A stretch of 64,000 bases of DNA from a virus. Made by a program: the position numbers and the translations under genes. The notes under the pieces were generated by a model. The model searched no databases, had not been told where the DNA came from, and saw only the letters and a program-made list of their open reading frames with translations. Numbering within the stretch: the first letter of the stretch is position 1; every line of letters begins with the position of its first letter. The stretch spans positions 124,001-188,000 of IMG/VR virus record IMGVR_UViG_3300048438_000153. One strand, 5' to 3'. This document shows positions 1-64,000 of this stretch, piece by piece.

Positions 1-2769
1 ATAAGACTTTATCAGCTTTTCGAGGAACTCCTGATGATCACTATCTCCCGCTTTACCTCCCTTTAGGACTGCCAAGAAGTCTGCGTTAGAAACACCCTTA
101 CGCTTGAGCTGTTGCCTTAAGAACTCACCACCACCTTCATGCTTTTGAAGTAGACCTGCGAGCTCTTGATCAGCGCCCTCGTCAGTTAATCTATGAATAG
201 CTTCGCCCCTTGCGCTCCCTGTGTCTATATTCGACGCATATACCTTAGCTTCCTCTTTCTTTATTTTAAGCTCAAGCTCTCTTCTCTTAAACCCGTCCTC
301 GGCCAATTTCCTCTTTTTCTCCTCTTCCTTGATAGCCTTTTCCTTAATTTCAGGGTTTTTCATTTTATCTATCTCAAGTCTTCTCTTAGATGCCCTTTCT
401 CTTTCCTTTTTTCTTTCTTGAAATAGCGTTTTCCTCCCAACCCGAACCTCCTGTCTAGTCTTTTGAGCCTTCTCAAGATTTCCCTGACGGCCTGTATCAA
501 ATCTTAAAAACCAAGAAGCAAGCGACAGTATCGGGTCTAAGATGCTTTGCAATAACGACCCTAAGTGGTTGTTGATAACATCTGCGGAGGTCATTGTCGC
601 ATTAACAACTTCTTGAAGGAGATCCATTTGAGTGAGAGAGTCGAGTTTCTGAGCGTCGAGATCTGCGCCCTGTGCGTGAACATAGTCTTGGATGTTGTCT
701 ATGACGCGCCCTTGCTTATCGACGATTTTTCCATTTTGAACACTAACCTTATCAGAAAGACCAGCCTCTTCAATGGCTTTCTTCATATTCGCTTCGTCAA
801 AACCACCTATACCGTCACTTGCGTTGTCTCTAATCTCCTCCAACACTCTGAAGTCATCCCTCATAGCCATATCGAGCAACCTCATCTGCTCTAGCTCATC
901 GAGGCTCTTTCCAGTCATCTGAGATATCTTCTCCATCTCAATCGCAGTAACATCTCTGAAGCCCTTACCCCCCGTGACATTGTAGAGTTGCTTAAACTGA
1001 GCTGAGAGCGCACCCGACATATCAAGATCACCGAGCGCGAGGGCTTGATTACTCAGACCACCCTTACCTGCTCTAGATAATCTTACTGACTGCATAAGTT
1101 TTCTAGCAGCACCCTCACCTTCTGCACCACCCTTTCTGCGAAGCTCCCCCATTTTTTTTTCTAAGTCAGCGTCGCTCATCTTAGAGAAATCAGTGGCTCG
1201 ATCTATGCCGATTTCTGCCATGATTTTCTTAGTTCTCTTGCTCCTAAAAAGAGCAAAAAAGTCTTTCTTAGTCTGATCTGCTGTCCTCTTGAAAGCTCCC
1301 TTCATGCCTCCCGTCAAGATAATCCTCTTAAACCTTTCTTGGATGCCCTCGCCTTTGAAACCGCCCGCCAAGCCCTTGGTGAAAGCTTGGGCCGCTTCAG
1401 GCCCTAAGACCTTAGAGAGATTGACGAAAAGATTAGCGGCTTCACCTATTCTTATGTTCATCGACCCGATGCCCTGAGACAAGTCCTGAACAACACTGAA
1501 GAAATCCTTTGTGTTAAGAGTGGACTGCTTAGAGAGGTCACGGATGCGCCCGAACTCCTGAGACATCCTCTCCATATAAACTCCGCTTTTGACCGAGATA
1601 CCAAGCTCTTTCCGAAACTCGCTTGAAAATGCAACGAGAGTGCCGAAATCGACACCCAAAGACTTAGCTGAGGCTTGGAAAGTAATTGTAAGGTCTTTAA
1701 TGGTTTCGAGGCTCTTTTTAAGACTCATCCCATCATCTTGAAGAGAGCCGAAGTTAATACCTACCTCATTGAAAGTATAAGCGAGTTGCCTAGCTTCTTC
1801 TAGGGTGACTCCAAGGGCGTTCGCGAAGCCTGCATCAGAAAGACCTTTTCTTATCGTATGGACTGTATCACTAACATTGGTCATCCCATCTGCGAGAAGA
1901 TCCGTCGCACCATAAGAGTCAATGAGCTCTTTGTGTATGCCTTTCATGTTCTCTTCGAGAGCCTGTAAGCCCTTAAAGATCGCAAAAGCCCCCGCTAGCG
2001 TACCTACGGCTACAGTAAGAGTCGTAGTTAATCCCGCAAGACCTTTACCCATCCTAAACATAGAAAGTAAACTAGAACCCTCACTCGTTTGACCCTTGGC
2101 CTGACCCTTCGCCTGAAGAATAGCACTCATGCCCCCGAGCGACTTCTGACTTCCTTTTAAGAACTTTTGAGCTGACCCGAAAACACTGTCTAAGTTCCCT
2201 GAAAGAGCCTCAGAGAAAGTATCTGCTACGCCACCTAACTTATCCTCTAGGTACTCAGAAACAGCATCCATGTCTGTGACAGCAGACTTGCTGAGAGGGT
2301 TTACTTTCGGATCGAATATAGTCCCGTCCATATTACGAGCGAGGCGTTCTTGAACCCTCTCGTACTTTATCAGATCTTTTAGAGCCGTCCTTGCTTTCTT
2401 AGCTTCGTCTCTCTCAAGCTTCTGTATATTCTTCAGCTCATATTTAAGCCTCTCGTCTGCGTATCTGAGGGCTTGAGAATTCCCTCGTGCCTCAAGCTCG
2501 TTTCTTTCTTTCACTAGCCCTACAATGTTCGCGTACTGAGCAGCCACACTCTCCGCAACACCCACTAAGTTCCTAGAAAGCCCTAACGCACCTTTACTAC
2601 TAGCTCTCTTAAGACCTGAAGATATGCGCTCAATCTCATCATTGAGCTTTTGAGCATTTTTTAGCTCATCTCCAAAGAGAGCTCCCGAAGTCTTAGCGAT
2701 CTTCTCGATCTCTTTTAGGGTCTTCGGGAGAGTTTTTTGTAGGTCTACGAAGTTGTCCATCGAGCCCAT
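1..2769 (-). CDS. tail tape measure protein (3' end cut by window edge)
   Basis: An uninterrupted reading frame of 923 codons runs off the left edge, so the C-terminus is missing. The product is long, mostly helical and Lys/Glu/Ala rich. A hydrophobic Gly/Ala/Thr stretch lies at about residues 240-265 (GLAGLTTTLTVAVGTLAGAF), and a charged coiled-coil segment at about 780-830. This layout is typical of tape measure proteins, which set tail length and line the tube lumen before ejection. It follows two chaperone-like genes and a probable tube gene, the usual order. I chose the ATG at 2769 because GAGGTGA sits 3 bases upstream; the ATG at 2760 is less well spaced. No catalytic domain is recognisable in the visible part. 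Confidence 0.85.
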   Translation of the reverse strand, partial: MGSMDNFVDLQKTLPKTLKEIEKIAKTSGALFGDELKNAQKLNDEIERISSGLKRASSKGALGLSRNLVGVAESVAAQYANIVGLVKERNELEARGNSQALRYADERLKYELKNIQKLERDEAKKARTALKDLIKYERVQERLARNMDGTIFDPKVNPLSKSAVTDMDAVSEYLEDKLGGVADTFSEALSGNLDSVFGSAQKFLKGSQKSLGGMSAILQAKGQAKGQTSEGSSLLSMFRMGKGLAGLTTTLTVAVGTLAGAFAIFKGLQALEENMKGIHKELIDSYGATDLLADGMTNVSDTVHTIRKGLSDAGFANALGVTLEEARQLAYTFNEVGINFGSLQDDGMSLKKSLETIKDLTITFQASAKSLGVDFGTLVAFSSEFRKELGISVKSGVYMERMSQEFGRIRDLSKQSTLNTKDFFSVVQDLSQGIGSMNIRIGEAANLFVNLSKVLGPEAAQAFTKGLAGGFKGEGIQERFKRIILTGGMKGAFKRTADQTKKDFFALFRSKRTKKIMAEIGIDRATDFSKMSDADLEKKMGELRRKGGAEGEGAARKLMQSVRLSRAGKGGLSNQALALGDLDMSGALSAQFKQLYNVTGGKGFRDVTAIEMEKISQMTGKSLDELEQMRLLDMAMRDDFRVLEEIRDNASDGIGGFDEANMKKAIEEAGLSDKVSVQNGKIVDKQGRVIDNIQDYVHAQGADLDAQKLDSLTQMDLLQEVVNATMTSADVINNHLGSLLQSILDPILSLASWFLRFDTGRQGNLEKAQKTRQEVRVGRKTLFQERKKERERASKRRLEIDKMKNPEIKEKAIKEEEKKRKLAEDGFKRRELELKIKKEEAKVYASNIDTGSARGEAIHRLTDEGADQELAGLLQKHEGGGEFLRQQLKRKGVSNADFLAVLKGGKAGDSDHQEFLEKLIKSY

Positions 2770-2777
2770 AAATCACC

Positions 2778-3890
2778 TCAATCTAACTTAGGAGTTCTAT
2801 TAGAAATCTGATCCATCAGAGACTTCTTCTGAGGGACATCAGAGACAAGATTGCCCTCTTCATCCACTGAGACATTAGGGCTGACCTCGCGCGCCGTAAT
2901 GTAACGCTCTTTAACGTGCTCAAACTTCTCGGCGTGTTCATCATAGCTCCTGTACGTCTTAGTCTTACTCGCAATACGAGAGACTTCCTCATCAGTCAGA
3001 CCCATAATAGGATTTGAAATAGATGAGTTATTTCTGAGCGTCGAGATGTCCTCCATCCTCTTGATGTTTCTTTCCCTAGCCTCCGCCACTCTCTTCTTCT
3101 CACCCTCGATCTTCTTATACATCGACTGCTTGTACTCGCGCACTACCCTGTCATGCTCATCCTCTTCCCCTGAAACCCATCTCTTCATCTCTTCTTTCAG
3201 ATCATCATAGTTGTCTTTCTTCTTTCTCTGCTCCCTAAGATAAACAGGGTCGATCTTCCCTTCCCTAGCCTGTTTCATCAGGTTATCCCTATACTCCTCC
3301 GTCCTCATATCCTCGTTCTCCCAACCCCCCCTGATCTCTTTCGCGCCCTTAGCGTTCATAGCAGAGGTTACTAAGAGTGCTTGCTCCCACTCAGTACGGA
3401 CTTTCTTTCTCTCGTCCTCCATCTGATTCCATATGATCCAATTGAGCTGTACGCTGTTCAGCTCCTTCTCTGTTGGCGCTGAGAAAGCAGATCGGGCTCT
3501 CCAAGACATCCACATAGAGCGAGACTCGTTCTCATAAGAATAAGCCTCTAAATACTCATAGGCTCGTTGACTCTCCCCTATCAGTGAGTTGAGGGTGATC
3601 AAGAGCCTACGATAAACAGGTATAGGGAGCGCGGAGACTTCCTCTAAGACCGAATAGACAGAGTAGCCCATCTCATCAAACACACGCCCATTGATCGAGT
3701 GTATACACCGAGAGAGGAGAGCGGTTTCTCTTTCTTGAGGGACAAAGGGCGAGTGTTCATACGCCCAATCTATGTCTCTAGGGTCGGGATTTCTTAACTT
3801 CACATGAAGGTTGTTCACCTTCGACGTGAAAGACCTATAAAGAACGCCCTCAGAAATGAGAGCTCGCACCTCGGCATAGTAGTCCCTCAT
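2778..3890 (-). CDS. putative tail assembly chaperone, distal part
   Basis: A 370-residue, highly charged helical protein lying immediately before the tape measure gene, where tail assembly chaperones normally sit. The middle and C-terminal parts (from about residue 180) are rich in Lys, Glu and Arg and predicted coiled coil. It is in the same reading frame as the 193-codon gene before it, separated only by one TGA and one glycine codon. Translation could therefore start at its own ATG (reinitiation) or arise by readthrough. No enzyme motif is seen. The assignment rests on position and on the two-gene layout, not on a recognised family signature; it could be another tail component. Confidence 0.5.
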   Translation of the reverse strand: MRDYYAEVRALISEGVLYRSFTSKVNNLHVKLRNPDPRDIDWAYEHSPFVPQERETALLSRCIHSINGRVFDEMGYSVYSVLEEVSALPIPVYRRLLITLNSLIGESQRAYEYLEAYSYENESRSMWMSWRARSAFSAPTEKELNSVQLNWIIWNQMEDERKKVRTEWEQALLVTSAMNAKGAKEIRGGWENEDMRTEEYRDNLMKQAREGKIDPVYLREQRKKKDNYDDLKEEMKRWVSGEEDEHDRVVREYKQSMYKKIEGEKKRVAEARERNIKRMEDISTLRNNSSISNPIMGLTDEEVSRIASKTKTYRSYDEHAEKFEHVKERYITAREVSPNVSVDEEGNLVSDVPQKKSLMDQISNRTPKLD

Positions 3891-3893
3891 CCC

Positions 3894-4475
3894 TCATTTG
3901 TCCATGTCCTGTAGAGCCTCAGAATACTCTGAAACCTTCTTGGTCATGCCCTGAGCGAGCTCATCTGACTCCTCGATGTTCTGAGCTTGGTTAATCTCAA
4001 CGATACGCGCCTCTAAGACCTTCTTCTCTTCCTCAAGGTCTTTCCTCTGAGGGACAAGCTTGGAAACAGCATCTTCAGCCTCACTCGTAAGGTCAGTGAG
4101 TTGAGTAAAAAGCTCATTGGCGACGGCGCGACTGAGGTCATCAAGAATGTCAGAAACAGCCTCGATCTTCTTAACCTTGACAGAAGTACCATCAGCGAGA
4201 AGATCTCCTGTCTCGATGTACTCCTGATCAAGATTAAGATCGCCAACACGAACAATCGCTCGGCTCAGAGCCTCTTTCCTAAAGAGGTCGAGGTACTCCA
4301 TCGTAGTGGTGTCCTCATCCTCTCTTAAGATCGCTAGCGCCTTTTGGATTTCTGCATCCTCTCTTGCATTGAGCGTCCTGAGAGTCAGAGAAAGACCAAA
4401 AACTTCGACCTCTTTACGGAGACTACCGATCTCCGCAAGGGGCGAGAAAGCCTTTTTGAGTTGCGACAAATTCAT
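3894..4475 (-). CDS. putative tail assembly chaperone, proximal part
   Basis: A 193-residue acidic helical protein. The N-terminal half (LSQLKKAFSPLAEIG, then a region with VFGLSLTLRTLNAREDAEIQ) resembles small tail assembly chaperones that first contact the substrate; the last 60 residues are coiled coil. In many phages this protein is made alone and as a longer fusion produced by recoding. Here the downstream frame continues in phase after a single TGA, which is unusual because known cases mostly use a -1 or +1 frameshift. The gene lies between a probable tube gene and the tape measure gene. Confidence 0.5.
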   Translation of the reverse strand: MNLSQLKKAFSPLAEIGSLRKEVEVFGLSLTLRTLNAREDAEIQKALAILREDEDTTTMEYLDLFRKEALSRAIVRVGDLNLDQEYIETGDLLADGTSVKVKKIEAVSDILDDLSRAVANELFTQLTDLTSEAEDAVSKLVPQRKDLEEEKKVLEARIVEINQAQNIEESDELAQGMTKKVSEYSEALQDMDK

Positions 4476-4540
4476 GATGTAAATCCTATCCGTTTATTTG
4501 ATGAGAGGGTACGGCTACCCCCTGTTATACCAAGCTAATC

Positions 4541-5380
4541 TTAGTTTACGGGAAAGACACCGCCCTGATTACCTTGACCGACTCTCTCAGAATCTATCCT
4601 ATCAGAACCTGACTGAGCAGCAGTAAATTCTGCTGCGAGTGTGTTGTGTCTAATCGTAGCCACTTGACCCTTAGTAGGATCATTGCCACTAGGCAAGAAC
4701 TCGCCGTAAGTAGAGAAGAGATCATGCACGTCTTGAGCGGCTGCCGAGATACTCTGAGTCATGAGAGACGAGTCAGCAGAAGGGTTAGCACCTGAAATAG
4801 AGGTCATCCAACACGCCTCGAAATAGGTGATGATCGCCTTATGACTTTGTTCTGCGCCATAAGCTTCAGTCGCTCCCGTGACATTTTGACCGCTGAAGTC
4901 AATGTCTCGGATGCCTTTCTGATGATCCTCGTTTGTCGTACCTGACTCAGCATCTGCAATCGTTGAGAATACCAACTGTTGCTCGATGTCGAAAGGCCAC
5001 CTGTGGTGCTGAAGAGTACGGACAGGACCGTCCACACCGCCCGCAAAACCGAAGGCTTGGTGTCCGTTAGAAAGATATAAGAGTGTGCGCTCGATAGAAA
5101 CGTCAACGGGGTCTGAGACGCCAGGGACGCGCTCTGCGATCTGATCACCGAAGCCGATACCGCGAATGTCCTCTACGCCCCTGTTGAAGTCAGCGTTCAT
5201 ACTAGAGCAAACACCCAACTGATAAAGAAGAGAGTTGTTATCAGCTCCGGGTCGGTAAACAGGGCTGAGAAGTCTTACTTTCTGAGAAATCGCGGCTCTA
5301 GTGTTTGGACTGGCGTTGTAGTCGTAAATATGACTTGAGCCTTGAGCTCCGTTTGCGGGCTTTGAGTCAGTGTTCGCCAT
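4541..5380 (-). CDS. virion structural protein, probable tail tube
   Basis: A 279-residue soluble protein without signal peptide or membrane segment. It has mixed beta-type composition and a long Gly/Ser/Asn/Ala-rich N-terminus. Its place, first in a minus-strand cluster followed by the chaperone-like pair and the tape measure gene, is where the major tail tube protein is found in many tailed phages. A good ribosome site (AGAGGAGA) precedes the ATG. It starts a transcription unit: a TTTATG box and a stem-loop lie upstream. I do not recognise a conserved tube signature, so another tail or neck structural role is possible. Confidence 0.4.
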   Translation of the reverse strand: MANTDSKPANGAQGSSHIYDYNASPNTRAAISQKVRLLSPVYRPGADNNSLLYQLGVCSSMNADFNRGVEDIRGIGFGDQIAERVPGVSDPVDVSIERTLLYLSNGHQAFGFAGGVDGPVRTLQHHRWPFDIEQQLVFSTIADAESGTTNEDHQKGIRDIDFSGQNVTGATEAYGAEQSHKAIITYFEACWMTSISGANPSADSSLMTQSISAAAQDVHDLFSTYGEFLPSGNDPTKGQVATIRHNTLAAEFTAAQSGSDRIDSERVGQGNQGGVFPVN

Positions 5381-5423
5381 GACGCATCTCCTCTTTCTTA
5401 ATATTGTCCACTCATACTGAGTC

Positions 5424-5460
5424 GGCTGATAAGTGTTTTATCAATAAGCCTTACATAAAT
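5424..5460 (-). promoter_or_regulatory. late-type promoter box plus 5' stem-loop for the tube gene
   Basis: On the minus strand ATTTATGTAA (5460-5451) is followed directly by a stem-loop, GGC...TGATAA, loop AACAC, TTATCAGCC (5450-5424). This is the same box-then-hairpin order seen before many other genes here. It overlaps one unit of a 26-bp tandem repeat. Confidence 0.5.
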
Positions 5461-5486
5461 GTTCTATCAATAAGCCTCACATAGAA
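5435..5486. repeat. 26-bp imperfect tandem repeat between divergent genes
   Basis: Two adjacent copies of a 26-bp unit with the core TATCAATAAGCC, then TTACATA in the first and CTCACATA in the second (5435-5460 and 5461-5486). They sit between the divergent tube gene and the plus-strand gene at 5512. The copies carry TTTATG- and TTCTATG-like boxes on the minus strand, so the repeat may be a duplicated promoter or operator. Confidence 0.7.
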
Positions 5487-5511
5487 TAACTATCGCACAG
5501 GAGAAAAGAGA

Positions 5512-6402
5512 ATGAAATTCTTCGACTTGAACGACAAAGATGACTTCGATTACTTAGCTTTTAAATTCACACGCTCACCTGAGTTTAAGATTTGGAAGTC
5601 TGAAGAAAGAAAGAAAGAGAAGGAAAGAACTAAGAGACATACTCTTGAAGATCTTGAGATCCTGTCTGCCATGCTAACCGCAGAGAATCAGAACCATAGG
5701 AAATGGGTGAAAGACACATCGGGGAAACTCTATGCGAGACTCTATATAAGAGGCACGAACTCATACGTCACTCCAACAGGGGATCTTAACGCGAACGGAG
5801 AGGGCGGTGTGTACCCATCTCAATTAAGAAAGATCAACAAAGCCCTCCGCGCATATCTCACTTACCTAGAAAAGATTATAGATGTCAGAGGAGATGAAGC
5901 AGAAATGGAGTTCATGAGATCGCTAGTAGATTGGGCTCAAGAAAGATACACCATCGAGGGTATTGTCGAGGACACAAAAAAGTACATGGTGAAGAGAGCC
6001 TTTGACTCCTATGGAAAAGCCTACGGAGGCTACTCCACCCACTCCCTACCGACAAGGAACGCGGAGAAGATGGGCGAGAGCAAGCCTAAGAAGAAGAGAA
6101 AAGAGAACCCTAAGTCCATTGACAGGTACGTCAAAGAATACGCAGAGCAGAAAGGCTACAGCTCCGCAGAAGACATCCCTAAGAATGAGAAGGGAAAAGC
6201 CTACGCGATTGCTTGGTCTAGGTACTGCTCAAAGCGCCCTAACTCTCCGCGCTGTCAGAAAGAAAAAGACACTTACTTCCCGAACCGCCCTAATGTGGCT
6301 AAGGGCATCGAGAAGAGCATGGCAGAGAAAAGAAAGAAGCGTCAGAAGAAAGCGATGGCAGAGAGAATCGCGTACCTCTACGAGACATCAAAAGACCTTT
6401 AA
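5512..6402 (+). CDS. basic phage protein with Cys-containing YAIAWSRYCS motif
   Basis: A 296-residue, very basic protein. The N-terminal 180 residues are charged and helical. The C-terminal part carries a block at about 205-245 (YVKEYAEQKGYSS, KAYAIAWSRYCSK, then SPRC) followed by a Lys/Arg-rich tail. Similar A(W/I)..YC...SP.C blocks occur in virion-associated proteins of large phages, but I know of no assigned function. It is one of the few plus-strand genes in this section. Its 3' end overlaps the convergent kinase gene by 15 bases. A GGAGAA ribosome site precedes the ATG. Confidence 0.7.
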   Translation: MKFFDLNDKDDFDYLAFKFTRSPEFKIWKSEERKKEKERTKRHTLEDLEILSAMLTAENQNHRKWVKDTSGKLYARLYIRGTNSYVTPTGDLNANGEGGVYPSQLRKINKALRAYLTYLEKIIDVRGDEAEMEFMRSLVDWAQERYTIEGIVEDTKKYMVKRAFDSYGKAYGGYSTHSLPTRNAEKMGESKPKKKRKENPKSIDRYVKEYAEQKGYSSAEDIPKNEKGKAYAIAWSRYCSKRPNSPRCQKEKDTYFPNRPNVAKGIEKSMAEKRKKRQKKAMAERIAYLYETSKDL

Positions 6403-6972
6403 GACTACTTGTTTTACAATCTCAGTCATCTCCTCATCACTCATATCTTTCCAATCAACATGGATGACCTGAGTGTCGGGTCTGAGCCGATAAGGGATAT
6501 TCTCAATCTCTCTCTTCAAGTTCTCAAGGTAAGTCAAGCTCAGACCTGACTCATAGCTCCTGTCTCTCTTATGGACTCTTTCTAGCGCGACTTGAGGAGT
6601 AGTGTTAAGAAAGATGCAAGCCGATAAAGTTGGGATCTTAGGCTCAAGTATCTCGTAGTGAGAGACATAACAGTCATGCTCTCTCGCAGACATGATGCCG
6701 TCTTGATGGAGCATATCTGCGAATGGGATATCCCCATACAAAGAGCGGTCAAGAATGAGATCTCCCTCCTCTGTATGGTCTTGGTATCTCCTGTAGAGAA
6801 AGTAAGACTGAAGAGTGTAAGCCCATCGCTTAGGGTCTTCATAGAAGAGGGGGAGGAAAGGGTTGTCGTCAACACTCTCATACTTTGGCGTAAAGTGAGT
6901 GATCTCAGAGAACTTCTTAACGAAAGTAGACTTCCCGACCCCTATTAGCCCTTCAACGGCAATATGCATCAT
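6388..6972 (-). CDS. deoxynucleoside kinase
   Basis: A 194-residue P-loop kinase of the deoxynucleoside kinase family, which phosphorylates deoxynucleosides to monophosphates. Seen: the phosphate-binding loop GLIGVGKST at residues 8-16, the DRS motif (LILDRSLYGD) at about 75, which in this family binds substrate and supplies the catalytic acidic residue, and a Lys/Arg-rich lid region (RVHKRDRSYE) at about 135. The length fits bacterial and phage enzymes. With the thymidine kinase at 37423 it would raise deoxynucleotide supply for phage DNA synthesis. Start at 6972 is supported by GGAG 4 bases upstream. Confidence 0.9.
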   Translation of the reverse strand: MMHIAVEGLIGVGKSTFVKKFSEITHFTPKYESVDDNPFLPLFYEDPKRWAYTLQSYFLYRRYQDHTEEGDLILDRSLYGDIPFADMLHQDGIMSAREHDCYVSHYEILEPKIPTLSACIFLNTTPQVALERVHKRDRSYESGLSLTYLENLKREIENIPYRLRPDTQVIHVDWKDMSDEEMTEIVKQVVLKVF

Positions 6973-7210
6973 GCGCTCCCATTTATCATCAGTAGATGTG
7001 ATGATGGGTTTACCGAATGAAGCCTTAACTTTGAACAGTAATATCTGAGATCACCGAACCGCTTTCTGACGTGATTTGGAGGGTTGACCTCCTAGCCCCT
7101 AATGACTACCCATGTAATCAAACATAGGCTGACACGGTGGTACTATGTTAATAGGAACACACCTCCACATTCGATCCCGTAAGACATGATCTCAGAAAAA
7201 GGAGATATTT

Positions 7211-8299
7211 ATGATTGAAAGCATTCTAGCTCATAACCCTAAAGTCATGTACGGCGCGCTCACGCTCTACGCCATTTCTATTGGGAGTCAGATATACACC
7301 AACCACAGAGTGAACCAAGTACAAAACAGGATCACCGAACAGATTGAGGGGAAGCTCGATAGAAAGGCTCAAGAGCTTCAGAGTAAAATAGAGAAGATAG
7401 GTACGGCTCAAGCTCGCATGGTCAGCAAAGAGGAGCTTGAAAGGAAAACCGAAGAAGCTCTCAGTCAGCTCTCAAAAGACACGAAAGACCGACTCGAACA
7501 ATATAAAAGAGACACGAACGCTCAGGTGACAAGTGTTTCCACGAGAGTCAGGAACATTAGAGCAAATCTGAATAAGGGGCGCGCTCAAATCGGACAGAAA
7601 GTTAAAGTAACCACGCCCGCCCCTAAAGATTGGAAGGGTGTCAAAGCAAAAGACGTGTCATGGTGTAAGCAGAACCCATCTAAATGCGATGCTTTTCCTA
7701 TTAGGTGGGACTACCCCCTCAATGGTAGACCTGTGGTTTCTTTTCTTTCAGACAATGTGTTTACAAGGAGCTTTAATCTAAGCTTAGACCTCGGACTCAA
7801 GGTAACTACTGTAGGACTCAGAGACAGGGAAGGAGTTGTCGAGAACCAAGCTGTTTTCTTTGATGTCGGATATCGAGACGAGAGGGGTCGGTTTAAGACT
7901 CTTCAGCACTTCGAGATTAAAGAGGGAGATGGGAAAGAAACCGACGTTTTCTTCCATAAACCCGCTATCAACCCTTTCCTATTCAACGACAAGCTTAGTA
8001 CGTTTGATTTCTCACTCTTACTAGGAGCTTCTTTCGCCCCCACTTTCGAGAGTGGGTCGAGTCTTTCTTTCCGAACAGGAATGAGCATAGGCGGTGGGAT
8101 TGCCAACTTCAAGGAAGGGCAAATTAGAATAGGCGCGAATGCAGTGATCTCTAAGGAAATCTTAGGCGTAGGTTTGTTTACTACCTACCACCCGAAGATT
8201 CTCGGAAAGCACTTCAATCTCGCGCCTATGCTCGGAGTCTTGTACGACTCTAATCTTAACCCGTCTTTACAAGTCGGGTTGAGCTATCAGCTATATTGA
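7211..8299 (+). CDS. membrane-anchored coiled-coil protein with C-terminal barrel-like domain
   Basis: A 362-residue protein in three parts. A hydrophobic helix at about residues 11-31 (VMYGALTLYAISIG) could be a membrane anchor. Residues 35-135 form a long coiled coil. From about 175 to the end there are alternating beta strands rich in Phe, Gly and Tyr, ending in aromatic SYQLY as outer-membrane barrels do. The layout suggests a protein joining the inner and outer membranes, but the barrel assignment is inferred from pattern alone. A strong AAAAAGGAGA ribosome site precedes the ATG. It could instead be a virion fibre with a beta-rich head. I do not recognise a named family. Confidence 0.65.
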   Translation: MIESILAHNPKVMYGALTLYAISIGSQIYTNHRVNQVQNRITEQIEGKLDRKAQELQSKIEKIGTAQARMVSKEELERKTEEALSQLSKDTKDRLEQYKRDTNAQVTSVSTRVRNIRANLNKGRAQIGQKVKVTTPAPKDWKGVKAKDVSWCKQNPSKCDAFPIRWDYPLNGRPVVSFLSDNVFTRSFNLSLDLGLKVTTVGLRDREGVVENQAVFFDVGYRDERGRFKTLQHFEIKEGDGKETDVFFHKPAINPFLFNDKLSTFDFSLLLGASFAPTFESGSSLSFRTGMSIGGGIANFKEGQIRIGANAVISKEILGVGLFTTYHPKILGKHFNLAPMLGVLYDSNLNPSLQVGLSYQLY

Positions 8300-9100
8300 T
8301 TAGCGACGTGAAGCTCGGAGAGCCTTAATAGCCTGAGCTTGGAGACGAGATTGTCTCTTAGTAACAGCAGTCTCGATGTCAGCCATGCGCTCCGCAAAGT
8401 TCATGAAACGCTCATGGAGGTTCATACCGCCGACCATACCACGAATAGTCGCAACAGCCTGACCGCGCTTGAGGTTAGGACCTGTGAAGGTGAACTTGAT
8501 GTTTTGAGGAGTCTGCTTAAGGACGAGAGTGTAGTCTCCAGTGCCTGACACGATAGTGTCGTCACCCATGCGTCTCCAACGCTCATTGAACAAGCCATAG
8601 TTGCTAAGAAGATCATGGACGAGGTTAAACTCAGTGGTGAGATCTACTTGACCCATGCCCGTCTCTTCCATGCCAGCATCCTCGTGAAGAGGAGAAGCAT
8701 CAGGGACATCACGAAGGCCGAGATCATAAGCTTTACGAGCAAGGAGAACCTTAACTTCGTCATACTTCATGATGGTCAGAGTGCGAGCGGGTGGGAAAAT
8801 GAGATGATACCCAACCATATCCACATAGATTTTGTGCTGACGAATGCCAAGGTCAATCACAGGATTATCATCATCAAAATCAAGAGTGGCTCTTTTAAAG
8901 CCTAGCATACGAGCAGACCTAAGAAGGTCTTTCGCATTCTTTCTCATCTCAACGAGGCTCAACCGACCCGGAGCACGCTGTCGGCGTTTCTTATTAGGAG
9001 CAACGTCCATCTGCTTTGAAGGGTAAAGGGCTTGGCGCTCAAGGTGAGCGATCCTGATTTCAAGATCAGAGAGGATTTCTGAAGCTGTTCTTCTCATCAT
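8300..9100 (-). CDS. leader-bearing phage protein of unknown function
   Basis: A 266-residue protein whose first 20 residues (MMRRTASEILSDLEIRIAHL) match the N-terminus of three other proteins in this window (12309, 17641 and 18307). The rest differs from those proteins. Residues 60-110 are mixed alpha/beta (MLGFKRATLDFDD...), then a central region and a basic helical C-terminus. No enzyme motif is recognised. The shared leader suggests a common destination, possibly packaging in the capsid. Its promoter module is at 9101-9150. The stop is directly adjacent to the convergent gene's stop at 8299. Confidence 0.75.
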   Translation of the reverse strand: MMRRTASEILSDLEIRIAHLERQALYPSKQMDVAPNKKRRQRAPGRLSLVEMRKNAKDLLRSARMLGFKRATLDFDDDNPVIDLGIRQHKIYVDMVGYHLIFPPARTLTIMKYDEVKVLLARKAYDLGLRDVPDASPLHEDAGMEETGMGQVDLTTEFNLVHDLLSNYGLFNERWRRMGDDTIVSGTGDYTLVLKQTPQNIKFTFTGPNLKRGQAVATIRGMVGGMNLHERFMNFAERMADIETAVTKRQSRLQAQAIKALRASRR

Positions 9101-9150
9101 AGACTCCTATAGTCTCAATCGAGGTGTGTTAGAAAACGTCACCTATAAAA
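9101..9150 (-). promoter_or_regulatory. late-type promoter box and start-site stem-loop
   Basis: Minus strand: TTTTATAGGT (9150-9141), then a spacer, then AGACTATAGGAGTCT (9115-9101), a small stem that holds the GGAG ribosome site directly before the ATG at 9100. Pairing could limit ribosome access. Confidence 0.5.
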
Positions 9151-9158
9151 GTAGTATA

Positions 9159-9178
9159 AAGAGAGTAAAAACTCTCTT
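9159..9178 (-). terminator. intrinsic terminator-like hairpin
   Basis: A perfect 8-bp inverted repeat, AAGAGAGT and ACTCTCTT around TTTT on the minus strand, overlapping the TAA of the small gene at 9177. The following U-run is short (TTTATAC), so termination may be weak. Confidence 0.55.
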
Positions 9179-9374
9179 AGGAAGGGTTCTTAGTCTTAGG
9201 GTCTTTCTCGACTGCCTTGATGAGAACGGTATCGCCCTCAAAAATAACTTGGAAATGCCCCTCAAACTGAAACTTGTGGTTTTTGAGATCACTCAAGATT
9301 ACTTTCTTAAAGACCTCTCCCTCGTCTAATCGAAAATCCACCCACTTTTCTTTCTTCATGTTTTGCACTTTCAT
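9177..9374 (-). CDS. small acidic/basic hypothetical protein
   Basis: A 65-residue product, lysine and glutamate rich with beta-type hydrophobic spacing (FQFEGHFQVIFEGDTVLIKAV). It is supported by strand agreement with its neighbours and by a hairpin terminator overlapping its stop. The ribosome site before the ATG at 9374 is poor; the ATG at 9359 is an alternative. Not recognised as any family. Confidence 0.45.
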   Translation of the reverse strand: MKVQNMKKEKWVDFRLDEGEVFKKVILSDLKNHKFQFEGHFQVIFEGDTVLIKAVEKDPKTKNPS

Positions 9375-9433
9375 ATTTAAACCGTATGCGTATGCAACAT
9401 CCTTGATCAGAAAGAAGAGGGGCGCAAGGACTT

Positions 9434-10804
9434 TCAGAAAAAGTCGGGTAGTTTCTTGGCTCTATTGTTAATCATTCTCACGACATCAAAGGCATCACTG
9501 ATCTCTTGCTGATAGATCTCGATCTTTGTGATAGCCGACTCTAGATCATTCCCTAGCCCCTGACCGTGATTAGAGAGGCGAGCCATACTCCCTAAAAGTT
9601 CACCCATTTCACTGCTGAAATGTTGCTCGGCTACAGGGTTAGCCTCAAGCTCAGAAACAATAGAGTAGAGCATATTCACATTCTGCTCAAAATGAGCTCT
9701 CAGGTCAGACAACTCTTTCATGCTCGCGGTACGAGATGCTTTCTTAAGCATCGCTCGAATCTCACCCCTAGAGTAAGACCCTTGAAGCCTGTTTGTGTTC
9801 TTGTAGAGAAGATGCCTAAGCCTCTTAGCTTCATCTTCCGTGAGTGCTGAGAGGTTTCTCCTAGCCTTACGGATGATCATGTAATCATCTCTAGAAAGAT
9901 ACCTTCCATTAGACTCTAAGTCTGAGAGCATATCTGACTGCGGTTGCTCGCTTTCTGAGAGGATGTCTTTCACAACAGCGAGCTGTTTCGGAGAAAGAGT
10001 GCGCCCCCCATCAAGAACAGCCTTGAGCTTACCTAAGAATGCGCTATTAGGCTGATGAGAAAGAGCCTCCTCAATGAGCTTTGACTGAGCCTCGATCTTG
10101 GGATTCGCAGGAGGGTTGATGATGTCCTGAACGACTTGAGCCTGAGCGTCTGAAAGAACACGTCCTCCGTCAAGAACAGCCTTGAGCTTACCTAAGAATG
10201 CGCTATTAGGCTGATGAGAAAGAGCCTCCTCAATGAGCTTTGACTGAGCCTCGATCTTGGGATTCGCAGGAGGGTCAATAATGTTCTGAACTGCTTGAAT
10301 CTGAGCGTCAGACAACTCCCTACCACCCTCAAACTGAGCCTTAATGTCTTTTAAGAAAGAACTTCTCGGAAGGATCGCGAGAGCACTATCCAAGAGAGCC
10401 TCGATCTGAGGATCAGGATTCGCGATACGATCTTCGACCTCATAGAGAATCGCCTCCGCGCCACCACCAAGAGGATCTCCATTCTTAAGGTCTGTAAGGA
10501 CGCTCTCGAAGAACTTGCTTTTGGGATTGAGCGCGAGAACCCCCTCGACCCTAGAAATAGAAAGGTTATCTACGAGGTGATCTCGTAAGCGCATACGGAC
10601 TTCAGCCGCGCCCATTTCATCATCTGAGAACCCATCAGAAGACTCGACAGTCACCATCGTCTGTTGACCTCTGTTCTTTAGAGTCACTAGGTACTCATCA
10701 AGAAACACGCCCTTGTTTCTCTTAAGACCCAATGTCTCTCGGATCTTCTTGGCGGGTAAAAAGACCCTGAAAGTAGTCTCAATGTCGTTCGCTTTTCTTA
10801 TCAT
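9434..10804 (-). CDS. phage protein with tandem 53-residue helical repeats
   Basis: A 456-residue, mostly helical protein. The N-terminal ~90 residues are a globular domain (MIRKANDIETTFRVFLPAKK). Residues ~95-280 hold about four copies of a ~53-residue unit with core F(L)xxLKxxxxGGRxLSxxQxxxV; two neighbouring copies are identical over 105 bp of DNA. The C-terminal 150 residues are coiled coil. The FLxxLxxQxxxGRxLSxxQ motif also appears in the protein at 33139. Short helical units of this kind occur in many phage proteins, often next to DNA-handling domains. Function not known. The promoter/hairpin module lies just upstream. Confidence 0.75.
   Translation of the reverse strand: MIRKANDIETTFRVFLPAKKIRETLGLKRNKGVFLDEYLVTLKNRGQQTMVTVESSDGFSDDEMGAAEVRMRLRDHLVDNLSISRVEGVLALNPKSKFFESVLTDLKNGDPLGGGAEAILYEVEDRIANPDPQIEALLDSALAILPRSSFLKDIKAQFEGGRELSDAQIQAVQNIIDPPANPKIEAQSKLIEEALSHQPNSAFLGKLKAVLDGGRVLSDAQAQVVQDIINPPANPKIEAQSKLIEEALSHQPNSAFLGKLKAVLDGGRTLSPKQLAVVKDILSESEQPQSDMLSDLESNGRYLSRDDYMIIRKARRNLSALTEDEAKRLRHLLYKNTNRLQGSYSRGEIRAMLKKASRTASMKELSDLRAHFEQNVNMLYSIVSELEANPVAEQHFSSEMGELLGSMARLSNHGQGLGNDLESAITKIEIYQQEISDAFDVVRMINNRAKKLPDFF
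10012..10275. repeat. 159-bp period direct repeat inside the helical-repeat gene
   Basis: Positions 10012-10116 and 10171-10275 are identical as far as I can read (105 bp, offset 159). The identity at DNA level means a recent unit duplication or gene conversion. Confidence 0.9.
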
Positions 10805-10850
10805 AGCTCTTTCTTTCTCTTAGGTAATCAAAGAAAGAGCTTCTATAAAA
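10805..10850 (-). promoter_or_regulatory. late-type promoter box plus perfect 12-bp stem-loop
   Basis: Minus strand: TTTTATAGAA (10850-10841) runs into a stem AGCTCTTTCTTT (10841-10830) pairing with AAAGAAAGAGCT (10816-10805), directly before the ATG at 10804. One of the clearest examples of the module. Confidence 0.65.
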
Positions 10851-10852
10851 GA

Positions 10853-11809
10853 TCAAGTGAAGTCTTCTACGAGATCCTTAACCGCTCTCTTGTACTTAGC
10901 GCGGTCGTGCTTCTTCAGGGCTTTAAACCACTCAGAAACCATGATGAACACCATATCCTCTTCAGCGACTCTAGGAGACAACTCCCCGATTACTTTCTTA
11001 ACCGCAGTGTTGAAGTCATTTCCATGATCTTCCATAAGACACTGAACGGCGTGGCAAGAGTCATTAATGCGTGGGTCATATTCGATCTCAGCGAGAGAGT
11101 GACCCTCGTACCCTGAGCCATAATCAAAGCTACTGTGAGAGCCTACATCAGCACCCCCACTGTCGATCTGCAATATGTGGATAAGCTCATGTTCTAAGAC
11201 TGCCCTGAGAGTCCTTCGACCACTTACTAAGTTGAAATCTTGGGCAAGGTTAATCTCAATACTTCGATCTCTCTTGGAGGTCTGAGCTAGAAAGTTTCTA
11301 GAGCTACGAACAAAGAGGAGCTTGATCCCTTCAACTTCACGCTCTGTTTCCTGAAGATCCTTAGAAAGAATCTTGAGAGGAACGACTTTATCCCAATCTG
11401 ATCGGGCTATTTTCTTAAACTTGTTCCATCCGAGCTTGTACTTTCTCAGACCTGACTCCCCATACACATCTTCCCTCTCTAAAAGCTTAGTGAGGTGGTG
11501 TATAGCGGGGATCATATACCCGAAAGCCCATGAGATCTCGTCTTGAAACTCCTCGACCATCTTGATTAAGAGTTTTGCCGAGTGCTTCTCGATCTCAGCG
11601 TAGTCCTTTGAAGAGAGAGCGCGGTCAATCGCCCTCATACGAGGGAACTGCGTGGGATCACGATACATCCCTAAGCCTGTCTCATCTACGTTGCGTCGAA
11701 AGAGCTCTTGTGAAAGCTCTCTTGACTTAGCTAAGACTTGGCTCACTTCGTCGTAAACTGCATCAGCTACGACTTGATCAGGCTTTCTCCTAGATGCGTA
11801 CCTAAACAT
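10853..11809 (-). CDS. putative zinc metallopeptidase (HExxH)
   Basis: A 318-residue protein with the motif HELIH at residues 207-211 inside a hydrophobic helix (AVLEHELIHILQ). HExxH supplies two zinc ligands and the catalytic Glu in metallopeptidases. A third ligand could lie in the GHSLAEIEYDPR segment 25-45 residues later. Residues 180-195 (SIEINLAQDF) look like the edge strand usually before this helix. Four other proteins in the window carry the same motif and a similar C-terminal basic helix. The N-terminus MFRYASRRKP resembles those of other proteins here. No signal peptide, so it would act in the virion or the host cytoplasm. Substrate unknown. Confidence 0.7.
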   Translation of the reverse strand: MFRYASRRKPDQVVADAVYDEVSQVLAKSRELSQELFRRNVDETGLGMYRDPTQFPRMRAIDRALSSKDYAEIEKHSAKLLIKMVEEFQDEISWAFGYMIPAIHHLTKLLEREDVYGESGLRKYKLGWNKFKKIARSDWDKVVPLKILSKDLQETEREVEGIKLLFVRSSRNFLAQTSKRDRSIEINLAQDFNLVSGRRTLRAVLEHELIHILQIDSGGADVGSHSSFDYGSGYEGHSLAEIEYDPRINDSCHAVQCLMEDHGNDFNTAVKKVIGELSPRVAEEDMVFIMVSEWFKALKKHDRAKYKRAVKDLVEDFT

Positions 11810-11817
11810 CTTTTTCT

Positions 11818-11850
11818 CCTTTCTGTAATAGAAACGAGAAAGGATAAAAA
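11818..11850 (-). promoter_or_regulatory. late-type promoter box plus stem-loop
   Basis: Minus strand: TTTTTATCC (11850-11842) leads into stem CCTTTCT (11843-11837) and AGAAAGG (11824-11818), with the AGAAAGGAG ribosome site in the 3' arm, before the ATG at 11809. Confidence 0.55.
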
Positions 11851-11865
11851 GTCTATTCCACCATT

Positions 11866-11977
11866 AAGTATTTCAGTGCTTCTTTTCGACCAATGTTTCT
11901 AGGGAGGAGAGCATCATCCCTCTGTATAATACGACACGAAGTATTTCAGTGCTTCTTTTCGACCAGTGTTTCTAGGG
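11866..11977. repeat. 39-bp direct repeat at the 3' end of a gene
   Basis: 11866-11904 and 11939-11977 match over 39 bp with one mismatch. The right copy encodes the C-terminus of the 131-residue protein (RNTGRKEALKYF); the left copy lies just after its stop and would encode nearly the same peptide (RNIGRKEALKYLMVE). Confidence 0.85.
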
Positions 11978-12309
11978 TAAAGATAAACAAAATTCTGCTC
12001 TCCGTCTTGATCCACCGCTATGATGACGTGAAAGCTCTCTTCCTCACCCTGAGCTGTACTCATTAAAATTTCAAGTAAGATCTGATCGTCGTCTCCATAA
12101 TCATAATCGACGTGTCTCCTGATCACATCAACATTATCGATAATAGAAAACCCTGTCTTAGTCTTGATCTTGCGCTCAATAAAACCTAAAAGATCAATCT
12201 CTTCCGCAGTTGTATAGGGGCGCATATGACTAGTGTAGCCTGATGTTTTCTCAAGCCGAGCAACTCGGACTTGAAGTTCTCTTAAGATAGATGTGGCGGT
12301 TCTTCTCAT
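11914..12309 (-). CDS. leader-bearing small phage protein
   Basis: A 131-residue protein starting MRRTATSILRELQVRVARLE, a diverged copy of the leader also found at 9100, 17641 and 18307. Residues 35-130 form a small alpha/beta domain (YTTAEEIDLLGFIERK, then beta strands SFHVIIAVDQDGEQNFVYL). I do not recognise a family. Part of its 3' end is duplicated just downstream. A TTTTATATTC box lies upstream. Confidence 0.7.
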   Translation of the reverse strand: MRRTATSILRELQVRVARLEKTSGYTSHMRPYTTAEEIDLLGFIERKIKTKTGFSIIDNVDVIRRHVDYDYGDDDQILLEILMSTAQGEEESFHVIIAVDQDGEQNFVYLYPRNTGRKEALKYFVSYYTEG

Positions 12310-12368
12310 GACGATTCTCCCATGAAGTAAAAAAAAACGTACAGCCCTGGACGAATATAAAAGATATA

Positions 12369-13364
12369 TTAATCTTCGTCGTACTCTTGCTGTGCTAAAA
12401 CTAGCATACCCTTAGACACCGCATGGAAAGGGTCGGAGGCATGACGTACTTCAGAGATCTCAATCGGGAATCTCTTCTTCTTAGTCTCAAACACCTCCTT
12501 GAAGAAATCCATGAATCCACCCGCGAGACTCGTTCCCCCACCCACTACAATAGGGATAGGTTTATTCAGAGTGAGATGACCACCCTTCATCACAAACTGC
12601 TGTGCGATGTTATCAAGGGCGTACTCGATGAGAGCCTTGTAGTAGAAAGAAATCGCCTCCTCTTCGCGATTCTTAGGGTCGTTCAAGTCGATACCTTTCT
12701 CCTTTACCGCACACATCTTAGAAGCAGTCCCACCCACTGATCGAGCCGCGCCTTGATCAATCCAATCACCACCCCGAGCCACTGAGAATGAAAGACCCTC
12801 AATGGTGTTGATAGCGAGAGCAATGTTAGTCATCCCCGAACCGAAAGAAATGCCGATCCCTGAGAAGCCCTCTTTGGCTGTCTCAGAAAATACAATCGCC
12901 ATCGCCTCATTTGCAGGATGTGCGGTGTAACCACACTCTTGAACGATGCGCGTAAACACACCCTTATGGTAGACCACATCCATCTGCACGTCTACAGGAG
13001 CAGCAGGGATTGAGAAATAGCAGTGTTCTCCCTCATGGCTAGGCTCACCGAGCACGTCTTTAACCATGTGTCCTAAGACTGTGAGTGAGTCAATCTCATC
13101 AGGTGAAACAAGACCCGCCTTCAGAGGTCTGCGCCCCTCCCGACCAAACATATTAGCTACCTCCATCGCCTCGTCACCGAGTACAAGAAGATGCTCGTCA
13201 GACTCGATGTATGAAACAGAGCCGAGCTTGAGCATTTTCTTAGCTGTGGCGGGGAGGTCGATGAAGAGATCGCGCATACGGCGGATCTTGATTTCTTTCT
13301 TAGCACCTAATCGCGAAGAGACGAGGTTCATTGTGCCGATGTCTAGTCCTACACCTTTACTCAT
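12369..13364 (-). CDS. actin-like ATPase (ParM/MreB/Hsp70-fold)
   Basis: A 331-residue protein with the actin-fold nucleotide motifs in order: phosphate 1 GLDIGTMNLV at residues 6-15, phosphate 2 GIGISFGSGMTNIAL at about 168, and the adenosine motif PIVVGGGTSLAGG at about 272. The length fits bacterial actin-like filament proteins. Phage actins of this class can form filaments that anchor or position phage DNA; PhiKZ-like jumbo phages use a tubulin (PhuZ) instead. No ParR-like adaptor is recognised next to it. It lies between virion genes, which is unusual for a segregation protein. It could also be a non-polymerising actin-fold ATPase. Confidence 0.85.
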   Translation of the reverse strand: MSKGVGLDIGTMNLVSSRLGAKKEIKIRRMRDLFIDLPATAKKMLKLGSVSYIESDEHLLVLGDEAMEVANMFGREGRRPLKAGLVSPDEIDSLTVLGHMVKDVLGEPSHEGEHCYFSIPAAPVDVQMDVVYHKGVFTRIVQECGYTAHPANEAMAIVFSETAKEGFSGIGISFGSGMTNIALAINTIEGLSFSVARGGDWIDQGAARSVGGTASKMCAVKEKGIDLNDPKNREEEAISFYYKALIEYALDNIAQQFVMKGGHLTLNKPIPIVVGGGTSLAGGFMDFFKEVFETKKKRFPIEISEVRHASDPFHAVSKGMLVLAQQEYDED

Positions 13365-13412
13365 GGTGGGAATCCCTTTCTTTATATGTGGGGCGGTTGT
13401 GGGTTATACCCA

Positions 13413-14006
13413 CTATTTCTGAGCTTTTCTCATGGCTTTTAGAGCGTTCATAGCATCCGATAAGGATGTGTCCTCACCGCTCGTTTCGTTTACTGTAGAT
13501 GCCGAAGAGGACTTCACATCGTCAGATAAAATCTTAGAGGGGATGAAAGTCATCTCCTCTGTCTGCTGTGCTTGATAGGTCTGTGTAGCCGTAGGAGACT
13601 GCTGTACGATAGTCTGTTGCTGAGGGAGCTGACTCGCCACTGCTTGAGCGATCATCTCAGGAGAAAGAACGCCACTCAGCTTCTCTAAGAGTTTACCCAC
13701 AAGATCGTCGAGGTCAACTTGGCTGTCGTGATGGTGAACCTCTGTCTTGTGTATCACCTGTTGCTGAGGCTCTTGGATGGGTACTTTCGGCACACCTACC
13801 CTAGCCACGAGCCCTTTGCTCTTAGACTCTTTCACGATGGGTAACTTTGGGTGCGAGGAAAGAACGCCTGTGGTGACGAGGGTCTTGATCTCTCTGTTAG
13901 TGTCGTAGAGTCGCTTAGGACACTCAAAAGAGTCGCCTTTCTTTAGCTTTATCTTAAGAGAGGGGATCAAGATATTCTCTACCTGACACTTGATTACATA
14001 TATCAT
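13413..14006 (-). CDS. phage structural protein with Gln-rich C-terminus
   Basis: A 197-residue protein with a compact N-terminal domain (IYVIKCQVENILIPSLKIKLK; short beta strands; residues 1-55), a linker with HHH and Gln-rich runs, and a disordered Ser/Thr-rich tail. It overlaps the upstream gene by 4 bases (ATGA), so the two are translationally coupled. Small N-terminal domains of this type occur in head-tail region proteins of large phages, but I cannot name it. Confidence 0.65.
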   Translation of the reverse strand: MIYVIKCQVENILIPSLKIKLKKGDSFECPKRLYDTNREIKTLVTTGVLSSHPKLPIVKESKSKGLVARVGVPKVPIQEPQQQVIHKTEVHHHDSQVDLDDLVGKLLEKLSGVLSPEMIAQAVASQLPQQQTIVQQSPTATQTYQAQQTEEMTFIPSKILSDDVKSSSASTVNETSGEDTSLSDAMNALKAMRKAQK

Positions 14007-14590
14007 CTCGTCAACGACCCTTCTCTTATCTTAAAGTCTATTAGCCTCTGTACGTCCACCATGGCTCTCCTTATACCTTTCTCTATGCCTTTCTCAAGCC
14101 ATGTACCCTTCGCAATCCCTGGATGAATCCAAGCTTGCTTAGTGGTCAAGGGCGCGGTGCGAACTACCATCTCCCCTGTTTTCTTGTCTCGGAAAGAAAC
14201 AACAGCTCTTTTCCTGTTCTGCTTCTTGTTAAGAACAGGGTGAGTGAGCCAAGTCATAGGAAAGGGCTTCCCTGAGCTCTCAAGGTAGCTACACACCCAA
14301 GACCATCTCTCGTTATATGGGATAGTAATCTTAAAGCTCAGCTTACCTCTCTTGTTTTCGACAATCTCATAGGTGAGCGCAGAGAGAAAGTCAGAGCTTC
14401 TCAAGATCGAGGGCGCGCCCTTATAAGTCGCTTTGATCGCCTCATCCTTGATGTAGAAAAGAGCAGAGTCAGCGAAGATCTTAACGATGTCTTTGTCTTT
14501 GACAGGCATTTTCGATGAACCTATCTCGTTCTTTATCTGAACTCTAGGCGCGTTCCTCTTTTTAAGGACAAAGGGCTTCCTACTAGCCAT
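14003..14590 (-). CDS. putative neck / head-tail connector protein
   Basis: A 195-residue basic protein. The C-terminal block (WIHPGIAKGTWLEKGIEKGIRRAM) resembles the end of HK97 gp10-like or Mu gpG-like tail completion proteins, where an HPG..(G/A).FL motif precedes an amphipathic helix. It sits in a run of neck-type genes (14603, 18363). A very strong GGGAGGTGA ribosome site precedes the ATG. The family match is by eye only. Confidence 0.55.
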   Translation of the reverse strand: MASRKPFVLKKRNAPRVQIKNEIGSSKMPVKDKDIVKIFADSALFYIKDEAIKATYKGAPSILRSSDFLSALTYEIVENKRGKLSFKITIPYNERWSWVCSYLESSGKPFPMTWLTHPVLNKKQNRKRAVVSFRDKKTGEMVVRTAPLTTKQAWIHPGIAKGTWLEKGIEKGIRRAMVDVQRLIDFKIREGSLTR

Positions 14591-14602
14591 GAGTCACCTC
14601 CC

Positions 14603-15964
14603 TTAAGAGTGATGGTTTTCCCATGTTCCTGTGCGCCCTCTTACCTCATAGGCATTGGGCTTATCTTTCCTGTCCGTCTCAAGAGGGTAGGCTTGAGTTG
14701 AAGAGGTTAAGAAAGGAGCGTCTGACCTAGCGTGGTAGGTGTCTCTATACGGTCTGTAAGTGTACCTCACGTCTCCCCATGATACAGGCACTCCCACTAC
14801 AGGAACTTTGTACCTGATGTCTCCTGAATCGAGGTATGAGACATTGAAAGTCTGATGGAGGATGTTGCCCCTGTTAGAAGCGAAAGAAACAGGGCCGATA
14901 GAGTATCTGTCGTTGTTCTGTTTAACTACAAAATCGCGCTGATTCACCACAGGGCTAGGGCCAATCCACACACCGTAGTTGTGAGTCTTTCTGCGACCCT
15001 GACTTTCTTGTGTGATCGCTTTCTCACCATCATCAGGTCCAATAATGATGTCGTATGGACCGTCGTAGCCTCCGCGAATACCTGTACCGAAGCACATCAT
15101 ACACAGCGAGTCAGGCTGTTTTGCGTAAATAAGAGTTTCCCGATTGAAGTCACCACACCCACAAGGCTCACCTGTGACTCTACGGACAAAGAGTTTTACT
15201 CTTTCCCCGCCTTGATCGAGAATCCAATTGTTCCTACGGATGCCCTCTCTCCACATATAGTCAACGCGCTCTATTTCTCTATCAGAGAAAGGGGCGCACT
15301 GATCTAGAGGCGTTTCATATAAGTCGCCTGTGGAGGGGTCTTCAGCTACAGTGGTGATCCTGTAGTAGTCTTTCTTATCCGCGCCTACTCGGATGCGACG
15401 ATCAAGGGCGTAAGCTACATAGCTCACAAGCACCTCTGAGTCATCTGAAATGGCTTGAGGGAAGGACTCTTCTCTTAAGTTCTTTGGGTTAGGGTAGGTG
15501 TACTCTCTGAGGGACACCTCGCCTAGCTCCCCGAGCACTGTATGAACAGGCGCGATCTGACCATCTATTGTGACGAGAACATCTTTAGGAGAAACTGAGG
15601 GAGTCCCTAACTCTGATGAGCTAGAGATGGGGTTAGCCGTCCGAAAGCGATACGCTCTCTCGGCTTGATCATCTTTCGCTATCCAATTACGAACGACTTC
15701 ATTGTGAACAGTGAAAGTCTTATTCTCGTCACGAAAGAAAGTCCCACCTACAGGAGTGAGGTTCACTCTGTGGTAAGGACCGAGATCAGAAGCAGATGAT
15801 CTGTATATGTTCACTCCCCTGATGATCCACCCTTCATTCTCATGACGGACGGAGGGGCTCTCCCATCTCAGGTCAATCTTATTCTTGAGATAAGGAGAAA
15901 TGGCGCTCGTAGAAAGCGGGGACAGAGGATATGCTGTCCTGTTTTTATACCAACCTGCTACCAT
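14603..15964 (-). CDS. virion neck-type protein with zinc-finger cysteines
   Basis: A 453-residue beta-rich protein. The first 170 residues look fibronectin-like (IIRGVNIYRSS, AYRFRTANP). Around 270-305 there are two Cys pairs, CGCG and CMMCFGTGIRGGYDGPYD, which form a DnaJ-like zinc site; C.C....C..C.GTG..GGY blocks occur in head-closure or neck proteins of contractile-tailed phages. No enzyme motif is seen. The start has a weak ribosome site. Role inferred: connector between head and tail. Confidence 0.6.
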   Translation of the reverse strand: MVAGWYKNRTAYPLSPLSTSAISPYLKNKIDLRWESPSVRHENEGWIIRGVNIYRSSASDLGPYHRVNLTPVGGTFFRDENKTFTVHNEVVRNWIAKDDQAERAYRFRTANPISSSSELGTPSVSPKDVLVTIDGQIAPVHTVLGELGEVSLREYTYPNPKNLREESFPQAISDDSEVLVSYVAYALDRRIRVGADKKDYYRITTVAEDPSTGDLYETPLDQCAPFSDREIERVDYMWREGIRRNNWILDQGGERVKLFVRRVTGEPCGCGDFNRETLIYAKQPDSLCMMCFGTGIRGGYDGPYDIIIGPDDGEKAITQESQGRRKTHNYGVWIGPSPVVNQRDFVVKQNNDRYSIGPVSFASNRGNILHQTFNVSYLDSGDIRYKVPVVGVPVSWGDVRYTYRPYRDTYHARSDAPFLTSSTQAYPLETDRKDKPNAYEVRGRTGTWENHHS

Positions 15965-15981
15965 AGCGCACCATTTCTTTC

Positions 15982-16278
15982 TTAGCCCTCCGCGCTCTCA
16001 TCTTCAGCGGAAGTCTGAAGAGCGAAGATCGAACCATCATCACGAATCTGCCAAGGGGTGTCGTCAGTAAGACCCGCGCGCTCACGAGCACTCGCTAAGA
16101 GTGTCTGAGCCTTCTGCTCGTTTGCCTCAAGATCAGCGATCAAGCGTGACTTACGGAGCTCAAGCGATCCGAGCTGTTGGATCATCTGTGAGGCGAGGTT
16201 TCTGACTTGTGTGAACTCTGCGAGCTCTTCTTCTGTAAGTGAACCGACTTGAGTGGGGGTCTGAGATGCGTCACTCAT
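15982..16278 (-). CDS. small helical phage protein
   Basis: A 98-residue acidic protein with a central coiled coil (QLGSLELRKSRLIADLEANE) and a C-terminal segment DTPWQIRDDGSIFAL. Small proteins of this layout are common in large phages, usually without assigned function. It overlaps the upstream membrane-protein gene by 4 bases (ATGA), suggesting coupled translation. Confidence 0.7.
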   Translation of the reverse strand: MSDASQTPTQVGSLTEEELAEFTQVRNLASQMIQQLGSLELRKSRLIADLEANEQKAQTLLASARERAGLTDDTPWQIRDDGSIFALQTSAEDESAEG

Positions 16279-16643
16279 TTAGCTTTCTCCTTCATGATCA
16301 GTGCCTCAATAATCTGACACTTTTCTTTGAAACTCTTAGCCTGACTCACAGGATTGGAGTCAGATCCGCTAAGTTGTACCGAGCTAAGATCACGAATCTC
16401 AGGAGACATCAATATAAATCTTGGAGAGCGCGACGACTCAAAGAAAGAGATCTCTTGGTTGAAGCTAGTAGGGTAGATTTGTTTGACCCTAGAAATCCCA
16501 TCCTTAATTTTGCCGAGTTGTCGTTGAGCCTCTTGAGCTTCCGATGCGACGACCTCAATCTGAGGTATTGTCGAAGAGGGCGCTGAAGAGACGAAGAGAA
16601 GTCCGATAACCACGACGGAGAAATAAATGATTGCACTTTTCAT
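16275..16643 (-). CDS. small membrane or secreted protein
   Basis: 122 residues from the ATG at 16643, chosen because GGAG lies 8 bases upstream; a start at 16667 has no ribosome site. The N-terminus (MKSAIIYFSVVVIGLLFVSS) is a clear signal peptide or single membrane anchor. The rest is periplasm-like and helical with one Cys near the end. Together with the next upstream gene, which encodes an anchored coiled coil, it could be part of a lysis pair such as spanins, but no lipobox is seen. Function uncertain. Confidence 0.65.
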   Translation of the reverse strand: MKSAIIYFSVVVIGLLFVSSAPSSTIPQIEVVASEAQEAQRQLGKIKDGISRVKQIYPTSFNQEISFFESSRSPRFILMSPEIRDLSSVQLSGSDSNPVSQAKSFKEKCQIIEALIMKEKAK

Positions 16644-16663
16644 GAGTGAAGCTCCAACAGAAA

Positions 16664-16885
16664 TCACTTTGTGATGTGAAAGAAGATTTTGTTAAGAGTC
16701 TCGTCAGCATCCTTAATGTCCCCCTTGATCTCCTCGATCTCTTTCTGCTGATTATCCACTTTAGTGGCGAGCACAGCAACCTCTGTTGAAAGCTTGAAAG
16801 ACCAAACAATCGCGGGGATCGCGAGCGCGGTCGCGATCTTAAATGTCCAATCTAGTGCTTTTTCCGTTTGCTCTGATAAAGGCAT
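16664..16885 (-). CDS. small anchored coiled-coil protein, possible lysis accessory
   Basis: A 73-residue protein. A hydrophobic helix at residues 13-40 (WTFKIATALAIPAIVWSFKL) is followed by a coiled coil (VDNQQKEIEEIKGDIKDADE). This resembles small holin-associated or XhlA-like proteins and i-spanins in layout. A GGGGGGG run lies 8 bases upstream of the ATG as ribosome site. It ends 20 bases before the start of another membrane protein, so the two may act together at the envelope. Confidence 0.65.
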   Translation of the reverse strand: MPLSEQTEKALDWTFKIATALAIPAIVWSFKLSTEVAVLATKVDNQQKEIEEIKGDIKDADETLNKIFFHITK

Positions 16886-16933
16886 GACTTAACCCCCCCT
16901 TAACCTATCGTAAAATATGAGTAGATAGAAAAA

Positions 16934-17641
16934 CTATCTAAAGCGTCTCAGTGAAGCGAACTTGTTTCTGTGGTACTCAGACAGCATACGCTGAGCCCTC
17001 GCCCTATTTACCTTGAACTTCCTCATGAGCTTCTCTTCAATCAAGTCCTCACGAAGACTCATTTTGAGCCAAGTGCGAATCTCACTGTTGACCTCAAAGG
17101 GGGGGATGAAAGCATATCTGTCTAGATCACGATTCAGGTAGTCGAAAGAGGCTTTCTTAGCTGTGAACTCGTCTGCGAGATACAACCCAAGCCCTTTTCT
17201 AACGACCTTGCGAATAACAGATTGACTTACGCCCCTGACCTTAATCTTCAACCTACGCATCACATCAACTACTTCTTTACCTGTGTTGGAAAGAAGCGTC
17301 TCTGCTGAGACAAGGTACTTAATACCAATCAATGGAGTGCTCTCGTTGCGAATGAGAACAAACTCATTACCGGGATAATCCTCGAAAACTGAGTCAGGTC
17401 TGACGTCTACTTTTCTTTTTGCTTCAGATAAAGGGACAAGAAAGTAGTCTTCAAAAGAAGAAACTGACTTACTTTCCGCGAGTTCTTCGAGGTCTAGTTC
17501 TCTTGGGTCGTAGATAGATTCTCTGAGAAATCTTTTCACGCTTGACAGGTCTGCCTCTGTTTCTGAGGCAGTGAGGTTTTCTAAGCGAGCGATCCTAATC
17601 TCTAGATCACTAAGGATTTCTGAAGCTGTTCTTCTCATCAT
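16934..17641 (-). CDS. leader-bearing phage protein, paralogous 5' end A
   Basis: A 235-residue protein whose first ~30 residues (MMRRTASEILSDLEIRIARL, then ENLTASETEA) are identical to those of the next gene upstream. After that the two proteins differ. The body is helical, with a C-terminal basic region (KFKVNRARAQRMLSEYHRNK). No family recognised. The identity includes promoter, ribosome site and leader (148 bp), so this 5' cassette was copied onto different bodies. A short inverted repeat, TAGATAG-TTTTT-CTATCTA, includes the stop codon. Confidence 0.75.
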   Translation of the reverse strand: MMRRTASEILSDLEIRIARLENLTASETEADLSSVKRFLRESIYDPRELDLEELAESKSVSSFEDYFLVPLSEAKRKVDVRPDSVFEDYPGNEFVLIRNESTPLIGIKYLVSAETLLSNTGKEVVDVMRRLKIKVRGVSQSVIRKVVRKGLGLYLADEFTAKKASFDYLNRDLDRYAFIPPFEVNSEIRTWLKMSLREDLIEEKLMRKFKVNRARAQRMLSEYHRNKFASLRRFR

Positions 17642-17645
17642 AGAG

Positions 17646-17684
17646 CCTTTCTTTTTCTCTGAACGAAAGAGATCACTCTATAAA
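17646..17684 (-). promoter_or_regulatory. late-type promoter box plus stem-loop, copy A
   Basis: Minus strand: TTTATAG (17684-17678), then CTTTC (17669-17665) pairing with GAAAG (17651-17647), then the ATG at 17641. Confidence 0.55.
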
Positions 17685-17743
17685 CAATCTACTCACTCAA
17701 GATTCAGGATCTCACCGCCCATATACAGGACTGATCAGATGAC

Positions 17744-18307
17744 CTAAATCTTCCTCCTAGATTCTTCTATTACCTTATCCCATTTTTCTTCGTTTGTAAG
17801 ACGACGTGAGTAGATAAATTGACCTAAGCCACTCCTCTCAAACTTTTTCTGATCTGAGTTCGGAACGCAAAACTGCAAGTCCAACTCCTCACAATATTCA
17901 CCCAAAGATCCTCTGCCTGACTTGTTTTTTAAAAGATCATCGGAGTTGGTAATGCGAGCTCCAAAGTAACTTCCTTCTCGCGGATCTCCCATGACGAAGA
18001 CAACCACCCCCCATGTCTTAACACCTCTGAGATGGCAGAAAACCATTTCATTTTCCTCAACCTTCACATAGGGCTTAACGTCTTTAAGGTGGCAGAAAAT
18101 AAGACTACGGTATGGGTTAAGGTAACTCTCCGTGTCGATTTGGTCATCTTCTAAAAGCTTCTGAAGAATCTCCGTTCTTTCGTCAAATACTTTTCTCTTG
18201 AGCCAACCCCCCAAACCAGCCTCTGTTTCTGAGGCAGTGAGGTTTTCTAGGCGAGCGATCCTAATCTCTAGATCACTAAGGATTTCTGAAGCTGTTCTTC
18301 TCATCAT
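17744..18307 (-). CDS. leader-bearing phage protein, paralogous 5' end B
   Basis: A 187-residue protein sharing its first ~30 residues with the gene at 17641 but with an unrelated body. The body is alpha/beta, with two similar Cys-His segments (LIFCHLKDVKPYVKV and MVFCHLRGVKTWGVV) about 25 residues apart, an internal repeat of unknown meaning. No family recognised. Its promoter cassette is the second copy of the 148-bp duplication. Confidence 0.75.
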   Translation of the reverse strand: MMRRTASEILSDLEIRIARLENLTASETEAGLGGWLKRKVFDERTEILQKLLEDDQIDTESYLNPYRSLIFCHLKDVKPYVKVEENEMVFCHLRGVKTWGVVVFVMGDPREGSYFGARITNSDDLLKNKSGRGSLGEYCEELDLQFCVPNSDQKKFERSGLGQFIYSRRLTNEEKWDKVIEESRRKI

Positions 18308-18341
18308 AGAGCCTTTCTTTTTCTCTGAACGAAAGAGAGCA

Positions 18342-18350
18342 CTATATAAA
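18342..18350 (-). promoter_or_regulatory. late-type promoter box, copy B
   Basis: TTTATATAG on the minus strand, with the CTTTC/GAAAG stem-loop between it and the ATG at 18307, as in copy A. Confidence 0.55.
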
Positions 18351-18362
18351 CAATCTACTCAC

Positions 18363-19259
18363 TCAAAGAAAGTTTCTCGGACTCAGAACACCCTTACCAA
18401 CATGAGGCCCGAACGCAGACCTGATACCAATGCCGTACTTCGGCTGAGAAAGACCTCTCATGAACTTGGTTGTTCTCGTTTTAGCTTCTACTGACATAGA
18501 CCACATCTGCTCCGCGCTTGACTTAAGACCTTCATATTTAGAAGATCGGTCAAGAGAAAGAGAAATACCGCCTATAGAGTAGTCGAACTCGTCTACAATC
18601 CAATTGGCTTGAAGCGCCATCGCCGCGAACTGAATCGCGCCCTGTAAGATAGGCGTTCTCCACGCGGGCTTCTGCTGAACTAGCTGTGAGAGATTCCTCA
18701 GATTTTCAGTCTCAGGTGGTTGCATATTCCACCAGTCTAACGCCCTCTCTAGGTACTCAAGAAACTCAGCATCCTCCCATACCTGACCGAACACCCTGTT
18801 GTACGCCCCAATACTAGACTCATGCTCAGGTGGCCTGAAGTGATAATACTTGTCAGGGTTCTGATCCCTCAGAAGAAGCCTGAGCTTATCTACCATTTCT
18901 TTCTCTGCTCGGTTCATCGTAGCCACGAGGGTAAGGTCATTCGAGACGATCTCGAACTCTTGAACCACTGTCTGAGGAGGACTGTTTACAAGCTCTTTCA
19001 ACGTCCACCTGATCCTGTAAGTGCCGTAGCTCGCTGTCGGAGGTATTCTTACACTCGCATAGTATTCCCCCACAGAAGGGTTCTCAGGTATACGCGTAGG
19101 ATCTCCAATTAAGACCTCAGCTTCAGGAGGTGTCGGGTCTACATAGTATAGTGCGTATGTGATCTCGGACGCATTTGAGACGTTCCCACTTGAGTTAGTG
19201 AGAAAGATGTCCAAGTCACCTCGACCAAGTATCTGATTTCTCTTAAACAAGACAGCCAT
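18363..19259 (-). CDS. virion protein with Ig-like N-terminus, probable neck component
   Basis: 298 residues from the ATG at 19259, preceded by GAGAGGG. Residues 1-110 look like a beta-sandwich domain (LFKRNQILGRGDLDIFLTN ... FEIVSNDL). Residues 115-300 are helical, with an ALDWWNMQPP segment and an A.QFAAMALQANWIVDEF segment typical of head-tail adaptor proteins. It is in the neck-type gene run. Its promoter overlaps a strong stem-loop. Assigned by general layout only. Confidence 0.55.
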   Translation of the reverse strand: MAVLFKRNQILGRGDLDIFLTNSSGNVSNASEITYALYYVDPTPPEAEVLIGDPTRIPENPSVGEYYASVRIPPTASYGTYRIRWTLKELVNSPPQTVVQEFEIVSNDLTLVATMNRAEKEMVDKLRLLLRDQNPDKYYHFRPPEHESSIGAYNRVFGQVWEDAEFLEYLERALDWWNMQPPETENLRNLSQLVQQKPAWRTPILQGAIQFAAMALQANWIVDEFDYSIGGISLSLDRSSKYEGLKSSAEQMWSMSVEAKTRTTKFMRGLSQPKYGIGIRSAFGPHVGKGVLSPRNFL

Positions 19260-19268
19260 CGCCAAACC

Positions 19269-19306
19269 CTCTCTTCCTATGTGTGAAAGAGAGAGTGATA
19301 TAAAGG
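19269..19306 (-). promoter_or_regulatory. late-type promoter box plus stem-loop
   Basis: Minus strand: CCTTTATATC (19306-19297), then CTCTCTTTC (19293-19285) pairing with GAAGAGAG (19276-19269), 10 bases before the ATG at 19259. Confidence 0.55.
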
Positions 19307-19308
19307 CA

Positions 19309-19743
19309 TTATATGTCTAAGGGGTGACGGAAATCGTACTCTCGACTCTTAAGAGCCCTCAAGATGCTCACCACATCCTTGAAGCTCCATCTCACACCAC
19401 CTGAATCCTGAGCCGTCTCTTGTAAGTCAGGATAAGGTTTGAAGGTAGACAGGTCAATCGCTTGTATGTGTGTATCTCCCTGAGAAAGAGCCTTACACAC
19501 GCGATGACAACCATCCACGATCTCCCCATCCCAAATAAGAATAGGTCGGCTTAGGTCAGCGTCGAGACAACCGCCCAAGTGATCCGCGATGTGATCTTCA
19601 CCCCAAGACCAACCCTCTAAGAAAGAAGGGGGGATTCTCCACATCTGTGAGGGGAGGTCTTGGGAGAGCTGATGTAGACGCTCTACATACCAAACATCAT
19701 TCTTAGAAGGGTCATTCTTCGATCTCTGAGAGAACGTCTGCAT
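19309..19743 (-). CDS. ParB/sulfiredoxin-like small domain protein
   Basis: A 144-residue protein. The segment RPILIWDGEIVDGCHRVCKA (about 85-105) matches the core of ParB N-terminal or sulfiredoxin-like domains (P..I..DG.I.DG.HR...A), which bind nucleotide in ParB (as CTP) and in other members (as ATP). No DNA-binding helix-turn-helix follows, so it is not a full ParB. Such stand-alone domains are common in phages, some as nucleases or kinases. It lies 13 bases downstream of the Ntn hydrolase gene. Confidence 0.65.
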   Translation of the reverse strand: MQTFSQRSKNDPSKNDVWYVERLHQLSQDLPSQMWRIPPSFLEGWSWGEDHIADHLGGCLDADLSRPILIWDGEIVDGCHRVCKALSQGDTHIQAIDLSTFKPYPDLQETAQDSGGVRWSFKDVVSILRALKSREYDFRHPLDI

Positions 19744-19755
19744 AAAGGTAGACTC

Positions 19756-21687
19756 CTAGTCATCAAGATAGTCGCCTAACCCTATATCATCTATGATCGT
19801 TAAGGAAGCCTCTTTCTGCTGAAGGGCAATCTCATCGAAGATGTCTAAATCTGAGGCTTTTTTCTGCTGAGATCTTTCCTTCTTTCTTTGGCGCTTCTTA
19901 TCCGCTCTCTCCTGACGCTTCTTTTTCTTAGAAGCATCCCCGTCCCCCCCCCAAGGGCTACGATTAATACCTAGAGTATTCTCAACAGTATTCCTCTTTC
20001 CAAAGAGTCGGCTAATAGCGCCCTCAGCATTAAAGTTGATGTTCATGTCCTTTTCGATTTCTTTAAGATTGTTCTCGACTTTAACAGGGGAAATCAAACC
20101 TTTGTCCATCGCGCCCTCATACTTCTTCCAAAGAATGTGAGACTTCTGATCCTTGATCTGAGTGTCCCTCCATTTCTTGAAAGCTGTCTCAACGTCTTTC
20201 TTAGTCCACACGTCGCAGTTCTGAGGATTTCTAGGTCTAATAGGTACTTTCTTACCTTTAGCATTAGTGCGTGTCCAACCCTCTGAATGAGGCTTACACG
20301 TCTCTCTCTTAATCTCCCCCACGCTAGGAATACGAGCCATCTTCAAGCTCGCGACCCTCGCGGGATTACCCCCTACTTTACGGATCGAGAAAGAACCATC
20401 GTCATCAAAGTGACTGATCCTCTTAACCTCGAAAGAACACACACCGCGCTCATCGAAGTCTTTATGGAAGCCTAGATACTCACAATCTTCAGGAATGAGA
20501 TAGAGGGAGATCTTTCTCTTATCGAAGTCATAGATGAGCTGAGAACTCGTGAACATATTATCTGTCCGACGCACCACGTTGCGAGGCGAGTTAAAGTCCT
20601 CAAACCTCTGAGCGTAGAGTCTCTCAATCAGCTCTTCGGGAGAAGATATCTGAGGGAGAAGGTCGAGCACTTTCTGAAGCCGAGCTTCAGAGCTTTTCTT
20701 GTTCTCGCCAAGTGTATAGCCCGCGTCAGGATACCTAAGACCGTGATTGGACATCGCGTGATGCTTGTCCTTTCCTGTGAGGTCAGTGATATACGCTTCA
20801 TGCTTAGCTGTATGCTCTATAGAAACAGCCTGTACGCCATCGCTAACAATCGTATGACCCCTGACCCCTCCCTCGTAAGCTAAGGCTGATTCAAGAGCAT
20901 CCTCGAACGTCCTACACTTGAGAGCATTGAGAATCCTAGAGGCATCTCTTGACCCGACAGCGCCTAAGTGACCATTTTCTTTCTTCTTCCCCTTAGATCC
21001 TTCTTTCTCATCCCACAGAACCATAAGCGCCGAGTTCGCGACGGCGATGCCGAACTCGTTGATGCCCTCTAGCCAACCTGTGTTCTCATCCCGAAAGAAA
21101 ACGACCTCTACACCTCCACGATGGGTGTGGAAGACCTTAAGCTGAGGAACGTAGTTTCTGTCCCTATTTTTGAACATGAACTTCTTCCCACCGACTTCAG
21201 AAAAAGCGATGACGCAAGATTGCTTTAACATATTTGCTCGACGGTACATACGCGCCTCTTTCTTGATATATTTTTCATTCCAAGATTCCCACTTGCTATG
21301 TTGTGGGCTAGATTTAAGTGAAGGGTCATGTCCCCAATTTTTAAGACTGATTTCCCACTTAGACATCCCCGTTTCCTCTACGGGCTGACCTGGTTTACCC
21401 CCTAGCATACGGGAGTTAAATCCTATCTCTTGTTTAGAGTTCACAAAATCGTCATCGGACCATTCAGAGAAAGGCTTACTCTTTCTGCGCTTGATGCGGT
21501 GAAAAGAGTCATACCCTGACTGAATCCCACCCTCTTCTTTCGCCTCTTGTCGATTGATAGAGGCGAGTAGGCGGTCTTCATCTTCCGCCCACGAATCAAG
21601 GGCTTTCTGACTCATATTGATGAGCCCATGCCACTTGTCGTAGACCTCTTTCTTCTCTTCTTCTGAAAGTGCTGAATACCTATACAT
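19756..21687 (-). CDS. multidomain protein with Ntn-hydrolase (linear amide hydrolase) domain
   Basis: A 643-residue protein. Residues 1-130 are a charged region with the segment SRMLGGKPGQP...LKNWGHDP, typical of phage virion proteins. From residue 158 there is an N-terminal-nucleophile hydrolase domain: Cys158 (LKQSCVIAFSEV), then FMFKNRDRNY at 171-179 (the NRD/E-type motif), LEGINEFGIAVANSALM, GHTIVSDG and NHGL. The family includes acyl-CoA:6-APA acyltransferase-type and choloylglycine-type enzymes that cut linear amide bonds. The C-terminus is basic, then acidic. An internal ATG (21249) with AAAGAGG upstream could start the enzyme 11 residues before Cys158. Confidence 0.75.
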   Translation of the reverse strand: MYRYSALSEEEKKEVYDKWHGLINMSQKALDSWAEDEDRLLASINRQEAKEEGGIQSGYDSFHRIKRRKSKPFSEWSDDDFVNSKQEIGFNSRMLGGKPGQPVEETGMSKWEISLKNWGHDPSLKSSPQHSKWESWNEKYIKKEARMYRRANMLKQSCVIAFSEVGGKKFMFKNRDRNYVPQLKVFHTHRGGVEVVFFRDENTGWLEGINEFGIAVANSALMVLWDEKEGSKGKKKENGHLGAVGSRDASRILNALKCRTFEDALESALAYEGGVRGHTIVSDGVQAVSIEHTAKHEAYITDLTGKDKHHAMSNHGLRYPDAGYTLGENKKSSEARLQKVLDLLPQISSPEELIERLYAQRFEDFNSPRNVVRRTDNMFTSSQLIYDFDKRKISLYLIPEDCEYLGFHKDFDERGVCSFEVKRISHFDDDGSFSIRKVGGNPARVASLKMARIPSVGEIKRETCKPHSEGWTRTNAKGKKVPIRPRNPQNCDVWTKKDVETAFKKWRDTQIKDQKSHILWKKYEGAMDKGLISPVKVENNLKEIEKDMNINFNAEGAISRLFGKRNTVENTLGINRSPWGGDGDASKKKKRQERADKKRQRKKERSQQKKASDLDIFDEIALQQKEASLTIIDDIGLGDYLDD

Positions 21688-21701
21688 ACTGCGCTCCTAA
21701 T

Positions 21702-21726
21702 CTTTATCTACTAGAAAGAGATAAAG
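21702..21726 (-). promoter_or_regulatory. stem-loop before the Ntn-hydrolase gene
   Basis: Minus strand CTTTATCT (21726-21719) pairs with AGATAAAG (21709-21702), 8 bp, followed by AGGAG and the ATG at 21687. CTTTATC inside the stem may double as the box. Confidence 0.45.
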
Positions 21727-21729
21727 CGT

Positions 21730-22473
21730 TTACCAACGATATCTCAAGAGGAGCTTTGTTTCAGAGTCATCCACCTGAATATCAGTAGGAGGGCGCGAGT
21801 CATAAGAATAGCTGAAAGTAGGCACTAGAGAGAGCTTCCCAATCACAGACACCTCAAGCTGACCGATAGCGATGATCCGATAGTCTGAGAGTAGCCCCAC
21901 TTTCGGCTGATAGTAGCCTGTGAGGGAGATCTTGACCTTCTTATCCATGAGCGCCTCTGAGAGAGACGCATAAGAAGTGTATCTAGCAGTGAACCCCTCT
22001 CCACCCCCATCCTTGAGTTTTTCGTAGTCAGACATTGCACCTAAGCCGAGCGCCACTTGACCGTCAAACAAGGGAGAAACAAAACGAATATAACCGCCCT
22101 CAAGCTGACGTAAGACTAAATCCTTGAAAGAGTCGTACTGACTCTGCACGAACAGGTCTGTACCTACCCAACCACCCCACATCGAAGTCCATCTCAAGTG
22201 AGCGAAAGCCTGATCTTTGAAAAGCTCGTCACGGCTCTCCCCTCTCGTACCCTCTAGGACGAGAAAGAAGTGGTTGTAGGAGCGAACGTAGTCTGTTCTA
22301 CTCTTTAAGAAATAAGACAGGGTGTCGTTGTTTCCTGAGAGTCTCTCGAAGCCTAAGTCTACGCGTCCTGTAAACCCTTGCTTGGCTTCGCCTCTCGTAT
22401 CTTCTATGTTGACCTGAGCATGGGCGTCAAAAGCATAGAAGCAGATCATTAGGGACAGTAAGATTTTTCTCAT
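21730..22473 (-). CDS. DUF481-like outer-membrane beta-barrel protein
   Basis: About 247 residues from the ATG at 22473. A classic signal peptide (MRKILLSLMICFYAFDAHA, cut before Gln) is followed by repeated amphipathic beta strands (GFTGRVDLGFERLSGNNDTL, FFLVLEGTRGES) and a C-terminal Trp (KLLLRYRW), as outer-membrane barrels have. The pattern matches DUF481/YdiY-type proteins. The product would be exported to the host outer membrane. A phage could use it to change receptors, block superinfection or prepare lysis. A GTG start at 22482 is possible. Confidence 0.75.
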   Translation of the reverse strand: MRKILLSLMICFYAFDAHAQVNIEDTRGEAKQGFTGRVDLGFERLSGNNDTLSYFLKSRTDYVRSYNHFFLVLEGTRGESRDELFKDQAFAHLRWTSMWGGWVGTDLFVQSQYDSFKDLVLRQLEGGYIRFVSPLFDGQVALGLGAMSDYEKLKDGGGEGFTARYTSYASLSEALMDKKVKISLTGYYQPKVGLLSDYRIIAIGQLEVSVIGKLSLVPTFSYSYDSRPPTDIQVDDSETKLLLRYRW

Positions 22474-22486
22474 AGGCCACACGGTT

Positions 22487-22530
22487 TTTCTTTCTCTAGT
22501 TAATATCCTAAGAGAAAGAAACTATAAATG
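22487..22530 (-). promoter_or_regulatory. late-type promoter box plus perfect 11-bp stem-loop
   Basis: Minus strand: CATTTATAGT (22530-22521) runs straight into TTTCTTTCTCT (22521-22511), which pairs with AGAGAAAGAAA (22497-22487). The clearest case where the stem would begin at about the expected transcript start. Confidence 0.65.
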
Positions 22531-22532
22531 AC

Positions 22533-22769
22533 TTACGAGTCTGTCCTCGTCATGTAAGTGAGACTTTTCATGTTCCTGATCTCATCGACAAAAGAGAGCG
22601 CAGGGATCTTGGCAGTCCTGTTGAAATACTCTCTCTTAAGATCCCTAATCATATCGCTCTTCTCAAAGAGAAAGAAAACCTTTTGACCTTCTCTCTCCGC
22701 GCCTATGAACCGAACTCCTGCGGTCTTAAGATAAGCTGAGAAATAGAGGTCGGAGGTCTTGTACTTCAT
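22533..22769 (-). CDS. small hypothetical protein
   Basis: A 78-residue basic alpha/beta protein (TSDLYFSAYLKTAGVRFIGA, then VFFLFEKSDMIRDLK). This layout, a DDLYLAAYLLA.G..L.... followed by strand and helix, recalls the DUF5659 type of small phage proteins; that match is from memory. Start overlaps the previous stop (TAATG), so the pair is coupled. Confidence 0.6.
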   Translation of the reverse strand: MKYKTSDLYFSAYLKTAGVRFIGAEREGQKVFFLFEKSDMIRDLKREYFNRTAKIPALSFVDEIRNMKSLTYMTRTDS

Positions 22770-22990
22770 TAGGACTTGATCTCCAAGATTAGGTCTTGAG
22801 CCTTTCGGACTCCTCGATCATCTGAGGGGATAATGACGAGCTTCCCTTTCTTATCCCACTTGGCGACCAAAGGGAGCTTGCCCCACTTCGCTGTGAGACA
22901 TTCCCCATCAGAAACGAGAACTCGACCATCGTAAGATTTATTATCGAGGAAAGCTCTCACCGCCTTCTTGTCCTGTAAAGCTATCTTCAA
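22769..22990 (-). CDS. small hypothetical protein
   Basis: A 73-residue protein with beta-type core (DGRVLVSDGECLTAKWGKLP). The start is TTG at 22990, overlapping the stop of the methyltransferase remnant, so translation would be coupled to it. No family recognised. Confidence 0.5.
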   Translation of the reverse strand: MKIALQDKKAVRAFLDNKSYDGRVLVSDGECLTAKWGKLPLVAKWDKKGKLVIIPSDDRGVRKAQDLILEIKS

Positions 22991-23277
22991 AAGAAATACT
23001 CCTGTGTTTGATTTATTCTCTTTTGTGCTATCTTAAAATAATCTTCGTGAATCTCCGACCCTATGTATTTCCTATTCATTTCTTTAGCGACCTTGGCTGT
23101 AGTTCCACTCCCTAAGAATGGATCGTAAACTACGTCTCCCTCGTTAGACCAAGAAATGATGTGGTCGTGAGCTAGGTTTTCGGGGAATGTGGCTGAGTGC
23201 TTATACGCAATACTGTCAGAATGACCATACCCACCCCCTACAATAAATCTCCAAATATTAAACCTACGGCCAACCAT
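22987..23277 (-). pseudogene. C-terminal remnant of a DNA adenine/cytosine-N methyltransferase
   Basis: 96 codons that match only the end of a beta-class DNA methyltransferase: RRFNIWRFIVGGG, then HSATFPENLAHDHIISWSN, then DPFLGSGTT (S-adenosylmethionine binding), then NRKYIGSEI. The family's catalytic DPPY-type motif, which should lie N-terminal, is missing. The same frame stays open upstream to about 23364 with family-like residues (NLPRGDKNLGPK) but has no start there and then meets TGA. The rest of the gene is replaced by a structural gene. A separate protein lacking catalysis cannot be excluded. Confidence 0.75.
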
Positions 23278-23385
23278 TTTTGGACCTAAGTTTTTGTCGC
23301 CTCTTGGAAGATTTCTGCTGTTAGCACTTTCACTTCTGCAAGAGGTTCAAAAGGTAGCCACGAAGCACCTTGCTCTAAACCTTTC

Positions 23386-24060
23386 TTAGAGTACGTTACC
23401 TGATCCATCGTAGACTACTACGAGTGGGTCAAGTGTTGTACCGCTAACAGGGTCGATTCTAACACTCTTAGCTTTAGAAAGTGCTCCCCTAGCAAGAGAA
23501 AGATAAAAGCTAGAGTCGCTCTCATCAATCGCCTTAAAGACAGTCGTATCAAAAAAGCTGATTGTAGGGAGTGTGAGACCGGGATCAGCATCGAAGATGT
23601 GACCCGTAGGGACAGTGTAGGACGCACCGCTAAGAATAGAAAGGATCTCAGCAGTAGTGGTGCTCGCGTTGTTACCCTCGATCTCGACATTAGGAAGGTT
23701 GAGATCACCTAGACCACCACCCTGAATCAGACCGTTGATCGTAGCCAAATCTAGCGCAAGACCATCCCTCATGCGAGAGATGTAGAGGTCAGCGATACGA
23801 GAGGCATCAGTGACGCTCAGAATGTCTGCATTGTCATCTTGGTTGACGAGGATGTAAGCAGTAAGACCGCTCACCTCTCTCGCGATAGTCAAGCCGTCCA
23901 CTACAGGAGTAGTGTTCACAGGCTGACGAAGGTAACGAGGACCTTGCGCTACAGGATCAACAACAGGGTTGAGCTGTGAGCGGTTAGGGAAGAGGTCTAC
24001 AATCTGAAAGACGTTGTTAGGGATCGTCACATCCCTCATGCAAATAACAGGACTAGCCAT
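23386..24060 (-). CDS. virion protein paralogue 3 of 3
   Basis: A 224-residue protein, third of three tandem paralogues. Shared features: ICM or similar start, (D/T)LFPN.SQ.N.V..P..QGPRY.R at about 22-45, EVSGL.AYILV at about 62, and an end ...VYDGSGNVL. The N-terminal QGPRY(L/F)R segment looks like a structural surface motif. After the TAA a +1 shifted frame stays open for ~30 codons (see findings). Beta-rich; no enzyme motif. Likely a decoration, fibre or tail accessory protein. Confidence 0.65.
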   Translation of the reverse strand: MASPVICMRDVTIPNNVFQIVDLFPNRSQLNPVVDPVAQGPRYLRQPVNTTPVVDGLTIAREVSGLTAYILVNQDDNADILSVTDASRIADLYISRMRDGLALDLATINGLIQGGGLGDLNLPNVEIEGNNASTTTAEILSILSGASYTVPTGHIFDADPGLTLPTISFFDTTVFKAIDESDSSFYLSLARGALSKAKSVRIDPVSGTTLDPLVVVYDGSGNVL

Positions 24061-24078
24061 GTCTATTTTCTCCTATTC

Positions 24079-24777
24079 TTACTGAAGGATGAGTGTGCCG
24101 TCGTTGTTATACGCAACGAGGACAGGTGTAGGACTACCCACTGAGTCAGTCTTAGACTGAGCAACAGAGATTTGACCCTGACGAGATGAGATGAAGAAGC
24201 TACCGTCGTTGCTAGAAATATCCTTCACGCCCGTAGGGATTGTAAAGAAAGCATTGACTACGTTAGGGATGAAAGCATCTCCGTTATTCTCATCACCGAC
24301 GTCTGTGTTGGTAGGGAGAGTGAAGATACGAGTCTCAGAAACAATCTGAAGGATCTGCTCAACAGTCGCAGTAGTAGCGCCGTTACCGATGCCGACAGCC
24401 CCTCCTGTGACAGCCTGAATAGCTGTGTTGATCCCTGTAGCGTCGAGAGCCTCTACGCTAGCAACCCTATCGAGAATACTCTGAGCGATAGTGTCAGCCT
24501 GAACAGGCGTAAGTGCGATGTCTCCCGCGTTGCTGTTCTCTACGGTAGCTACGAGATAAGCAGAAAGACCACTCACCTCTTTTTGGACTACAAAAGTAGC
24601 GTCAAGAGAAACAGTCTGAATGAGGTCTCCCGTCCAAGGAGCTCGGAAATAGCGAGGGCCTTGAAAACGAGGTGTGAGAACCGCGTTTGACTGAGACTTG
24701 TGTGGGAAAAGATCAGTAATCTGAACGAGTACTTCATCGGTGCTGTTGGTCACAGCGGGCATACAAATAAAAGGCAT
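24079..24777 (-). CDS. virion protein paralogue 2 of 3
   Basis: A 232-residue protein with the same plan as its neighbours: DLFPHKSQSNAV, RFQGPRYFRAPW, KEVSGLSAYLVA, and a C-terminal VLVAYNNDGTLIL. The middle (residues 80-150) is helical with Ala/Thr and differs most. Spacing to the flanking copies is 12-19 bases. Structural role inferred. Confidence 0.65.
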   Translation of the reverse strand: MPFICMPAVTNSTDEVLVQITDLFPHKSQSNAVLTPRFQGPRYFRAPWTGDLIQTVSLDATFVVQKEVSGLSAYLVATVENSNAGDIALTPVQADTIAQSILDRVASVEALDATGINTAIQAVTGGAVGIGNGATTATVEQILQIVSETRIFTLPTNTDVGDENNGDAFIPNVVNAFFTIPTGVKDISSNDGSFFISSRQGQISVAQSKTDSVGSPTPVLVAYNNDGTLILQ

Positions 24778-24789
24778 TTTAGACTCCTA

Positions 24790-25494
24790 TTAAGCGAACA
24801 GACTTCCGTCTGAGAGATAGATAGTGACGATAGGGTCTGCGGTCAAAACGCCCGCAAAGCCCCTATCAGCATCCTGAGCTGACGCAAACCCTGCAAGCGC
24901 ACCCTCTTCAGCAGAAATCGCCCAAGAAGAGTCGCCGTTCACAGGGTGACGCACGTCATTCTGAAAGCGAGCGTCTGTGTTCACGTCAGGGATGAAAGCG
25001 CCTGCTTGCTCGACCACAGAGCCGACCGTAACGAGATAAGTCTCGCCCGCCAAAACACGGAGAAGGTTCTCGACTGAACCTGTTGAGAGGTTAGCAGTAA
25101 GAGTCGCTCCCACAGCAACACCGCCGATGATCGCATCGACCGCAACAAGATCAAGAGCGCCACCTGTGCGAATCTCAGAAACCATGAGGCTTGCAATCTC
25201 TCTCGCTTCAGAAAGAGTAAGCGCGGGGCCGTTATTACCTACTTGAATGTTGTTCAAGAGGTAAGCAACAAGACCCTTTGAGTCACGAGCGAAAGAAATA
25301 ACACCCGCCGCAGTTGCGAGCTGAGCGCGGAAAGCGCCTCTAAAGCCCAAGTCAAGCTGACGGACGTAAATAGGTCCTGATGCGGGAGGGTCGATAGAGG
25401 TGTTCCTCTGACTCTCGTTAGGCGAAAGGTCAGTCACCATAACTGATCCATTCTGAACTTCTTTTCTGCGAGCTACCAAGTAAACCTGTGGCAT
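24790..25494 (-). CDS. virion protein paralogue 1 of 3
   Basis: A 234-residue protein, first of three tandem paralogues (DLSPNESQRNTSIDP, SGPIYVRQLD, DSKGLVAYLL, VTIYLSDGSLFA). It has the promoter module upstream, so the three are probably one operon. The copies are clearly related but well diverged, so the triplication is old. Structural role inferred. Confidence 0.65.
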   Translation of the reverse strand: MPQVYLVARRKEVQNGSVMVTDLSPNESQRNTSIDPPASGPIYVRQLDLGFRGAFRAQLATAAGVISFARDSKGLVAYLLNNIQVGNNGPALTLSEAREIASLMVSEIRTGGALDLVAVDAIIGGVAVGATLTANLSTGSVENLLRVLAGETYLVTVGSVVEQAGAFIPDVNTDARFQNDVRHPVNGDSSWAISAEEGALAGFASAQDADRGFAGVLTADPIVTIYLSDGSLFA

Positions 25495-25502
25495 AACATT
25501 TT

Positions 25503-25548
25503 CTCCTTTGGGAAAGAACTGAGTCTGAAAGTGGAGTCACATAAAGGA
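25503..25548 (-). promoter_or_regulatory. late-type promoter box plus weak stem-loop
   Basis: Minus strand: CCTTTATGTG (25548-25539), then CTCC...GGAG pairing across 25536-25503, with AAAGGAGAA as ribosome site before the ATG at 25494. Confidence 0.5.
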
Positions 25549-25553
25549 ATTAT

Positions 25554-26282
25554 TTAGCCTCTATTGATAATCCCACATCGAATCGAGAATAGGGGCGTAC
25601 CTCCATCAGAGCCTACGAACACTTCAGGCACAGACACGCCTGTAAGAGAAAGCTCTTCCCCCGGCCTCAACATCGAAGGACTCATCCCCGCAGAAAGAGA
25701 GAAAAAGATGTTCTGCCCTCCCTGCGCCTGAGAAAAGTTCTTAATGTTAAAAGTACCGCTAAAGTAAGGGAGGTGGAGGTTGAGCGCGCCAGCTCCTAAT
25801 GCATCAGGGATCACACCGTTAGTATCTAAGTCAGGCACATTCCCAATCGTAGTGAAATAAGGCACTGTCACGCCGAAGAAATCATACGGAGGCACGACTA
25901 CAATAGGTCCGAACGCTGTGGTTGACCCATCAGACAAGACACCCCTTAGTCTGAGGTAAGCAACGTCGCTATCAGGGGGAGTCCTCGTCTGACCCGCCTG
26001 TGGGACAGAGGCGAAGTCATCGAAGTTGAAAAGAAAACGAGTCTGATCCCTCTTCGTATCTTCCTGACCCCTGATCCGCGCTTGGCGGAGAGATTTAGAG
26101 ACAAAGCTTCTACCTGTCCTTACGGAGAACATCAGAGATGGGTTCAAGAAAGCATCATTTAAGTTGCTTGCGCCATGAACCTCAACATCTGTGATGTTCC
26201 TAAGAATGGTGTTGCTAACGGACATATCAACTACGTTCTTTGAACGATAGTTAAGGCTAGGTAGTAATCGACCTCTAGACAT
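25554..26282 (-). CDS. virion structural protein
   Basis: A 242-residue beta-rich protein (SVRTGRSFVSKSLRQARI, FGPIVVVPPYDFFGVTVPYF, FIxxFSLSAGM-like strands). No signal peptide, no membrane segment, no enzyme motif. It lies directly upstream of the three paralogues and overlaps their general composition but not their motifs. Possibly a fibre, baseplate or decoration component. Confidence 0.6.
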   Translation of the reverse strand: MSRGRLLPSLNYRSKNVVDMSVSNTILRNITDVEVHGASNLNDAFLNPSLMFSVRTGRSFVSKSLRQARIRGQEDTKRDQTRFLFNFDDFASVPQAGQTRTPPDSDVAYLRLRGVLSDGSTTAFGPIVVVPPYDFFGVTVPYFTTIGNVPDLDTNGVIPDALGAGALNLHLPYFSGTFNIKNFSQAQGGQNIFFSLSAGMSPSMLRPGEELSLTGVSVPEVFVGSDGGTPLFSIRCGIINRG

Positions 26283-26285
26283 GGG

Positions 26286-26672
26286 TCACTTCGCTTTCTT
26301 TTCTTTCTCGACCATAGGGGCGTAAGAATCAGTGTTCTTACCCTTAGATTTAGCGAGCTTCTGTGCGTCTGACCACGAGCCCACGCGCTCGCCATCTACG
26401 TTAGGGGCGAGCCGACCACCTACATTAGTGTCTCTCTTCATCTCGTTCTGACGTTGATCGAGCTTCGCGTTCTTTGCTCTCATCTGTTTCTTGATGCGCT
26501 CATTCTTAGTAGACCAACCGTCACCCTTGAAGATCATGTTCGTGGTCGGCTTGAAGAGCTTGAAGGTTTCTTTCCCACACTCAGGACAGGGCTGTGGGGT
26601 CTTGTACTCAGACATAGGTACTTGGCAAGAATACTCAGTGTTGCAGTCAGAACATTTGTAGTCGTAGATCAT
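26286..26672 (-). CDS. FmdB-type zinc ribbon protein
   Basis: A 128-residue protein. The N-terminus IYDYKCSDCNTEYSC...PCPECGKETFKLF is a CxxC...CxxC zinc ribbon of the FmdB type (residues 6-35), followed by a basic disordered tail with NERIKKQMRAKNAKLD. Three zinc ribbons of this kind are encoded in the window (also 28669 and 42806), each beside structural or small genes. Role unknown; in phages they may bind nucleic acid or assist virion assembly. Confidence 0.8.
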   Translation of the reverse strand: MIYDYKCSDCNTEYSCQVPMSEYKTPQPCPECGKETFKLFKPTTNMIFKGDGWSTKNERIKKQMRAKNAKLDQRQNEMKRDTNVGGRLAPNVDGERVGSWSDAQKLAKSKGKNTDSYAPMVEKEKKAK

Positions 26673-26689
26673 GGTTCTCTCTCTTTCTC

Positions 26690-27070
26690 TTAGAAGAAGT
26701 CTCTCAAGACGGCATAGACGTGCTTACACACTTTATGACTACCTTGAGGGTCGCGCTTAGTGGGTTCTTCTGCTGACCCTCTAGGTGTACCAAAAAGATA
26801 ATCATTCTTAAGTGCATGGAACTCACATCCTTGATACCGCCAATAAGAGCAAGTACAAGAAAGAAAGAGGTCGGGCGATGATGAGTCACCCTTTGCATCT
26901 ACAGTGACCTCATACTTATCTACAGTGAAAGTAAGGGGCTCTTTATAGACCTTCTGCTCAAACTCTGAAATCACAGCAGAGATAGACTGAGCTTTAGATA
27001 CGACAGAAGAGTCCAAACCCTCAAGGATCTGACTCTTCTGAGCTGATGTTTTAAATCGTAGGCTATTCAT
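26690..27070 (-). CDS. SWIM-type zinc finger protein
   Basis: A 126-residue protein with the pattern CTC (about residue 73) ... CKH (about 116), i.e. CxC-Xn-CxH, the signature of SWIM zinc fingers, which bind DNA or proteins. A second pair of possible ligands (GCEFH) lies between them. The N-terminal half is a helix and a beta hairpin. Such stand-alone SWIM proteins occur in large phages; function not established. An 8-bp stem-loop (27073-27108) lies just before the start. Confidence 0.65.
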   Translation of the reverse strand: MNSLRFKTSAQKSQILEGLDSSVVSKAQSISAVISEFEQKVYKEPLTFTVDKYEVTVDAKGDSSSPDLFLSCTCSYWRYQGCEFHALKNDYLFGTPRGSAEEPTKRDPQGSHKVCKHVYAVLRDFF

Positions 27071-27072
27071 TT

Positions 27073-27108
27073 ATCTAGTCTCCCTATCTCTAGTAAGAAA
27101 GACTAGAT
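27073..27108 (-). promoter_or_regulatory. start-proximal stem-loop
   Basis: Minus strand ATCTAGTC (27108-27101) pairs with GACTAGAT (27080-27073), ending two bases before the ATG at 27070. It lies just after the stop of the small membrane protein gene. Confidence 0.45.
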
Positions 27109-27115
27109 AGAAAGA

Positions 27116-27217
27116 CTATCGCTTCGAGTCGTCTTTGTAGGACTTATAAGCCCCTACAAAGAAGAGAGAGTAGGTCATCAAGGTGGCGGAAGATAAGAGT
27201 ATTTCGATAAATCCCAT
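27116..27217 (-). CDS. 33-residue single-membrane-span microprotein
   Basis: MGFIEILLSSATLMTYSLFF followed by VGAYKSYKDDSKR. A clean ATG with AGGAGA 8 bases upstream, one hydrophobic helix and a basic tail. Divergent from the plus-strand gene at 27277. Its layout would fit a small holin, holin inhibitor or membrane regulator, but there is no evidence for which. Confidence 0.55.
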   Translation of the reverse strand: MGFIEILLSSATLMTYSLFFVGAYKSYKDDSKR

Positions 27218-27276
27218 TAGGATGTCTCCTGTTAATATATGTGTTTGCGTGAGGCTTTAGCAAAGGAGACAGCCTA

Positions 27277-27705
27277 ATGCAAACTTTCGTGCCGTATGCG
27301 AGTATAAAAAAATCCGCTGAATCGCTTGACCGCGCTAGATTAGGAAAACAGCGTTCTGAATCGAAGATTATCCTACAAGTCTTAGAGAGAAGGAAGCGGT
27401 CACCCGACGAGAAGTTCGGATGGAAAAACCATCCCGCAGTCCTCATGTGGGAGGGTCACGAAGACTTTCTCCGCGCCTACTCCCTAGCGATCTGCTTAGA
27501 ATGGCGTAAGAGGGGCTATAAGGACACAACCCTCCCCTTCTTCTTAGAGGGGGTCAAACCCAACCCTCAGCCCCCATCTTGGTGGGGAGATGAGAAAGTT
27601 CACGAGTCTCACCGCTCAAAGTTGATTGCAAAATTACCCGATCACTACGAGAATATATTTACTAAGACTCTTCGAGGCTTAGACTACCATTGGCCTACAC
27701 CATAA
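27277..27705 (+). CDS. pyrimidine-dimer DNA glycosylase-like protein
   Basis: A 142-residue protein matching the Pyr_excise-type family: MQTFVPYASIKKSAESLDRA, LGKQRSE, GWKNHPAVLMWEGHEDFLRAY, RGYKDT and HESHRSKLI in the family's order. The prototype, T4 DenV, cuts at cyclobutane pyrimidine dimers using the N-terminal amine and a Glu; here the conserved Arg/Lys/Glu residues of the helices are present but Thr2 of DenV is not. A role in UV damage repair is inferred; many relatives have not been tested. AAAGGAGA lies upstream. Confidence 0.75.
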   Translation: MQTFVPYASIKKSAESLDRARLGKQRSESKIILQVLERRKRSPDEKFGWKNHPAVLMWEGHEDFLRAYSLAICLEWRKRGYKDTTLPFFLEGVKPNPQPPSWWGDEKVHESHRSKLIAKLPDHYENIFTKTLRGLDYHWPTP

Positions 27706-27716
27706 GGAGGAGATAA

Positions 27717-27788
27717 ATGTGTGATCACTCAGATGAAGAATGGCGTGATATCCTAGACGACATTCTCAATCCAGTCAGAGATGACTAG
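27717..27788 (+). CDS. 23-residue acidic microprotein
   Basis: MCDHSDEEWRDILDDILNPV then RDD. The ATG is preceded by AAGGAGGAGATAA, one of the strongest ribosome sites in the window, and lies 12 bases after the glycosylase stop, so both are probably on one mRNA. Nine Asp/Glu in 23 residues. Small acidic phage proteins often inhibit host enzymes, but no target can be inferred. Confidence 0.5.
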   Translation: MCDHSDEEWRDILDDILNPVRDD

Positions 27789-27889
27789 GGAGATAAGATA
27801 ACTGACGCTCAAGTCGAGAAAGACGACGATCAATGTCTCTAAGAACATCAGCCGATCAAGTCAGAACAATCTACTGAATAAAGGGGATG

Positions 27890-28228
27890 TTAAGGCTTGT
27901 GAGCAATCAAAGCAGAGAGCGCGCACAAGAGAAGAGCAACCACTCCTCTCAAGTTGAAGCCAAAGTAGACTGTGTTCAGAATCAAGTCTATGGTCAGACT
28001 ACACACGCCCCATGTCACCCCCGCCCTCCACACGTCTCCGACCTCGATAAGCTTCCACCATGCGTAGAGGGTCATGTAGTTAGTGATAAGACTTGTATAG
28101 AGCCACCAATGGAACGGACTCCAATCAAGACCGTAGAGCTCTTTCGAGTTACCTTTGAACCAAAAGATAATATTCGCCACACAGAGAAGGGCGATGGGTA
28201 CTGTGTATGAGTTTATCAATTGAGACAC
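27890..28228 (-). CDS. polytopic membrane protein
   Basis: A 112-residue protein with four probable membrane helices (VPIALLCVANIIFWF, WWLYTSLITNYMTLYAWW, VTWGVCSLTIDLIL, GVVALLLCALSALIA). Start is GTG at 28228; the plus-strand gene begins close by on the opposite strand. Small four-helix proteins of this kind occur in large phages, sometimes annotated as transporters, without evidence. Function unknown. Confidence 0.65.
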   Translation of the reverse strand: MSQLINSYTVPIALLCVANIIFWFKGNSKELYGLDWSPFHWWLYTSLITNYMTLYAWWKLIEVGDVWRAGVTWGVCSLTIDLILNTVYFGFNLRGVVALLLCALSALIAHKP

Positions 28229-28246
28229 CTAATAGGGGTAGTGGGA

Positions 28247-28672
28247 ATGACTAAAGACGTTTTTATGAGCTTTCTTAAAGAATACGTCGTGACGTATAAT
28301 ATAGACCTCAAGAAAGAGCCTCCCCAAGCATCTATCTTTGAGAGGGGGTTGATCGAAGAGAGAGAGGTTCTCGCGCTCTCCTACCCTCATTTACTCTTAG
28401 ATGAAGTGCCACAGGAGTCATGGAGCACTCTGATTCGACTCCACATGAAAGAAACGCCCTCATGCGAAGGCGCTGTCTTTTGGTGTGTAGCAGAAGATAC
28501 TGAGGATGAAAAGAAATCGCATTACTTAATCTTTCTCATCTACAGGAAAGAGAACGATGAGTTGCTCACTTACAAGTCAGATCTCTTTCTCACTACAGCA
28601 GAAGAAGTGTCTCTCGAAGAGACTCTTCCGCTTCTAATGGATGATTACGGGATCGAGATCATGATCCACTAG
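28247..28672 (+). CDS. hypothetical acidic protein
   Basis: 141 residues from the ATG at 28247 (AGGGG 8-12 bases upstream; a TTG at 28220 is also in frame). Mixed alpha/beta, acidic, with LIFLIYRKENDELLTY and a C-terminal IMIH. No family recognised. Its stop overlaps the convergent zinc ribbon gene. It is similar in size and style to the two plus-strand genes that follow. Confidence 0.6.
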   Translation: MTKDVFMSFLKEYVVTYNIDLKKEPPQASIFERGLIEEREVLALSYPHLLLDEVPQESWSTLIRLHMKETPSCEGAVFWCVAEDTEDEKKSHYLIFLIYRKENDELLTYKSDLFLTTAEEVSLEETLPLLMDDYGIEIMIH

Positions 28673-28848
28673 TAGCCACCTGTCTTAAACCACCCTGAGC
28701 CTTTCAAGATGAAAGAACCCTGAGCAATGGCGCGGTCTGTCTCACCTTTGCACTTAGTACAAGGAGGAGGAGGGTCATCAAACTTTTGGATTTTACTCTG
28801 AGTCTCCGCGCACTTTTTGTCTTTGCACTTGAATACATACATCGGCAT
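28669..28848 (-). CDS. short FmdB-type zinc ribbon protein
   Basis: 59 residues: MPMYVFKCKDKKC, then PPPCTKCKGETDRAIAQ, SFILKGSGWFKTGGY. Two Cys pairs (C..(K)C and CTKC) in the FmdB arrangement and the family's typical F.LKG.GW.KTGGY end. The ATG lies 5 bases from the previous stop, with AAGGTAG upstream. Second of three zinc ribbons in the window; this one has no tail. Confidence 0.7.
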   Translation of the reverse strand: MPMYVFKCKDKKCAETQSKIQKFDDPPPPCTKCKGETDRAIAQGSFILKGSGWFKTGGY

Positions 28849-28849
28849 T

Positions 28850-29113
28850 TCAACTACCTTCTTTCTTCTTAGATCGTTGATCTTTCTTCTTAGATCGTTG
28901 AGCTTCCTCTTTATACCGCAAGTCTAGCTCTCTCAACACCTGATCTGTTTCTTTCAAAAGATTCGCTAATCTTAGAGTTAAGTCGTCACTCGCTCGCCGA
29001 TTACGATATCTAGGTAAAGAAGCAGAGTCTCGAACTGATGTTCTGAGTATATGCCTACAACCCTCAAGACGAGCAAGTAAGCTCCGAAATAAGCGAGATT
29101 TTTTATGTTCCAT
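28850..29113 (-). CDS. basic helical small protein
   Basis: 87 residues from the ATG at 29113, which has GAGGAGG 6 bases upstream. Arg-rich N-terminal half, a helix (LTLRLANLLKETDQVLREL) and a Lys-rich end with a duplicated QRSKKK segment. Possibly nucleic-acid binding. Its start codon overlaps, on the other strand, the start region of the gene at 29105 (ATGTTCCAT). Confidence 0.6.
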   Translation of the reverse strand: MEHKKSRLFRSLLARLEGCRHILRTSVRDSASLPRYRNRRASDDLTLRLANLLKETDQVLRELDLRYKEEAQRSKKKDQRSKKKEGS

Positions 29114-29572
29114 CAAGAACCTCCTCAGAATGAAGTGAGAAGCCTATCGAGAGAGGATGTCGAACGTATCCTCTCAGAAGGCGTAAGTGAGTGTAAGAAG
29201 ATCATGTGCTCTATGATAGAGCAAAGATTACCACTGAATGAAGCGCCAAGTTTCTTTTACACCGTCACCTCTTTCCTACCGAAAGAATTCAACGCGGTGA
29301 TCACAAGAGAAGAGCAAGATGACATGACTCAGCAAATAAGATCAGTCTTAAAGGGAAAAAGCGACCCTATTCTCTCCGCGATGTGCCTGAGATCCGTAGG
29401 AGGACTCACTCAATTTGTAGTGAGTCTATTCTGCCCTTCAGGTGACATATACGCGCTTGTGATCACTCCCCCGTCTCTTAAAGAAGGTATTTACAGATTT
29501 GCTAAACCCACACCATTATCTCAGCCTAAAGTTGCGCTGTCTTTCTTAACCGATGAAGAAATCTACCACTGA
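29105..29572 (+). CDS. hypothetical protein
   Basis: A 155-residue alpha/beta protein (LSREDVERILSEGVSECKK, then FVVSLFCPSGDIYALVIT). Not recognised. The ribosome site is weak (GCGAG). Its first 9 bases overlap the start of the minus-strand gene at 29113. The stop lies 20 bases inside the next gene. Confidence 0.6.
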   Translation: MFHQEPPQNEVRSLSREDVERILSEGVSECKKIMCSMIEQRLPLNEAPSFFYTVTSFLPKEFNAVITREEQDDMTQQIRSVLKGKSDPILSAMCLRSVGGLTQFVVSLFCPSGDIYALVITPPSLKEGIYRFAKPTPLSQPKVALSFLTDEEIYH

Positions 29573-29864
29573 TCTAGTTGACCACCCCAATTGGAAGTTT
29601 CTAGTTGGGATGCTCATACACCCGAGCTTCAAAAAAACTCAGAGAATGAGAGTCTCACAGGAGTACACATATGAGGGTTGGTTGCCTGTATTAGAGGACA
29701 AGGCCACCCTAGCGATCTTAAGTCTAATGCTCATTGAATCAGGGGGGCTCTTGAGGTTCTCTGAGGGGTGTTACCACATCGGAGATGACTTCAAGTCTGA
29801 AAGCCTTCAGGAGATCATCTGCGAGGGGCTGATAGAGGCTTGGGATCAGTCCTCTGACTCGTAA
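29553..29864 (+). CDS. hypothetical small protein
   Basis: 103 residues, beginning MKKSTTDLVDHPNWKFLVGM. Helical with one beta hairpin; mildly acidic. The 5' end overlaps the previous gene by 20 bases; the 3' end overlaps the convergent 2H phosphoesterase gene by 19. No family recognised. Confidence 0.6.
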   Translation: MKKSTTDLVDHPNWKFLVGMLIHPSFKKTQRMRVSQEYTYEGWLPVLEDKATLAILSLMLIESGGLLRFSEGCYHIGDDFKSESLQEIICEGLIEAWDQSSDS

Positions 29865-30421
29865 AACTCGAAAGGAAGATCGAACTTGTCTCCATCACCA
29901 CGCCCGTCGAAGTAGCCGACCTTTACTCTGAGCTTACCTTTAGCCTCAATGATGTTGCCCTTCTCTAAGAGATCATTGCTGTAAGAGGGCTTCACGCCAT
30001 TGACAGCTACCGTGATGTGAGGGTTGTCATTCTGAACAGGTAGGTTCGTGTCGATAAGGACTGCAACACAGTTCTCATCGAAGGCGTAACCTACGATGTT
30101 AATCGTGTAAGAGTTCCCGAGAAACTGCTTGTACCTCTCAAGGTCTTTCGCCTTGCCCTTACCGCCAAGAAACTCCATCGTCATGTGGTGACTCTTAACG
30201 TCCCAACCTGTGATGCTCGGAGCGCCGTCTTGCTGACTGAGCCATGAGGTTAGATCGGTAGGGTTATCAAGAACAGCCTCGATGAAAGTCACCTTAGTGG
30301 GCTTCTTTTTCTTAGCCGCTTGCTTGACCGTAGACTCTCCTGTCACGACAGGGAGAATCTTATTACGGAGATGTGGGTTTTCGTATGCGATACGAATCAG
30401 CTTCGCTCTTAGCTCGCTCAT
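29846..30421 (-). CDS. 2H phosphoesterase-like protein with N-terminal AYENP leader
   Basis: A 191-residue protein. Residues 1-27 carry a module (LIRIAYENPHLRNKILPVV) also found three times in the protein at 52077. Residues 70-180 have two HxT motifs, H79-M-T81 and H135-I-T137, 56 residues apart, each on a beta strand (HHMTMEF and PHITVAV). That is the signature of 2H phosphoesterases, which act on cyclic phosphates and 2'-5' linkages (LigT, CPDases, the anti-CBASS protein Acb1). Similar domains are fused to tRNA ligases. The substrate cannot be told from sequence. If the leader targets the virion, the enzyme could be delivered at infection. Confidence 0.75.
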   Translation of the reverse strand: MSELRAKLIRIAYENPHLRNKILPVVTGESTVKQAAKKKKPTKVTFIEAVLDNPTDLTSWLSQQDGAPSITGWDVKSHHMTMEFLGGKGKAKDLERYKQFLGNSYTINIVGYAFDENCVAVLIDTNLPVQNDNPHITVAVNGVKPSYSNDLLEKGNIIEAKGKLRVKVGYFDGRGDGDKFDLPFEFYESED

Positions 30422-30450
30422 AAGTCACCTTTTCTTTCTCTATTGAGTGC

Positions 30451-30470
30451 TGTCTCTGTAGACACATAAA
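30451..30470 (-). promoter_or_regulatory. late-type promoter box plus short stem-loop
   Basis: Minus strand TTTATGTGTC (30470-30461) followed by TGTCTACAGAGACA (30464-30451), a 5-bp stem. Serves the 2H phosphoesterase gene. The divergent plus-strand gene starts at 30491. Confidence 0.5.
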
Positions 30471-30490
30471 TAAAGTAAAGAGAGGGTCAA

Positions 30491-31144
30491 ATGAAGATAC
30501 TCGTGATCAGCACCACCACACATAAAGAAAACTCGACCTCAAAACTCATCTTAGAAGAGGTCATGAGTAAAATTAAGAAAGACCACGACATCGACTACAT
30601 CGACGCCGATCAGCTTCACATCGTAAAGAACCTTTCTTGCTACTCATCGGGGGGAGATAACTGTGCGTCAAAAGACGCAGGGAAGTACCGCTGTTGGGCG
30701 CACAAGCTCAGTCAAGAAAGCCCCTCAGAGTATGGGGGAAAAGACGAGATGGGGATCATATACGATGGTTTAGAGTGGTGCGATGCTGTCATCTTCGCGA
30801 CGAGTGTTCGATGGGGTAGCCACTCTGCGCTCATGCAGAAAATCTTAGAGCGCATGAACACCCTCGAAAACCGAGTCGTAGTCTACAATGAGAAGAACAC
30901 TCTTAAGGGAAAGAAATGCGGAGTCGTGGTGACAGGTCAGCACTACATGGCGCAGTCTGTGGCAGATCACCTACTGACTCAGCTCACCTTTTGGGGCTTC
31001 GAGGCTGAGTCTCGTCTCTGTTGGCAAAAGACACTCGACTTGAGCAAAGAGCAAGAGGGAGACAACAACAAAAGTCTGAAAGAATATCTTTCAAGTGATG
31101 ATGGGAAAGAACAGATAGACTCTTTCCTCAAGACCCTCCTGTGA
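30491..31144 (+). CDS. NADPH-dependent FMN reductase / flavodoxin-like protein
   Basis: A 217-residue flavodoxin-fold protein. The N-terminal strand-loop (MKILVISTTTHKENSTSKLI) is the flavin phosphate site, ATSVRWGSHSALMQKILERM the second FMN loop. An inserted segment with three Cys (LSCYSSGGDNC ... YRC) resembles iron-sulfur flavoproteins. Such enzymes reduce flavins or quinones with NAD(P)H. It overlaps the convergent superoxide dismutase gene by 17 bases; the pair suggests redox defence during infection. GAGGG precedes the ATG. Confidence 0.8.
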   Translation: MKILVISTTTHKENSTSKLILEEVMSKIKKDHDIDYIDADQLHIVKNLSCYSSGGDNCASKDAGKYRCWAHKLSQESPSEYGGKDEMGIIYDGLEWCDAVIFATSVRWGSHSALMQKILERMNTLENRVVVYNEKNTLKGKKCGVVVTGQHYMAQSVADHLLTQLTFWGFEAESRLCWQKTLDLSKEQEGDNNKSLKEYLSSDDGKEQIDSFLKTLL

Positions 31145-31751
31145 AGGCATCCCAACGCTTCTGCACGTTATCCCAATTGATCTTCCCTACAATGGCCTTA
31201 AGAAAACCTTCTCTGTCGCTCTTGTAGTCGAGATAGTAAGCGTGTTCCCATAGGTCGATACAGAGAAGAGGGAAATGACCCCTCATGAGGGGAGTGAGCT
31301 GATTATCAAGTGACTGAACTCTTAGTCCTGTGTCAGTGACGATCAGCCAAACCCAACCGCTCCCGAAGTGGCTCTTTCCTGACTCTATGAGTTTCTTCTT
31401 AAGCTCATAGATGCCTCCGAAGTCTTTCTCTATCTGCGCTCCAAAAGACCCACTGAAATAGGGTTCTTTCGTATAGGGAGAAATAGATTTCCAAAAGAGG
31501 TTATGAGTGTAGACACCGCCTCCGAAGTTGACGACATCTTTCTTAACATCTAGGGGAATGTATTTCGGGTTGGCGAGGAGCGCGCCGAGCCCCCCTACTC
31601 TTTCTAGGAGGGTAGGGTATGAGGAGAGAGTCTTATTGAGTTTCTCGACATATCCTTTGTGGTGTTTTCTGTGGTGCTCCCACATAGCTTCCTTACCGAT
31701 GATCGGCTCTAGGTCTTCGTAGTCGAAAGGTAGTGGAGGTAAGCGCACCAT
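31128..31751 (-). CDS. sodA: superoxide dismutase, Mn/Fe family (Mn-type signature)
   Basis: A 207-residue enzyme that converts superoxide to oxygen and peroxide. Metal ligands are seen in the family's places: H26 (in EHHRKHHKGYV), H83 (NFGGGVYTHNLFW), D166 and H170 (DLWEHAYYLDY). The GGG before H83 and the Gln in LDNQLTPL fit the Mn-type subgroup. It lacks a signal peptide, so it acts in the cytoplasm. Superoxide dismutases are uncommon in phages. It may protect the cell while the phage replicates. Confidence 0.92.
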   Translation of the reverse strand: MVRLPPLPFDYEDLEPIIGKEAMWEHHRKHHKGYVEKLNKTLSSYPTLLERVGGLGALLANPKYIPLDVKKDVVNFGGGVYTHNLFWKSISPYTKEPYFSGSFGAQIEKDFGGIYELKKKLIESGKSHFGSGWVWLIVTDTGLRVQSLDNQLTPLMRGHFPLLCIDLWEHAYYLDYKSDREGFLKAIVGKINWDNVQKRWDAFTGGS

Positions 31752-31771
31752 GAGAAACCGCTCTTTCTTTC

Positions 31772-32929
31772 TTAAAAGATGATGTCGAAATCTAAGCTTG
31801 CCGTTTTAGCAGATACTTCGACATCAACTTCTGCGTCAGTTCCCGTAACACTCTCTTCGGTGGGCTTTGCTGAACCTTTACTCTTACCAAAGAGATACTT
31901 TCTCACTTCGTCAGCATCTTTACCTTCACTTAACATTGCCTCTGCTTTCGCCTTCTTTTTAGGGTCTTTTATGCCGTCAAGGAGCTTCTTTTTCTTATCC
32001 TCTTCAGACACTTCTTTCTTCGCGCCATCTGCGCCATCTGACTTAGGAGCTGAACCACCCTCTGACTTAGGAGCTGAATCACCCTCTGACTTGTCGCCCT
32101 CAGAGTCGCTGGATCCGATCTCTTTCTTAGCTAAGGTAAATAAGGGCTTAACCCAAAGTTCAGTTCTCTTTCCTATAGCGTATTCTCTAGTCTCTTCTTT
32201 GTTCATTAATGTGTTCCATTGAACCTCCTCGCTACCCCTACCACTATCACGGTCATAGCTCGGATCTTTAAGAAGCGTCTTCCCATTAAGATAATCATTC
32301 CATTTATCTATAAGAGCCTTCAATCTCGGTGTTTGAGAGATTTTCTTACCACCTCTGATCATAGCTTTGACCTTCTTGATAATCGCGTTCCTTCTCACTT
32401 TATTCGTTGAGTCATCCTTGTATTCGTTCTCAAGCCTCGCCAGCTCGGCTTTAGGATTTAAGTTTTGCGCTTCAAGTCGCTCTTGCTTCCTATCGCTTTT
32501 TCTGCCCTCTGCTTTCGGAGCTCTGTCCTGAGTTCTCTTGAGATCCCTCCCTCGTAGCTTCGCATCTTGTTGAGCTGCCGCAGAAATAACTCTCTTCAAA
32601 AGAGGATAAGAGTCAATAAGATTTGTTAAAGAAGCCCCCCCCACACTAGCAACACGATTATTGTGATGCGACTCTAGAGCCTCTGTGTATAACTCAACGG
32701 TGTCTGAGGCGTAAGGGGTCTGAGTAGCCCATTTGTGTGTAGCGAAAGCCCTCTGCCAATACTCTGAAGGCTGACTCGCAACACGAGATCCCCTCTCAGA
32801 AAGAAAAGCTACGCGAGCATTATGCTCCCTCTCCGCCTCCGCCATAGAAAGAAGGTAGTCACCCGTCACCTGACTGACCGCACCATGTGGAATCTCCGCA
32901 GAGATCTTAATCAAAGCCGTAATGTTCAT
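31772..32929 (-). CDS. highly charged virion-type protein
   Basis: A 385-residue protein. The first 130 residues are helical and Ala rich (a SQPSEYWQRAFATHKWATQTP segment is notable), 130-200 very basic, and 270-385 low-complexity Lys/Ser/Asp/Glu with repeats of SEGGSAPKS type. The last residues (KTASLDFDIIF) resemble C-termini of other virion proteins in the window. No catalytic motif. Probably a capsid-internal or disordered structural protein; this is inference. Confidence 0.55.
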   Translation of the reverse strand: MNITALIKISAEIPHGAVSQVTGDYLLSMAEAEREHNARVAFLSERGSRVASQPSEYWQRAFATHKWATQTPYASDTVELYTEALESHHNNRVASVGGASLTNLIDSYPLLKRVISAAAQQDAKLRGRDLKRTQDRAPKAEGRKSDRKQERLEAQNLNPKAELARLENEYKDDSTNKVRRNAIIKKVKAMIRGGKKISQTPRLKALIDKWNDYLNGKTLLKDPSYDRDSGRGSEEVQWNTLMNKEETREYAIGKRTELWVKPLFTLAKKEIGSSDSEGDKSEGDSAPKSEGGSAPKSDGADGAKKEVSEEDKKKKLLDGIKDPKKKAKAEAMLSEGKDADEVRKYLFGKSKGSAKPTEESVTGTDAEVDVEVSAKTASLDFDIIF

Positions 32930-32960
32930 GTCTCACCTCTATGTGGTTGATCGTTTATCA

Positions 32961-32987
32961 TTCTCTGAATGTGAGAACATAAAGACT
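32961..32987 (-). promoter_or_regulatory. late-type promoter box plus stem-loop
   Basis: Minus strand GTCTTTATGT (32987-32978) followed by TTCTC...GAGAA (32977-32961), then AGAGGTGAG and the ATG at 32929. Confidence 0.55.
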
Positions 32988-33006
32988 CTATTAAAGGAGG
33001 TAAGTT

Positions 33007-33075
33007 ATGAGCTGTTTCTACTCAGAAGAACTACAGATGTGCTTATGCATCATCTATGAAATAATCGTGGCCTAG
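33007..33075 (+). CDS. 22-residue microprotein or leader peptide
   Basis: MSCFYSEELQMCLCIIYEII then VA. The ATG is preceded by AAAGGAGGTAAGTT, a near-perfect ribosome site. It lies 63 bases before the gene at 33139. Three cysteines and a hydrophobic C-terminal half. Could be a translated leader or a real microprotein. Confidence 0.5.
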   Translation: MSCFYSEELQMCLCIIYEIIVA

Positions 33076-33084
33076 ACCTATAGA

Positions 33085-33108
33085 CGCTTTATCTTTCTTA
33101 TATGAAAG
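33085..33108 (+). promoter_or_regulatory. late-type promoter box plus stem-loop on the plus strand
   Basis: CGCTTTATC followed by CTTTC (33093-33097), loop, GAAAG (33104-33108), before the gene at 33139. It shows the box-hairpin module is not confined to the minus strand. Confidence 0.5.
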
Positions 33109-33138
33109 AGTAACACCACAGACAGAAAGGATCAGAAG

Positions 33139-34212
33139 ATGTCTAGAGTACTCTCCACATCAGTACAGATCATGGGCGGAGATGACACCCCGAGAGAGAT
33201 TCAATCAACGCTCGGCATTCGCATCAACACAGTAAGAATGGTAGACGTTGATGACAACAGTAGACCAAGCTCTTTCTTATTAGACGGACTAGAGTTCAAA
33301 GGTTGGCTCGCCCCTTTCGGATCAGGATTTGGTCTTAGCCTTGTAGATGGGGATTTACCCGCAGAAATCGGGGCGTCTCACATCGCGAGCAAACTTAAAG
33401 AAGAGCGCATAAATGTTGAGGGTATCTTTGACATGAAAGACCCTTCAGATAAGAACCGCTTTCAGCGATGGGTGACAGGGAAGCTCGTAGGAAGCAACAG
33501 CTCACCCCAAGCCCCTAGCCCTCGTAATCCAGGACTAAAAGCTCGGCTAGACGCTATCCAAGCGCAAATGCCGAATGACCGCTTTATCAAGTCTCTACAA
33601 GATCATCTTAAGAGGCGAGGGGGACTCACCCAAAATCAAATCAATGCTATCACTAAGATTGAGAACAAACTTGCCAACCCTCAACCGATAGATCAGGCGA
33701 CAATCGACAGGATCAACGCAGTTCTTTCTAAGATGAATCAAGGCAACTCTTTCCTAGAGAGTATCCGAGATCAAGTCGCCAACGGCAGATCTCTTTCCAC
33801 GAAGCAACTCGAAGCACTCGCTAAGTTCGAGCAACCTAAGAAGTCTAGGACTCGTAGGACTCGTAGGACTCGACAAGATGGGGGTCAGTACGTCAATCTT
33901 AGTGAGTTCCACACTTGGGACTTGTATCATCAGCTCAACGCGCTCGCGGGTGGGCACGTCGCTAGGGCTTTGTACGGCGTTCCTGAAATGGGTAGTGATG
34001 AAGAAAGAATCTTCATTCTCTTGGCAGACGTAGCGAGCGCAAGCCATGCTCAGATGAACACCCTGACTCGTCTCTCGGCGCTGAGGAAGATTCTCCCTCA
34101 TCTCAGGAAGCACCCTCTTCTTAAGAACCTCCCTGAAGACATCGCAAAAGACATTCTCAGAAAAGTCATCGTAGACGGACAGCCTTGGCGAGATGATGTC
34201 TCTATGCTCTAA
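33139..34212 (+). CDS. phage protein with GRxLSxxQ helical repeats
   Basis: A 357-residue protein. The N-terminal ~115 residues are a beta-rich domain. Two helical units follow at about 145-240 with FIKSLQDHLKRRGGLTQNQ and FLESIRDQVANGRSLSTKQ, the same short motif that is repeated in the protein at 10804. A basic TRRTRRTRQ linker and a C-terminal helical domain complete it. Function unknown; the motif often joins domains in DNA-handling phage proteins. Overlaps the convergent primase gene by 4 bases. Confidence 0.65.
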   Translation: MSRVLSTSVQIMGGDDTPREIQSTLGIRINTVRMVDVDDNSRPSSFLLDGLEFKGWLAPFGSGFGLSLVDGDLPAEIGASHIASKLKEERINVEGIFDMKDPSDKNRFQRWVTGKLVGSNSSPQAPSPRNPGLKARLDAIQAQMPNDRFIKSLQDHLKRRGGLTQNQINAITKIENKLANPQPIDQATIDRINAVLSKMNQGNSFLESIRDQVANGRSLSTKQLEALAKFEQPKKSRTRRTRRTRQDGGQYVNLSEFHTWDLYHQLNALAGGHVARALYGVPEMGSDEERIFILLADVASASHAQMNTLTRLSALRKILPHLRKHPLLKNLPEDIAKDILRKVIVDGQPWRDDVSML

Positions 34213-34886
34213 GAGAAGTACCTTCTCATCAGAGCCTCGCCACCCGTAGACCAAACCTCATTGGGATCTTTCCCTCTGTAGTTGCACAGGTAAACACGAC
34301 CGCCGAGCGCCGTCAACTTGGCCTTGAGCCAATCGGCTTTCTTACGTCCTGTCTCATCGTTATCGTAGGCGATGTAGATCGAGTTTCGGGGCGTAATGAA
34401 GCGAGAGATCATGTTGACTGAGTTGTTGTCCATACCCGCCCTGAGCGTAGAGATAACTGCATCAGAGTTAGGCACGACTTTCTCTAGGGCGATCATGTCA
34501 AAGATCCCCTCAACTACCCACAGATCGTAGCCCTCATAGAGAGTCTCAAAGGCTCTTGGAGCGCCTAGAAAGTAGGGATTCCACTGAGCCTGATCAGTCC
34601 GATACTGAAGGACTTTCTTATTGCCGTTATCGAGGTGTCGAGCTTCCATACCCAACAGCGCGCCTCTAGGTGAATAGATAGGTGTGATCAAGTTACCTTG
34701 AAGCCTACGTCCTGTGTAGCCAAAGTTAGCGATGAACCTCTCGCAAGGGCAAGACGACTTAGGGGAATCCCATGTGTAGAAAGAAACAGAGGAGTTCCGA
34801 TCAACCCCCCTCTTCTTAAGGTACTTCTTGTGCTGAGAAGAGAGGGGATTGAAGCCTTGCTCAAGCCAAGAGGTCACACCGCCCAT
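34209..34886 (-). CDS. DNA primase catalytic (Toprim) protein
   Basis: A 225-residue protein equivalent to the catalytic half of DnaG-type primases. Motifs: GRRLQGNLITPIYSPRG...GMEARHL (fold start), then Toprim with WVVEGIFDMIAL (catalytic Glu at about 125) and YIAYDNDETGRKKA (metal-binding Asp pair), then KDPNEVW. There is no N-terminal zinc finger and no helicase domain in this gene; those may be elsewhere in the genome. It would make RNA primers for lagging-strand synthesis. It overlaps the upstream lysozyme-like gene by 13 bases. Confidence 0.88.
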   Translation of the reverse strand: MGGVTSWLEQGFNPLSSQHKKYLKKRGVDRNSSVSFYTWDSPKSSCPCERFIANFGYTGRRLQGNLITPIYSPRGALLGMEARHLDNGNKKVLQYRTDQAQWNPYFLGAPRAFETLYEGYDLWVVEGIFDMIALEKVVPNSDAVISTLRAGMDNNSVNMISRFITPRNSIYIAYDNDETGRKKADWLKAKLTALGGRVYLCNYRGKDPNEVWSTGGEALMRRYFS

Positions 34887-35635
34887 GAGGGTGCTGTCTC
34901 CTCTCCATTCTTTACTTTCTCAGCGAGGTTATAGCCCGACATATAGACTTCGCTGTCTTTATTCTGAGGCTCTTTACCCGCCATGTAATCAAGGTAGCCT
35001 TGAATCTTATCAATCGGGGCGGTAGGTGTGGGAGATCCTGTTCTCATCATAGCCATAGTGTTCTGAACCCTTTCATCACAAACAAATTTAGAAGTCTCGA
35101 AAAATGCAATCCAAAAGTCAACGCGCTCATCGTACCACTCGTCACAAGTGCCGTAAACTCCGCTGTTATGGTGACAGGAGGGCTTACCCTTTCGATCAAG
35201 AATATCGAGCAACTTAGACATAGTTTCCACAGCGTAAGTTACTCCCCTTAGCTTATTACATTCACGCCTTATAAGGCGCTTATTATCAGGGTCTTTCGCA
35301 TCCCAACCTACATACCCTCTCTTCCTACGAAAGAGAGGGTATGAGTGCCGAGCGTGAATCTGAAAGATCCCACAAGCCTGACCTCGATCTCCCAATCTCG
35401 GGAAGGGGCGTAAGCGACTCTCCATCCAAGCAAGAGCGAAGTAGCGCACGTCGAGGCTTTCGCCTTCACTCTCCTTAAGAGAGAGCTTGTAGAGATTCTC
35501 AAGGAAACGACGGTTTCTCATAGGGCGACCCACATGAGTCCTGAAGGGCTTAAGGATCTCGATGCTTGACGCGGTAATCATGTGGTCAATAAAGCACTGC
35601 ATTGAAATGGAAGATGCGAGGATAAATGAAAGCAT
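34874..35635 (-). CDS. lysozyme-like / lytic transglycosylase (SLT-type) protein
   Basis: A 253-residue protein. The N-terminus is mildly hydrophobic (LSFILASSISMQCF), possibly an export signal. The core (about 65-100) has FALAWMESRLRPFP with the catalytic-type Glu, then GDRGQACGIFQIHARHSYP, the GxxQI motif of SLT/goose-type lysozyme folds, and a later HHNSGVYG. It would cut peptidoglycan glycan strands. It could be the endolysin or a virion-associated enzyme; the isolated position near the primase does not decide. Confidence 0.75.
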   Translation of the reverse strand: MLSFILASSISMQCFIDHMITASSIEILKPFRTHVGRPMRNRRFLENLYKLSLKESEGESLDVRYFALAWMESRLRPFPRLGDRGQACGIFQIHARHSYPLFRRKRGYVGWDAKDPDNKRLIRRECNKLRGVTYAVETMSKLLDILDRKGKPSCHHNSGVYGTCDEWYDERVDFWIAFFETSKFVCDERVQNTMAMMRTGSPTPTAPIDKIQGYLDYMAGKEPQNKDSEVYMSGYNLAEKVKNGEETAPSWAV

Positions 35636-35640
35636 TGGTC

Positions 35641-36675
35641 TTAGTCTCCGCTGATGTTGTAGTCTATAATCATACAGGCGATGAGGTATACAAACCCTGA
35701 GATAGTAGAGTCAAGGGAAGTCCAATCATCATCAAAGATACTCTGAGACACCTTGATCTGCTGAAGAGTCTTTCTAACGAGAGCCTTGATCTCTGACCGC
35801 CTCTCAGGATCATCTACTCTTTCCGCCACGAGCCTCTTAAGTGGAGTCATAGGGAAAGCCATCATCATCGCCGTAGAAAGAAGGAACTTATTCATGCCGT
35901 CATTCTTGACGAGAGTATCAAGCGACTCACCATAGACTTTCTTGTAGAGCGGTCTGAGCGTGTTACGGAAGCGGTCGAAGTTGTAACTCTGAAGAACGAT
36001 GCTGACGTCTTCCCCTAAAGCGTCATTGACAAAGCGGAAGCCCGATTCCGTACCGTCGAGGTAGTCATAGAGCGCGATAGGCACTTTCCAACTCTTTGCC
36101 TCTCGGCGCTCAATCAAGAAGACCCACAGATCAGAGAGTCCATCGAGCTGAGAGAGATCAACCGTGTAGAAGCGCGTTCGAGTCCTGATAGGTCTAGTAG
36201 GGTCGTTCTCTAAGCGACTCTTAAAGCCCACTAAGTCCAACTCGCTTGTGATCTTCCGAAGCACACCCTTTGTAGGTTCAACGTCAGCTAGACAGCAAAT
36301 CTGAAGACCCGAGATGCTGATGTTGTTATCGTGTGCTAGGCTCGACAGAAAGAGGTGTATCTCAGAGTCGTTCAAGAACCAACTCTTAGGCTCACTCGCC
36401 TCGCCTACCACTACCTCTGACAGATCACGTAAGACCCCATCCACATCAAGTGAGGTTTCAGGTTCGGGATCAGGTATCGAAACAGGTGCAGACTCAGGCT
36501 TAGAGAAGAGGGATTTGAGCGCATCTTGAGGCAAGCCGTACTCAAGACCCTTCTCATAGAGGGAGAGTGTCTCAGAGGCTTTATCAAGCCCCTGAGAGGA
36601 TAGAAATTCTCTTGGAGAGAGGAGCTTTTGCTCTTCTAGCCTCTCAAGTGTTCGGATCAAGTCAGAAATATCCAC
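35641..36675 (-). CDS. hypothetical protein
   Basis: A 344-residue acidic protein with GTG start at 36675 (AAGGA upstream). A helical N-terminus, a Pro/Ser/Asp-rich linker at about 60-85, then an alpha/beta region with LQICCLADVEPTKG, and a helical end. It lies between the lysozyme-like and sigma genes; role unknown. No recognised motif. Confidence 0.6.
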   Translation of the reverse strand: MDISDLIRTLERLEEQKLLSPREFLSSQGLDKASETLSLYEKGLEYGLPQDALKSLFSKPESAPVSIPDPEPETSLDVDGVLRDLSEVVVGEASEPKSWFLNDSEIHLFLSSLAHDNNISISGLQICCLADVEPTKGVLRKITSELDLVGFKSRLENDPTRPIRTRTRFYTVDLSQLDGLSDLWVFLIERREAKSWKVPIALYDYLDGTESGFRFVNDALGEDVSIVLQSYNFDRFRNTLRPLYKKVYGESLDTLVKNDGMNKFLLSTAMMMAFPMTPLKRLVAERVDDPERRSEIKALVRKTLQQIKVSQSIFDDDWTSLDSTISGFVYLIACMIIDYNISGD

Positions 36676-36739
36676 TTGACATCCTTTCTTAGTAAAGATT
36701 AGCTGTTGAAGTCATTATCCCGAGGAGGACACCAACTCA

Positions 36740-37429
36740 ATGCTTACATATACTAATGCAGAGCGCCCTAAGCTGAAAAAATGGCAGATAGGGGTGATAG
36801 CACTATCCTCTTTCTCCTTTAAGAAACCACAGAAAAAAGCACACTCAGCCCCTCTCAGAGTGATCAACACAAACAAGACCAAGAAGAGAGAAGAAAGAAG
36901 TGCTAAGGGAATCGACCTCAGCCTGAGACACAATGAGGTTAAGAAGATCTTCCTAAAGCACTGCTCTAAAATGTGCCTCGACAACAGGTGTGATCCTGAA
37001 GATGTTCTCCAAGAAGTCTACAAAGGAATCATCATCAGAAACAGTGGTAAATGCCCCTTTGATGAGAGCAAGTCTGCGTTCAGCACCTACGTCGTTATGG
37101 TCTCCAAGTGCGTCACTATCAACTACGTTAATAAGATTGGAAAGAAAACCTATGGCGAAGTCTATGGGAAAGAAGACACGATTGAGAATGAAGACCACAA
37201 TATCGGAGGGTGCGAAGAGTCCTCTGCGGAAGACGTGATGTATTTCAGTGAGCTCAGGAATCTCCTTAAGAAAGAACAAGCAGAGATTTATGATGACCTG
37301 TTAGACGGCCATAAGATTAGCCACATATCTAGGCGAAGAAGCATCGACTCTCGTAAGGTAAACAAGTATATCAGTGAGATCAGAAAGATCCTCCAACCCT
37401 ACATGGAAAGTGAAATGAGCCCATGCTGA
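36740..37429 (+). CDS. RNA polymerase sigma-like factor (possible late sigma)
   Basis: A 229-residue protein. Residues ~80-150 match sigma region 2: CDPEDVLQEVYKGII, then SAFSTYVVMVSKCVTINYVN. The C-terminus (LLKKEQAEIYDDLLDGHKIS...) matches a region 4-like helix-turn-helix. The first ~70 residues are a basic extension without match. Small sigma factors of phages, such as T4 gp55, direct host RNA polymerase to late promoters. The window has a recurring TTTATA/TTTATG box that could be its target; this link is inferred. GAGGAGG precedes the ATG. Confidence 0.75.
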   Translation: MLTYTNAERPKLKKWQIGVIALSSFSFKKPQKKAHSAPLRVINTNKTKKREERSAKGIDLSLRHNEVKKIFLKHCSKMCLDNRCDPEDVLQEVYKGIIIRNSGKCPFDESKSAFSTYVVMVSKCVTINYVNKIGKKTYGEVYGKEDTIENEDHNIGGCEESSAEDVMYFSELRNLLKKEQAEIYDDLLDGHKISHISRRRSIDSRKVNKYISEIRKILQPYMESEMSPC

Positions 37430-38013
37430 CTTTTATCTACTCCACCGTCAACGCTGGGAAGTCTGCTAACCTACTTATGAGAGCCCATTCCTGTTCAGAA
37501 AGAGGAATGAAGTTCCTTATCCTCGCACCTGACATAACAGAGAGCAGAGATGGAGTTGGTCAGGTTGCATCCCGAATCGGGTTCAAGCACGAAGCAGTAC
37601 CTCTTTCTAAGAATTGCGACCCTCTTGAGATCGTCTTCAGGAAGCAACTGAAACAATCTACCACATATGACGTGATCTTCATTGATGAGTCTCAGTTCTT
37701 AACGAGAGAACAGGTAATGCAAGTCACTCGAATCACGGACAATCTGAGTATCCCTGTGTTCGCCTATGGACTTAGGACAGATTTCATGGGAAACCCGTTT
37801 GAGGGCGCTAGTTTCTTAATGGCTTGGTCAGACAAGATTGAGGAGATCGCTACCTTCGCTGTGGGCGGAGAGAAAGCCATCTTCAATCAGAAAGTGGGCG
37901 TAAACGGAGAGCGCGTCACTGAAGGTGAAGTGGTAGACGTGGGCTTCCACTACCTCCCTGTGACGCGCTCAGAGTTTGACCTCCAATCATATTGGAAGTC
38001 AGACCTCTCTTAG
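37423..38013 (+). CDS. tdk: thymidine kinase
   Basis: A 196-residue type II thymidine kinase (ATP + thymidine to dTMP). Seen: the P-loop YSTVNAGKSANLL at residues 6-18, DVIFIDESQFL (Mg/catalytic Glu) at about 84, and YGLRTDFMG. The usual zinc-binding cysteines are missing: where the family has CxCG, this protein reads FAVGGEKAIFNQ, and the second pair is absent too. It overlaps the sigma gene by 7 bases, so both are on one mRNA. Confidence 0.9.
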   Translation: MLTFIYSTVNAGKSANLLMRAHSCSERGMKFLILAPDITESRDGVGQVASRIGFKHEAVPLSKNCDPLEIVFRKQLKQSTTYDVIFIDESQFLTREQVMQVTRITDNLSIPVFAYGLRTDFMGNPFEGASFLMAWSDKIEEIATFAVGGEKAIFNQKVGVNGERVTEGEVVDVGFHYLPVTRSEFDLQSYWKSDLS

Positions 38014-41000
38014 ATTGAGCTACGGACGTTGAACGTAAACTGAATGTAGAGGAGAGGGAAGATCGGCTTGTAGTAAACCTCTACAAGCAACCCAGTTGGG
38101 TCTTCAGGATCGCGGTCAACAGAAAGACCTGTGTAAGAGTCAATAATCTGCTCTTTCACGAGATCCTTAAACATCATGTTCACGCGACCCTCCACTTGAC
38201 CAACAACGCTAGGGAGGTACTTCTCGCCAATGTAACCATTAAGAAGGTTACGAGCGCGGAGGTGAACCTCATCTGCGATCTGAACTACCGTAGGAGTCTT
38301 AGAAAGAATAGAAGTTCCGTCAGTGGTAAGACCCTGACGCACGTTCAAGACTGCGCCCTGTTGCTGAAGAATCGTCACACCTGATGAAGCAGCCTTATTG
38401 GCGTCAACCGCATCAAGATTTCTCAAGAGCCCATTGAAGCCAACCACTGTGCGGTTCGTCCAAGGCGTAGCTACGTCGATGTTCGCTGAGGTAGTTACGA
38501 AAGCCAACGCAACTGCGAGGTAACGACCATCTACAATCACATTCTGAGACACGCCGTTGGTGTCCGTGAGAGTGAGGCTCACGATGTCAGGATAGATCAA
38601 GCGAACTCGACTATTTCTGACGTTCCTCGCGAGAGTAGATGCTTGCTCAGGTGAAGTCCCTGCGGGAACACCCAAGATCGCTGTGCGCTCAGAGCGGAAT
38701 CTCAAGCTAGACTGAACATCACAGTGAACTGAGATGTCAGAAAGAAGCTCAGAAGAAGCTGGAATGAGAGGCACGATCACAGATGGAGAAACACCTACAG
38801 CGATCTCTCCCTCAACCTCGATGAGCGCCTGACTCATCTGAGCGACAGAAGGCTCAGCTTGACCCTCTTCAAGAGGGATCTGCTTGAGAGCGATGGTCTG
38901 CGCTCCGTTTAAGAAAGCAATGTACGCACCGAGAGAAAGTGGGTTGTCTACAGCAACAGGCCCGTAAGCAGAAACCACGTCAGAAAGACGATTGAAGATG
39001 CCTGTGTTGTAAACAGTCTTTCTGCGAGTCACATCCATGAAGTACGGAGTGCCGATAGAAGGCTCTTTACCATCCTTAAGATATGTCTCGATGATCGCTG
39101 TGTCTCCAACCTCTGTACCCACCGTGTTTGACACGATGAGGCTCACGCCTGTAATCGCGCTCACAGGGATGTTAGCGTTCGCCCTGATTGCACGAGAAAC
39201 CTTGAAGCTCAGAGTTGAGTTGACGCCTGTAGGATAAGGCTGAGCGCCCACTCTAGGGAGAAGCGTGAAAGAGAAGCCTGTCACTGCGTCAACGTAAGTC
39301 TGACCGATCACGCCGTCTGCACCTGTTCCGTCATTAAGAACTGAGGTGTTCGCAGACCCCGATCCTGATGCGTTTGTAGAGGTTACGAAGAAGCCCTGAT
39401 AAGCGTTCTCACCTACTTCGCCGTCACCTGAAACAACACCCAATCTCGTGGTGTGCCTGAGAAAAGCTGTAGCACTGCCGAAAGAAAGGATTGAAGAGAT
39501 GCCTGTAGTAAGAGACTCGAAAGCAACGAAGCTCTCACCGATAGCGTTCTTCTCGATGTAAGAAATACCCTGAGATCCGAAGCCGCCTACGGGAAGAACA
39601 CTCGTCATCACCGCGCCTACGCTCGCTGAGCTGTGTTGCATGACCGCAGAAGAAAGAGCGGTTGCTGAAACGAGAGTCGCCACTTCAGTCTGATCCCCAA
39701 ACAAGCCGAGAAGATCATTAGCAGTACCCTCTAAGACTCTGATGTAGTCATCCTCAGTGTTGCCTGTAGCGACAATCCTGAGTCGATCACCTTCAATGAC
39801 GACAGAGCCGAGAGCGCCGAGCGCAGTGTTAATCTGAGCCCATGCGGTACCAGCATCCGTCAAGCCGTCCTTGAACAAGTCTGTGTCAGTACCCGCGCCT
39901 GATGCTGAGAAAGTAACAGAGACAGTCTCACCTGATATATCGAGGTTAAGCGTATTATTCTGAGCGAACAGAGCATTCGTTCCGTCATAGAAAGTAATCT
40001 CAGGACTACCGTTCACAGCAGACTGAGCATTCCTACCTACTCTTAAGAGGAGAGAAGGACTCTCGACCACTGAACTACGCGCAGAAAGAACTTCTTCAAG
40101 CTCAAGACCTGACTCCGCCAACAGTGATCCGCCTGTTACCTCAAGACCAAGCTGAACAGGTGCAGTATAGTTTGCACCGACACGAGTTCTGTTTCTGAGG
40201 ACGAGCCTATCCTTGAGCGCGTTAGAGTCAGCAGAAAGGTCGGTAGAAACGAAGCTCGCTACAGGGAGAATACCGAACTTAGTCTGAGCACCGCCAACGC
40301 CCGTGTCTGTGTCGATACCTGAGATCAGAGCAAAGTCGGTGTCGTCTCCTGTAGAAAGGAACTCGATGTAACCGCTCGTATCTCCCGCCTCAAGACCGTC
40401 AAGAGTAAAGACGAGGAAACCATCTTCTACAGATACGTTGAGGTCAACCGCCCCATTGAAGTTAGCAAGATCGTCAATCTGAGTCTCTATCTCTGTCGCC
40501 ACATCACTTGCGTTGTCGTAAGCCTGAGCTGTGAGAGTGAGGTCATGCTGAGTCGCACCGTTAGCATCACCTACATAGTTAACTCTAAGGACGTTGTGCC
40601 TACCTGATGAGAGATCAACCGCGCCCATTGTGACCATTGAGTAGTATTTAGCGCCAACAGCGTTGAACGCAGTGTTGATCGCTAAAGCGAAGTCCGTTGC
40701 AGTGGCGTTAGCAACAGCGAGGAGGTTCACAGAAACGTCCACGTTGTCGATCTTTAAGAAGATGTCACCGCTGATCGCGTCATTACCCAAGTCAGCGTTG
40801 TCAGTCTCAGGTACATATGGGAGAGGGTTGCCCACATGATAAGTGAAGAGACTTGACCCTTGAGTGGAAGGCGAGCTGAGGTTGATTGTGTTCTCACCGT
40901 TGCTATCTACTGTAATCTTAAATTCGTCTGAGTTGCCCGAAATGAACGCGAAAGGCGCTGGGTTCGGAGCGACGAAGATAGAGGGAGTCGGATCGAAACT

Positions 41001-42809
41001 TCCGATCTGAACAGAAACGGTTTCTTCAACTGCCCTACCTGAACCGAGAGTCGCATCAGAGAGCGTCTCACTACCTGAAGGGAAGTTAAGACTGATGAGA
41101 GAGAGGTCAGAACCCTTACCCTCGAAAGAAACGCCGTAGAGAGGCAATCCTGAGCGCGAGAGGCTGTATGTACCGACGTTTGACCCACCGATAGAAGCCA
41201 CTGTGACCTCATAGCCACCGCCTGCAATCTCAAACTCATCTTGGATGTTGTTGTAGTAGAAAGTAGCAAACACTTTTTGACCGAAAGGAACAGTCTCGCT
41301 GAGGGTGACTGTTGAGTCGGTGGGGTTAACTCTTACAACGTCTACAGGATCGTTTTCGAGCGCGTCTGAAATATTAGACCCAATGCGAACGATGACCTTT
41401 GTCGTGTTGCTTGTAGGAGTCCCCATCCCAGTACCGTCAGTAGGCTGATGAGGGAGCTTGAACACGTTCGGGAGAACGCGAGGAGGCACGACTGAGGTGT
41501 CAGAAACAGGAGTACACTCTGCTAAGAATATTCTCTCGTCTTTGAGGGTCGCAGTGATCTGATTTCTACCGAAAGAAACCTGACCGTTCTGAGTCGTACC
41601 CTCAGAGACAGATGCGAAAGTACCCCAATAAATCTTGTCGTCCTTGAGCACCCAACTGACACCCTCAATGAAGATCGAGTCTGCGCCACCGCCTTCAGGG
41701 ATGAGAGACACTCGATTGACTGAGGTCACGTCCCTTGAAGGGATATAGTCGAAGTTGTCACGGAAAGAGTTGAAGAAGTAAGAAATAGCTACTGTCTGAC
41801 CGACTCTAGGAGGCTGTGCGAGCGTTACCGCGCCTGTCGCGGGATCAAGTGATACAGGGATCACAGGCGCGCCGTCTACAGTTAATGTGACGTCGCTCAC
41901 CTCAGAGGTAGTAATACCACCGTTAGTGCCGTCTACAATCGGAGCTTGGTCGGTGAAGAAAGTAGCGTTTCTAGCTGATCCGCGCTGACCCTCGAAAAGA
42001 CCGACGACCTCATTTGCTGAGCCTGTCCCTACGAGGATAGACCCATCAGCAACGAGCTTAAGATTCGTCGATCCCTTGTGGTCAACGTATGAGCTCGCAA
42101 CGAGAGTTCCGATGCTAGATGCGTTGATCTTTCCGAGGATCGCGTTGAGGTGATTCTCGCGAGTGGTGTTCTGAGGCTTAAGAGGAAGCTCAACCACACT
42201 CGCTGTTCCGTCAACGGTAATGATCAGAGTTCGTGTATTAACACCAACCTCCATAGATCCTGACGCGCCGAAGATATCTGATGTCTCAGCAGAGACTTGA
42301 TCAGTAATATCTTCTGAATCCACGAAGGTATCAGTACGGTTAAAGAAATATGAAATACGAACGTCATCGCCCTCATTAGGGGCTTCAGAAAGAGTCACAA
42401 GACCATCTGCGCCCTTGATCGCGAGCACCACTACAGGAGAGCCGTTGATCGTAGCAGAAACAGATCCCGCTGACGTCGCTGTTGAGCCTGAGCCGTCTCC
42501 TGTGACGATAGGCCAATGGAGGGTTCTCACTACGTTAGTCTGACCGTCGAAAGCACCTAAGTTATAAGTGCCGTTCGGGTTCTGAGAAAGAGCAACGCGA
42601 CCTGACGCATCCTCCTCAACTATTTCCTGATCAACGGTAGCACTCGACCCTCGAACGAGAGTGATCCCATTCTGAGCAAAAGTCTCAGTACCCGATCCGA
42701 TAAGAAGGGGGAGTCTCCCCGAAAAGTTACTCTGAGGAGTAGGAGACTCAAATACTGTCTCCGTATATACTCCGGGTGGTGCGTATCCGCCACGAATAGC
42801 CATAGTCAT
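38010..42809 (-). CDS. giant tail sheath protein
   Basis: A 1599-residue protein, two to three times the usual sheath size. The N-terminus (GGYAPPGVYTETVFESPTP) and the last ~350 residues (TPWTNRTVVGFNGLL; GVTILQQQGAVLNVRQGLTT; a final beta hairpin) are typical of contractile tail sheath proteins, which surround the tube and shorten on infection. The excess lies in the middle and includes at least three copies of a beta module (pattern GxVTLSxxPxxGxxVxISYFFN) at about 125, 330 and 495. It overlaps its upstream gene by ATGA. Confidence 0.88.
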   Translation of the reverse strand: MTMAIRGGYAPPGVYTETVFESPTPQSNFSGRLPLLIGSGTETFAQNGITLVRGSSATVDQEIVEEDASGRVALSQNPNGTYNLGAFDGQTNVVRTLHWPIVTGDGSGSTATSAGSVSATINGSPVVVLAIKGADGLVTLSEAPNEGDDVRISYFFNRTDTFVDSEDITDQVSAETSDIFGASGSMEVGVNTRTLIITVDGTASVVELPLKPQNTTRENHLNAILGKINASSIGTLVASSYVDHKGSTNLKLVADGSILVGTGSANEVVGLFEGQRGSARNATFFTDQAPIVDGTNGGITTSEVSDVTLTVDGAPVIPVSLDPATGAVTLAQPPRVGQTVAISYFFNSFRDNFDYIPSRDVTSVNRVSLIPEGGGADSIFIEGVSWVLKDDKIYWGTFASVSEGTTQNGQVSFGRNQITATLKDERIFLAECTPVSDTSVVPPRVLPNVFKLPHQPTDGTGMGTPTSNTTKVIVRIGSNISDALENDPVDVVRVNPTDSTVTLSETVPFGQKVFATFYYNNIQDEFEIAGGGYEVTVASIGGSNVGTYSLSRSGLPLYGVSFEGKGSDLSLISLNFPSGSETLSDATLGSGRAVEETVSVQIGSFDPTPSIFVAPNPAPFAFISGNSDEFKITVDSNGENTINLSSPSTQGSSLFTYHVGNPLPYVPETDNADLGNDAISGDIFLKIDNVDVSVNLLAVANATATDFALAINTAFNAVGAKYYSMVTMGAVDLSSGRHNVLRVNYVGDANGATQHDLTLTAQAYDNASDVATEIETQIDDLANFNGAVDLNVSVEDGFLVFTLDGLEAGDTSGYIEFLSTGDDTDFALISGIDTDTGVGGAQTKFGILPVASFVSTDLSADSNALKDRLVLRNRTRVGANYTAPVQLGLEVTGGSLLAESGLELEEVLSARSSVVESPSLLLRVGRNAQSAVNGSPEITFYDGTNALFAQNNTLNLDISGETVSVTFSASGAGTDTDLFKDGLTDAGTAWAQINTALGALGSVVIEGDRLRIVATGNTEDDYIRVLEGTANDLLGLFGDQTEVATLVSATALSSAVMQHSSASVGAVMTSVLPVGGFGSQGISYIEKNAIGESFVAFESLTTGISSILSFGSATAFLRHTTRLGVVSGDGEVGENAYQGFFVTSTNASGSGSANTSVLNDGTGADGVIGQTYVDAVTGFSFTLLPRVGAQPYPTGVNSTLSFKVSRAIRANANIPVSAITGVSLIVSNTVGTEVGDTAIIETYLKDGKEPSIGTPYFMDVTRRKTVYNTGIFNRLSDVVSAYGPVAVDNPLSLGAYIAFLNGAQTIALKQIPLEEGQAEPSVAQMSQALIEVEGEIAVGVSPSVIVPLIPASSELLSDISVHCDVQSSLRFRSERTAILGVPAGTSPEQASTLARNVRNSRVRLIYPDIVSLTLTDTNGVSQNVIVDGRYLAVALAFVTTSANIDVATPWTNRTVVGFNGLLRNLDAVDANKAASSGVTILQQQGAVLNVRQGLTTDGTSILSKTPTVVQIADEVHLRARNLLNGYIGEKYLPSVVGQVEGRVNMMFKDLVKEQIIDSYTGLSVDRDPEDPTGLLVEVYYKPIFPLLYIQFTFNVRSSI

Positions 42810-43240
42810 TTCTCCTGTTTGTTAGTGGATGAGCTAGATTTCATATTGTCCATAGCAGTGACCCTGCTAGTGCGGAGTGTCTCTCCCATCTTAGGGAGAA
42901 CTTCATAGGTTTGGTCAGGCATTCTTATAAGGTCATTTCCTGTGACCTTATAAGACTCGATGATGTCCCACTTGTCTCTCCGCCTCTTGTAAATCTGCTC
43001 CCATTTCTGACGAGCATCCTCACCGATCACTCGGTCATAGTCTAAATCGAAAGACTCAACCCCTGTGGCCTGAGCTTTCATCGACTGACCTACTTTTCCT
43101 GTGAAGCCCACAGAAGCAGAGACGCTGTTTTCAACGCGAGCTTGATCGCCACAGTCACACTTAAGAGTGCCTGTGCCTCTACGCACTCTCTTTCTCGACG
43201 AAAGGCCGCACGATCCGCATTGAAACTTCAAGATAGGCAT
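42806..43240 (-). CDS. zinc-ribbon protein preceding the sheath gene
   Basis: A 144-residue protein. KFQCGSCGLSSRKRVRRG...LKCDCG is a CxxC...CxC zinc ribbon at residues 7-31. The rest is helical and basic, with GFTGKVGQSMKAQATGVESF and DYDRVIGEDARQKW. It overlaps the sheath start by 4 bases, so translation is coupled. Third zinc ribbon in the window. It may assist sheath folding or bind nucleic acid; not known. Confidence 0.7.
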   Translation of the reverse strand: MPILKFQCGSCGLSSRKRVRRGTGTLKCDCGDQARVENSVSASVGFTGKVGQSMKAQATGVESFDLDYDRVIGEDARQKWEQIYKRRRDKWDIIESYKVTGNDLIRMPDQTYEVLPKMGETLRTSRVTAMDNMKSSSSTNKQEK

Positions 43241-43252
43241 AAAGAGTCCTCC

Positions 43253-43290
43253 TTCTATATTCTTATGCTTGAGATAGAATAACTATAAAA
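43253..43290 (-). promoter_or_regulatory. late-type promoter box plus stem-loop before the zinc ribbon/sheath operon
   Basis: Minus strand TTTTATAGTT (43290-43281), overlapping the TAG stop of the previous gene, then TTCTATC...AATATAGAA (43279-43253), then GAAGGAGGA and the ATG at 43240. Confidence 0.6.
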
Positions 43291-44395
43291 GACGCTGAAC
43301 AAAGTCAGGGGAGCGATTTCCAAGACCCGTGACAGGACTCGTAATCGAAGTGAGCTCAATGCCCTGTTTAGAAATACTATGGATCGGCACAACGAGAGGG
43401 AAATGAATAAACCAATCTACCTGAAGAGAGAAACTTAAACTCGCCGTGTAGAAATAGTCATCCCCATTGTCGTCGTAGACCTCCTCAGACTCACCGCCTA
43501 AAGAAACATCAGAGAGCTCTAGCCCCAAGTTCGTGAGCTTAGGTCTGAGCTGAGCCCATAACCACACCGCAGTCTGATCCGCAATATCAGCCTGTGAATG
43601 AACGTCTCTTGTGATTAAGTCTATGTCCACACTCACATCCCATCGACCACCGTATTCGTGAGCAACCTGTTCTCTTTCTTCAGCTACGATGATCGCTACT
43701 TCATCACCTTTTCTTAAACGCCTCCCGAAAGAAATAACCACACCTTTGATGATCTTTCTGTACGCAACTGCGGGCTTCACTCTGAAAGGACCTTGTTGGG
43801 TGTTCTCCTCGGTATAAAGCGCCCTTAGACGCAACCCTCTACGCACTTCTTCCATCAGCGTGACCGCACTATCCTGTAAGACGTACTCAGACATCCCTAG
43901 AATACGGCCTGACGGCTCTTCTATAATCCTAAGAGAATCCTCTATAGGAGTGCCGTTAAGTGTGATCTCTGTAGGTGACGAGAACATTAAGTTGTCCTCT
44001 ACTACGCGCCGATACCTTGTGTAGTAGACATCGAACTCTCTCGACGCGGGATCAACACCCTCAGCCTCGTGAACAGAAAGCACGTAGACTCCAGGCTCAT
44101 CGGGCATCTGATGAGAATCCTCTCTAACCCAATCTACTGATCCCAAGTAATTCTTATCAGGAAGCCTCGCGAGGCTCACATAGCCTTCAACCGTACCTAT
44201 AAAGTTGTCGGGAGAAAGAACCACGTTATTAGCACCCCCTGTCCTCACAACCATGCCGAACTGAGGACGCTCTTCAAAGCTGTACTTACCCTGTATATTC
44301 TGAGCGAAATCAGGGTAGCGTGGGTGATCAGACCAAAAGTCTCTCAGCTCCCGAATCACTCTGTCTCGGACAGCTAAAGTTAAATGGTGGAACAT
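43283..44395 (-). CDS. virion protein, probable tail terminator or neck
   Basis: A 370-residue beta-rich protein. Its N-terminus (LTLAVRDRVIRELRDFWSDH) and the segment WDVSVDIDLITRDVHSQADI with the C-terminal FYTASLSFSLQVDWFIHFPL are typical of proteins closing phage tails or joining tail to neck. It lies directly before the sheath operon, which agrees. Not an identified family by motif; assignment by position and pattern. Confidence 0.55.
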   Translation of the reverse strand: MFHHLTLAVRDRVIRELRDFWSDHPRYPDFAQNIQGKYSFEERPQFGMVVRTGGANNVVLSPDNFIGTVEGYVSLARLPDKNYLGSVDWVREDSHQMPDEPGVYVLSVHEAEGVDPASREFDVYYTRYRRVVEDNLMFSSPTEITLNGTPIEDSLRIIEEPSGRILGMSEYVLQDSAVTLMEEVRRGLRLRALYTEENTQQGPFRVKPAVAYRKIIKGVVISFGRRLRKGDEVAIIVAEEREQVAHEYGGRWDVSVDIDLITRDVHSQADIADQTAVWLWAQLRPKLTNLGLELSDVSLGGESEEVYDDNGDDYFYTASLSFSLQVDWFIHFPLVVPIHSISKQGIELTSITSPVTGLGNRSPDFVQRLL

Positions 44396-44400
44396 AACGT

Positions 44401-44592
44401 CTACTCCTCTTTAACGAACACAATAAGAGTGTCGTTGACCATCTGTACGGACACAGCACCCTTCAAGTGGAGATCAGAGACGTGTAGTCCATCTCGACTC
44501 TCTTGAACGACTTTGAGCCTCTGAAAGCCTATGCTTTCTTTCTTGTCTACACCCACTAAGATTACGGGATATGTCGGGTTTTTTTCTCTCAT
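44401..44592 (-). CDS. small hypothetical protein
   Basis: 63 residues from the ATG at 44592 (MREKNPTYPVILVGVDKKES). An in-frame ATG at 44628 lies at the foot of a long hairpin that spans 44591-44628; by analogy with other genes here the hairpin is untranslated leader, so I prefer 44592. Beta-rich; no family recognised. Confidence 0.6.
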   Translation of the reverse strand: MREKNPTYPVILVGVDKKESIGFQRLKVVQESRDGLHVSDLHLKGAVSVQMVNDTLIVFVKEE

Positions 44593-44633
44593 GCTAGACT
44601 CTCTTTCTTTTATAAGAAAGTCTAGCATAAATG
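44591..44633 (-). promoter_or_regulatory. promoter box plus long hairpin
   Basis: CATTTATG (44633-44626) leads into ATGCTAGACT (44628-44619) pairing with AGTCTAGCAT (44600-44591), continued by CTTTCTT/AAGAAAG with a small bulge. The strongest hairpin of the module type; the start codon is at the foot of the stem. Confidence 0.65.
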
Positions 44634-44635
44634 TT

Positions 44636-45655
44636 TTATCCTAGAGCGATCTTCGTAGAAAGAACAAGCTCCTTAGAAACCCTGTATGGGTCAGCGTTCG
44701 CGTTGGGTCTTCTATCCTCGAAATAGCCCTTAGAATTCTGAACTGTCTCAAGAGGTATTCGGACGCTCGCGGTACGGTCAGACGCGCCCCACCTAAACTC
44801 GTCATAGCGACACGTCTCATGCTTACCCGTGAGGCGGATCTCGTAGCCGTCTCCATAGGCTTCAAGGTGACCTGTCAGTCGCCCTGACATGGTTTTAAGA
44901 ATCTTCTCTATGTTCGAGAAGCCCACGCCGTCCTCTCTAGTGCTCGCAGTAGAGAAGTTAGTGTGCATACCCGCGCCATTCCAATCTCCGGGGACGGGCT
45001 TAGGGTCAAGGGTCGCAGAGAGATTGAACTCTTCCCCAACACGATATAAGAGCCATCTTGCGATCCACACATAGTCTGAAGAATCAACGATGTCTATGTG
45101 TGGACCTCCAACTTGGAACTCCCACTGACCGGGCATGACCTCAGCGTTCACACCTGTGATGGGGATGTCTGCTTTAAGACAAAGCTCAAGATGCTTTTCT
45201 ACAAGAGCGCGTCCCGCCACCTCATCTGAGCCCACTCCGCAGTAGTAAGGTCCTTGAGCGGGTGGGAATCTTCTTTCTGAGGGAAAACCCACAGGCTTCG
45301 ATCCCTCAAAAAGAGTATACTCTTGCTCAAAGCCTCCCCACGCCATCATTTCTCTATCGTAGACGCTCGTTAGCTGAGATCTGTAGTTAGAGGGGTGAGG
45401 AGTCACACCATCTGCGAGAAAGACTTCACAGAGGACGAGCACATTCTGATCTCCCCGAATAGGGTCGCTTACGACCTTTACAGGGCGTAAGACGCAATCA
45501 GAGTTGTCTCCCACAGCTTGCTCTGTGGACGAGCCGTCGAAAGACCAATCAGGGAATTGAGGGAGTCCGTTTACAGGAGGAAGAACCCTAGTCTTAGAAC
45601 GAACTCTCGCGGTGGGCGAGCCTCCATCAATCCAAATATATTCTGCAATCACCAT
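44636..45655 (-). CDS. glnII: glutamine synthetase, type II (eukaryote-like)
   Basis: A 339-residue enzyme making glutamine from glutamate, ammonia and ATP. It has the GSII motifs in order: WSFDGSSTEQA (about 37), GGFEQEYTLFEG (about 107), GPYYCGVG, VNAEVMPGQWEFQVG (about 169), WNGAGMHTNFST (about 225), SDRTASVRIP and YFEDRRPNANADPY at the end. All expected metal- and substrate-binding Glu/His/Arg blocks are present, so it is likely active. Complete synthetases are rare in phages. It may rewire host nitrogen flow toward nucleotide synthesis. It lies between metallopeptidase and sheath genes. Confidence 0.95.
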   Translation of the reverse strand: MVIAEYIWIDGGSPTARVRSKTRVLPPVNGLPQFPDWSFDGSSTEQAVGDNSDCVLRPVKVVSDPIRGDQNVLVLCEVFLADGVTPHPSNYRSQLTSVYDREMMAWGGFEQEYTLFEGSKPVGFPSERRFPPAQGPYYCGVGSDEVAGRALVEKHLELCLKADIPITGVNAEVMPGQWEFQVGGPHIDIVDSSDYVWIARWLLYRVGEEFNLSATLDPKPVPGDWNGAGMHTNFSTASTREDGVGFSNIEKILKTMSGRLTGHLEAYGDGYEIRLTGKHETCRYDEFRWGASDRTASVRIPLETVQNSKGYFEDRRPNANADPYRVSKELVLSTKIALG

Positions 45656-45736
45656 TGGCGCAGTCCTTTACGTTCGGGGGAAGAAAGAAACCACTGTACC
45701 ATATATCCACTAAGATTTAATCCTAGCGGATGCAAA

Positions 45737-47383
45737 TCATACGACTTGATCCAAGAGATGAGTGACCACCGCGCTCTTGATGTACTTGAAGCTCTTGGGT
45801 GTTAAGACTCCGCCGATCTCAAAGTACGTTTTAGATCTTTTCAGAGCCTCCATGAAATGATCTCTAATCGACTCTTTAGAAAGACCGTAGTTCTTTCTCA
45901 GATACTCTTCGGACTCAGACGCAATCTGCTGTAGAAAAGCCTTAACCTCTGAGCTGTGGTTCACATACCTCCGAGCCTCAGCTACTGACTTATTCTTTCT
46001 CCCGTATCCCTCCATATTCTTATGGTAAAGAATCTTGTCGTAGGCATGAGTCACCTCATGCTCAAGGATACCTAAGAACTCTCTTTTGAATTTAGCCTCG
46101 AAGTTTGAATATTTACGAGTCAAAGGGTGTGTCAGGTTCGCGGGGTAGTCCTTTATCCGAATGATGATGTGATGGTCATTAAAGATATATAGCCCACTAC
46201 CTTCTCTATCTTTATCAATCTCAGCAGTGACATAGACACTCTCTTCACCGACACTAAGTTTGCCTACTAGAAAGTGAGGAAACCTAGAAGCCTCAGAGAT
46301 ATAAGACACACCCTTCTCTGTAGCTTTCTCGGCGCGTTTCTCAATCTGACCCCAAGCTTGGTCTGTAAGCTCTCTTAAAGGGCGCTTATCTATACGGATG
46401 GGGCGAGCCGCCGATTTGTCTTTGATCAAGTCCTTGCCCTCTTCAGAGAACGTCGGTGTGAGAACAGGCTTCTGACCCTCACTCTTAGCCTCCTCACTCC
46501 TCTTCTTGCGCGCCAACGTAGCCCTCTGTTCTTTCGTGAGATCGTGGGCTTTGTCTCTCGGCATACACTTGAGTGGGTTCTTTCCTCCATCCGTGACGCT
46601 TCTCCAACTCGGCTCACTAGAGATGGCACATGGGCCAACAATGTCTCCTGCCTCATAAGTCTTAGACTCCCCGTTTTCTTTCTCTACGGTGTGTTTGATC
46701 GGAGTGATCGCGATCCAATCACCCCATGTAGCTCGCTCATCGGGCTTACCCCCACCATGACCCGCAAACCAAGTGGAAAGACCGCCATGACCTGTATTCT
46801 TAAGTTTGGGGCCATCTCTCTGTGCTGATCGTAGATATCGGGAAGCTACCCTATATGGACTACTAGACCCTTTTTTGACCCCATAGCAGTTCTTATATGG
46901 TCTACAAGACGCTTTCTCTGAGAAGCCCATCTCGCCACAGATCTTGGACTCACAGTGCTCTTTATCCCACTTACGAGGCTTCTTGTACGAAGTATCTTTC
47001 CCCGAAGAGTTCTTTCTCAGAGAAGGGTTTCTGAGCATGGTATCTCTTGTCCTGAAATCTTTGTTCCTACCCTTGTTAGGCTTGAACCCAAATCTCCTAT
47101 AAAACTTAGTCAAACGAGACACGGAGCTCGCGCCGAAGTCTGTTGAAGGAGAAAGAGATAACATAACACCATGATCATCAGCCCAAGAGATAATCTGAGA
47201 CATGACCTCTGAACCCAAACCTTGCTTTCGATTTTCTGAGGGGATCTGAACTGTCATGATCCTGACGATAGGGGCGTGATATTCATCCCCGCTCGATAGG
47301 AAAGAAGTCCATAAAACAAGACCCTGATATCGTCTCTCTAAGTTATCTTCTAGTGTCTTTAGCGACTGCTCTAAAATAGACAT
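45737..47383 (-). CDS. fusion of GNAT acetyltransferase, Cys-rich domain and metallopeptidase
   Basis: 548 residues from the ATG at 47383 (GAGG upstream; 47398 possible). Residues ~20-110: GNAT fold (VRIMTVQIPSENRKQGLGSE, the acetyl-CoA loop; FYRRFGFKPN). Residues ~135-160: CESKICGEMG...CRPYKNCYG. Residues ~185-290: a domain with HGGGKPDERATWGDWIAITP and DIVGPCAIS, recalling a DUF5872-type domain known in large viruses. Residues ~320-548: zinc peptidase with LEHEVTHAYDKI. The segment YRVASRYLRSAQ between parts resembles N-termini of other phage proteins, suggesting fusion of once separate genes. Confidence 0.75.
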   Translation of the reverse strand: MSILEQSLKTLEDNLERRYQGLVLWTSFLSSGDEYHAPIVRIMTVQIPSENRKQGLGSEVMSQIISWADDHGVMLSLSPSTDFGASSVSRLTKFYRRFGFKPNKGRNKDFRTRDTMLRNPSLRKNSSGKDTSYKKPRKWDKEHCESKICGEMGFSEKASCRPYKNCYGVKKGSSSPYRVASRYLRSAQRDGPKLKNTGHGGLSTWFAGHGGGKPDERATWGDWIAITPIKHTVEKENGESKTYEAGDIVGPCAISSEPSWRSVTDGGKNPLKCMPRDKAHDLTKEQRATLARKKRSEEAKSEGQKPVLTPTFSEEGKDLIKDKSAARPIRIDKRPLRELTDQAWGQIEKRAEKATEKGVSYISEASRFPHFLVGKLSVGEESVYVTAEIDKDREGSGLYIFNDHHIIIRIKDYPANLTHPLTRKYSNFEAKFKREFLGILEHEVTHAYDKILYHKNMEGYGRKNKSVAEARRYVNHSSEVKAFLQQIASESEEYLRKNYGLSKESIRDHFMEALKRSKTYFEIGGVLTPKSFKYIKSAVVTHLLDQVV

Positions 47384-47384
47384 A

Positions 47385-48512
47385 TTACACGACCTCATTC
47401 ACGAAGATGCCCACCGCTTTCTTCCAATTTCTAGGCTTGTACCTTTTAAGAGATTGAAAGAACTTCCTGTGGTTTAAGTAGCTTCTAATGTCACTGTTCT
47501 TAGGCTGAGGATTTCTCTCCCTAAAGTTAGTCACCTCATCTAAGAGACGAGAATAAAACTCAATGTCGTCGAGCGCATGGATCGAAATGAGACTAGGATC
47601 AAGACCCTCAGATCTGTACTGATTTCTGAGGGTCTTTTCTTTCTCCCTGTCGTGTTGCCGAAAAGTTCTGTCTCTACTTGAGGTAGGTAAACCCGCTTCA
47701 GAAACTCCCGCATTTAAAGCCATCTGTCTCTGAAAAGCATGGACAAGCTCATGTCGGGCAAAGTCCTCAATCTCTCTCAGCTCTTCCACACCTAAGTTTC
47801 TTTCCTCTGAGAACATGACCACGCCTATAATATGCTTTTTCTCTCTAGAAAGAGAAATCGAATCTTGACTCGGATCATAGAGCTTATAGTAAGCAGGACT
47901 CTTTTCAGAACTCTTAGACCCCTGTTCTACTTTCCCTACTAATGTGAGATCTCCAAGCTCCTCTGTATGAAGTACATTAGTCTTAATAGAATCCTGAATC
48001 TTGGCAAGTCTCTCATATAAAGGTCTTGCCGAAGCAGATATGAAAGGAGTCCGACCCTTGTAAAGACTCTTAAGGTCGGACATCAGACTGAAAAAGTCCC
48101 CCTCTAAATCACCAACGGAGCGCCTAAAATCTCTAGGGCTGTCCGAATAGCTTAAAGACTTCAGATCACGGATCTTCGCCTTCACCCTGTTAAGAGAAGA
48201 TGGCTGTTTCAAGCCCCCTCTCCAAGACGATGTGAGCTCATCAAGAAAAAGCTCGGCGCGATCTAACAGCCTGATGTAGCGAACACCATTATCTCTCCTA
48301 AGCGAGTCAGAAGCGTCTTCTAAATCCTCAAAAGACTCGTTTAGGTCTGATATCAGATCCTTATTTAAGAAAGAACTCTCTTCTAGGAGATTCTGCTTGT
48401 TGACCCAATAGCTCGCAAACTTAGCCTGAAGCCTTTCAGTAACTTCTTCTACGAGGTGTCTTGGAGGTCTTATCAAGCCCGCACTTTTAGGTTCAGATGC
48501 TCTTACTCTCAT
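47385..48512 (-). CDS. putative zinc metallopeptidase
   Basis: 375 residues from the ATG at 48512 (GAGG 8 bases upstream; one base overlap with the previous stop). The N-terminus has AGLIRPPRHLVEEVTERL, a segment shared with two other metallopeptidases here. A helical region follows, then strand KKHIIGVVMFS and the helix FARHELVHAFQ with HELVH at 254-258. The C-terminal ~90 residues (HALDDIEFYSRLLDEVTNFR, FFQSLKRYKPRNWKKAV) are almost identical to the next gene's. Likely a catalytic Zn enzyme; substrate unknown. Confidence 0.72.
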   Translation of the reverse strand: MRVRASEPKSAGLIRPPRHLVEEVTERLQAKFASYWVNKQNLLEESSFLNKDLISDLNESFEDLEDASDSLRRDNGVRYIRLLDRAELFLDELTSSWRGGLKQPSSLNRVKAKIRDLKSLSYSDSPRDFRRSVGDLEGDFFSLMSDLKSLYKGRTPFISASARPLYERLAKIQDSIKTNVLHTEELGDLTLVGKVEQGSKSSEKSPAYYKLYDPSQDSISLSREKKHIIGVVMFSEERNLGVEELREIEDFARHELVHAFQRQMALNAGVSEAGLPTSSRDRTFRQHDREKEKTLRNQYRSEGLDPSLISIHALDDIEFYSRLLDEVTNFRERNPQPKNSDIRSYLNHRKFFQSLKRYKPRNWKKAVGIFVNEVV

Positions 48513-48590
48513 CACACAACCTCATCCACGAAGATGCCCACCGCTTTCTTCCAATTTCTAGGCTTGTACCTTTTAAGAGATTGAAAGAAC
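47388..48590. repeat. near-identical 3' ends of two tandem metallopeptidase genes
   Basis: 47388-47463 and 48515-48590 (76 bp) differ at only two positions that I see, and similarity continues further. It implies recent duplication or gene conversion of the C-terminal segment while the N-terminal parts diverged. Confidence 0.8.
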
Positions 48591-50512
48591 TGACTGCGGT
48601 CTAGGTGAGCGCGTATATCCCTGTTCTTAGGCTGAGGATTTCTCTTCCTAAAGTTAGTCACCTCATCTAAGAGACGGGAATAAAACTCAATATCATCGAG
48701 CGCATGAACAGAAATAAGACGAGGGTCTAGACCCTCAGATCTGTACTGATCCCTCATTGACTTCAGTAGCTCTTTCTTATCTTCAACATCATCCGAGTCA
48801 AAGATGTTAGGTTGCCTGAAAGTCTTGTCATATCTTGAGCGTGGGAGCCCTGTATCTCTGTATTCTCTAGGAGAAACATTCGGCTTACTTAAGTGGCGCT
48901 GAATAGCGATTTCTTTCTGCATGAGGTGAACTAACTCATGTCTCGCCACATCCTCTATCTTATCAAGCTCAAAAGCCCCCCAAGTGGTCTTCCCTGAATC
49001 GAAATAGAAAGTGATGATGTGTGCCGTATTACCGAAACCATAAGACCCTCCCGCCCTAAGAGGACTCTTAAACTCTACATTCACATAGAGAGGGTGAGAA
49101 AGAGATGGATCACTCAATCGCCACGAGTAGCCCGACCTTGAAACCTTACGTCTGTGTGAGTTCTTCTGAAAAGCCTCTTCGTACTTCTCTTTCGCGTAAG
49201 GATTGATCAGGCTCATGCCTGAGCCATTCGCGCCCTCAAAAAGATCTCTGAACAAGTCTGAAAGAGTCCTGATATCCTCTTTGTACAAGCTCACTTTTTC
49301 TAAGAGGTCTTGAGGGTTGAGCCTAGAAATGATCTCGTGCGCGTCTATGATCTTAGAGAGATCATCGCTGTCTGTAACTTTCCCACTGAGAGTGTTCAAG
49401 TAGTTCTTTCCGCTCTTGAGTTGGAAAGAAACATCGCTCAGAGACTCCTCACCTCTCTTAATACCTTTCGGAAGATAGGCGAAATCATCAGCAAAAGCCT
49501 CAAGGATGTCTAGGTCGTCTGAGCTGTAGGGGCTACTGTTTCTAGCTTCCATATCGAGTAGATACTCAGCGAGCGCGCCCTTAGCAATCTCGGTCAGCTC
49601 TTTGACGAGGTGTTGAGGTGGTCTAATCAACCCTGCTTTTCTTAAAGCAGATCCGTTGTTCGCGAATCCACTGTCGTAAGGGATAACACGCGCAGAACCG
49701 CTACCGCTGTCATGGACGTATCCCAAGTCGAGTCGGTTGGCGGGAGTCCTCCCGTTAGCCTCAGACTTATCGAGATTTCGGTACTTCAGATTGGGTGAAT
49801 CAGGGGAAGGTCTACCTATGTTTCTTGCCGAGTCTCCATTGGGGAGCGCGCTGTGTGCGTCCGTTCCATCGGGATTGTCTGAACGACCGATGGGAGTACC
49901 TTGTGTCAGGCTTGAGAGCTGATCAGGTGGAGTGACTTCTCTATAGAAATCAGCCCTTCTTTCTAGCGAAGCAGTCTTACCTGTGTCTGCGATATGGTTG
50001 AGCCAAACACTCTCTAGGTCTGTGTTGAAGACAGAAATCTCTATGGGCTTAGAATAGCGCCATGTGGAGACAGTCGTTTTCTGCTCTGTAGTCCACTGAG
50101 AGTTCCCCCAACCAGGTTCTTGAGAATAGGTAGTCTCTACTTGATAGAAAGCGTTCCCTTTGAAAGTGACCTTTGGAGATCGGGAGTAGAAATCGACCTC
50201 AAGCTCTCCCGCTAGACCGATAATCTGAGGATCGACTTTAGACGAGGTGAGTCTATCGGCGATCCTCTTCATTTCTGTCGTGCTTACATTGAAAGGGGAT
50301 ACTGCGTAAGACCAAGGTACGTTACCATTCTTATTAAACCACGCAGACGTGAGAGACTTGATCTCACTCTCTACTTCGGCGTACCTGTTGAACGTAGAAA
50401 TGTTGCTGAGAAGAGCGGTCTTGACGGCTTCCCTGAGATCAGGGTTATCGTGCTTAACAGTTACCGAAATATCATTAGGACTTGAGTACCAATCAGATGA
50501 CGTTCTTCTCAT
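48512..50512 (-). CDS. large virion-type protein with zinc metallopeptidase domain
   Basis: A 666-residue protein. It starts MRRTSSDWYSSPNDISV, similar to the MRRT leader of other genes. Residues ~30-180 are a globular domain; 190-285 are low-complexity Gly/Asn/Asp/Ser; then AGLIRPPQHLVKELTE at about 290 begins a unit like the gene at 47385, with DVARHELVHLMQ (HExxH at about 520) and the same C-terminal ~90 residues. The plan, N-terminal domain plus linker plus peptidase, suits a virion-carried enzyme. Confidence 0.72.
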   Translation of the reverse strand: MRRTSSDWYSSPNDISVTVKHDNPDLREAVKTALLSNISTFNRYAEVESEIKSLTSAWFNKNGNVPWSYAVSPFNVSTTEMKRIADRLTSSKVDPQIIGLAGELEVDFYSRSPKVTFKGNAFYQVETTYSQEPGWGNSQWTTEQKTTVSTWRYSKPIEISVFNTDLESVWLNHIADTGKTASLERRADFYREVTPPDQLSSLTQGTPIGRSDNPDGTDAHSALPNGDSARNIGRPSPDSPNLKYRNLDKSEANGRTPANRLDLGYVHDSGSGSARVIPYDSGFANNGSALRKAGLIRPPQHLVKELTEIAKGALAEYLLDMEARNSSPYSSDDLDILEAFADDFAYLPKGIKRGEESLSDVSFQLKSGKNYLNTLSGKVTDSDDLSKIIDAHEIISRLNPQDLLEKVSLYKEDIRTLSDLFRDLFEGANGSGMSLINPYAKEKYEEAFQKNSHRRKVSRSGYSWRLSDPSLSHPLYVNVEFKSPLRAGGSYGFGNTAHIITFYFDSGKTTWGAFELDKIEDVARHELVHLMQKEIAIQRHLSKPNVSPREYRDTGLPRSRYDKTFRQPNIFDSDDVEDKKELLKSMRDQYRSEGLDPRLISVHALDDIEFYSRLLDEVTNFRKRNPQPKNRDIRAHLDRSQFFQSLKRYKPRNWKKAVGIFVDEVV

Positions 50513-50526
50513 GAGGTAGCTCTTTC

Positions 50527-52077
50527 TTAGTTAGAGAGACAAGCTCTAATATCAGCGAGCGCGTAGTGACTCCGAGGAACTTGGAGGAGCTGAAGAAGCT
50601 GAGGTCGATACTTAGGGTTCTCGTAAGCGAGCTTAACGACAGCAGTCTTAGCTACAAAGGCGTCCTCTCCAAGCTCGTCCTTAACTACTTCTACTTCTCT
50701 CTTAGCTTCCTCTCCCTTTTCTTTCTTAGCCTCAGAAACAGCTTTATCAAGGTTCTTCTTAACCTCAGCGTGGAAAGCCTCAGTCTGCTTTTTCATATCG
50801 GCCTGAAATGCTTTTAAGTCAAAGCCGTTCGGAGTGACAAACTGAGAAAGGTAGTCAATCTGATCAGCATCAATTGTTGAATAATACTCAATGATTTTCT
50901 GCTTGAGAGATTCAATGTCCTCTTCAGAAGCACTCTTAAACCAGCTCTTTAAACCTGACACACCTTTACTGCCCTTCCCCACTCCTTTCTGAGTTAAACC
51001 TCCAATACCCTCAGCGATACCTTTAACTCCTTTTAAAGCGATTGCACTAACACCCGCAACGGAGGTTACAGCCATTGCGACTGCTTGTGCTCCAGCCACC
51101 GCACCTCCTGCTGAAAGTCCGACTGCACTTCCAAATGCTTCTATGCCCATATCAGCAAAACTTGAGCTCGCTTCTGAAGCACCCTCAGCTTGAGCGTCAT
51201 TAAGACCATTCTTCTTAAAAATGGAATGATGGGCTTTTTTTATCTTATTTCGACTCTCTTCCCCCCACTTACCAATCGCCTTTAATTTTGTTTGTAACTC
51301 TTCAGCACTCTCAGGAATAGATTCGGTGAGAGTTTTTCCCGCTTGACTAAGAGTATTACTACCCTTTTCATCTAGCTTACTCGCCTCCTCAAGAGCCATA
51401 TCTATCGCGATACCTACGTCTTGAGAGCTGTCGAGAACTAACTGTCTCTTCACTTCAGCAGAAATCTCTGAAGCTAACTGAGCTCCGCCCTCTTTAAGAG
51501 CAGACACAGCTTTCTCCTCACCCTCAGTCAGTTGCTTTTGCTTGTTCCACTTTTCTGCAAGATCTGCGATAGCTTTCTTAGCTTGTTCATGGAGACTAGA
51601 TGCCTCATCAAGCGCATAACCTATTGCAGTAGAAACGGCTAGTGATCCCTCCATAGCCTCAGAGATTTCGACCCTTTGGTTTTGCAAAGACCTCTCAAAC
51701 TCAGATTGACTCTCAATAGGTACACCTATCGCAGTCTCTAGTTTAGACTTCTTTTTGTCTTTTTTGTTCTTGTTGTCTTTCTTATTCTTGTCGTCCTTCT
51801 TATTGCGCTTATCCGCTCTGTTCTGTTTTCTCTTCTCTCCCTTGTTACCCCTATTCTTAGTCTTCTTCGCCTTAGACCTACCTGCCTCTTTAAAGATGTC
51901 TCCCGTGAAGAAAGGAAGCACATAATCCCTGATCTCAGGGTTCGCATAAGCGAGCTTGATGACCCTCGAAATAAGATCTTCTTCTGAAGCTGTCCTGAGA
52001 GAGATCAGAGGGAGGATATCGCCTCTAGTTTCCTCGTTTTCGTAAGCAGTACGGATCAAGTATTCTCTAATGTTCAT
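50527..52077 (-). CDS. protein with three AYENP modules and a hydrophobic core
   Basis: 516 residues from the ATG at 52077. Two N-terminal modules (LIRTAYENEETRGDILPL and VIKLAYANPEIRDYVLPF) and one at the C-terminus (VVKLAYENPKYRPQLLQLL) match the module in the 2H phosphoesterase. A very basic Lys/Asn run (about 75-115) is followed by coiled coils and, at about 300-365, a Gly/Ala/Val-rich stretch (GLSAGGAVAGAQAVAMAV) able to enter membranes. A pore-forming ejection or toxin-like role is possible but unproven. Confidence 0.65.
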   Translation of the reverse strand: MNIREYLIRTAYENEETRGDILPLISLRTASEEDLISRVIKLAYANPEIRDYVLPFFTGDIFKEAGRSKAKKTKNRGNKGEKRKQNRADKRNKKDDKNKKDNKNKKDKKKSKLETAIGVPIESQSEFERSLQNQRVEISEAMEGSLAVSTAIGYALDEASSLHEQAKKAIADLAEKWNKQKQLTEGEEKAVSALKEGGAQLASEISAEVKRQLVLDSSQDVGIAIDMALEEASKLDEKGSNTLSQAGKTLTESIPESAEELQTKLKAIGKWGEESRNKIKKAHHSIFKKNGLNDAQAEGASEASSSFADMGIEAFGSAVGLSAGGAVAGAQAVAMAVTSVAGVSAIALKGVKGIAEGIGGLTQKGVGKGSKGVSGLKSWFKSASEEDIESLKQKIIEYYSTIDADQIDYLSQFVTPNGFDLKAFQADMKKQTEAFHAEVKKNLDKAVSEAKKEKGEEAKREVEVVKDELGEDAFVAKTAVVKLAYENPKYRPQLLQLLQVPRSHYALADIRACLSN

Positions 52078-52136
52078 TGGGTTTGCCCTTTCTAAGCGCA
52101 AGTTTCTTTTCTTAACTTAACGACGAGATAAAAAAA

Positions 52137-54785
52137 TTACTCAACCCTCTGTCTGAGGAGATAAAGGTTAGTCTCGTGAGCGTTCGCCATAGACATAATA
52201 AAGTCGTCCATCCCTAGAGTGAGAACGTCCATTTCTTTCAGCGCCTTATAGATATTCTTGAAGGCTACCTGTAGAGCTTCCTCCACAATCAGAGCGCGGA
52301 GAATAGGGTTGTCTTCAGCCTGAACCTCAGCGATAGGGAGAATCGTGTTCGCCATCAACTGTGCCTGATCTACAGGAGAGACAGCTCGACCTCCGTATGT
52401 ACCCACGATCTTCTCAGCGAGCGTGTCGATCTCTTCGATAAGACTTTGGTAAATCCTCTCTAGTAAGAGATGATCTCCATACTGACTCTCACCCTTCACT
52501 TGCCAATGACTCGTCCAATGAGCCCAATGCGCGCCCCTCAATATGGCGAGCAGAACTTGGAGCGTAGAGAGGGCCATGTCTTTCTCAGAGGCTTTCTTTC
52601 TCCAACCCCCACCTAGCTCTTTGTAAGACTTACTAGCCCAACCGTTCGCATAGGCGCTAGGGTACTTCCTAAAGCCTTCTCCGCCACGAACAGGATTGAT
52701 AATCTTATCACCCCTAGAAACAGGGTTCTTTCTATCGCCTTTAGCGAGGTCTATAATCTCGCCCCACAGCTTAGGGTCAGTAGGCATATTCTCAGCCCCC
52801 CTCTCTATGAAGTTAATGTGCTGAAAAGAGTCCACAGGGATTTGACGATACATCCTAGAAAGAATAGACCTCACGGCCTCTCTCTGCATCGCTTTCTTTC
52901 TTAGTTGCACTTTTCTCGATTTTTGGTTCTTCTGAGTCACGGTCGAACTCCCCCCACCTTCTAGGCGTTTATATCTTTTAGGGTTGTCTCTTCTCCTCTT
53001 ACCTGAAAGGAGAAGCTTGGTCTTATTTCGGAGGTAGTACCTCTTGTTGTCTCTCTTCATCTGACCACGATCTCTACGTTTTTTCTTAACATAGTCGATC
53101 TTGTTCTTTCTGTTGAGAGTCCCCTTAGTATCTCTTTGCTTTCTTCTAGGTGGGCGCAAAGTGATCTTAGCTCTCCCCCGATGCTTCGGGTCAGCTATTC
53201 TTTCTTCTTGAGCCATCTTAGGTCTGCGAGCTAAGCCTGTGGTTTTATTAGCGTCCACATAGGGGTGTCCATATTGATCTCCAGGTATGCCTGAGCTTCT
53301 AGGGCGTTGATGAAGAGGCTTACCATCAGGCTGATTAGGTAGTGCGTTCGGATTCGGTGCTTTCCCGTAGTTAAGAGAAGCTCCTGAGCTGTCTGAAGGC
53401 GTGTTGGAAACAGGAGGCCCTGATCGGTACTCGTCACGCCCTTTCGGATGACCGCTAGGAAGGGGCAGAACTCTATCTCTTTGCGACTTACCATCCTCAT
53501 AGTCTTGACGGCTAGGTTCGGGGGCAGAGGTGTCGTTATCGAGTCCGTCTTGACGACTCTTGCTAACCCAAGTCTGAACGCCCGCTAAGTCCTGTATAAG
53601 TTGCCTAGCAACACGGGTGTTAGAGTCCTCCGTGACAGCCTGATAGAACAAGCCAACAGCTTTGTCCCAAGACTTTCTCTTAAAGTGCTTGAGAGCCCTA
53701 AAGAAAGGACTACTGTTGATGTGTCTACGAACGGTGGAGTTGTTTTTTCTGAGAATGGGATTTCTGAAGTAGCGAGATCTGAACTCCTCAACCTCGTCTA
53801 AGAGTCTCGTATAAAACTCAACGTCATCAAGGGCATGGAAGTTAGCTAAGTTAGGGTCTAAGCCTAAGTCCTTGAGCTCCTGACGCACTTGACGCTCTTT
53901 TGACTTATTATGCTGAGTGATCTTAGTGTCTCTTCTCTTAAAGGGTAAGCCCCCTCTATCTGACAAGCCCTCTCTCTGCCCTATTTCTGACTGAACCGCG
54001 TGGACTAACTCATGCCTAACAGTGCCCTTCACCTGAGCCAAGTCATCTCGGCTGTAATCGGTCTTCTCAGGGATCATAATCTTGATGTGGTGAGCGGAGT
54101 TCCGAAAGCTGTGCGTACCGAGTACGTTTGAATCCATAAACTTAAAAGACAGGACTATGGGATAAACAAATTCAGGGTGAGTGATTCTCGCCTCCACACC
54201 CAAGTCTATGTGGGTGTGGGAGGTCTTAAGATACTCTCGGGGAAACCGACTTTGAGCGAGCTCAAACATATCCTTATCTTGATAAGGATATGACTCTTTC
54301 TTTTCCTTCAGATTTTTAGACACATATAGAAGGCATAAAGAGAGCTTCATAACATCTATCTTGTTATCCCTAAGAACCTTGAGCGACTTATCTGAATTTG
54401 AAAGAGTTTCGAGGTCATTCCAACTAAGAATCTTCTCAAAGAGAGTAAGTGCAAGGTTAGCGTCGTCTCTTATGTTCTTATTTTTATAAGTGTTTTTCTT
54501 AGTGTCTGCGATGACTATTCGGAGTACGTCATGATAGTCATGAAGGAGATCTTCGAGAAGCTCGAATAGCTCTTCCATGTCTTCGTTTTCAAAGTCTTTA
54601 AGATACTCCGAAATCTCTTTCGCCATGCCTTCAAGGTCTTCGATCTCCTCTTCGCTCACTATAGAACTAAAAATTTTAGTGAGAACGTGATCAGCTAACA
54701 CACCCTGAGCTATTTCAGCCACTATTCTAAAAAGCTCGGGAGGAGGCTTCATTAAGCCTGCTTCTTTGTCTGAGAACCTTGCCAT
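52137..54785 (-). CDS. fusion of zinc metallopeptidase, basic linker and Dps-like ferritin domain
   Basis: An 882-residue protein. Residues 1-380: peptidase unit with N-terminal AGLMKPPPELFRIV, VRHELVHAVQ (H258-H262) and HALDDVEFYTRLLDEV. Residues 390-640: disordered, then very basic (KKKRRDRGQMKRDNKRYY). Residues 660-730: KLWGEIIDLAKG and YPSAYANGWASKSY, a motif seen in large-virus proteins. Residues 735-882: Dps-type four-helix domain with ferroxidase residues in the exact spacing of E. coli Dps: H in SHWQVKG, H twelve later, E, then D (IEEID) and E (TLAE). It would oxidise iron or bind DNA. Confidence 0.75.
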   Translation of the reverse strand: MARFSDKEAGLMKPPPELFRIVAEIAQGVLADHVLTKIFSSIVSEEEIEDLEGMAKEISEYLKDFENEDMEELFELLEDLLHDYHDVLRIVIADTKKNTYKNKNIRDDANLALTLFEKILSWNDLETLSNSDKSLKVLRDNKIDVMKLSLCLLYVSKNLKEKKESYPYQDKDMFELAQSRFPREYLKTSHTHIDLGVEARITHPEFVYPIVLSFKFMDSNVLGTHSFRNSAHHIKIMIPEKTDYSRDDLAQVKGTVRHELVHAVQSEIGQREGLSDRGGLPFKRRDTKITQHNKSKERQVRQELKDLGLDPNLANFHALDDVEFYTRLLDEVEEFRSRYFRNPILRKNNSTVRRHINSSPFFRALKHFKRKSWDKAVGLFYQAVTEDSNTRVARQLIQDLAGVQTWVSKSRQDGLDNDTSAPEPSRQDYEDGKSQRDRVLPLPSGHPKGRDEYRSGPPVSNTPSDSSGASLNYGKAPNPNALPNQPDGKPLHQRPRSSGIPGDQYGHPYVDANKTTGLARRPKMAQEERIADPKHRGRAKITLRPPRRKQRDTKGTLNRKNKIDYVKKKRRDRGQMKRDNKRYYLRNKTKLLLSGKRRRDNPKRYKRLEGGGSSTVTQKNQKSRKVQLRKKAMQREAVRSILSRMYRQIPVDSFQHINFIERGAENMPTDPKLWGEIIDLAKGDRKNPVSRGDKIINPVRGGEGFRKYPSAYANGWASKSYKELGGGWRKKASEKDMALSTLQVLLAILRGAHWAHWTSHWQVKGESQYGDHLLLERIYQSLIEEIDTLAEKIVGTYGGRAVSPVDQAQLMANTILPIAEVQAEDNPILRALIVEEALQVAFKNIYKALKEMDVLTLGMDDFIMSMANAHETNLYLLRQRVE

Positions 54786-54829
54786 AAGAACCTACCTAAA
54801 GCGCAGTTAAGGAAATGTAGAAAGTAACC

Positions 54830-55396
54830 TTAAGAAAGAAACTCGCTTACACCTTCAGGAGTAACTACGACGTAAGACCCGAAGTTCTGCACAAACCCCT
54901 CTCTCTCGTACTCCAAGAGAGCGCGGAAGTAGTTACTTGGTAACTCTCCTCTAGTGATGACAACCTCACCATCATCAATCATCTTTTCTGAGATGATGTC
55001 AGCGATCTCCTGAAAGAAAGCACCCGAAGCGCCCGCCACCCTAACCTCAGAGTTAATATTCCTCGCCGCTTCGGGGGCGGGGTTATACTTAGAGGCGATG
55101 TCTACAGTCTCACGATCACTGTGAGGGAGGCGTTGACGGTAGAAATCAGCACCCATCGTGATGAGAGCGTAGTTAGTCTTATCTAGGTGTCTCTCGATCT
55201 TAGCGAGGGTGTCGGGGATCGTGAGAAAGGTATCTCCACAGAGACGGTAGACTTCTTCGATAGCGGGCGAGTCTTGAAGCGCCTTAACCATCTGATCTAC
55301 TGCTATTCTTAGACGGTAAGCCTCAACCCTTGCGTCAGAGACGCCACCCGCCAAAATTGACCAAGATGCTTGGCTCGATGCTTTCTTATCTCTCAT
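54830..55396 (-). CDS. hypothetical helical protein
   Basis: A 188-residue protein, helical N-terminal two thirds, with a C-terminal winged-helix-like part (LPSNYFRALLEYEREGFVQN, then strand SYVVVTPEGV). No family recognised. Promoter region has a perfect 9-bp stem-loop (55398-55430). Confidence 0.6.
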   Translation of the reverse strand: MRDKKASSQASWSILAGGVSDARVEAYRLRIAVDQMVKALQDSPAIEEVYRLCGDTFLTIPDTLAKIERHLDKTNYALITMGADFYRQRLPHSDRETVDIASKYNPAPEAARNINSEVRVAGASGAFFQEIADIISEKMIDDGEVVITRGELPSNYFRALLEYEREGFVQNFGSYVVVTPEGVSEFLS

Positions 55397-55397
55397 T

Positions 55398-55430
55398 GTC
55401 TTTCTCCTACTTTGAGTGTCTGAGAAAGAC
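55398..55430 (-). promoter_or_regulatory. perfect 9-bp stem-loop before start codon
   Basis: Minus strand GTCTTTCTC (55430-55422) pairs with GAGAAAGAC (55406-55398); AGGAGAAAG, the ribosome site, lies within the 3' arm, one base from the ATG at 55396. The upstream box is poor (TTGATAC). Confidence 0.55.
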
Positions 55431-55447
55431 TGAGTATCAAGAGAGTA

Positions 55448-56467
55448 TTAAGCCCCGACCCCTTTCTTGATTACCTTCACTACGCCGTCGCTCTCGACTT
55501 CCATGATCGCCTCAAGAATCTCAGGATGACCCTTATAAAGCTCAAGGGCGAGAGACGCTCTCTTACGCCAGTGTGGAGACATATCCCAATCAATCCCTAC
55601 AGGTAGACTCTTAACCTTACTATTGTCCTCGCCTACTGTGACTGCTCCCTGAGTAGGCTGAACCTCACCCTCAACAGCAGAAAGGATCTGCTGTGCTTCT
55701 TTCTCTTGCTCGTCTGCAAGAGAAATCTCAGGCTCAGAAGCCTCCTCCTCAACAACAAATTCTTCTACGTCATCGTCGAGTAAGTCTGAAAGCTCGATGT
55801 CTTCTTCAGCGGAGGGCTCTTTAACAGGCTTCTCAGAAGCAAGAGCCTCTCTCTGTAGGTTCTCAAGGCGAGAAATCTCAGAACTCGCTTGTGATCCATC
55901 AGAAATCACAGTCTTTTGCTTAGAAGCTGTCTTAATCTTGATCTTCCCTACTGACTCAGCACCCTGAGACTCAGCGAGTCCTCCATCAGATGTTTCCGCG
56001 CTTGAAGCTGAGTTAATGGTAGCGCCACTCTTAGTCTCAACCTTAGAGACTGCGATCATGTCATCGTCCTGAGACTCTACGACCAAAGGGAACTTCTTTG
56101 TTGTGGGCTCAATCTTATCCGAAATCGTGACGTCATTCTTAGAAGAGGTCTTAGAAGAGGTCTTAGAGACTTCTGCGACAGCACGCTCCTCGTCATAGAC
56201 AGTCTCGATCTTCATAACTTTCTTAGCTGGTGCGGGGGCGGTGATTTCTTTCTCAACAGGAGCTGAAGCAGTCCCATCTGAGAGCTTGAGCCAACCGCGC
56301 TTGATTCCCGCCTTAAGCTCAGGCATCGGAGTCTCCTTGCCTGAAAACTTAAGGGTGTAGCCATCGAACTCTACGAGATCGCCTTTGGTGAGGTTGCGCT
56401 CAAGACGACCTAAGTGAACGGTGGTCTGTGCCTCCAAAGTCTGATAGTTTCCTCTAACGAACTCCAT
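55448..56467 (-). CDS. virion structural protein with acidic disordered middle
   Basis: 339 residues from the ATG at 56467 (GGAGG 6 bases upstream). Residues 1-70 (MEFVRGNYQTLEAQTTVHLG, KGDLVEFDGYTLKFSGKE, MPELKAGIKRGWL) form a small beta domain found in structural proteins of large phages. A long Glu/Ser/Asp-rich low-complexity region follows, then a C-terminal helical piece (HWRKRASLALELYKGHPEILE). Possibly a capsid-associated or vertex protein; the identification of role is inference. Confidence 0.6.
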   Translation of the reverse strand: MEFVRGNYQTLEAQTTVHLGRLERNLTKGDLVEFDGYTLKFSGKETPMPELKAGIKRGWLKLSDGTASAPVEKEITAPAPAKKVMKIETVYDEERAVAEVSKTSSKTSSKNDVTISDKIEPTTKKFPLVVESQDDDMIAVSKVETKSGATINSASSAETSDGGLAESQGAESVGKIKIKTASKQKTVISDGSQASSEISRLENLQREALASEKPVKEPSAEEDIELSDLLDDDVEEFVVEEEASEPEISLADEQEKEAQQILSAVEGEVQPTQGAVTVGEDNSKVKSLPVGIDWDMSPHWRKRASLALELYKGHPEILEAIMEVESDGVVKVIKKGVGA

Positions 56468-56555
56468 TGTTTCCTCCAATGTGTCATGGTTTAGTGTCAG
56501 TTATACCCTTACCATAAGAGTTTTATAAATAAACATAGGGTGAGGGGACACAAAC

Positions 56556-57011
56556 ATGGAATCCTCACTCAAGTACAGTACCGAAAGGATAAGAGTTACC
56601 ATGAAAAACGTCTATTACTTCGCATACGGAACGAACCTCGAAGAACACTCTATGAAAGATAGATATCCCTCAGCAGAAATCTTCAAGTTCGGTGTTCTTA
56701 AAGGGTTCAAGCTCAAGTTCAAGAACGGAGTGAGCTCAGTAGAAGAAAGAGAGCGATCCGACTATGTTGAAGGACTCATTTACACCATCAACGAAAACGA
56801 TATTGAAGATCCCTTGAAAGGGTCAACCCGATGTGAGGTAGACGTGATTACGGACTGCGGAAACACAGTGCGCGCTATCCTCTTCTTCGCCAAGAAGAAA
56901 GAAGAGTCTCGACCCTCTGAAGAATACCTCTCAAGGATGCTTAAGAAATACGGAGACTATGGGTTCAATAAGAGGCACTTGGAGAGCGCGTTTCTTTCGG
57001 CAGATAGTTAA
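56556..57011 (+). CDS. gamma-glutamylcyclotransferase-like protein
   Basis: 151 residues, or 136 from the ATG at 56601. The start of the fold (VYYFAYGTNLEEHSMKDRYP) has the YGTN loop that binds substrate in this family, and YVEGLIYTI holds the catalytic-type Glu. The enzymes cyclise gamma-glutamyl amines to 5-oxoproline and are linked to glutathione turnover. A lone plus-strand gene among minus-strand ones. A role beside glutamine synthetase is possible but not shown. Confidence 0.75.
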   Translation: MESSLKYSTERIRVTMKNVYYFAYGTNLEEHSMKDRYPSAEIFKFGVLKGFKLKFKNGVSSVEERERSDYVEGLIYTINENDIEDPLKGSTRCEVDVITDCGNTVRAILFFAKKKEESRPSEEYLSRMLKKYGDYGFNKRHLESAFLSADS

Positions 57012-57514
57012 CGGTCGAGTAATATCACCATATCTTTGGATTTATACACCCTAGAAAGAGACTTCCACACACGACGGGCGTGTTCTGATGTAGTTGCGTT
57101 GTCACTTGGGTTGCAATAGTTAGGGATGAAGAGAAAAGGCTTCCCATTTGTCCGACTATTTAAGGTGTGTCGAGCTAGTCTTAAATACCCTTCCAAGCCA
57201 CACTTTTTTCCCCAAAAGTCTTTACTTAGCTTGGAGTACACGACTTCAACCACATAAACCTCCCCATTAGAGTTTGATAGAGAAGGGTTCGCGTCGATCA
57301 GTTGAAGCATTTCGTCTGCACAGTAATACTCAGAAATACTCTCACGATCTAATAGATAAACGGTAGCCTCAAACTCACCCACTTCTTTTCCGTCTATTGA
57401 GTATGCCTCAATCAGAGTCGTGGGTTCGCCCCACTCAAACCCCGTTGTTTCTTTGAAAGTGACTCCTGAGCACTGCCTCAGATAAGCATTCGCAACTCTT
57501 TGTATTAGGTTCAT
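57008..57514 (-). CDS. GNAT-like protein with RVAxxYL N-terminus
   Basis: A 168-residue protein starting MNLIQRVANAYLRQ, like a segment in the GNAT fusion (YRVASRYLRS). The body (EVYVVEVVYSKLSKDFWGKK, CGLEGYLRLARHTL, TSEHARRVWKSLSRVYKSKD) has the strand-helix order and the A.RVW.SL end seen in phage GNAT-like acetyltransferases. The acetyl-CoA loop (normally Q/RxxGxG/A) is weak here (KKCGLEG), so activity is uncertain. Confidence 0.5.
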   Translation of the reverse strand: MNLIQRVANAYLRQCSGVTFKETTGFEWGEPTTLIEAYSIDGKEVGEFEATVYLLDRESISEYYCADEMLQLIDANPSLSNSNGEVYVVEVVYSKLSKDFWGKKCGLEGYLRLARHTLNSRTNGKPFLFIPNYCNPSDNATTSEHARRVWKSLSRVYKSKDMVILLDR

Positions 57515-57529
57515 ATCTACTCTCCATTC

Positions 57530-58192
57530 CTAGCTTATCTTGATCATATCAGATTCAATTCTCTTAGTTGACTGAAACCATTTCACAGAACCTGACTTCG
57601 TTTCTAAGAGAAACCTACGAGGGATCTTCACCTGATATACTTCTCTCCCCCTGTCACGAGCTAATCCAAAAGCATCACTCGCGTCAGAGGTGAAGAACAT
57701 CCCCTCACGGATAAACCTCTCTTTCTCGAAACCTCTCGGTTGCGCCGTGTAGAGCGTGAGAGTCTTAGTAGTTCGAGTCGAGTTCGGCTCAAGAATCTCA
57801 CTAACGAGGTTCTGATAGTCTTTCATCTCCTCCTGTGAAGAAAAATCCTGAAACTCCTCTAGGATGTCTCCAATACTCTTATCACCTAAGTGCGTGAAAG
57901 AAGCCTCTCCCACGTACACAGAGAGCGCCCAAGAGTACCCACCCTGACCCTCGTTATATATATCTTCAGAAAGACTAGAAACAGCCACCTCAATAGGTGA
58001 TCCATTCCAATGAGGGATGCGCCTTTTGGCTGAGTCTGCTTTTCTCTCCAAAAACTCCATGTCAGATAGAATCCAACCGCTTACTCTGATCACCTCATCG
58101 TCTAGCTCTTCTTGAGAAAGAAAATCACCCCTAGCGTCAAGGATTATGAAGTTGAGAATAGAGGTGATGTCTTTATTGTTTCTTAACCTCAT
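57530..58192 (-). CDS. putative ADP-ribosyltransferase-like protein
   Basis: 220 residues from the ATG at 58192, which shares one base with the previous stop (TGATG). The C-terminal 85 residues (TLTLYTAQPRGFEKERFIRE, GMFFTSDASDAFGLARDRGR, VYQVKIPRRFLLETKSG) follow the order of ART folds: a strand, a R/G turn, (G)xFFTS-type motif, and a strand IP. The classic catalytic Glu near the end is not clear (maybe in RIESD). This is a fold-level guess; a hypothetical protein is the safe name. Confidence 0.4.
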   Translation of the reverse strand: MRLRNNKDITSILNFIILDARGDFLSQEELDDEVIRVSGWILSDMEFLERKADSAKRRIPHWNGSPIEVAVSSLSEDIYNEGQGGYSWALSVYVGEASFTHLGDKSIGDILEEFQDFSSQEEMKDYQNLVSEILEPNSTRTTKTLTLYTAQPRGFEKERFIREGMFFTSDASDAFGLARDRGREVYQVKIPRRFLLETKSGSVKWFQSTKRIESDMIKIS

Positions 58193-58743
58193 CAGAAACG
58201 CTTCCCCATGCCATAGACCAATCCCCAAACGATCTCTCCATCAGAGTTATAGGGGGATGTGGTCAGACCTATGAAAGCCGAGCTCCTGTCGCCCATGAGA
58301 AACTTAAAGCGCGACGCTCCTACAGGAAAGAAAAGACCTTCTAAAGCGATGGTTCTCCCTATAGATAGTCCTATGTCCATGCCGAAAGTATCCGTTTCAG
58401 AGACATCAATCTTAAAGAGTTGATAACTCCCCCCTAACATGAAAGAAGGAGGGGTCAAAGTCTCTTCAATCAAACCCTCGCCATTCACTTTCCTATTAGG
58501 AGAAAGAGGAAGGTTAAACACAGACCAAAGACTGAAGCTCTCAGAAAGAGAATATCCTAGTACGACAGTAGCTGAGGAGGTCGGCACAGGGAGAGATCCC
58601 TTTCCATACCAACCGATAACCATCTGCGTAGTGCCGAAGGTCAGCTCCCAAGGTCTAGAAGTCTTAGTAGGCTCAGGGCAGACCTCTTGAGCGTGAGCTA
58701 AAGGGGCTGTCATCAAGAGAAGTAACGTGATCAGTCTGTTCAT
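58192..58743 (-). CDS. exported outer-membrane barrel-like protein
   Basis: A 183-residue protein with a signal peptide (MNRLITLLLLMTAPLAHA, cleaved before QEVC). Eight or so amphipathic strands follow (TTQMVIGWYGKGSL, ATVVLGYSLSESFSLWSVF, FMLGGSYQLFKID) and the chain ends in Phe (MGKRF). It looks like a small outer-membrane barrel. The hairpin module lies upstream. A second exported barrel is encoded at 21730. Could alter the host surface. Confidence 0.7.
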   Translation of the reverse strand: MNRLITLLLLMTAPLAHAQEVCPEPTKTSRPWELTFGTTQMVIGWYGKGSLPVPTSSATVVLGYSLSESFSLWSVFNLPLSPNRKVNGEGLIEETLTPPSFMLGGSYQLFKIDVSETDTFGMDIGLSIGRTIALEGLFFPVGASRFKFLMGDRSSAFIGLTTSPYNSDGEIVWGLVYGMGKRF

Positions 58744-58753
58744 AGTTGTTATC

Positions 58754-58788
58754 CTTTCTAGTGTCGTTCTTAATGAACGAATAGAAAG
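58754..58788 (-). promoter_or_regulatory. two-part stem-loop before an outer-membrane gene
   Basis: Outer stem CTTTCTA/TAGAAAG (58788-58782 and 58760-58754) and inner stem TTCGTT-type arms (58780-58775 and 5869-type: 58769-58764 TCGTTC/GAACGA), 11 bases before the ATG at 58743. The box upstream is A/T rich but not consensus. Confidence 0.5.
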
Positions 58789-58802
58789 ACAAAAAATATT
58801 GT

Positions 58803-58877
58803 TTACCTACGAGTTCTTCTCATGCCATTTCTCCTTACAAGGTAATTATAGATAACACCTAACGGAGACCATAAATG
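58803..58877 (-). other. orphan promoter box with six-codon MRRTRR open frame
   Basis: Minus strand CATTTATG (58877-58870), AAGGAGAAATGGC, then ATG at 58823 encoding MRRTRR and TAA (58803). It looks like the start of a MRRT-leader gene without the body. The 250-bp stretch between 58743 and 58994 otherwise holds only promoter, stem-loop and terminator. Confidence 0.4.
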
Positions 58878-58899
58878 ATCTAAAGAAACCCGAGAAACG

Positions 58900-58933
58900 A
58901 AAAAAGCCCCGTCTCCATCAGGAAACGAGGCTT
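58900..58933 (-). terminator. intrinsic terminator after the major capsid gene
   Basis: Minus strand: AAGCC-CGT-TCC arms around loop TGAT (two mismatches) followed by TTTTTT (58905-58900). The arms are also preceded by A's, so it may work in both directions. It would end the capsid transcript. Confidence 0.8.
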
Positions 58934-58993
58934 CTTTCTGATCACCTCTAAGCCCACTAAAAGCGAGCTGAGTTACAAGCTATTTCTTAAAGA

Positions 58994-59872
58994 TTAGCGA
59001 GTAACGGTGAGGCGAGCAAGACCGCGTGGGTTGTACGCGCCGATACCCAAATTCTCAAAGACTGAGAAACCGATGGTGCGAGCCTTCGGATCGTCAGCAG
59101 AAAGAACAGTAAGCTCAGTACGGACAGGGATGCGTCCGAACATCTCAGGCTCACAGCAGACGTACACAGTGCCGACAGGAACTAGACGGCTAGTGATGAT
59201 CTGTGCGCCCCAAAGAGTAGCCTGAAGACCAGTCTTAAGGAGCGCTGCTTGGCTCTCGATGTCGAGAATGTCGCGACCAAACTTACGGATGTCAGCGTAG
59301 TCACGAGCGTTCATGAAGACGCGAGAGACACGGAGGTCGTGACGCTCGATAAGAGCGTATGCGTCAGCGAGAACAGCACCGTTAAGAGGAGCGATGACAG
59401 GAATGTCAGCGTTAGTCTGACCAGGGAGACTGTCGAAGCCTTGAGTCGCAACCGCGTCGAGGATAGCGAATACACGCTCGTCCTCAGCCGCCTGAATCTG
59501 AGCGCGAGCCAAGTCTTGAGCCCTCTCGATCAGATCGAAGCGACGCTCCTTGATCTGAGTGAGTGGGATCTCAGGGTTTGATGCGATCTCGAAAAGAGGG
59601 AAGATCACACGACGTGGCTTGGTGATAGCGAGGATGTTCTCGCCCTCTTCACCTACCACGAACGCGGTCACGTCAGGGTCTTTGTCGTAGATCGGAAGCG
59701 CACCATCAGGAAGTTGCTCTACGAGGAAAGTCTTACGACCAACGCTCGTATAGTCACGACGGAGACGGAGAGGTTGTGTCATTGAAGCGGCTAGCTTCGC
59801 ACGACCTTGTGGGGTCTTAATGTAGTCAGCAATGATCTTTTGCTTTACTGCGTTATCGACGTTGTTACTCAT
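58994..59872 (-). CDS. major capsid protein (HK97 fold)
   Basis: A 292-residue protein with features of HK97-type capsid proteins of large myoviruses: helix-rich N-arm, a domain with IPLTQIKERRFDLIERAQDL (spine helix), DAVATQGFDSLPG, RVFMNARDYADIRKFGRD (A domain strand-helix) and ends in VFENLGIGAYNPRGLARLTV. The gene order protease, scaffold, decoration, capsid supports this. Codon and composition match neighbours. It is followed by a strong terminator, as expected for a highly expressed gene. Confidence 0.85.
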   Translation of the reverse strand: MSNNVDNAVKQKIIADYIKTPQGRAKLAASMTQPLRLRRDYTSVGRKTFLVEQLPDGALPIYDKDPDVTAFVVGEEGENILAITKPRRVIFPLFEIASNPEIPLTQIKERRFDLIERAQDLARAQIQAAEDERVFAILDAVATQGFDSLPGQTNADIPVIAPLNGAVLADAYALIERHDLRVSRVFMNARDYADIRKFGRDILDIESQAALLKTGLQATLWGAQIITSRLVPVGTVYVCCEPEMFGRIPVRTELTVLSADDPKARTIGFSVFENLGIGAYNPRGLARLTVTR

Positions 59873-59888
59873 TGTAGACTCCTTTCTA

Positions 59889-60497
59889 TCAGATGCGTTG
59901 GTCGTAGACTAACTCATCAGAGTTTGAGTCAGGAACAATTTTAAGAATACCGATGGTAAGAGCAGTCGCCTTCGAGACAGCACCTGCGATGGTGACGTCA
60001 GCGTCAGTCACATCTGCGTTGCTACTAGAAGTCAAGTAACCATTGATAGAAGCACAGAGAGTCTCACCTACAGAATAAGTGAGATCAACACCAGCGTTAG
60101 CGAGATCGCCCTTAGTCTCATAGAGCTTGTTGCCATAAGTACCTTGCGCTGAAACGTAAGGACCTCTGTTCGATGCAACACCAGGCTGATTCTCAAAAGC
60201 ATTTCCAACAGCGTTGTTGATAAATACACCGAGAACAGCAGTAGCGTTAAGAACGCCACCGTGAGTGTTGTCGCCTGAGTTATCGGCAAAAGCGATAGAA
60301 CCACTAAGTACACCGCGAACTACGCCATCAAGAAGACCTGATGCCTCAGTTGCATTTGTTGCGTTCGTAGGGGGGTTAGTCTGAGTGAAAGCACTCGCAG
60401 AAAGCTGACCGACGGTGTTACGAACACCGACGTGCAAAATTCTGAGAGCAGAGCTTGCTTCAGTAAACCCACCACTAGCTTGTCCAAGTAGAGCCAT
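59889..60497 (-). CDS. probable capsid decoration protein
   Basis: A 202-residue Ala/Gly/Asn/Ser-rich protein without Cys except one (TLCASING), poor in charged residues. It lies 17 bases before the capsid gene. Low-complexity small-residue composition fits an outer capsid decoration or tail-less fibre protein. The promoter/hairpin module lies just upstream, so it and the capsid gene probably form a unit. Confidence 0.5.
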   Translation of the reverse strand: MALLGQASGGFTEASSALRILHVGVRNTVGQLSASAFTQTNPPTNATNATEASGLLDGVVRGVLSGSIAFADNSGDNTHGGVLNATAVLGVFINNAVGNAFENQPGVASNRGPYVSAQGTYGNKLYETKGDLANAGVDLTYSVGETLCASINGYLTSSSNADVTDADVTIAGAVSKATALTIGILKIVPDSNSDELVYDQRI

Positions 60498-60518
60498 AGT
60501 ATTTCTCCTAGAAGCTCA

Positions 60519-60554
60519 TACTCTCTGTTTTCAAGAGAGTAGTGTGTTAATAAA
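60519..60554 (-). promoter_or_regulatory. late-type promoter box plus 8-bp stem-loop for the capsid operon
   Basis: Minus strand CTTTATTAAC (60554-60545), then TACTCTCT (60541-60534) pairing with AGAGAGTA (60526-60519), then AGGAGAAA and the ATG at 60497. A second box, CCTTTATATC (60615-60606), lies further upstream. Confidence 0.6.
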
Positions 60555-60639
60555 GATAGGGGCGGGAAACCCAACCCCCCGAAAGGTTCAATAATAAAGC
60601 AGAGAGATATAAAGGAACTAAAGTACCCTTATTTCTTTC

Positions 60640-62649
60640 TTAACCGAAGTACTTGCTGACGTCGGGAGCTGACTCCCAAAGCTTAGAAAGCTCGTCAGAA
60701 GCAGAGCTTGCTTCACGGCTGATGTTACCGAGTGTCTTAACAGACGCTTGGCGAGCCTGAGTCTGAGGGCGGAAAGAAGCTGATTTCTGAGTAGTAGCGG
60801 TAGCCTCCTCTTCAGACGCCTCCTCCTCAGATGCCTCTTCATCAGCGGCTTGGAAGATACGAGCGAGCTTAGGATCGACATCGACATTATCTGAAGCCAT
60901 GTGAAGACCCATTACGTCCTCAGCCATGTCCTCAGCCATATCCTCAGCCATATCCTCAGCCATCATGGTTGCCTCGTGATCCTCAGCCATCATGGTTGCC
61001 TCGTGATCCTCAGCCATATGATGCATCGCCATTTCTTCTTCAGCAGTCATGTCGAATTGGCTAGGATCATTCTGATCAGCCATCATCATCTCTGCTTCCA
61101 TCTCAGCGAGCATCTCATTAAGCATTGCTTGCTCTTCAGAAGCTAGACGCATCTCATCGAAATGAGCTTTCTTCTTCTTAGGAACACGTTGACCTTCAAC
61201 ATTGTGCTTGTAAGGGCGAGGTCTTGCCTTCTGACCCTGTGGGTTTGACTTTGAAGGCCAACGCTCAGGGTTGTTCACATAGTAGGTGTGGTTGTAACTA
61301 GCCTTTGATCCAGGCTCTTGCAACAATTCTTTGCGAGCTTTAGTCTTAGGTCGTTTACCCTTCTGACCACTGCGATTCCAATTCCAAATAGCCTTTCTAT
61401 CTTCATCAGAAAGATAGTCTTGCCAATCGGGATTAGCCTTACCGTAATCCTTAATGCCCTTACCGCGACGACCCCAAGCCTCTTTGTCCTCAGCCATCAT
61501 GTCCATCTCAGCCATGATCTCTGCGAACTCTTCATCAGAAAGAATATCCTCAGCCATCAACTCGTCGTTGGCTTTTTTCTCTTTTTTTCCTTCTGATTGA
61601 GGAACACCCCAAAAGAGATGTTTGTACTTCTGATAGTACTCTTTGTTGTGCTCTTGCTTGTCCTCATCAGTCCAACCCGTAGTTCCGGGAGAAGAGCGGT
61701 ACTGACCTCTCATCTTGGAGTCCATATACTCAAATTTGTCTAGAGTTTTTCCGTAGGGCTCTTGCGTGTGAGGAGATTTAAGTTTGCCTGGATCCGTGAA
61801 TGACTTCCATCCATCTTCTTTCTTGCCCCAAGCACCTTTAGCAACGATGTTCATCTCAGCCATGATCTCAGCCATGCGGTCTGCATCGCCCATGTGAGAA
61901 GCCTCGTGCATCATCTCAGCGAGAATGGCCATGTCCTCTGACATCATTTCTGAGGCGAGTTTCTTAGTAGGACCTTCGCCCTCTTCCTCGTCGAGAACCT
62001 CAACGCTCTCGTCGTCGCCCTCATGACCTGTCTCTTGCTGAACTACGTCCTCTGCCATGCGACGCATTTTAGAAGCGAGACGGGCGTTAGCCGCTTTGAG
62101 CATGGCGATTTCTTCAGCCATGTCTTCTTCAGCCATCATCTCAGCCATGACGTTATCTACGCCCTCGTCATCACCCTCGTAGCCTGTAGCCTCTTGCATC
62201 GCATCCTCTCCAAGAAAGTCTGAAGCGATACGCTGGATCTTGGCATTGATCTGACGTGATGGGAGATCCATGTAACGAAGGGCAAGATCCTCGATCTCAT
62301 CCTGTGATGCAGTCCTACCGAGACGGCTCTCAGCAATCTCGATGCACTTAGAAGCCTTGCGCTCCATAGCCTTGCGGAGATTCTGCTCGTAGAGGTCAGA
62401 AGTCTCCTCATAGTCTGAAATGATGTCCTCAGTAGCTGCGGGATGATCTGCTTCCCAACTGTATGAAGCGGGGGCAGGTCCTGAGCGGTAAGGACCTTCG
62501 TGAACGCCCTCGCCAAATTCTGAGTCGATGCCATAAGCGTCAACTGAGGGCTGTGCTTGTGATGCGGGATGACCGAAGCTCTCGAAGCCCTGATCATCAT
62601 AACCTGGTAGGCTAGAAGTGTTAGCCCTACGGAAACTATTCCTAGACAT
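60640..62649 (-). CDS. acidic Met-rich scaffold / prohead core protein with inserted domains
   Basis: 669 residues from the ATG at 62649 (AGAAAGGAAA upstream; 62685 also possible). The protein is very acidic and helical, rich in MAEEM/MAED blocks (MAEDHEATMMAED and MAED x4 near residues 555-590). Between acidic parts lie two basic Trp/Tyr-rich insertions, about 270-355 (HNKEYYQKYKHLFWG) and 385-495 (YNHTYYVNNPERWP), which resemble each other. The C-terminus (SKLWESAPDVSKYFG) could bind capsid. Position between protease and decoration genes fits a scaffold cut by the protease. Confidence 0.7.
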   Translation of the reverse strand: MSRNSFRRANTSSLPGYDDQGFESFGHPASQAQPSVDAYGIDSEFGEGVHEGPYRSGPAPASYSWEADHPAATEDIISDYEETSDLYEQNLRKAMERKASKCIEIAESRLGRTASQDEIEDLALRYMDLPSRQINAKIQRIASDFLGEDAMQEATGYEGDDEGVDNVMAEMMAEEDMAEEIAMLKAANARLASKMRRMAEDVVQQETGHEGDDESVEVLDEEEGEGPTKKLASEMMSEDMAILAEMMHEASHMGDADRMAEIMAEMNIVAKGAWGKKEDGWKSFTDPGKLKSPHTQEPYGKTLDKFEYMDSKMRGQYRSSPGTTGWTDEDKQEHNKEYYQKYKHLFWGVPQSEGKKEKKANDELMAEDILSDEEFAEIMAEMDMMAEDKEAWGRRGKGIKDYGKANPDWQDYLSDEDRKAIWNWNRSGQKGKRPKTKARKELLQEPGSKASYNHTYYVNNPERWPSKSNPQGQKARPRPYKHNVEGQRVPKKKKAHFDEMRLASEEQAMLNEMLAEMEAEMMMADQNDPSQFDMTAEEEMAMHHMAEDHEATMMAEDHEATMMAEDMAEDMAEDMAEDVMGLHMASDNVDVDPKLARIFQAADEEASEEEASEEEATATTQKSASFRPQTQARQASVKTLGNISREASSASDELSKLWESAPDVSKYFG
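60917..61014. repeat. tandem repeats in the scaffold gene
   Basis: A 12-bp unit TCCTCAGCCATR repeated four times (60917-60964) and a 27-bp unit (CATCATGGTTGCCTCGTGAT plus CCTCAGC) repeated twice (60961-61014). They encode MAED and HEATMMAED repeats; such arrays can change length by slippage. Confidence 0.9.
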
Positions 62650-62674
62650 AGGATTTCCTTTCTGCATGAAGGGC

Positions 62675-64000
62675 TTACCGCCCATGAACGAATGTGATAA
62701 GCTTGGAAAGTCTTACCAAGCGAAGTGAGTCTTTGCGAGTTAACTTTGAACCATGACACTCCTCAGCGTCAGAGATAAAGCTAGCCACTTTATTATACCT
62801 GTCTGCTGAGTCTATTTGACTAGCAATACGGTACAGGTAAGAAGGTAGGTAGACGTCGAAACGATCATTGACGAGTCTGATGTTATCGACTGCCTCTTTC
62901 TTAGAGGAGGCGATCTTCACAGCGGTGTCAAGAGCTGAGAAATAGAGATTCTTTCTCTTTATCTTTCTCTTACTCTTGCCCTCTTTAATGATTGTATCGT
63001 CAGCGGTAGTAGGGTCGCCTGTTGCGGGTACATTAACCGCTTTCTGAGCGAGCTCCTCTTTGATCTCCTTTTCGAGCTTCTTTCTCATGCGACCAACGAG
63101 AGCTTCAGTCACTACGCCCTCAAGTTGATCGAGAATAGAATCAGGAGTCTCTTCTTTCTTAGTGGATTCACCCTCTTCATCGCCCTCGCCATCTCCGAAG
63201 TCGAAAGGACCTGCGAGATGGGATGAAGCAGACTTGCTCAACCACTGCGGAGGAACTTGATTAAGTTTTTCCTCTTGTGGGTTGGCGTCAGCGGAAGGGA
63301 TTTCAAGAGTATTCCTAGCGACCGCGCCCTTAAAGGCAGGTATGGCAACCCAAGAAGCCTCAATGAAGGTTACGCCACCTGTTTCCCCCGTAGTCTCATG
63401 ACCACAAAGCTCGGCAACACGGTGCTTGTTTCCATTCTCATCGAAGAAAACATTACCCTTCTCATACTTAACGTGTCGGCACATCTGAGGCTCATCAGCC
63501 GCGACGTGACCGCACTTGGTGCAGATGGTGAAATCGACAGAACAACCCATCGACATACCGTTCATTTCACCCGATAAGATTTGTCTAACGAGATCTTCGT
63601 GCTTTCTATCTGTGGCTACAAGAATATCCACATAGATAGATTCACCAATATCTCGCATAACAGCATCAATGATACGCCCTTTAGAGAGCTCTTCAACTTG
63701 AACGTGTTCAACAAAGTTATGCGCCCCCACAAACGTCTTATAAGACTTCTTAATAACGCCCCTAGACCAACAGTCGAGGTTGTTATTGATGTACTTATCT
63801 GTCTCGGAGGTGACTCGATAGTCTGCATACTTTCTGTTAATATTCTGACCCTCTTCCTCAACTGAACCTGTCTTTACATTAGGGACAGAAACAGCGTCTA
63901 CGGAGCACACAATCGTAGAGTGTGTGAGTAGAAACCGATCAGGAGTGAAGGGCTCGCCTAAAAGCTCTTCTGCTTTCTTCTTAAGGCTCGAATCGAGGCG
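62675..64000 (-). CDS. prohead protease (5' end outside window)
   Basis: The frame is open to the right edge, so at least 442 residues are encoded and the true start is not visible (no convincing start within the window). Seen: KTFVGAHNFVEHVQVEELSK with the catalytic-type His, DILVATDRKHEDLVRQILSG, NGMSMGCSVDFTI with the catalytic-type Ser, then CTKCGH...MCRHVKY (zinc ribbon-like insert) and GGVTFIEASWVAIPAFKGA. This matches large-phage prohead proteases (HK97 S78-like fold). The C-terminal ~170 residues are acidic then helical and may act as extra scaffold. It overlaps the alternative 62685 scaffold start. Confidence 0.82.
   Translation of the reverse strand, partial: RLDSSLKKKAEELLGEPFTPDRFLLTHSTIVCSVDAVSVPNVKTGSVEEEGQNINRKYADYRVTSETDKYINNNLDCWSRGVIKKSYKTFVGAHNFVEHVQVEELSKGRIIDAVMRDIGESIYVDILVATDRKHEDLVRQILSGEMNGMSMGCSVDFTICTKCGHVAADEPQMCRHVKYEKGNVFFDENGNKHRVAELCGHETTGETGGVTFIEASWVAIPAFKGAVARNTLEIPSADANPQEEKLNQVPPQWLSKSASSHLAGPFDFGDGEGDEEGESTKKEETPDSILDQLEGVVTEALVGRMRKKLEKEIKEELAQKAVNVPATGDPTTADDTIIKEGKSKRKIKRKNLYFSALDTAVKIASSKKEAVDNIRLVNDRFDVYLPSYLYRIASQIDSADRYNKVASFISDAEECHGSKLTRKDSLRLVRLSKLITFVHGR

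Follow-up and report, generated by a model that had tools for sequence, protein, structure and literature searches.

A Dps domain behind a hyperbasic segment in a modular late protein of a 275-kb virus: a candidate head-associated protein

We describe an open reading frame (ORF) that we read, with slightly more confidence than doubt, as encoding a head-associated, DNA-binding Dps protein of a jumbo phage, made within a modular precursor. The ORF begins with an ATG, specifies 882 residues and lies in a window of 64,000 nucleotides (bases 124001-188000 of a 275-kb virus record), to which the coordinates below refer unless a locus or the record is named. The strongly basic linker and the HExxH motif that had been predicted ahead of the Dps domain are both present (42 K/R versus 8 D/E at residues ~540-660, pI 11.8; HELVH at residues 258-262). 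The layout of the protein is as follows.

52137..54785, minus strand: mosaic ORF of 882 aa, made up of an HExxH module, LPLPSGHP box, hyperbasic segment, YPSAYANGWA box and Dps domain (from the sequence)
53631..54785, minus strand: HExxH module, residues 1-385 ('KEAGLMKPP...'), with a helical N-terminal part, a four-stranded sheet and an active-site helix (alignment and predicted model)
54000..54014, minus strand: HELVH motif, residues 258-262; H258, E259 and H262 are invariant (n=13)
53817..53819, minus strand: E323 within HALDDVEFY, invariant; candidate third metal ligand, gluzincin-like
53226..53609, minus strand: conserved low-complexity box, 'QDLAGVxTWV...RDRVLPLPSGHPKGRDE...QRPRSSGIPGDQYGHPY', residues ~393-520 (sequence comparison)
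52821..53183, minus strand: hyperbasic segment, residues ~535-655, up to 47% K+R per 60 aa; by composition a probable DNA-binding tail
52605..52796, minus strand: 'MPTDPKLW...GFRKYPSAYANGWASKSYKELGGGW' box (YPSAYANGWA), residues ~664-727; also found in the cyanophage S-BM3 protein T4-GC_119
52587..52598, minus strand: candidate prohead-protease site by motif, K730-K731-A732/S733, which would be cut A|S
52140..52577, minus strand: Dps (ferritin-like) domain, residues 737-882 (profile searches, AlphaFold and Foldseek)
52413..52508, minus strand: ferroxidase-type residues H760, H772, E776, D787 and E791 (sequence and spacing)

The original prediction of a Dps-like domain at the C-terminus is borne out by both profile searches and modelling. 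Matches beyond chance were obtained to phrog_3636 (E=8.7e-9) and phrog_858 (3.6e-6) in PHROG, along with matches to the NCBIfam Dps family (5.9e-6) and, using phmmer against the PDB, to the Dps protein 4cyb (6.2e-5). The best Pfam match was PF19174 (DUF5856) at 4.8e-6, where the 28 bits scored by the domain and the 31.8 bits scored by its relative L025 lie below the curated gathering cut-off of 34.6; a literature search on DUF5856 found nothing. The AlphaFold monomer model (pLDDT 86) has helices at 2-27, 33-61, 68-78, 91-116 and 121-145 and includes the Dps BC helix, and the best 50 Foldseek matches listed against the PDB are all Dps chains (TM ~0.8), at only 13-24% identity in the structural alignments. 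We conclude from this predicted model that the C-terminal domain is a genuine Dps fold, a four-helix bundle with the helix of the BC loop. The ferroxidase set also has exactly the spacing that had been noticed, with H760 followed by H772 (+12), E776 (+4), D787 (+11) and E791 (+4). Both histidines, the aspartate and the final glutamate are invariant in all 37 sequences covering the site (the window counted in, and the first histidine partly preselected through the search pattern), and the set has thus not been lost in the homologues. The +4 position after the second histidine varies: it is E in 16 sequences, D in 6, Q in 11, S in 1, N in 1 and G in 2, that is, acidic in 22 and non-acidic in 15, and because of these 15 the strength of any ferroxidase may differ, or vanish, in some members. 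Glutamate at this position is also seen in the solved Dps 2d5k.

Bacterial Dps proteins (for example 8ff9 of P. aeruginosa, 4cyb, the DpsC of S. coelicolor, and E. coli Dps) resemble the phage domain in the predicted four-helix bundle with its short BC helix, and their ferroxidase residues, H/H/(D or E)/D/E, have the same spacing. Dps proteins characteristically assemble as cages of twelve subunits whose ferroxidase sites lie where subunits meet, and many, though not all, bind DNA by a basic tail; Lys-rich DNA-binding tails occur in some. The phage proteins differ in that their acidic core follows a tail that is hundreds of residues long and reaches 55% K+R, and in that the domain is embedded in a modular late protein.

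Relatives with distinct Dps ORFs were collected at 38 loci from three viral-contig scans and one phage record. The relatives are metagenomic; a scan of cellular genome contigs gave pattern matches, none of which was confirmed as a homologue. Among phage records, LR745208 (43%) and Lactobacillus phages were found, and a more distant query led to Salmonella 7-11-like and Aeromonas phages. Three architectures are seen: Dps alone, the distant relatives of this type being without a basic tail; the common arrangement of Dps behind a hyperbasic tail (38-55% K+R per 60 aa), often with the conserved LPLPSGHP box; and the full series of HExxH, box, basic tail and Dps, confined to the window and to the contigs L025-L028 and L032, which are 49-54% identical to it across the HExxH part. 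These independent contigs have the same module order, and an assembly artefact is therefore excluded as the source of the 882-aa ORF. In two further loci (L041 and L043) Dps has an ORF to itself, whose start overlaps by 4 nt the stop of an ORF that ends in the basic tail. The HExxH, GNAT, PAP2 and Dps modules and the boxes reappear in other orders across neighbouring ORFs, as does an ART-like stretch that was spotted by eye only, and the peptidase-Dps 'fusion' is thus a single outcome of a shuffling gene cluster. Three observations on these mosaics are recorded here in their own right. An intein-like insertion, seen by eye, splits the YPSAYANGWA box in a 997-aa Dps mosaic (L006:7998-10991, equivalent to L044:6439-9432). 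The mosaic late ORFs at L029:2600-5233, L034:9444-12353, L059:6175-10323 and L085:4207-7158 bring in a PAP2 phosphatase, a GNAT-like domain, an inorganic pyrophosphatase and a second HExxH. Finally, an (I/V)xLAYxNPExRxxLLPLL motif occurs in the ORF after the Dps ORF (50527-52101, minus strand) and in some Dps ORFs (L060, L070, L032 and L025).

The Dps ORF sits between the major capsid protein (MCP) and tail sheath genes. On the minus strand the order is head maturation protease, scaffold-like ORF, MCP, several small ORFs, a 343-aa and a 188-aa ORF and the Dps ORF, followed by ORFs of 524, 666, 376 and 553 aa, glutamine synthetase, ORFs of 370 and 144 aa and the tail sheath-like ORF; portal and TerL lie immediately beyond the window. 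The neighbours that matter here are listed below.

62675..63910, minus strand: head maturation protease (phrog_18299, 1.2e-15), with 4 [KR]xAS in its C-terminal part
60640..62685, minus strand: 681-aa ORF, scaffold-like by its position, with nine [KR]xAS sites
58994..59872, minus strand: major capsid protein (phrog_2522, 3.9e-51), 4.2 kb upstream of the Dps ORF
50527..52101, minus strand: 524-aa ORF directly downstream of the Dps ORF, with three (V/I)xxAYxNPExRxxxLPLL-type repeats and two [KR]xAS
48512..50512, minus strand: 666-aa mosaic ORF with a paralogous HExxH at its C-terminus and without Dps
47385..48515, minus strand: 376-aa paralogous HExxH module, free-standing
45737..47398, minus strand: 553-aa mosaic ORF with a GNAT-like domain and boxes common to relatives
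38010..42809, minus strand: 1599-aa tail sheath-like ORF at the far end of the cluster (Phage_sheath_1C at 4.1e-4, below the cut-off)

This setting recurs: at least one of the MCP, protease, portal, TerL, sheath or 370-aa genes lies within a flank of ~9 kb at 27 of the 38 loci (a raw count), and some Dps loci have no head gene close by. Among the relatives of the MCP are LR745208, Tunturiibacter phage Tunturi_5 and Bacillus phage G. Within the structural cluster, and again in L034-L036, stands a gene of 339 aa (44636-45655, minus strand) that resembles glutamine synthetase in both its N and C domains, and an unusually long TerL candidate of 1044 aa (L014:5473-8607, minus strand) has an N-terminal extension of ~430 aa that also matches a helicase family. 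A search of the 64-kb window against Rfam gave zero matches.

It is from this gene position that we infer packaging of the Dps protein in the head. The position could instead reflect late co-transcription only, with Dps acting unpackaged as a cytoplasmic stress protein that guards the infected host cell, or the phage DNA replicating in it, against oxidative damage. This is how free-standing phage Dps has been explained in Gratiaviridae (PMC8008677) and Lactobacillus phages (PMC6669764), and the Dps gene of Salmonella phage 7-11 is found among replication genes. Those proteins are likewise Dps domains encoded by tailed phages, but they are annotated single-domain genes, whereas here most relatives have Dps in the company of head genes, and it is joined with a hyperbasic tail and with modules common to other ORFs of the structural cluster. 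We therefore regard the cytoplasmic explanation as rather unlikely, if the strongest of the competitors. A ferritin-like protein of the Vi01-like phage Sajous1, gp217, was reported in the phage proteome by mass spectrometry; its authors place the gene in a tail operon, read it as a 'ferrojan horse' and caution that low peptide counts cannot tell virion proteins from debris (PMC10892097). In the parts of that report that deal with gp217 it is described without a basic tail or head cluster, unlike the protein here.

A second competitor gives the basic tail the leading role, such that the protein would condense head DNA in the manner of a protamine and the Dps core would serve as an oligomerisation platform with secondary or vestigial iron chemistry. 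The basic segments are extreme and repeated, and the relaxed +4 ligand would suit such a role. The retention of H, H, D and E throughout the family, however, argues for metal chemistry that is still in use, and Dps-only relatives exist without any tail; we judge this improbable.

How the Dps domain might be released from its precursor is suggested by a short motif. Four scaffold-like ORFs together contain 28 copies of [KR]xAS where 2.5 would be expected (11.2x), whereas the control motifs [KR]..AS (0.41x), [DE].AS (0.83x) and [KR].SA (0.85x) are not enriched; milder excesses are seen for [KR]AS (3.5x), [KR].AG (4.7x) and [KR].SS (3.9x). Over the whole proteome there are 143 [KR]xAS against 54.6 expected, and because of this 2.6x excess the motif may not be protease-specific. 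The 882-aa protein has only one copy, RKKA732|S733, four residues ahead of the Dps start and within the interval (residues ~640 to 735) where processing had been predicted. Of the 21 fused ORFs, 12 have [KR]x?AS no more than 22 aa ahead of Dps, against 0.69 expected, the 21 fusions not being independent of one another. In the N-terminal part of the MCPs, KLA|(A/S) or RLA|A is found near residue 27, and herpesvirus maturation proteases cleave Ala|Ser. Phage prohead and herpesvirus proteases are described as homologous (PMC5694885). Taking together the enrichment, the site before Dps, the MCP N-termini and the herpesvirus specificity, we suggest that the prohead protease perhaps cuts the 882-aa protein before Dps. 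Production of free Dps from an internal start at M737 was considered and rejected, a Shine-Dalgarno sequence having been looked for and no strong one found. The prohead protease of giant phage SPN3US is known to act on proteins of the head, ejection proteins included (PMC5694885, PMC10052503), and some of the SPN3US/phiKZ ejection proteins have common N-terminal propeptides, a candidate parallel to the present case; their cleavage motif is AXE/SXE as opposed to the candidate [KR]xA|S, and the relevant parts of these reports mention no Dps for SPN3US/phiKZ. Separately, an N-terminal peptide of ~20 aa, M(M)RRTASEILSDLEIRIARLE, is common to at least 10 otherwise unrelated ORFs (window 8300-9100, 11914-12309, 16934-17641 and 17744-18307, minus strand; record 25215, 27226, 82394, 91302, 98865 and 215107). 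Most copies contain [KR]xAS, and the peptide looks like a common targeting or packaging tag.

According to the head-associated reading, the protein would enter the prohead together with the genome, the hyperbasic segment would bind phage DNA, and the prohead protease would cut [KR]xA|S junctions, including the one ahead of Dps. Fe(II) would then be oxidised and sequestered by the Dps core, possibly assembled into a 12-mer, with less Fenton damage to DNA inside the particle or upon entry as the outcome. The Dps fold, the invariant H/H/D/E, the hyperbasic tail, the head-gene setting, the presence of a head maturation protease and the [KR]xAS enrichment speak for this reading; the tail-less distant Dps-only relatives, the loci without a nearby head gene and the relaxed +4 position speak against it, and on balance we lean towards it. 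We offer more tentatively a fuller proposal, in which the heads of some jumbo phages would contain a hybrid of Dps and protamine, its ferroxidase cage bearing a long Arg/Lys tail that coats the packaged genome. The prohead protease would release this hybrid from a shuffled 'cargo polyprotein' by cutting at [KR]xA|S, and it would travel with the DNA and guard it against iron-driven oxidation.

There remains the HExxH module, whose junction with Dps had attracted attention to this ORF in the first place. H258, E259, H262 and E323 are invariant across 13 such modules, and HExxH with a downstream Glu is a candidate gluzincin-type pattern in which E323 may be a ligand. No confident family was found for the module in Pfam, NCBIfam, a PDB profile search, Foldseek against the PDB or BFVD, and neither Pfam nor NCBIfam contained a peptidase family matching it. 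The predicted model (pLDDT 80) gave PDB matches all at E>=0.1, the best zinc peptidase being 4l7a at 0.47, and its best BFVD match was a structural protein of Serratia phage BF (E=1.1e-3, TM 0.31). In a tree of the Dps domain, the HExxH fusions form a single small derived clade (support 97/88) inside the basic-tail group; on this tree the joining is a late, rare addition and one derived event. The original prediction knew of no peptidase-Dps fusion, which agrees with what we found, but the fusion is one shuffle product of a modular cluster, and the idea that the peptidase is functionally tied to Dps as a single machine is not upheld, since the pair is confined to that one clade, HExxH paralogues stand nearby without Dps and most relatives have Dps without HExxH. 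A working fusion in which HExxH processes the protein in cis, or supplies or senses metal, is scarcely credible: the invariant HExxH and E323 and the retention of the fusion in three divergent lineages favour it, but HExxH is absent from most Dps relatives, adjacent ORFs carry it without Dps, the phage has a dedicated head maturation protease, the model lacks a confident match to a solved peptidase, and nothing points to metal supply or sensing. HExxH is best explained as a separate cargo module, shuffled in within one small clade and outside the Dps mechanism. Given how late and rare its arrival was, the striking part of this ORF is the likely virion-carried, DNA-protecting protein and not the peptidase fusion.

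Phage Dps genes were already known; a Dps with a hyperbasic tail and its shuffled precursor look like new additions. Shuffled candidate head-protein modules can yield odd 'fusions', which are not to be taken for one enzyme. If the head-associated reading is true, protection of DNA by iron handling would join the functions of the proteins inside jumbo-phage heads, and [KR]xA|S would be a concrete cleavage code for predicting the proteins that these phages process and may inject.
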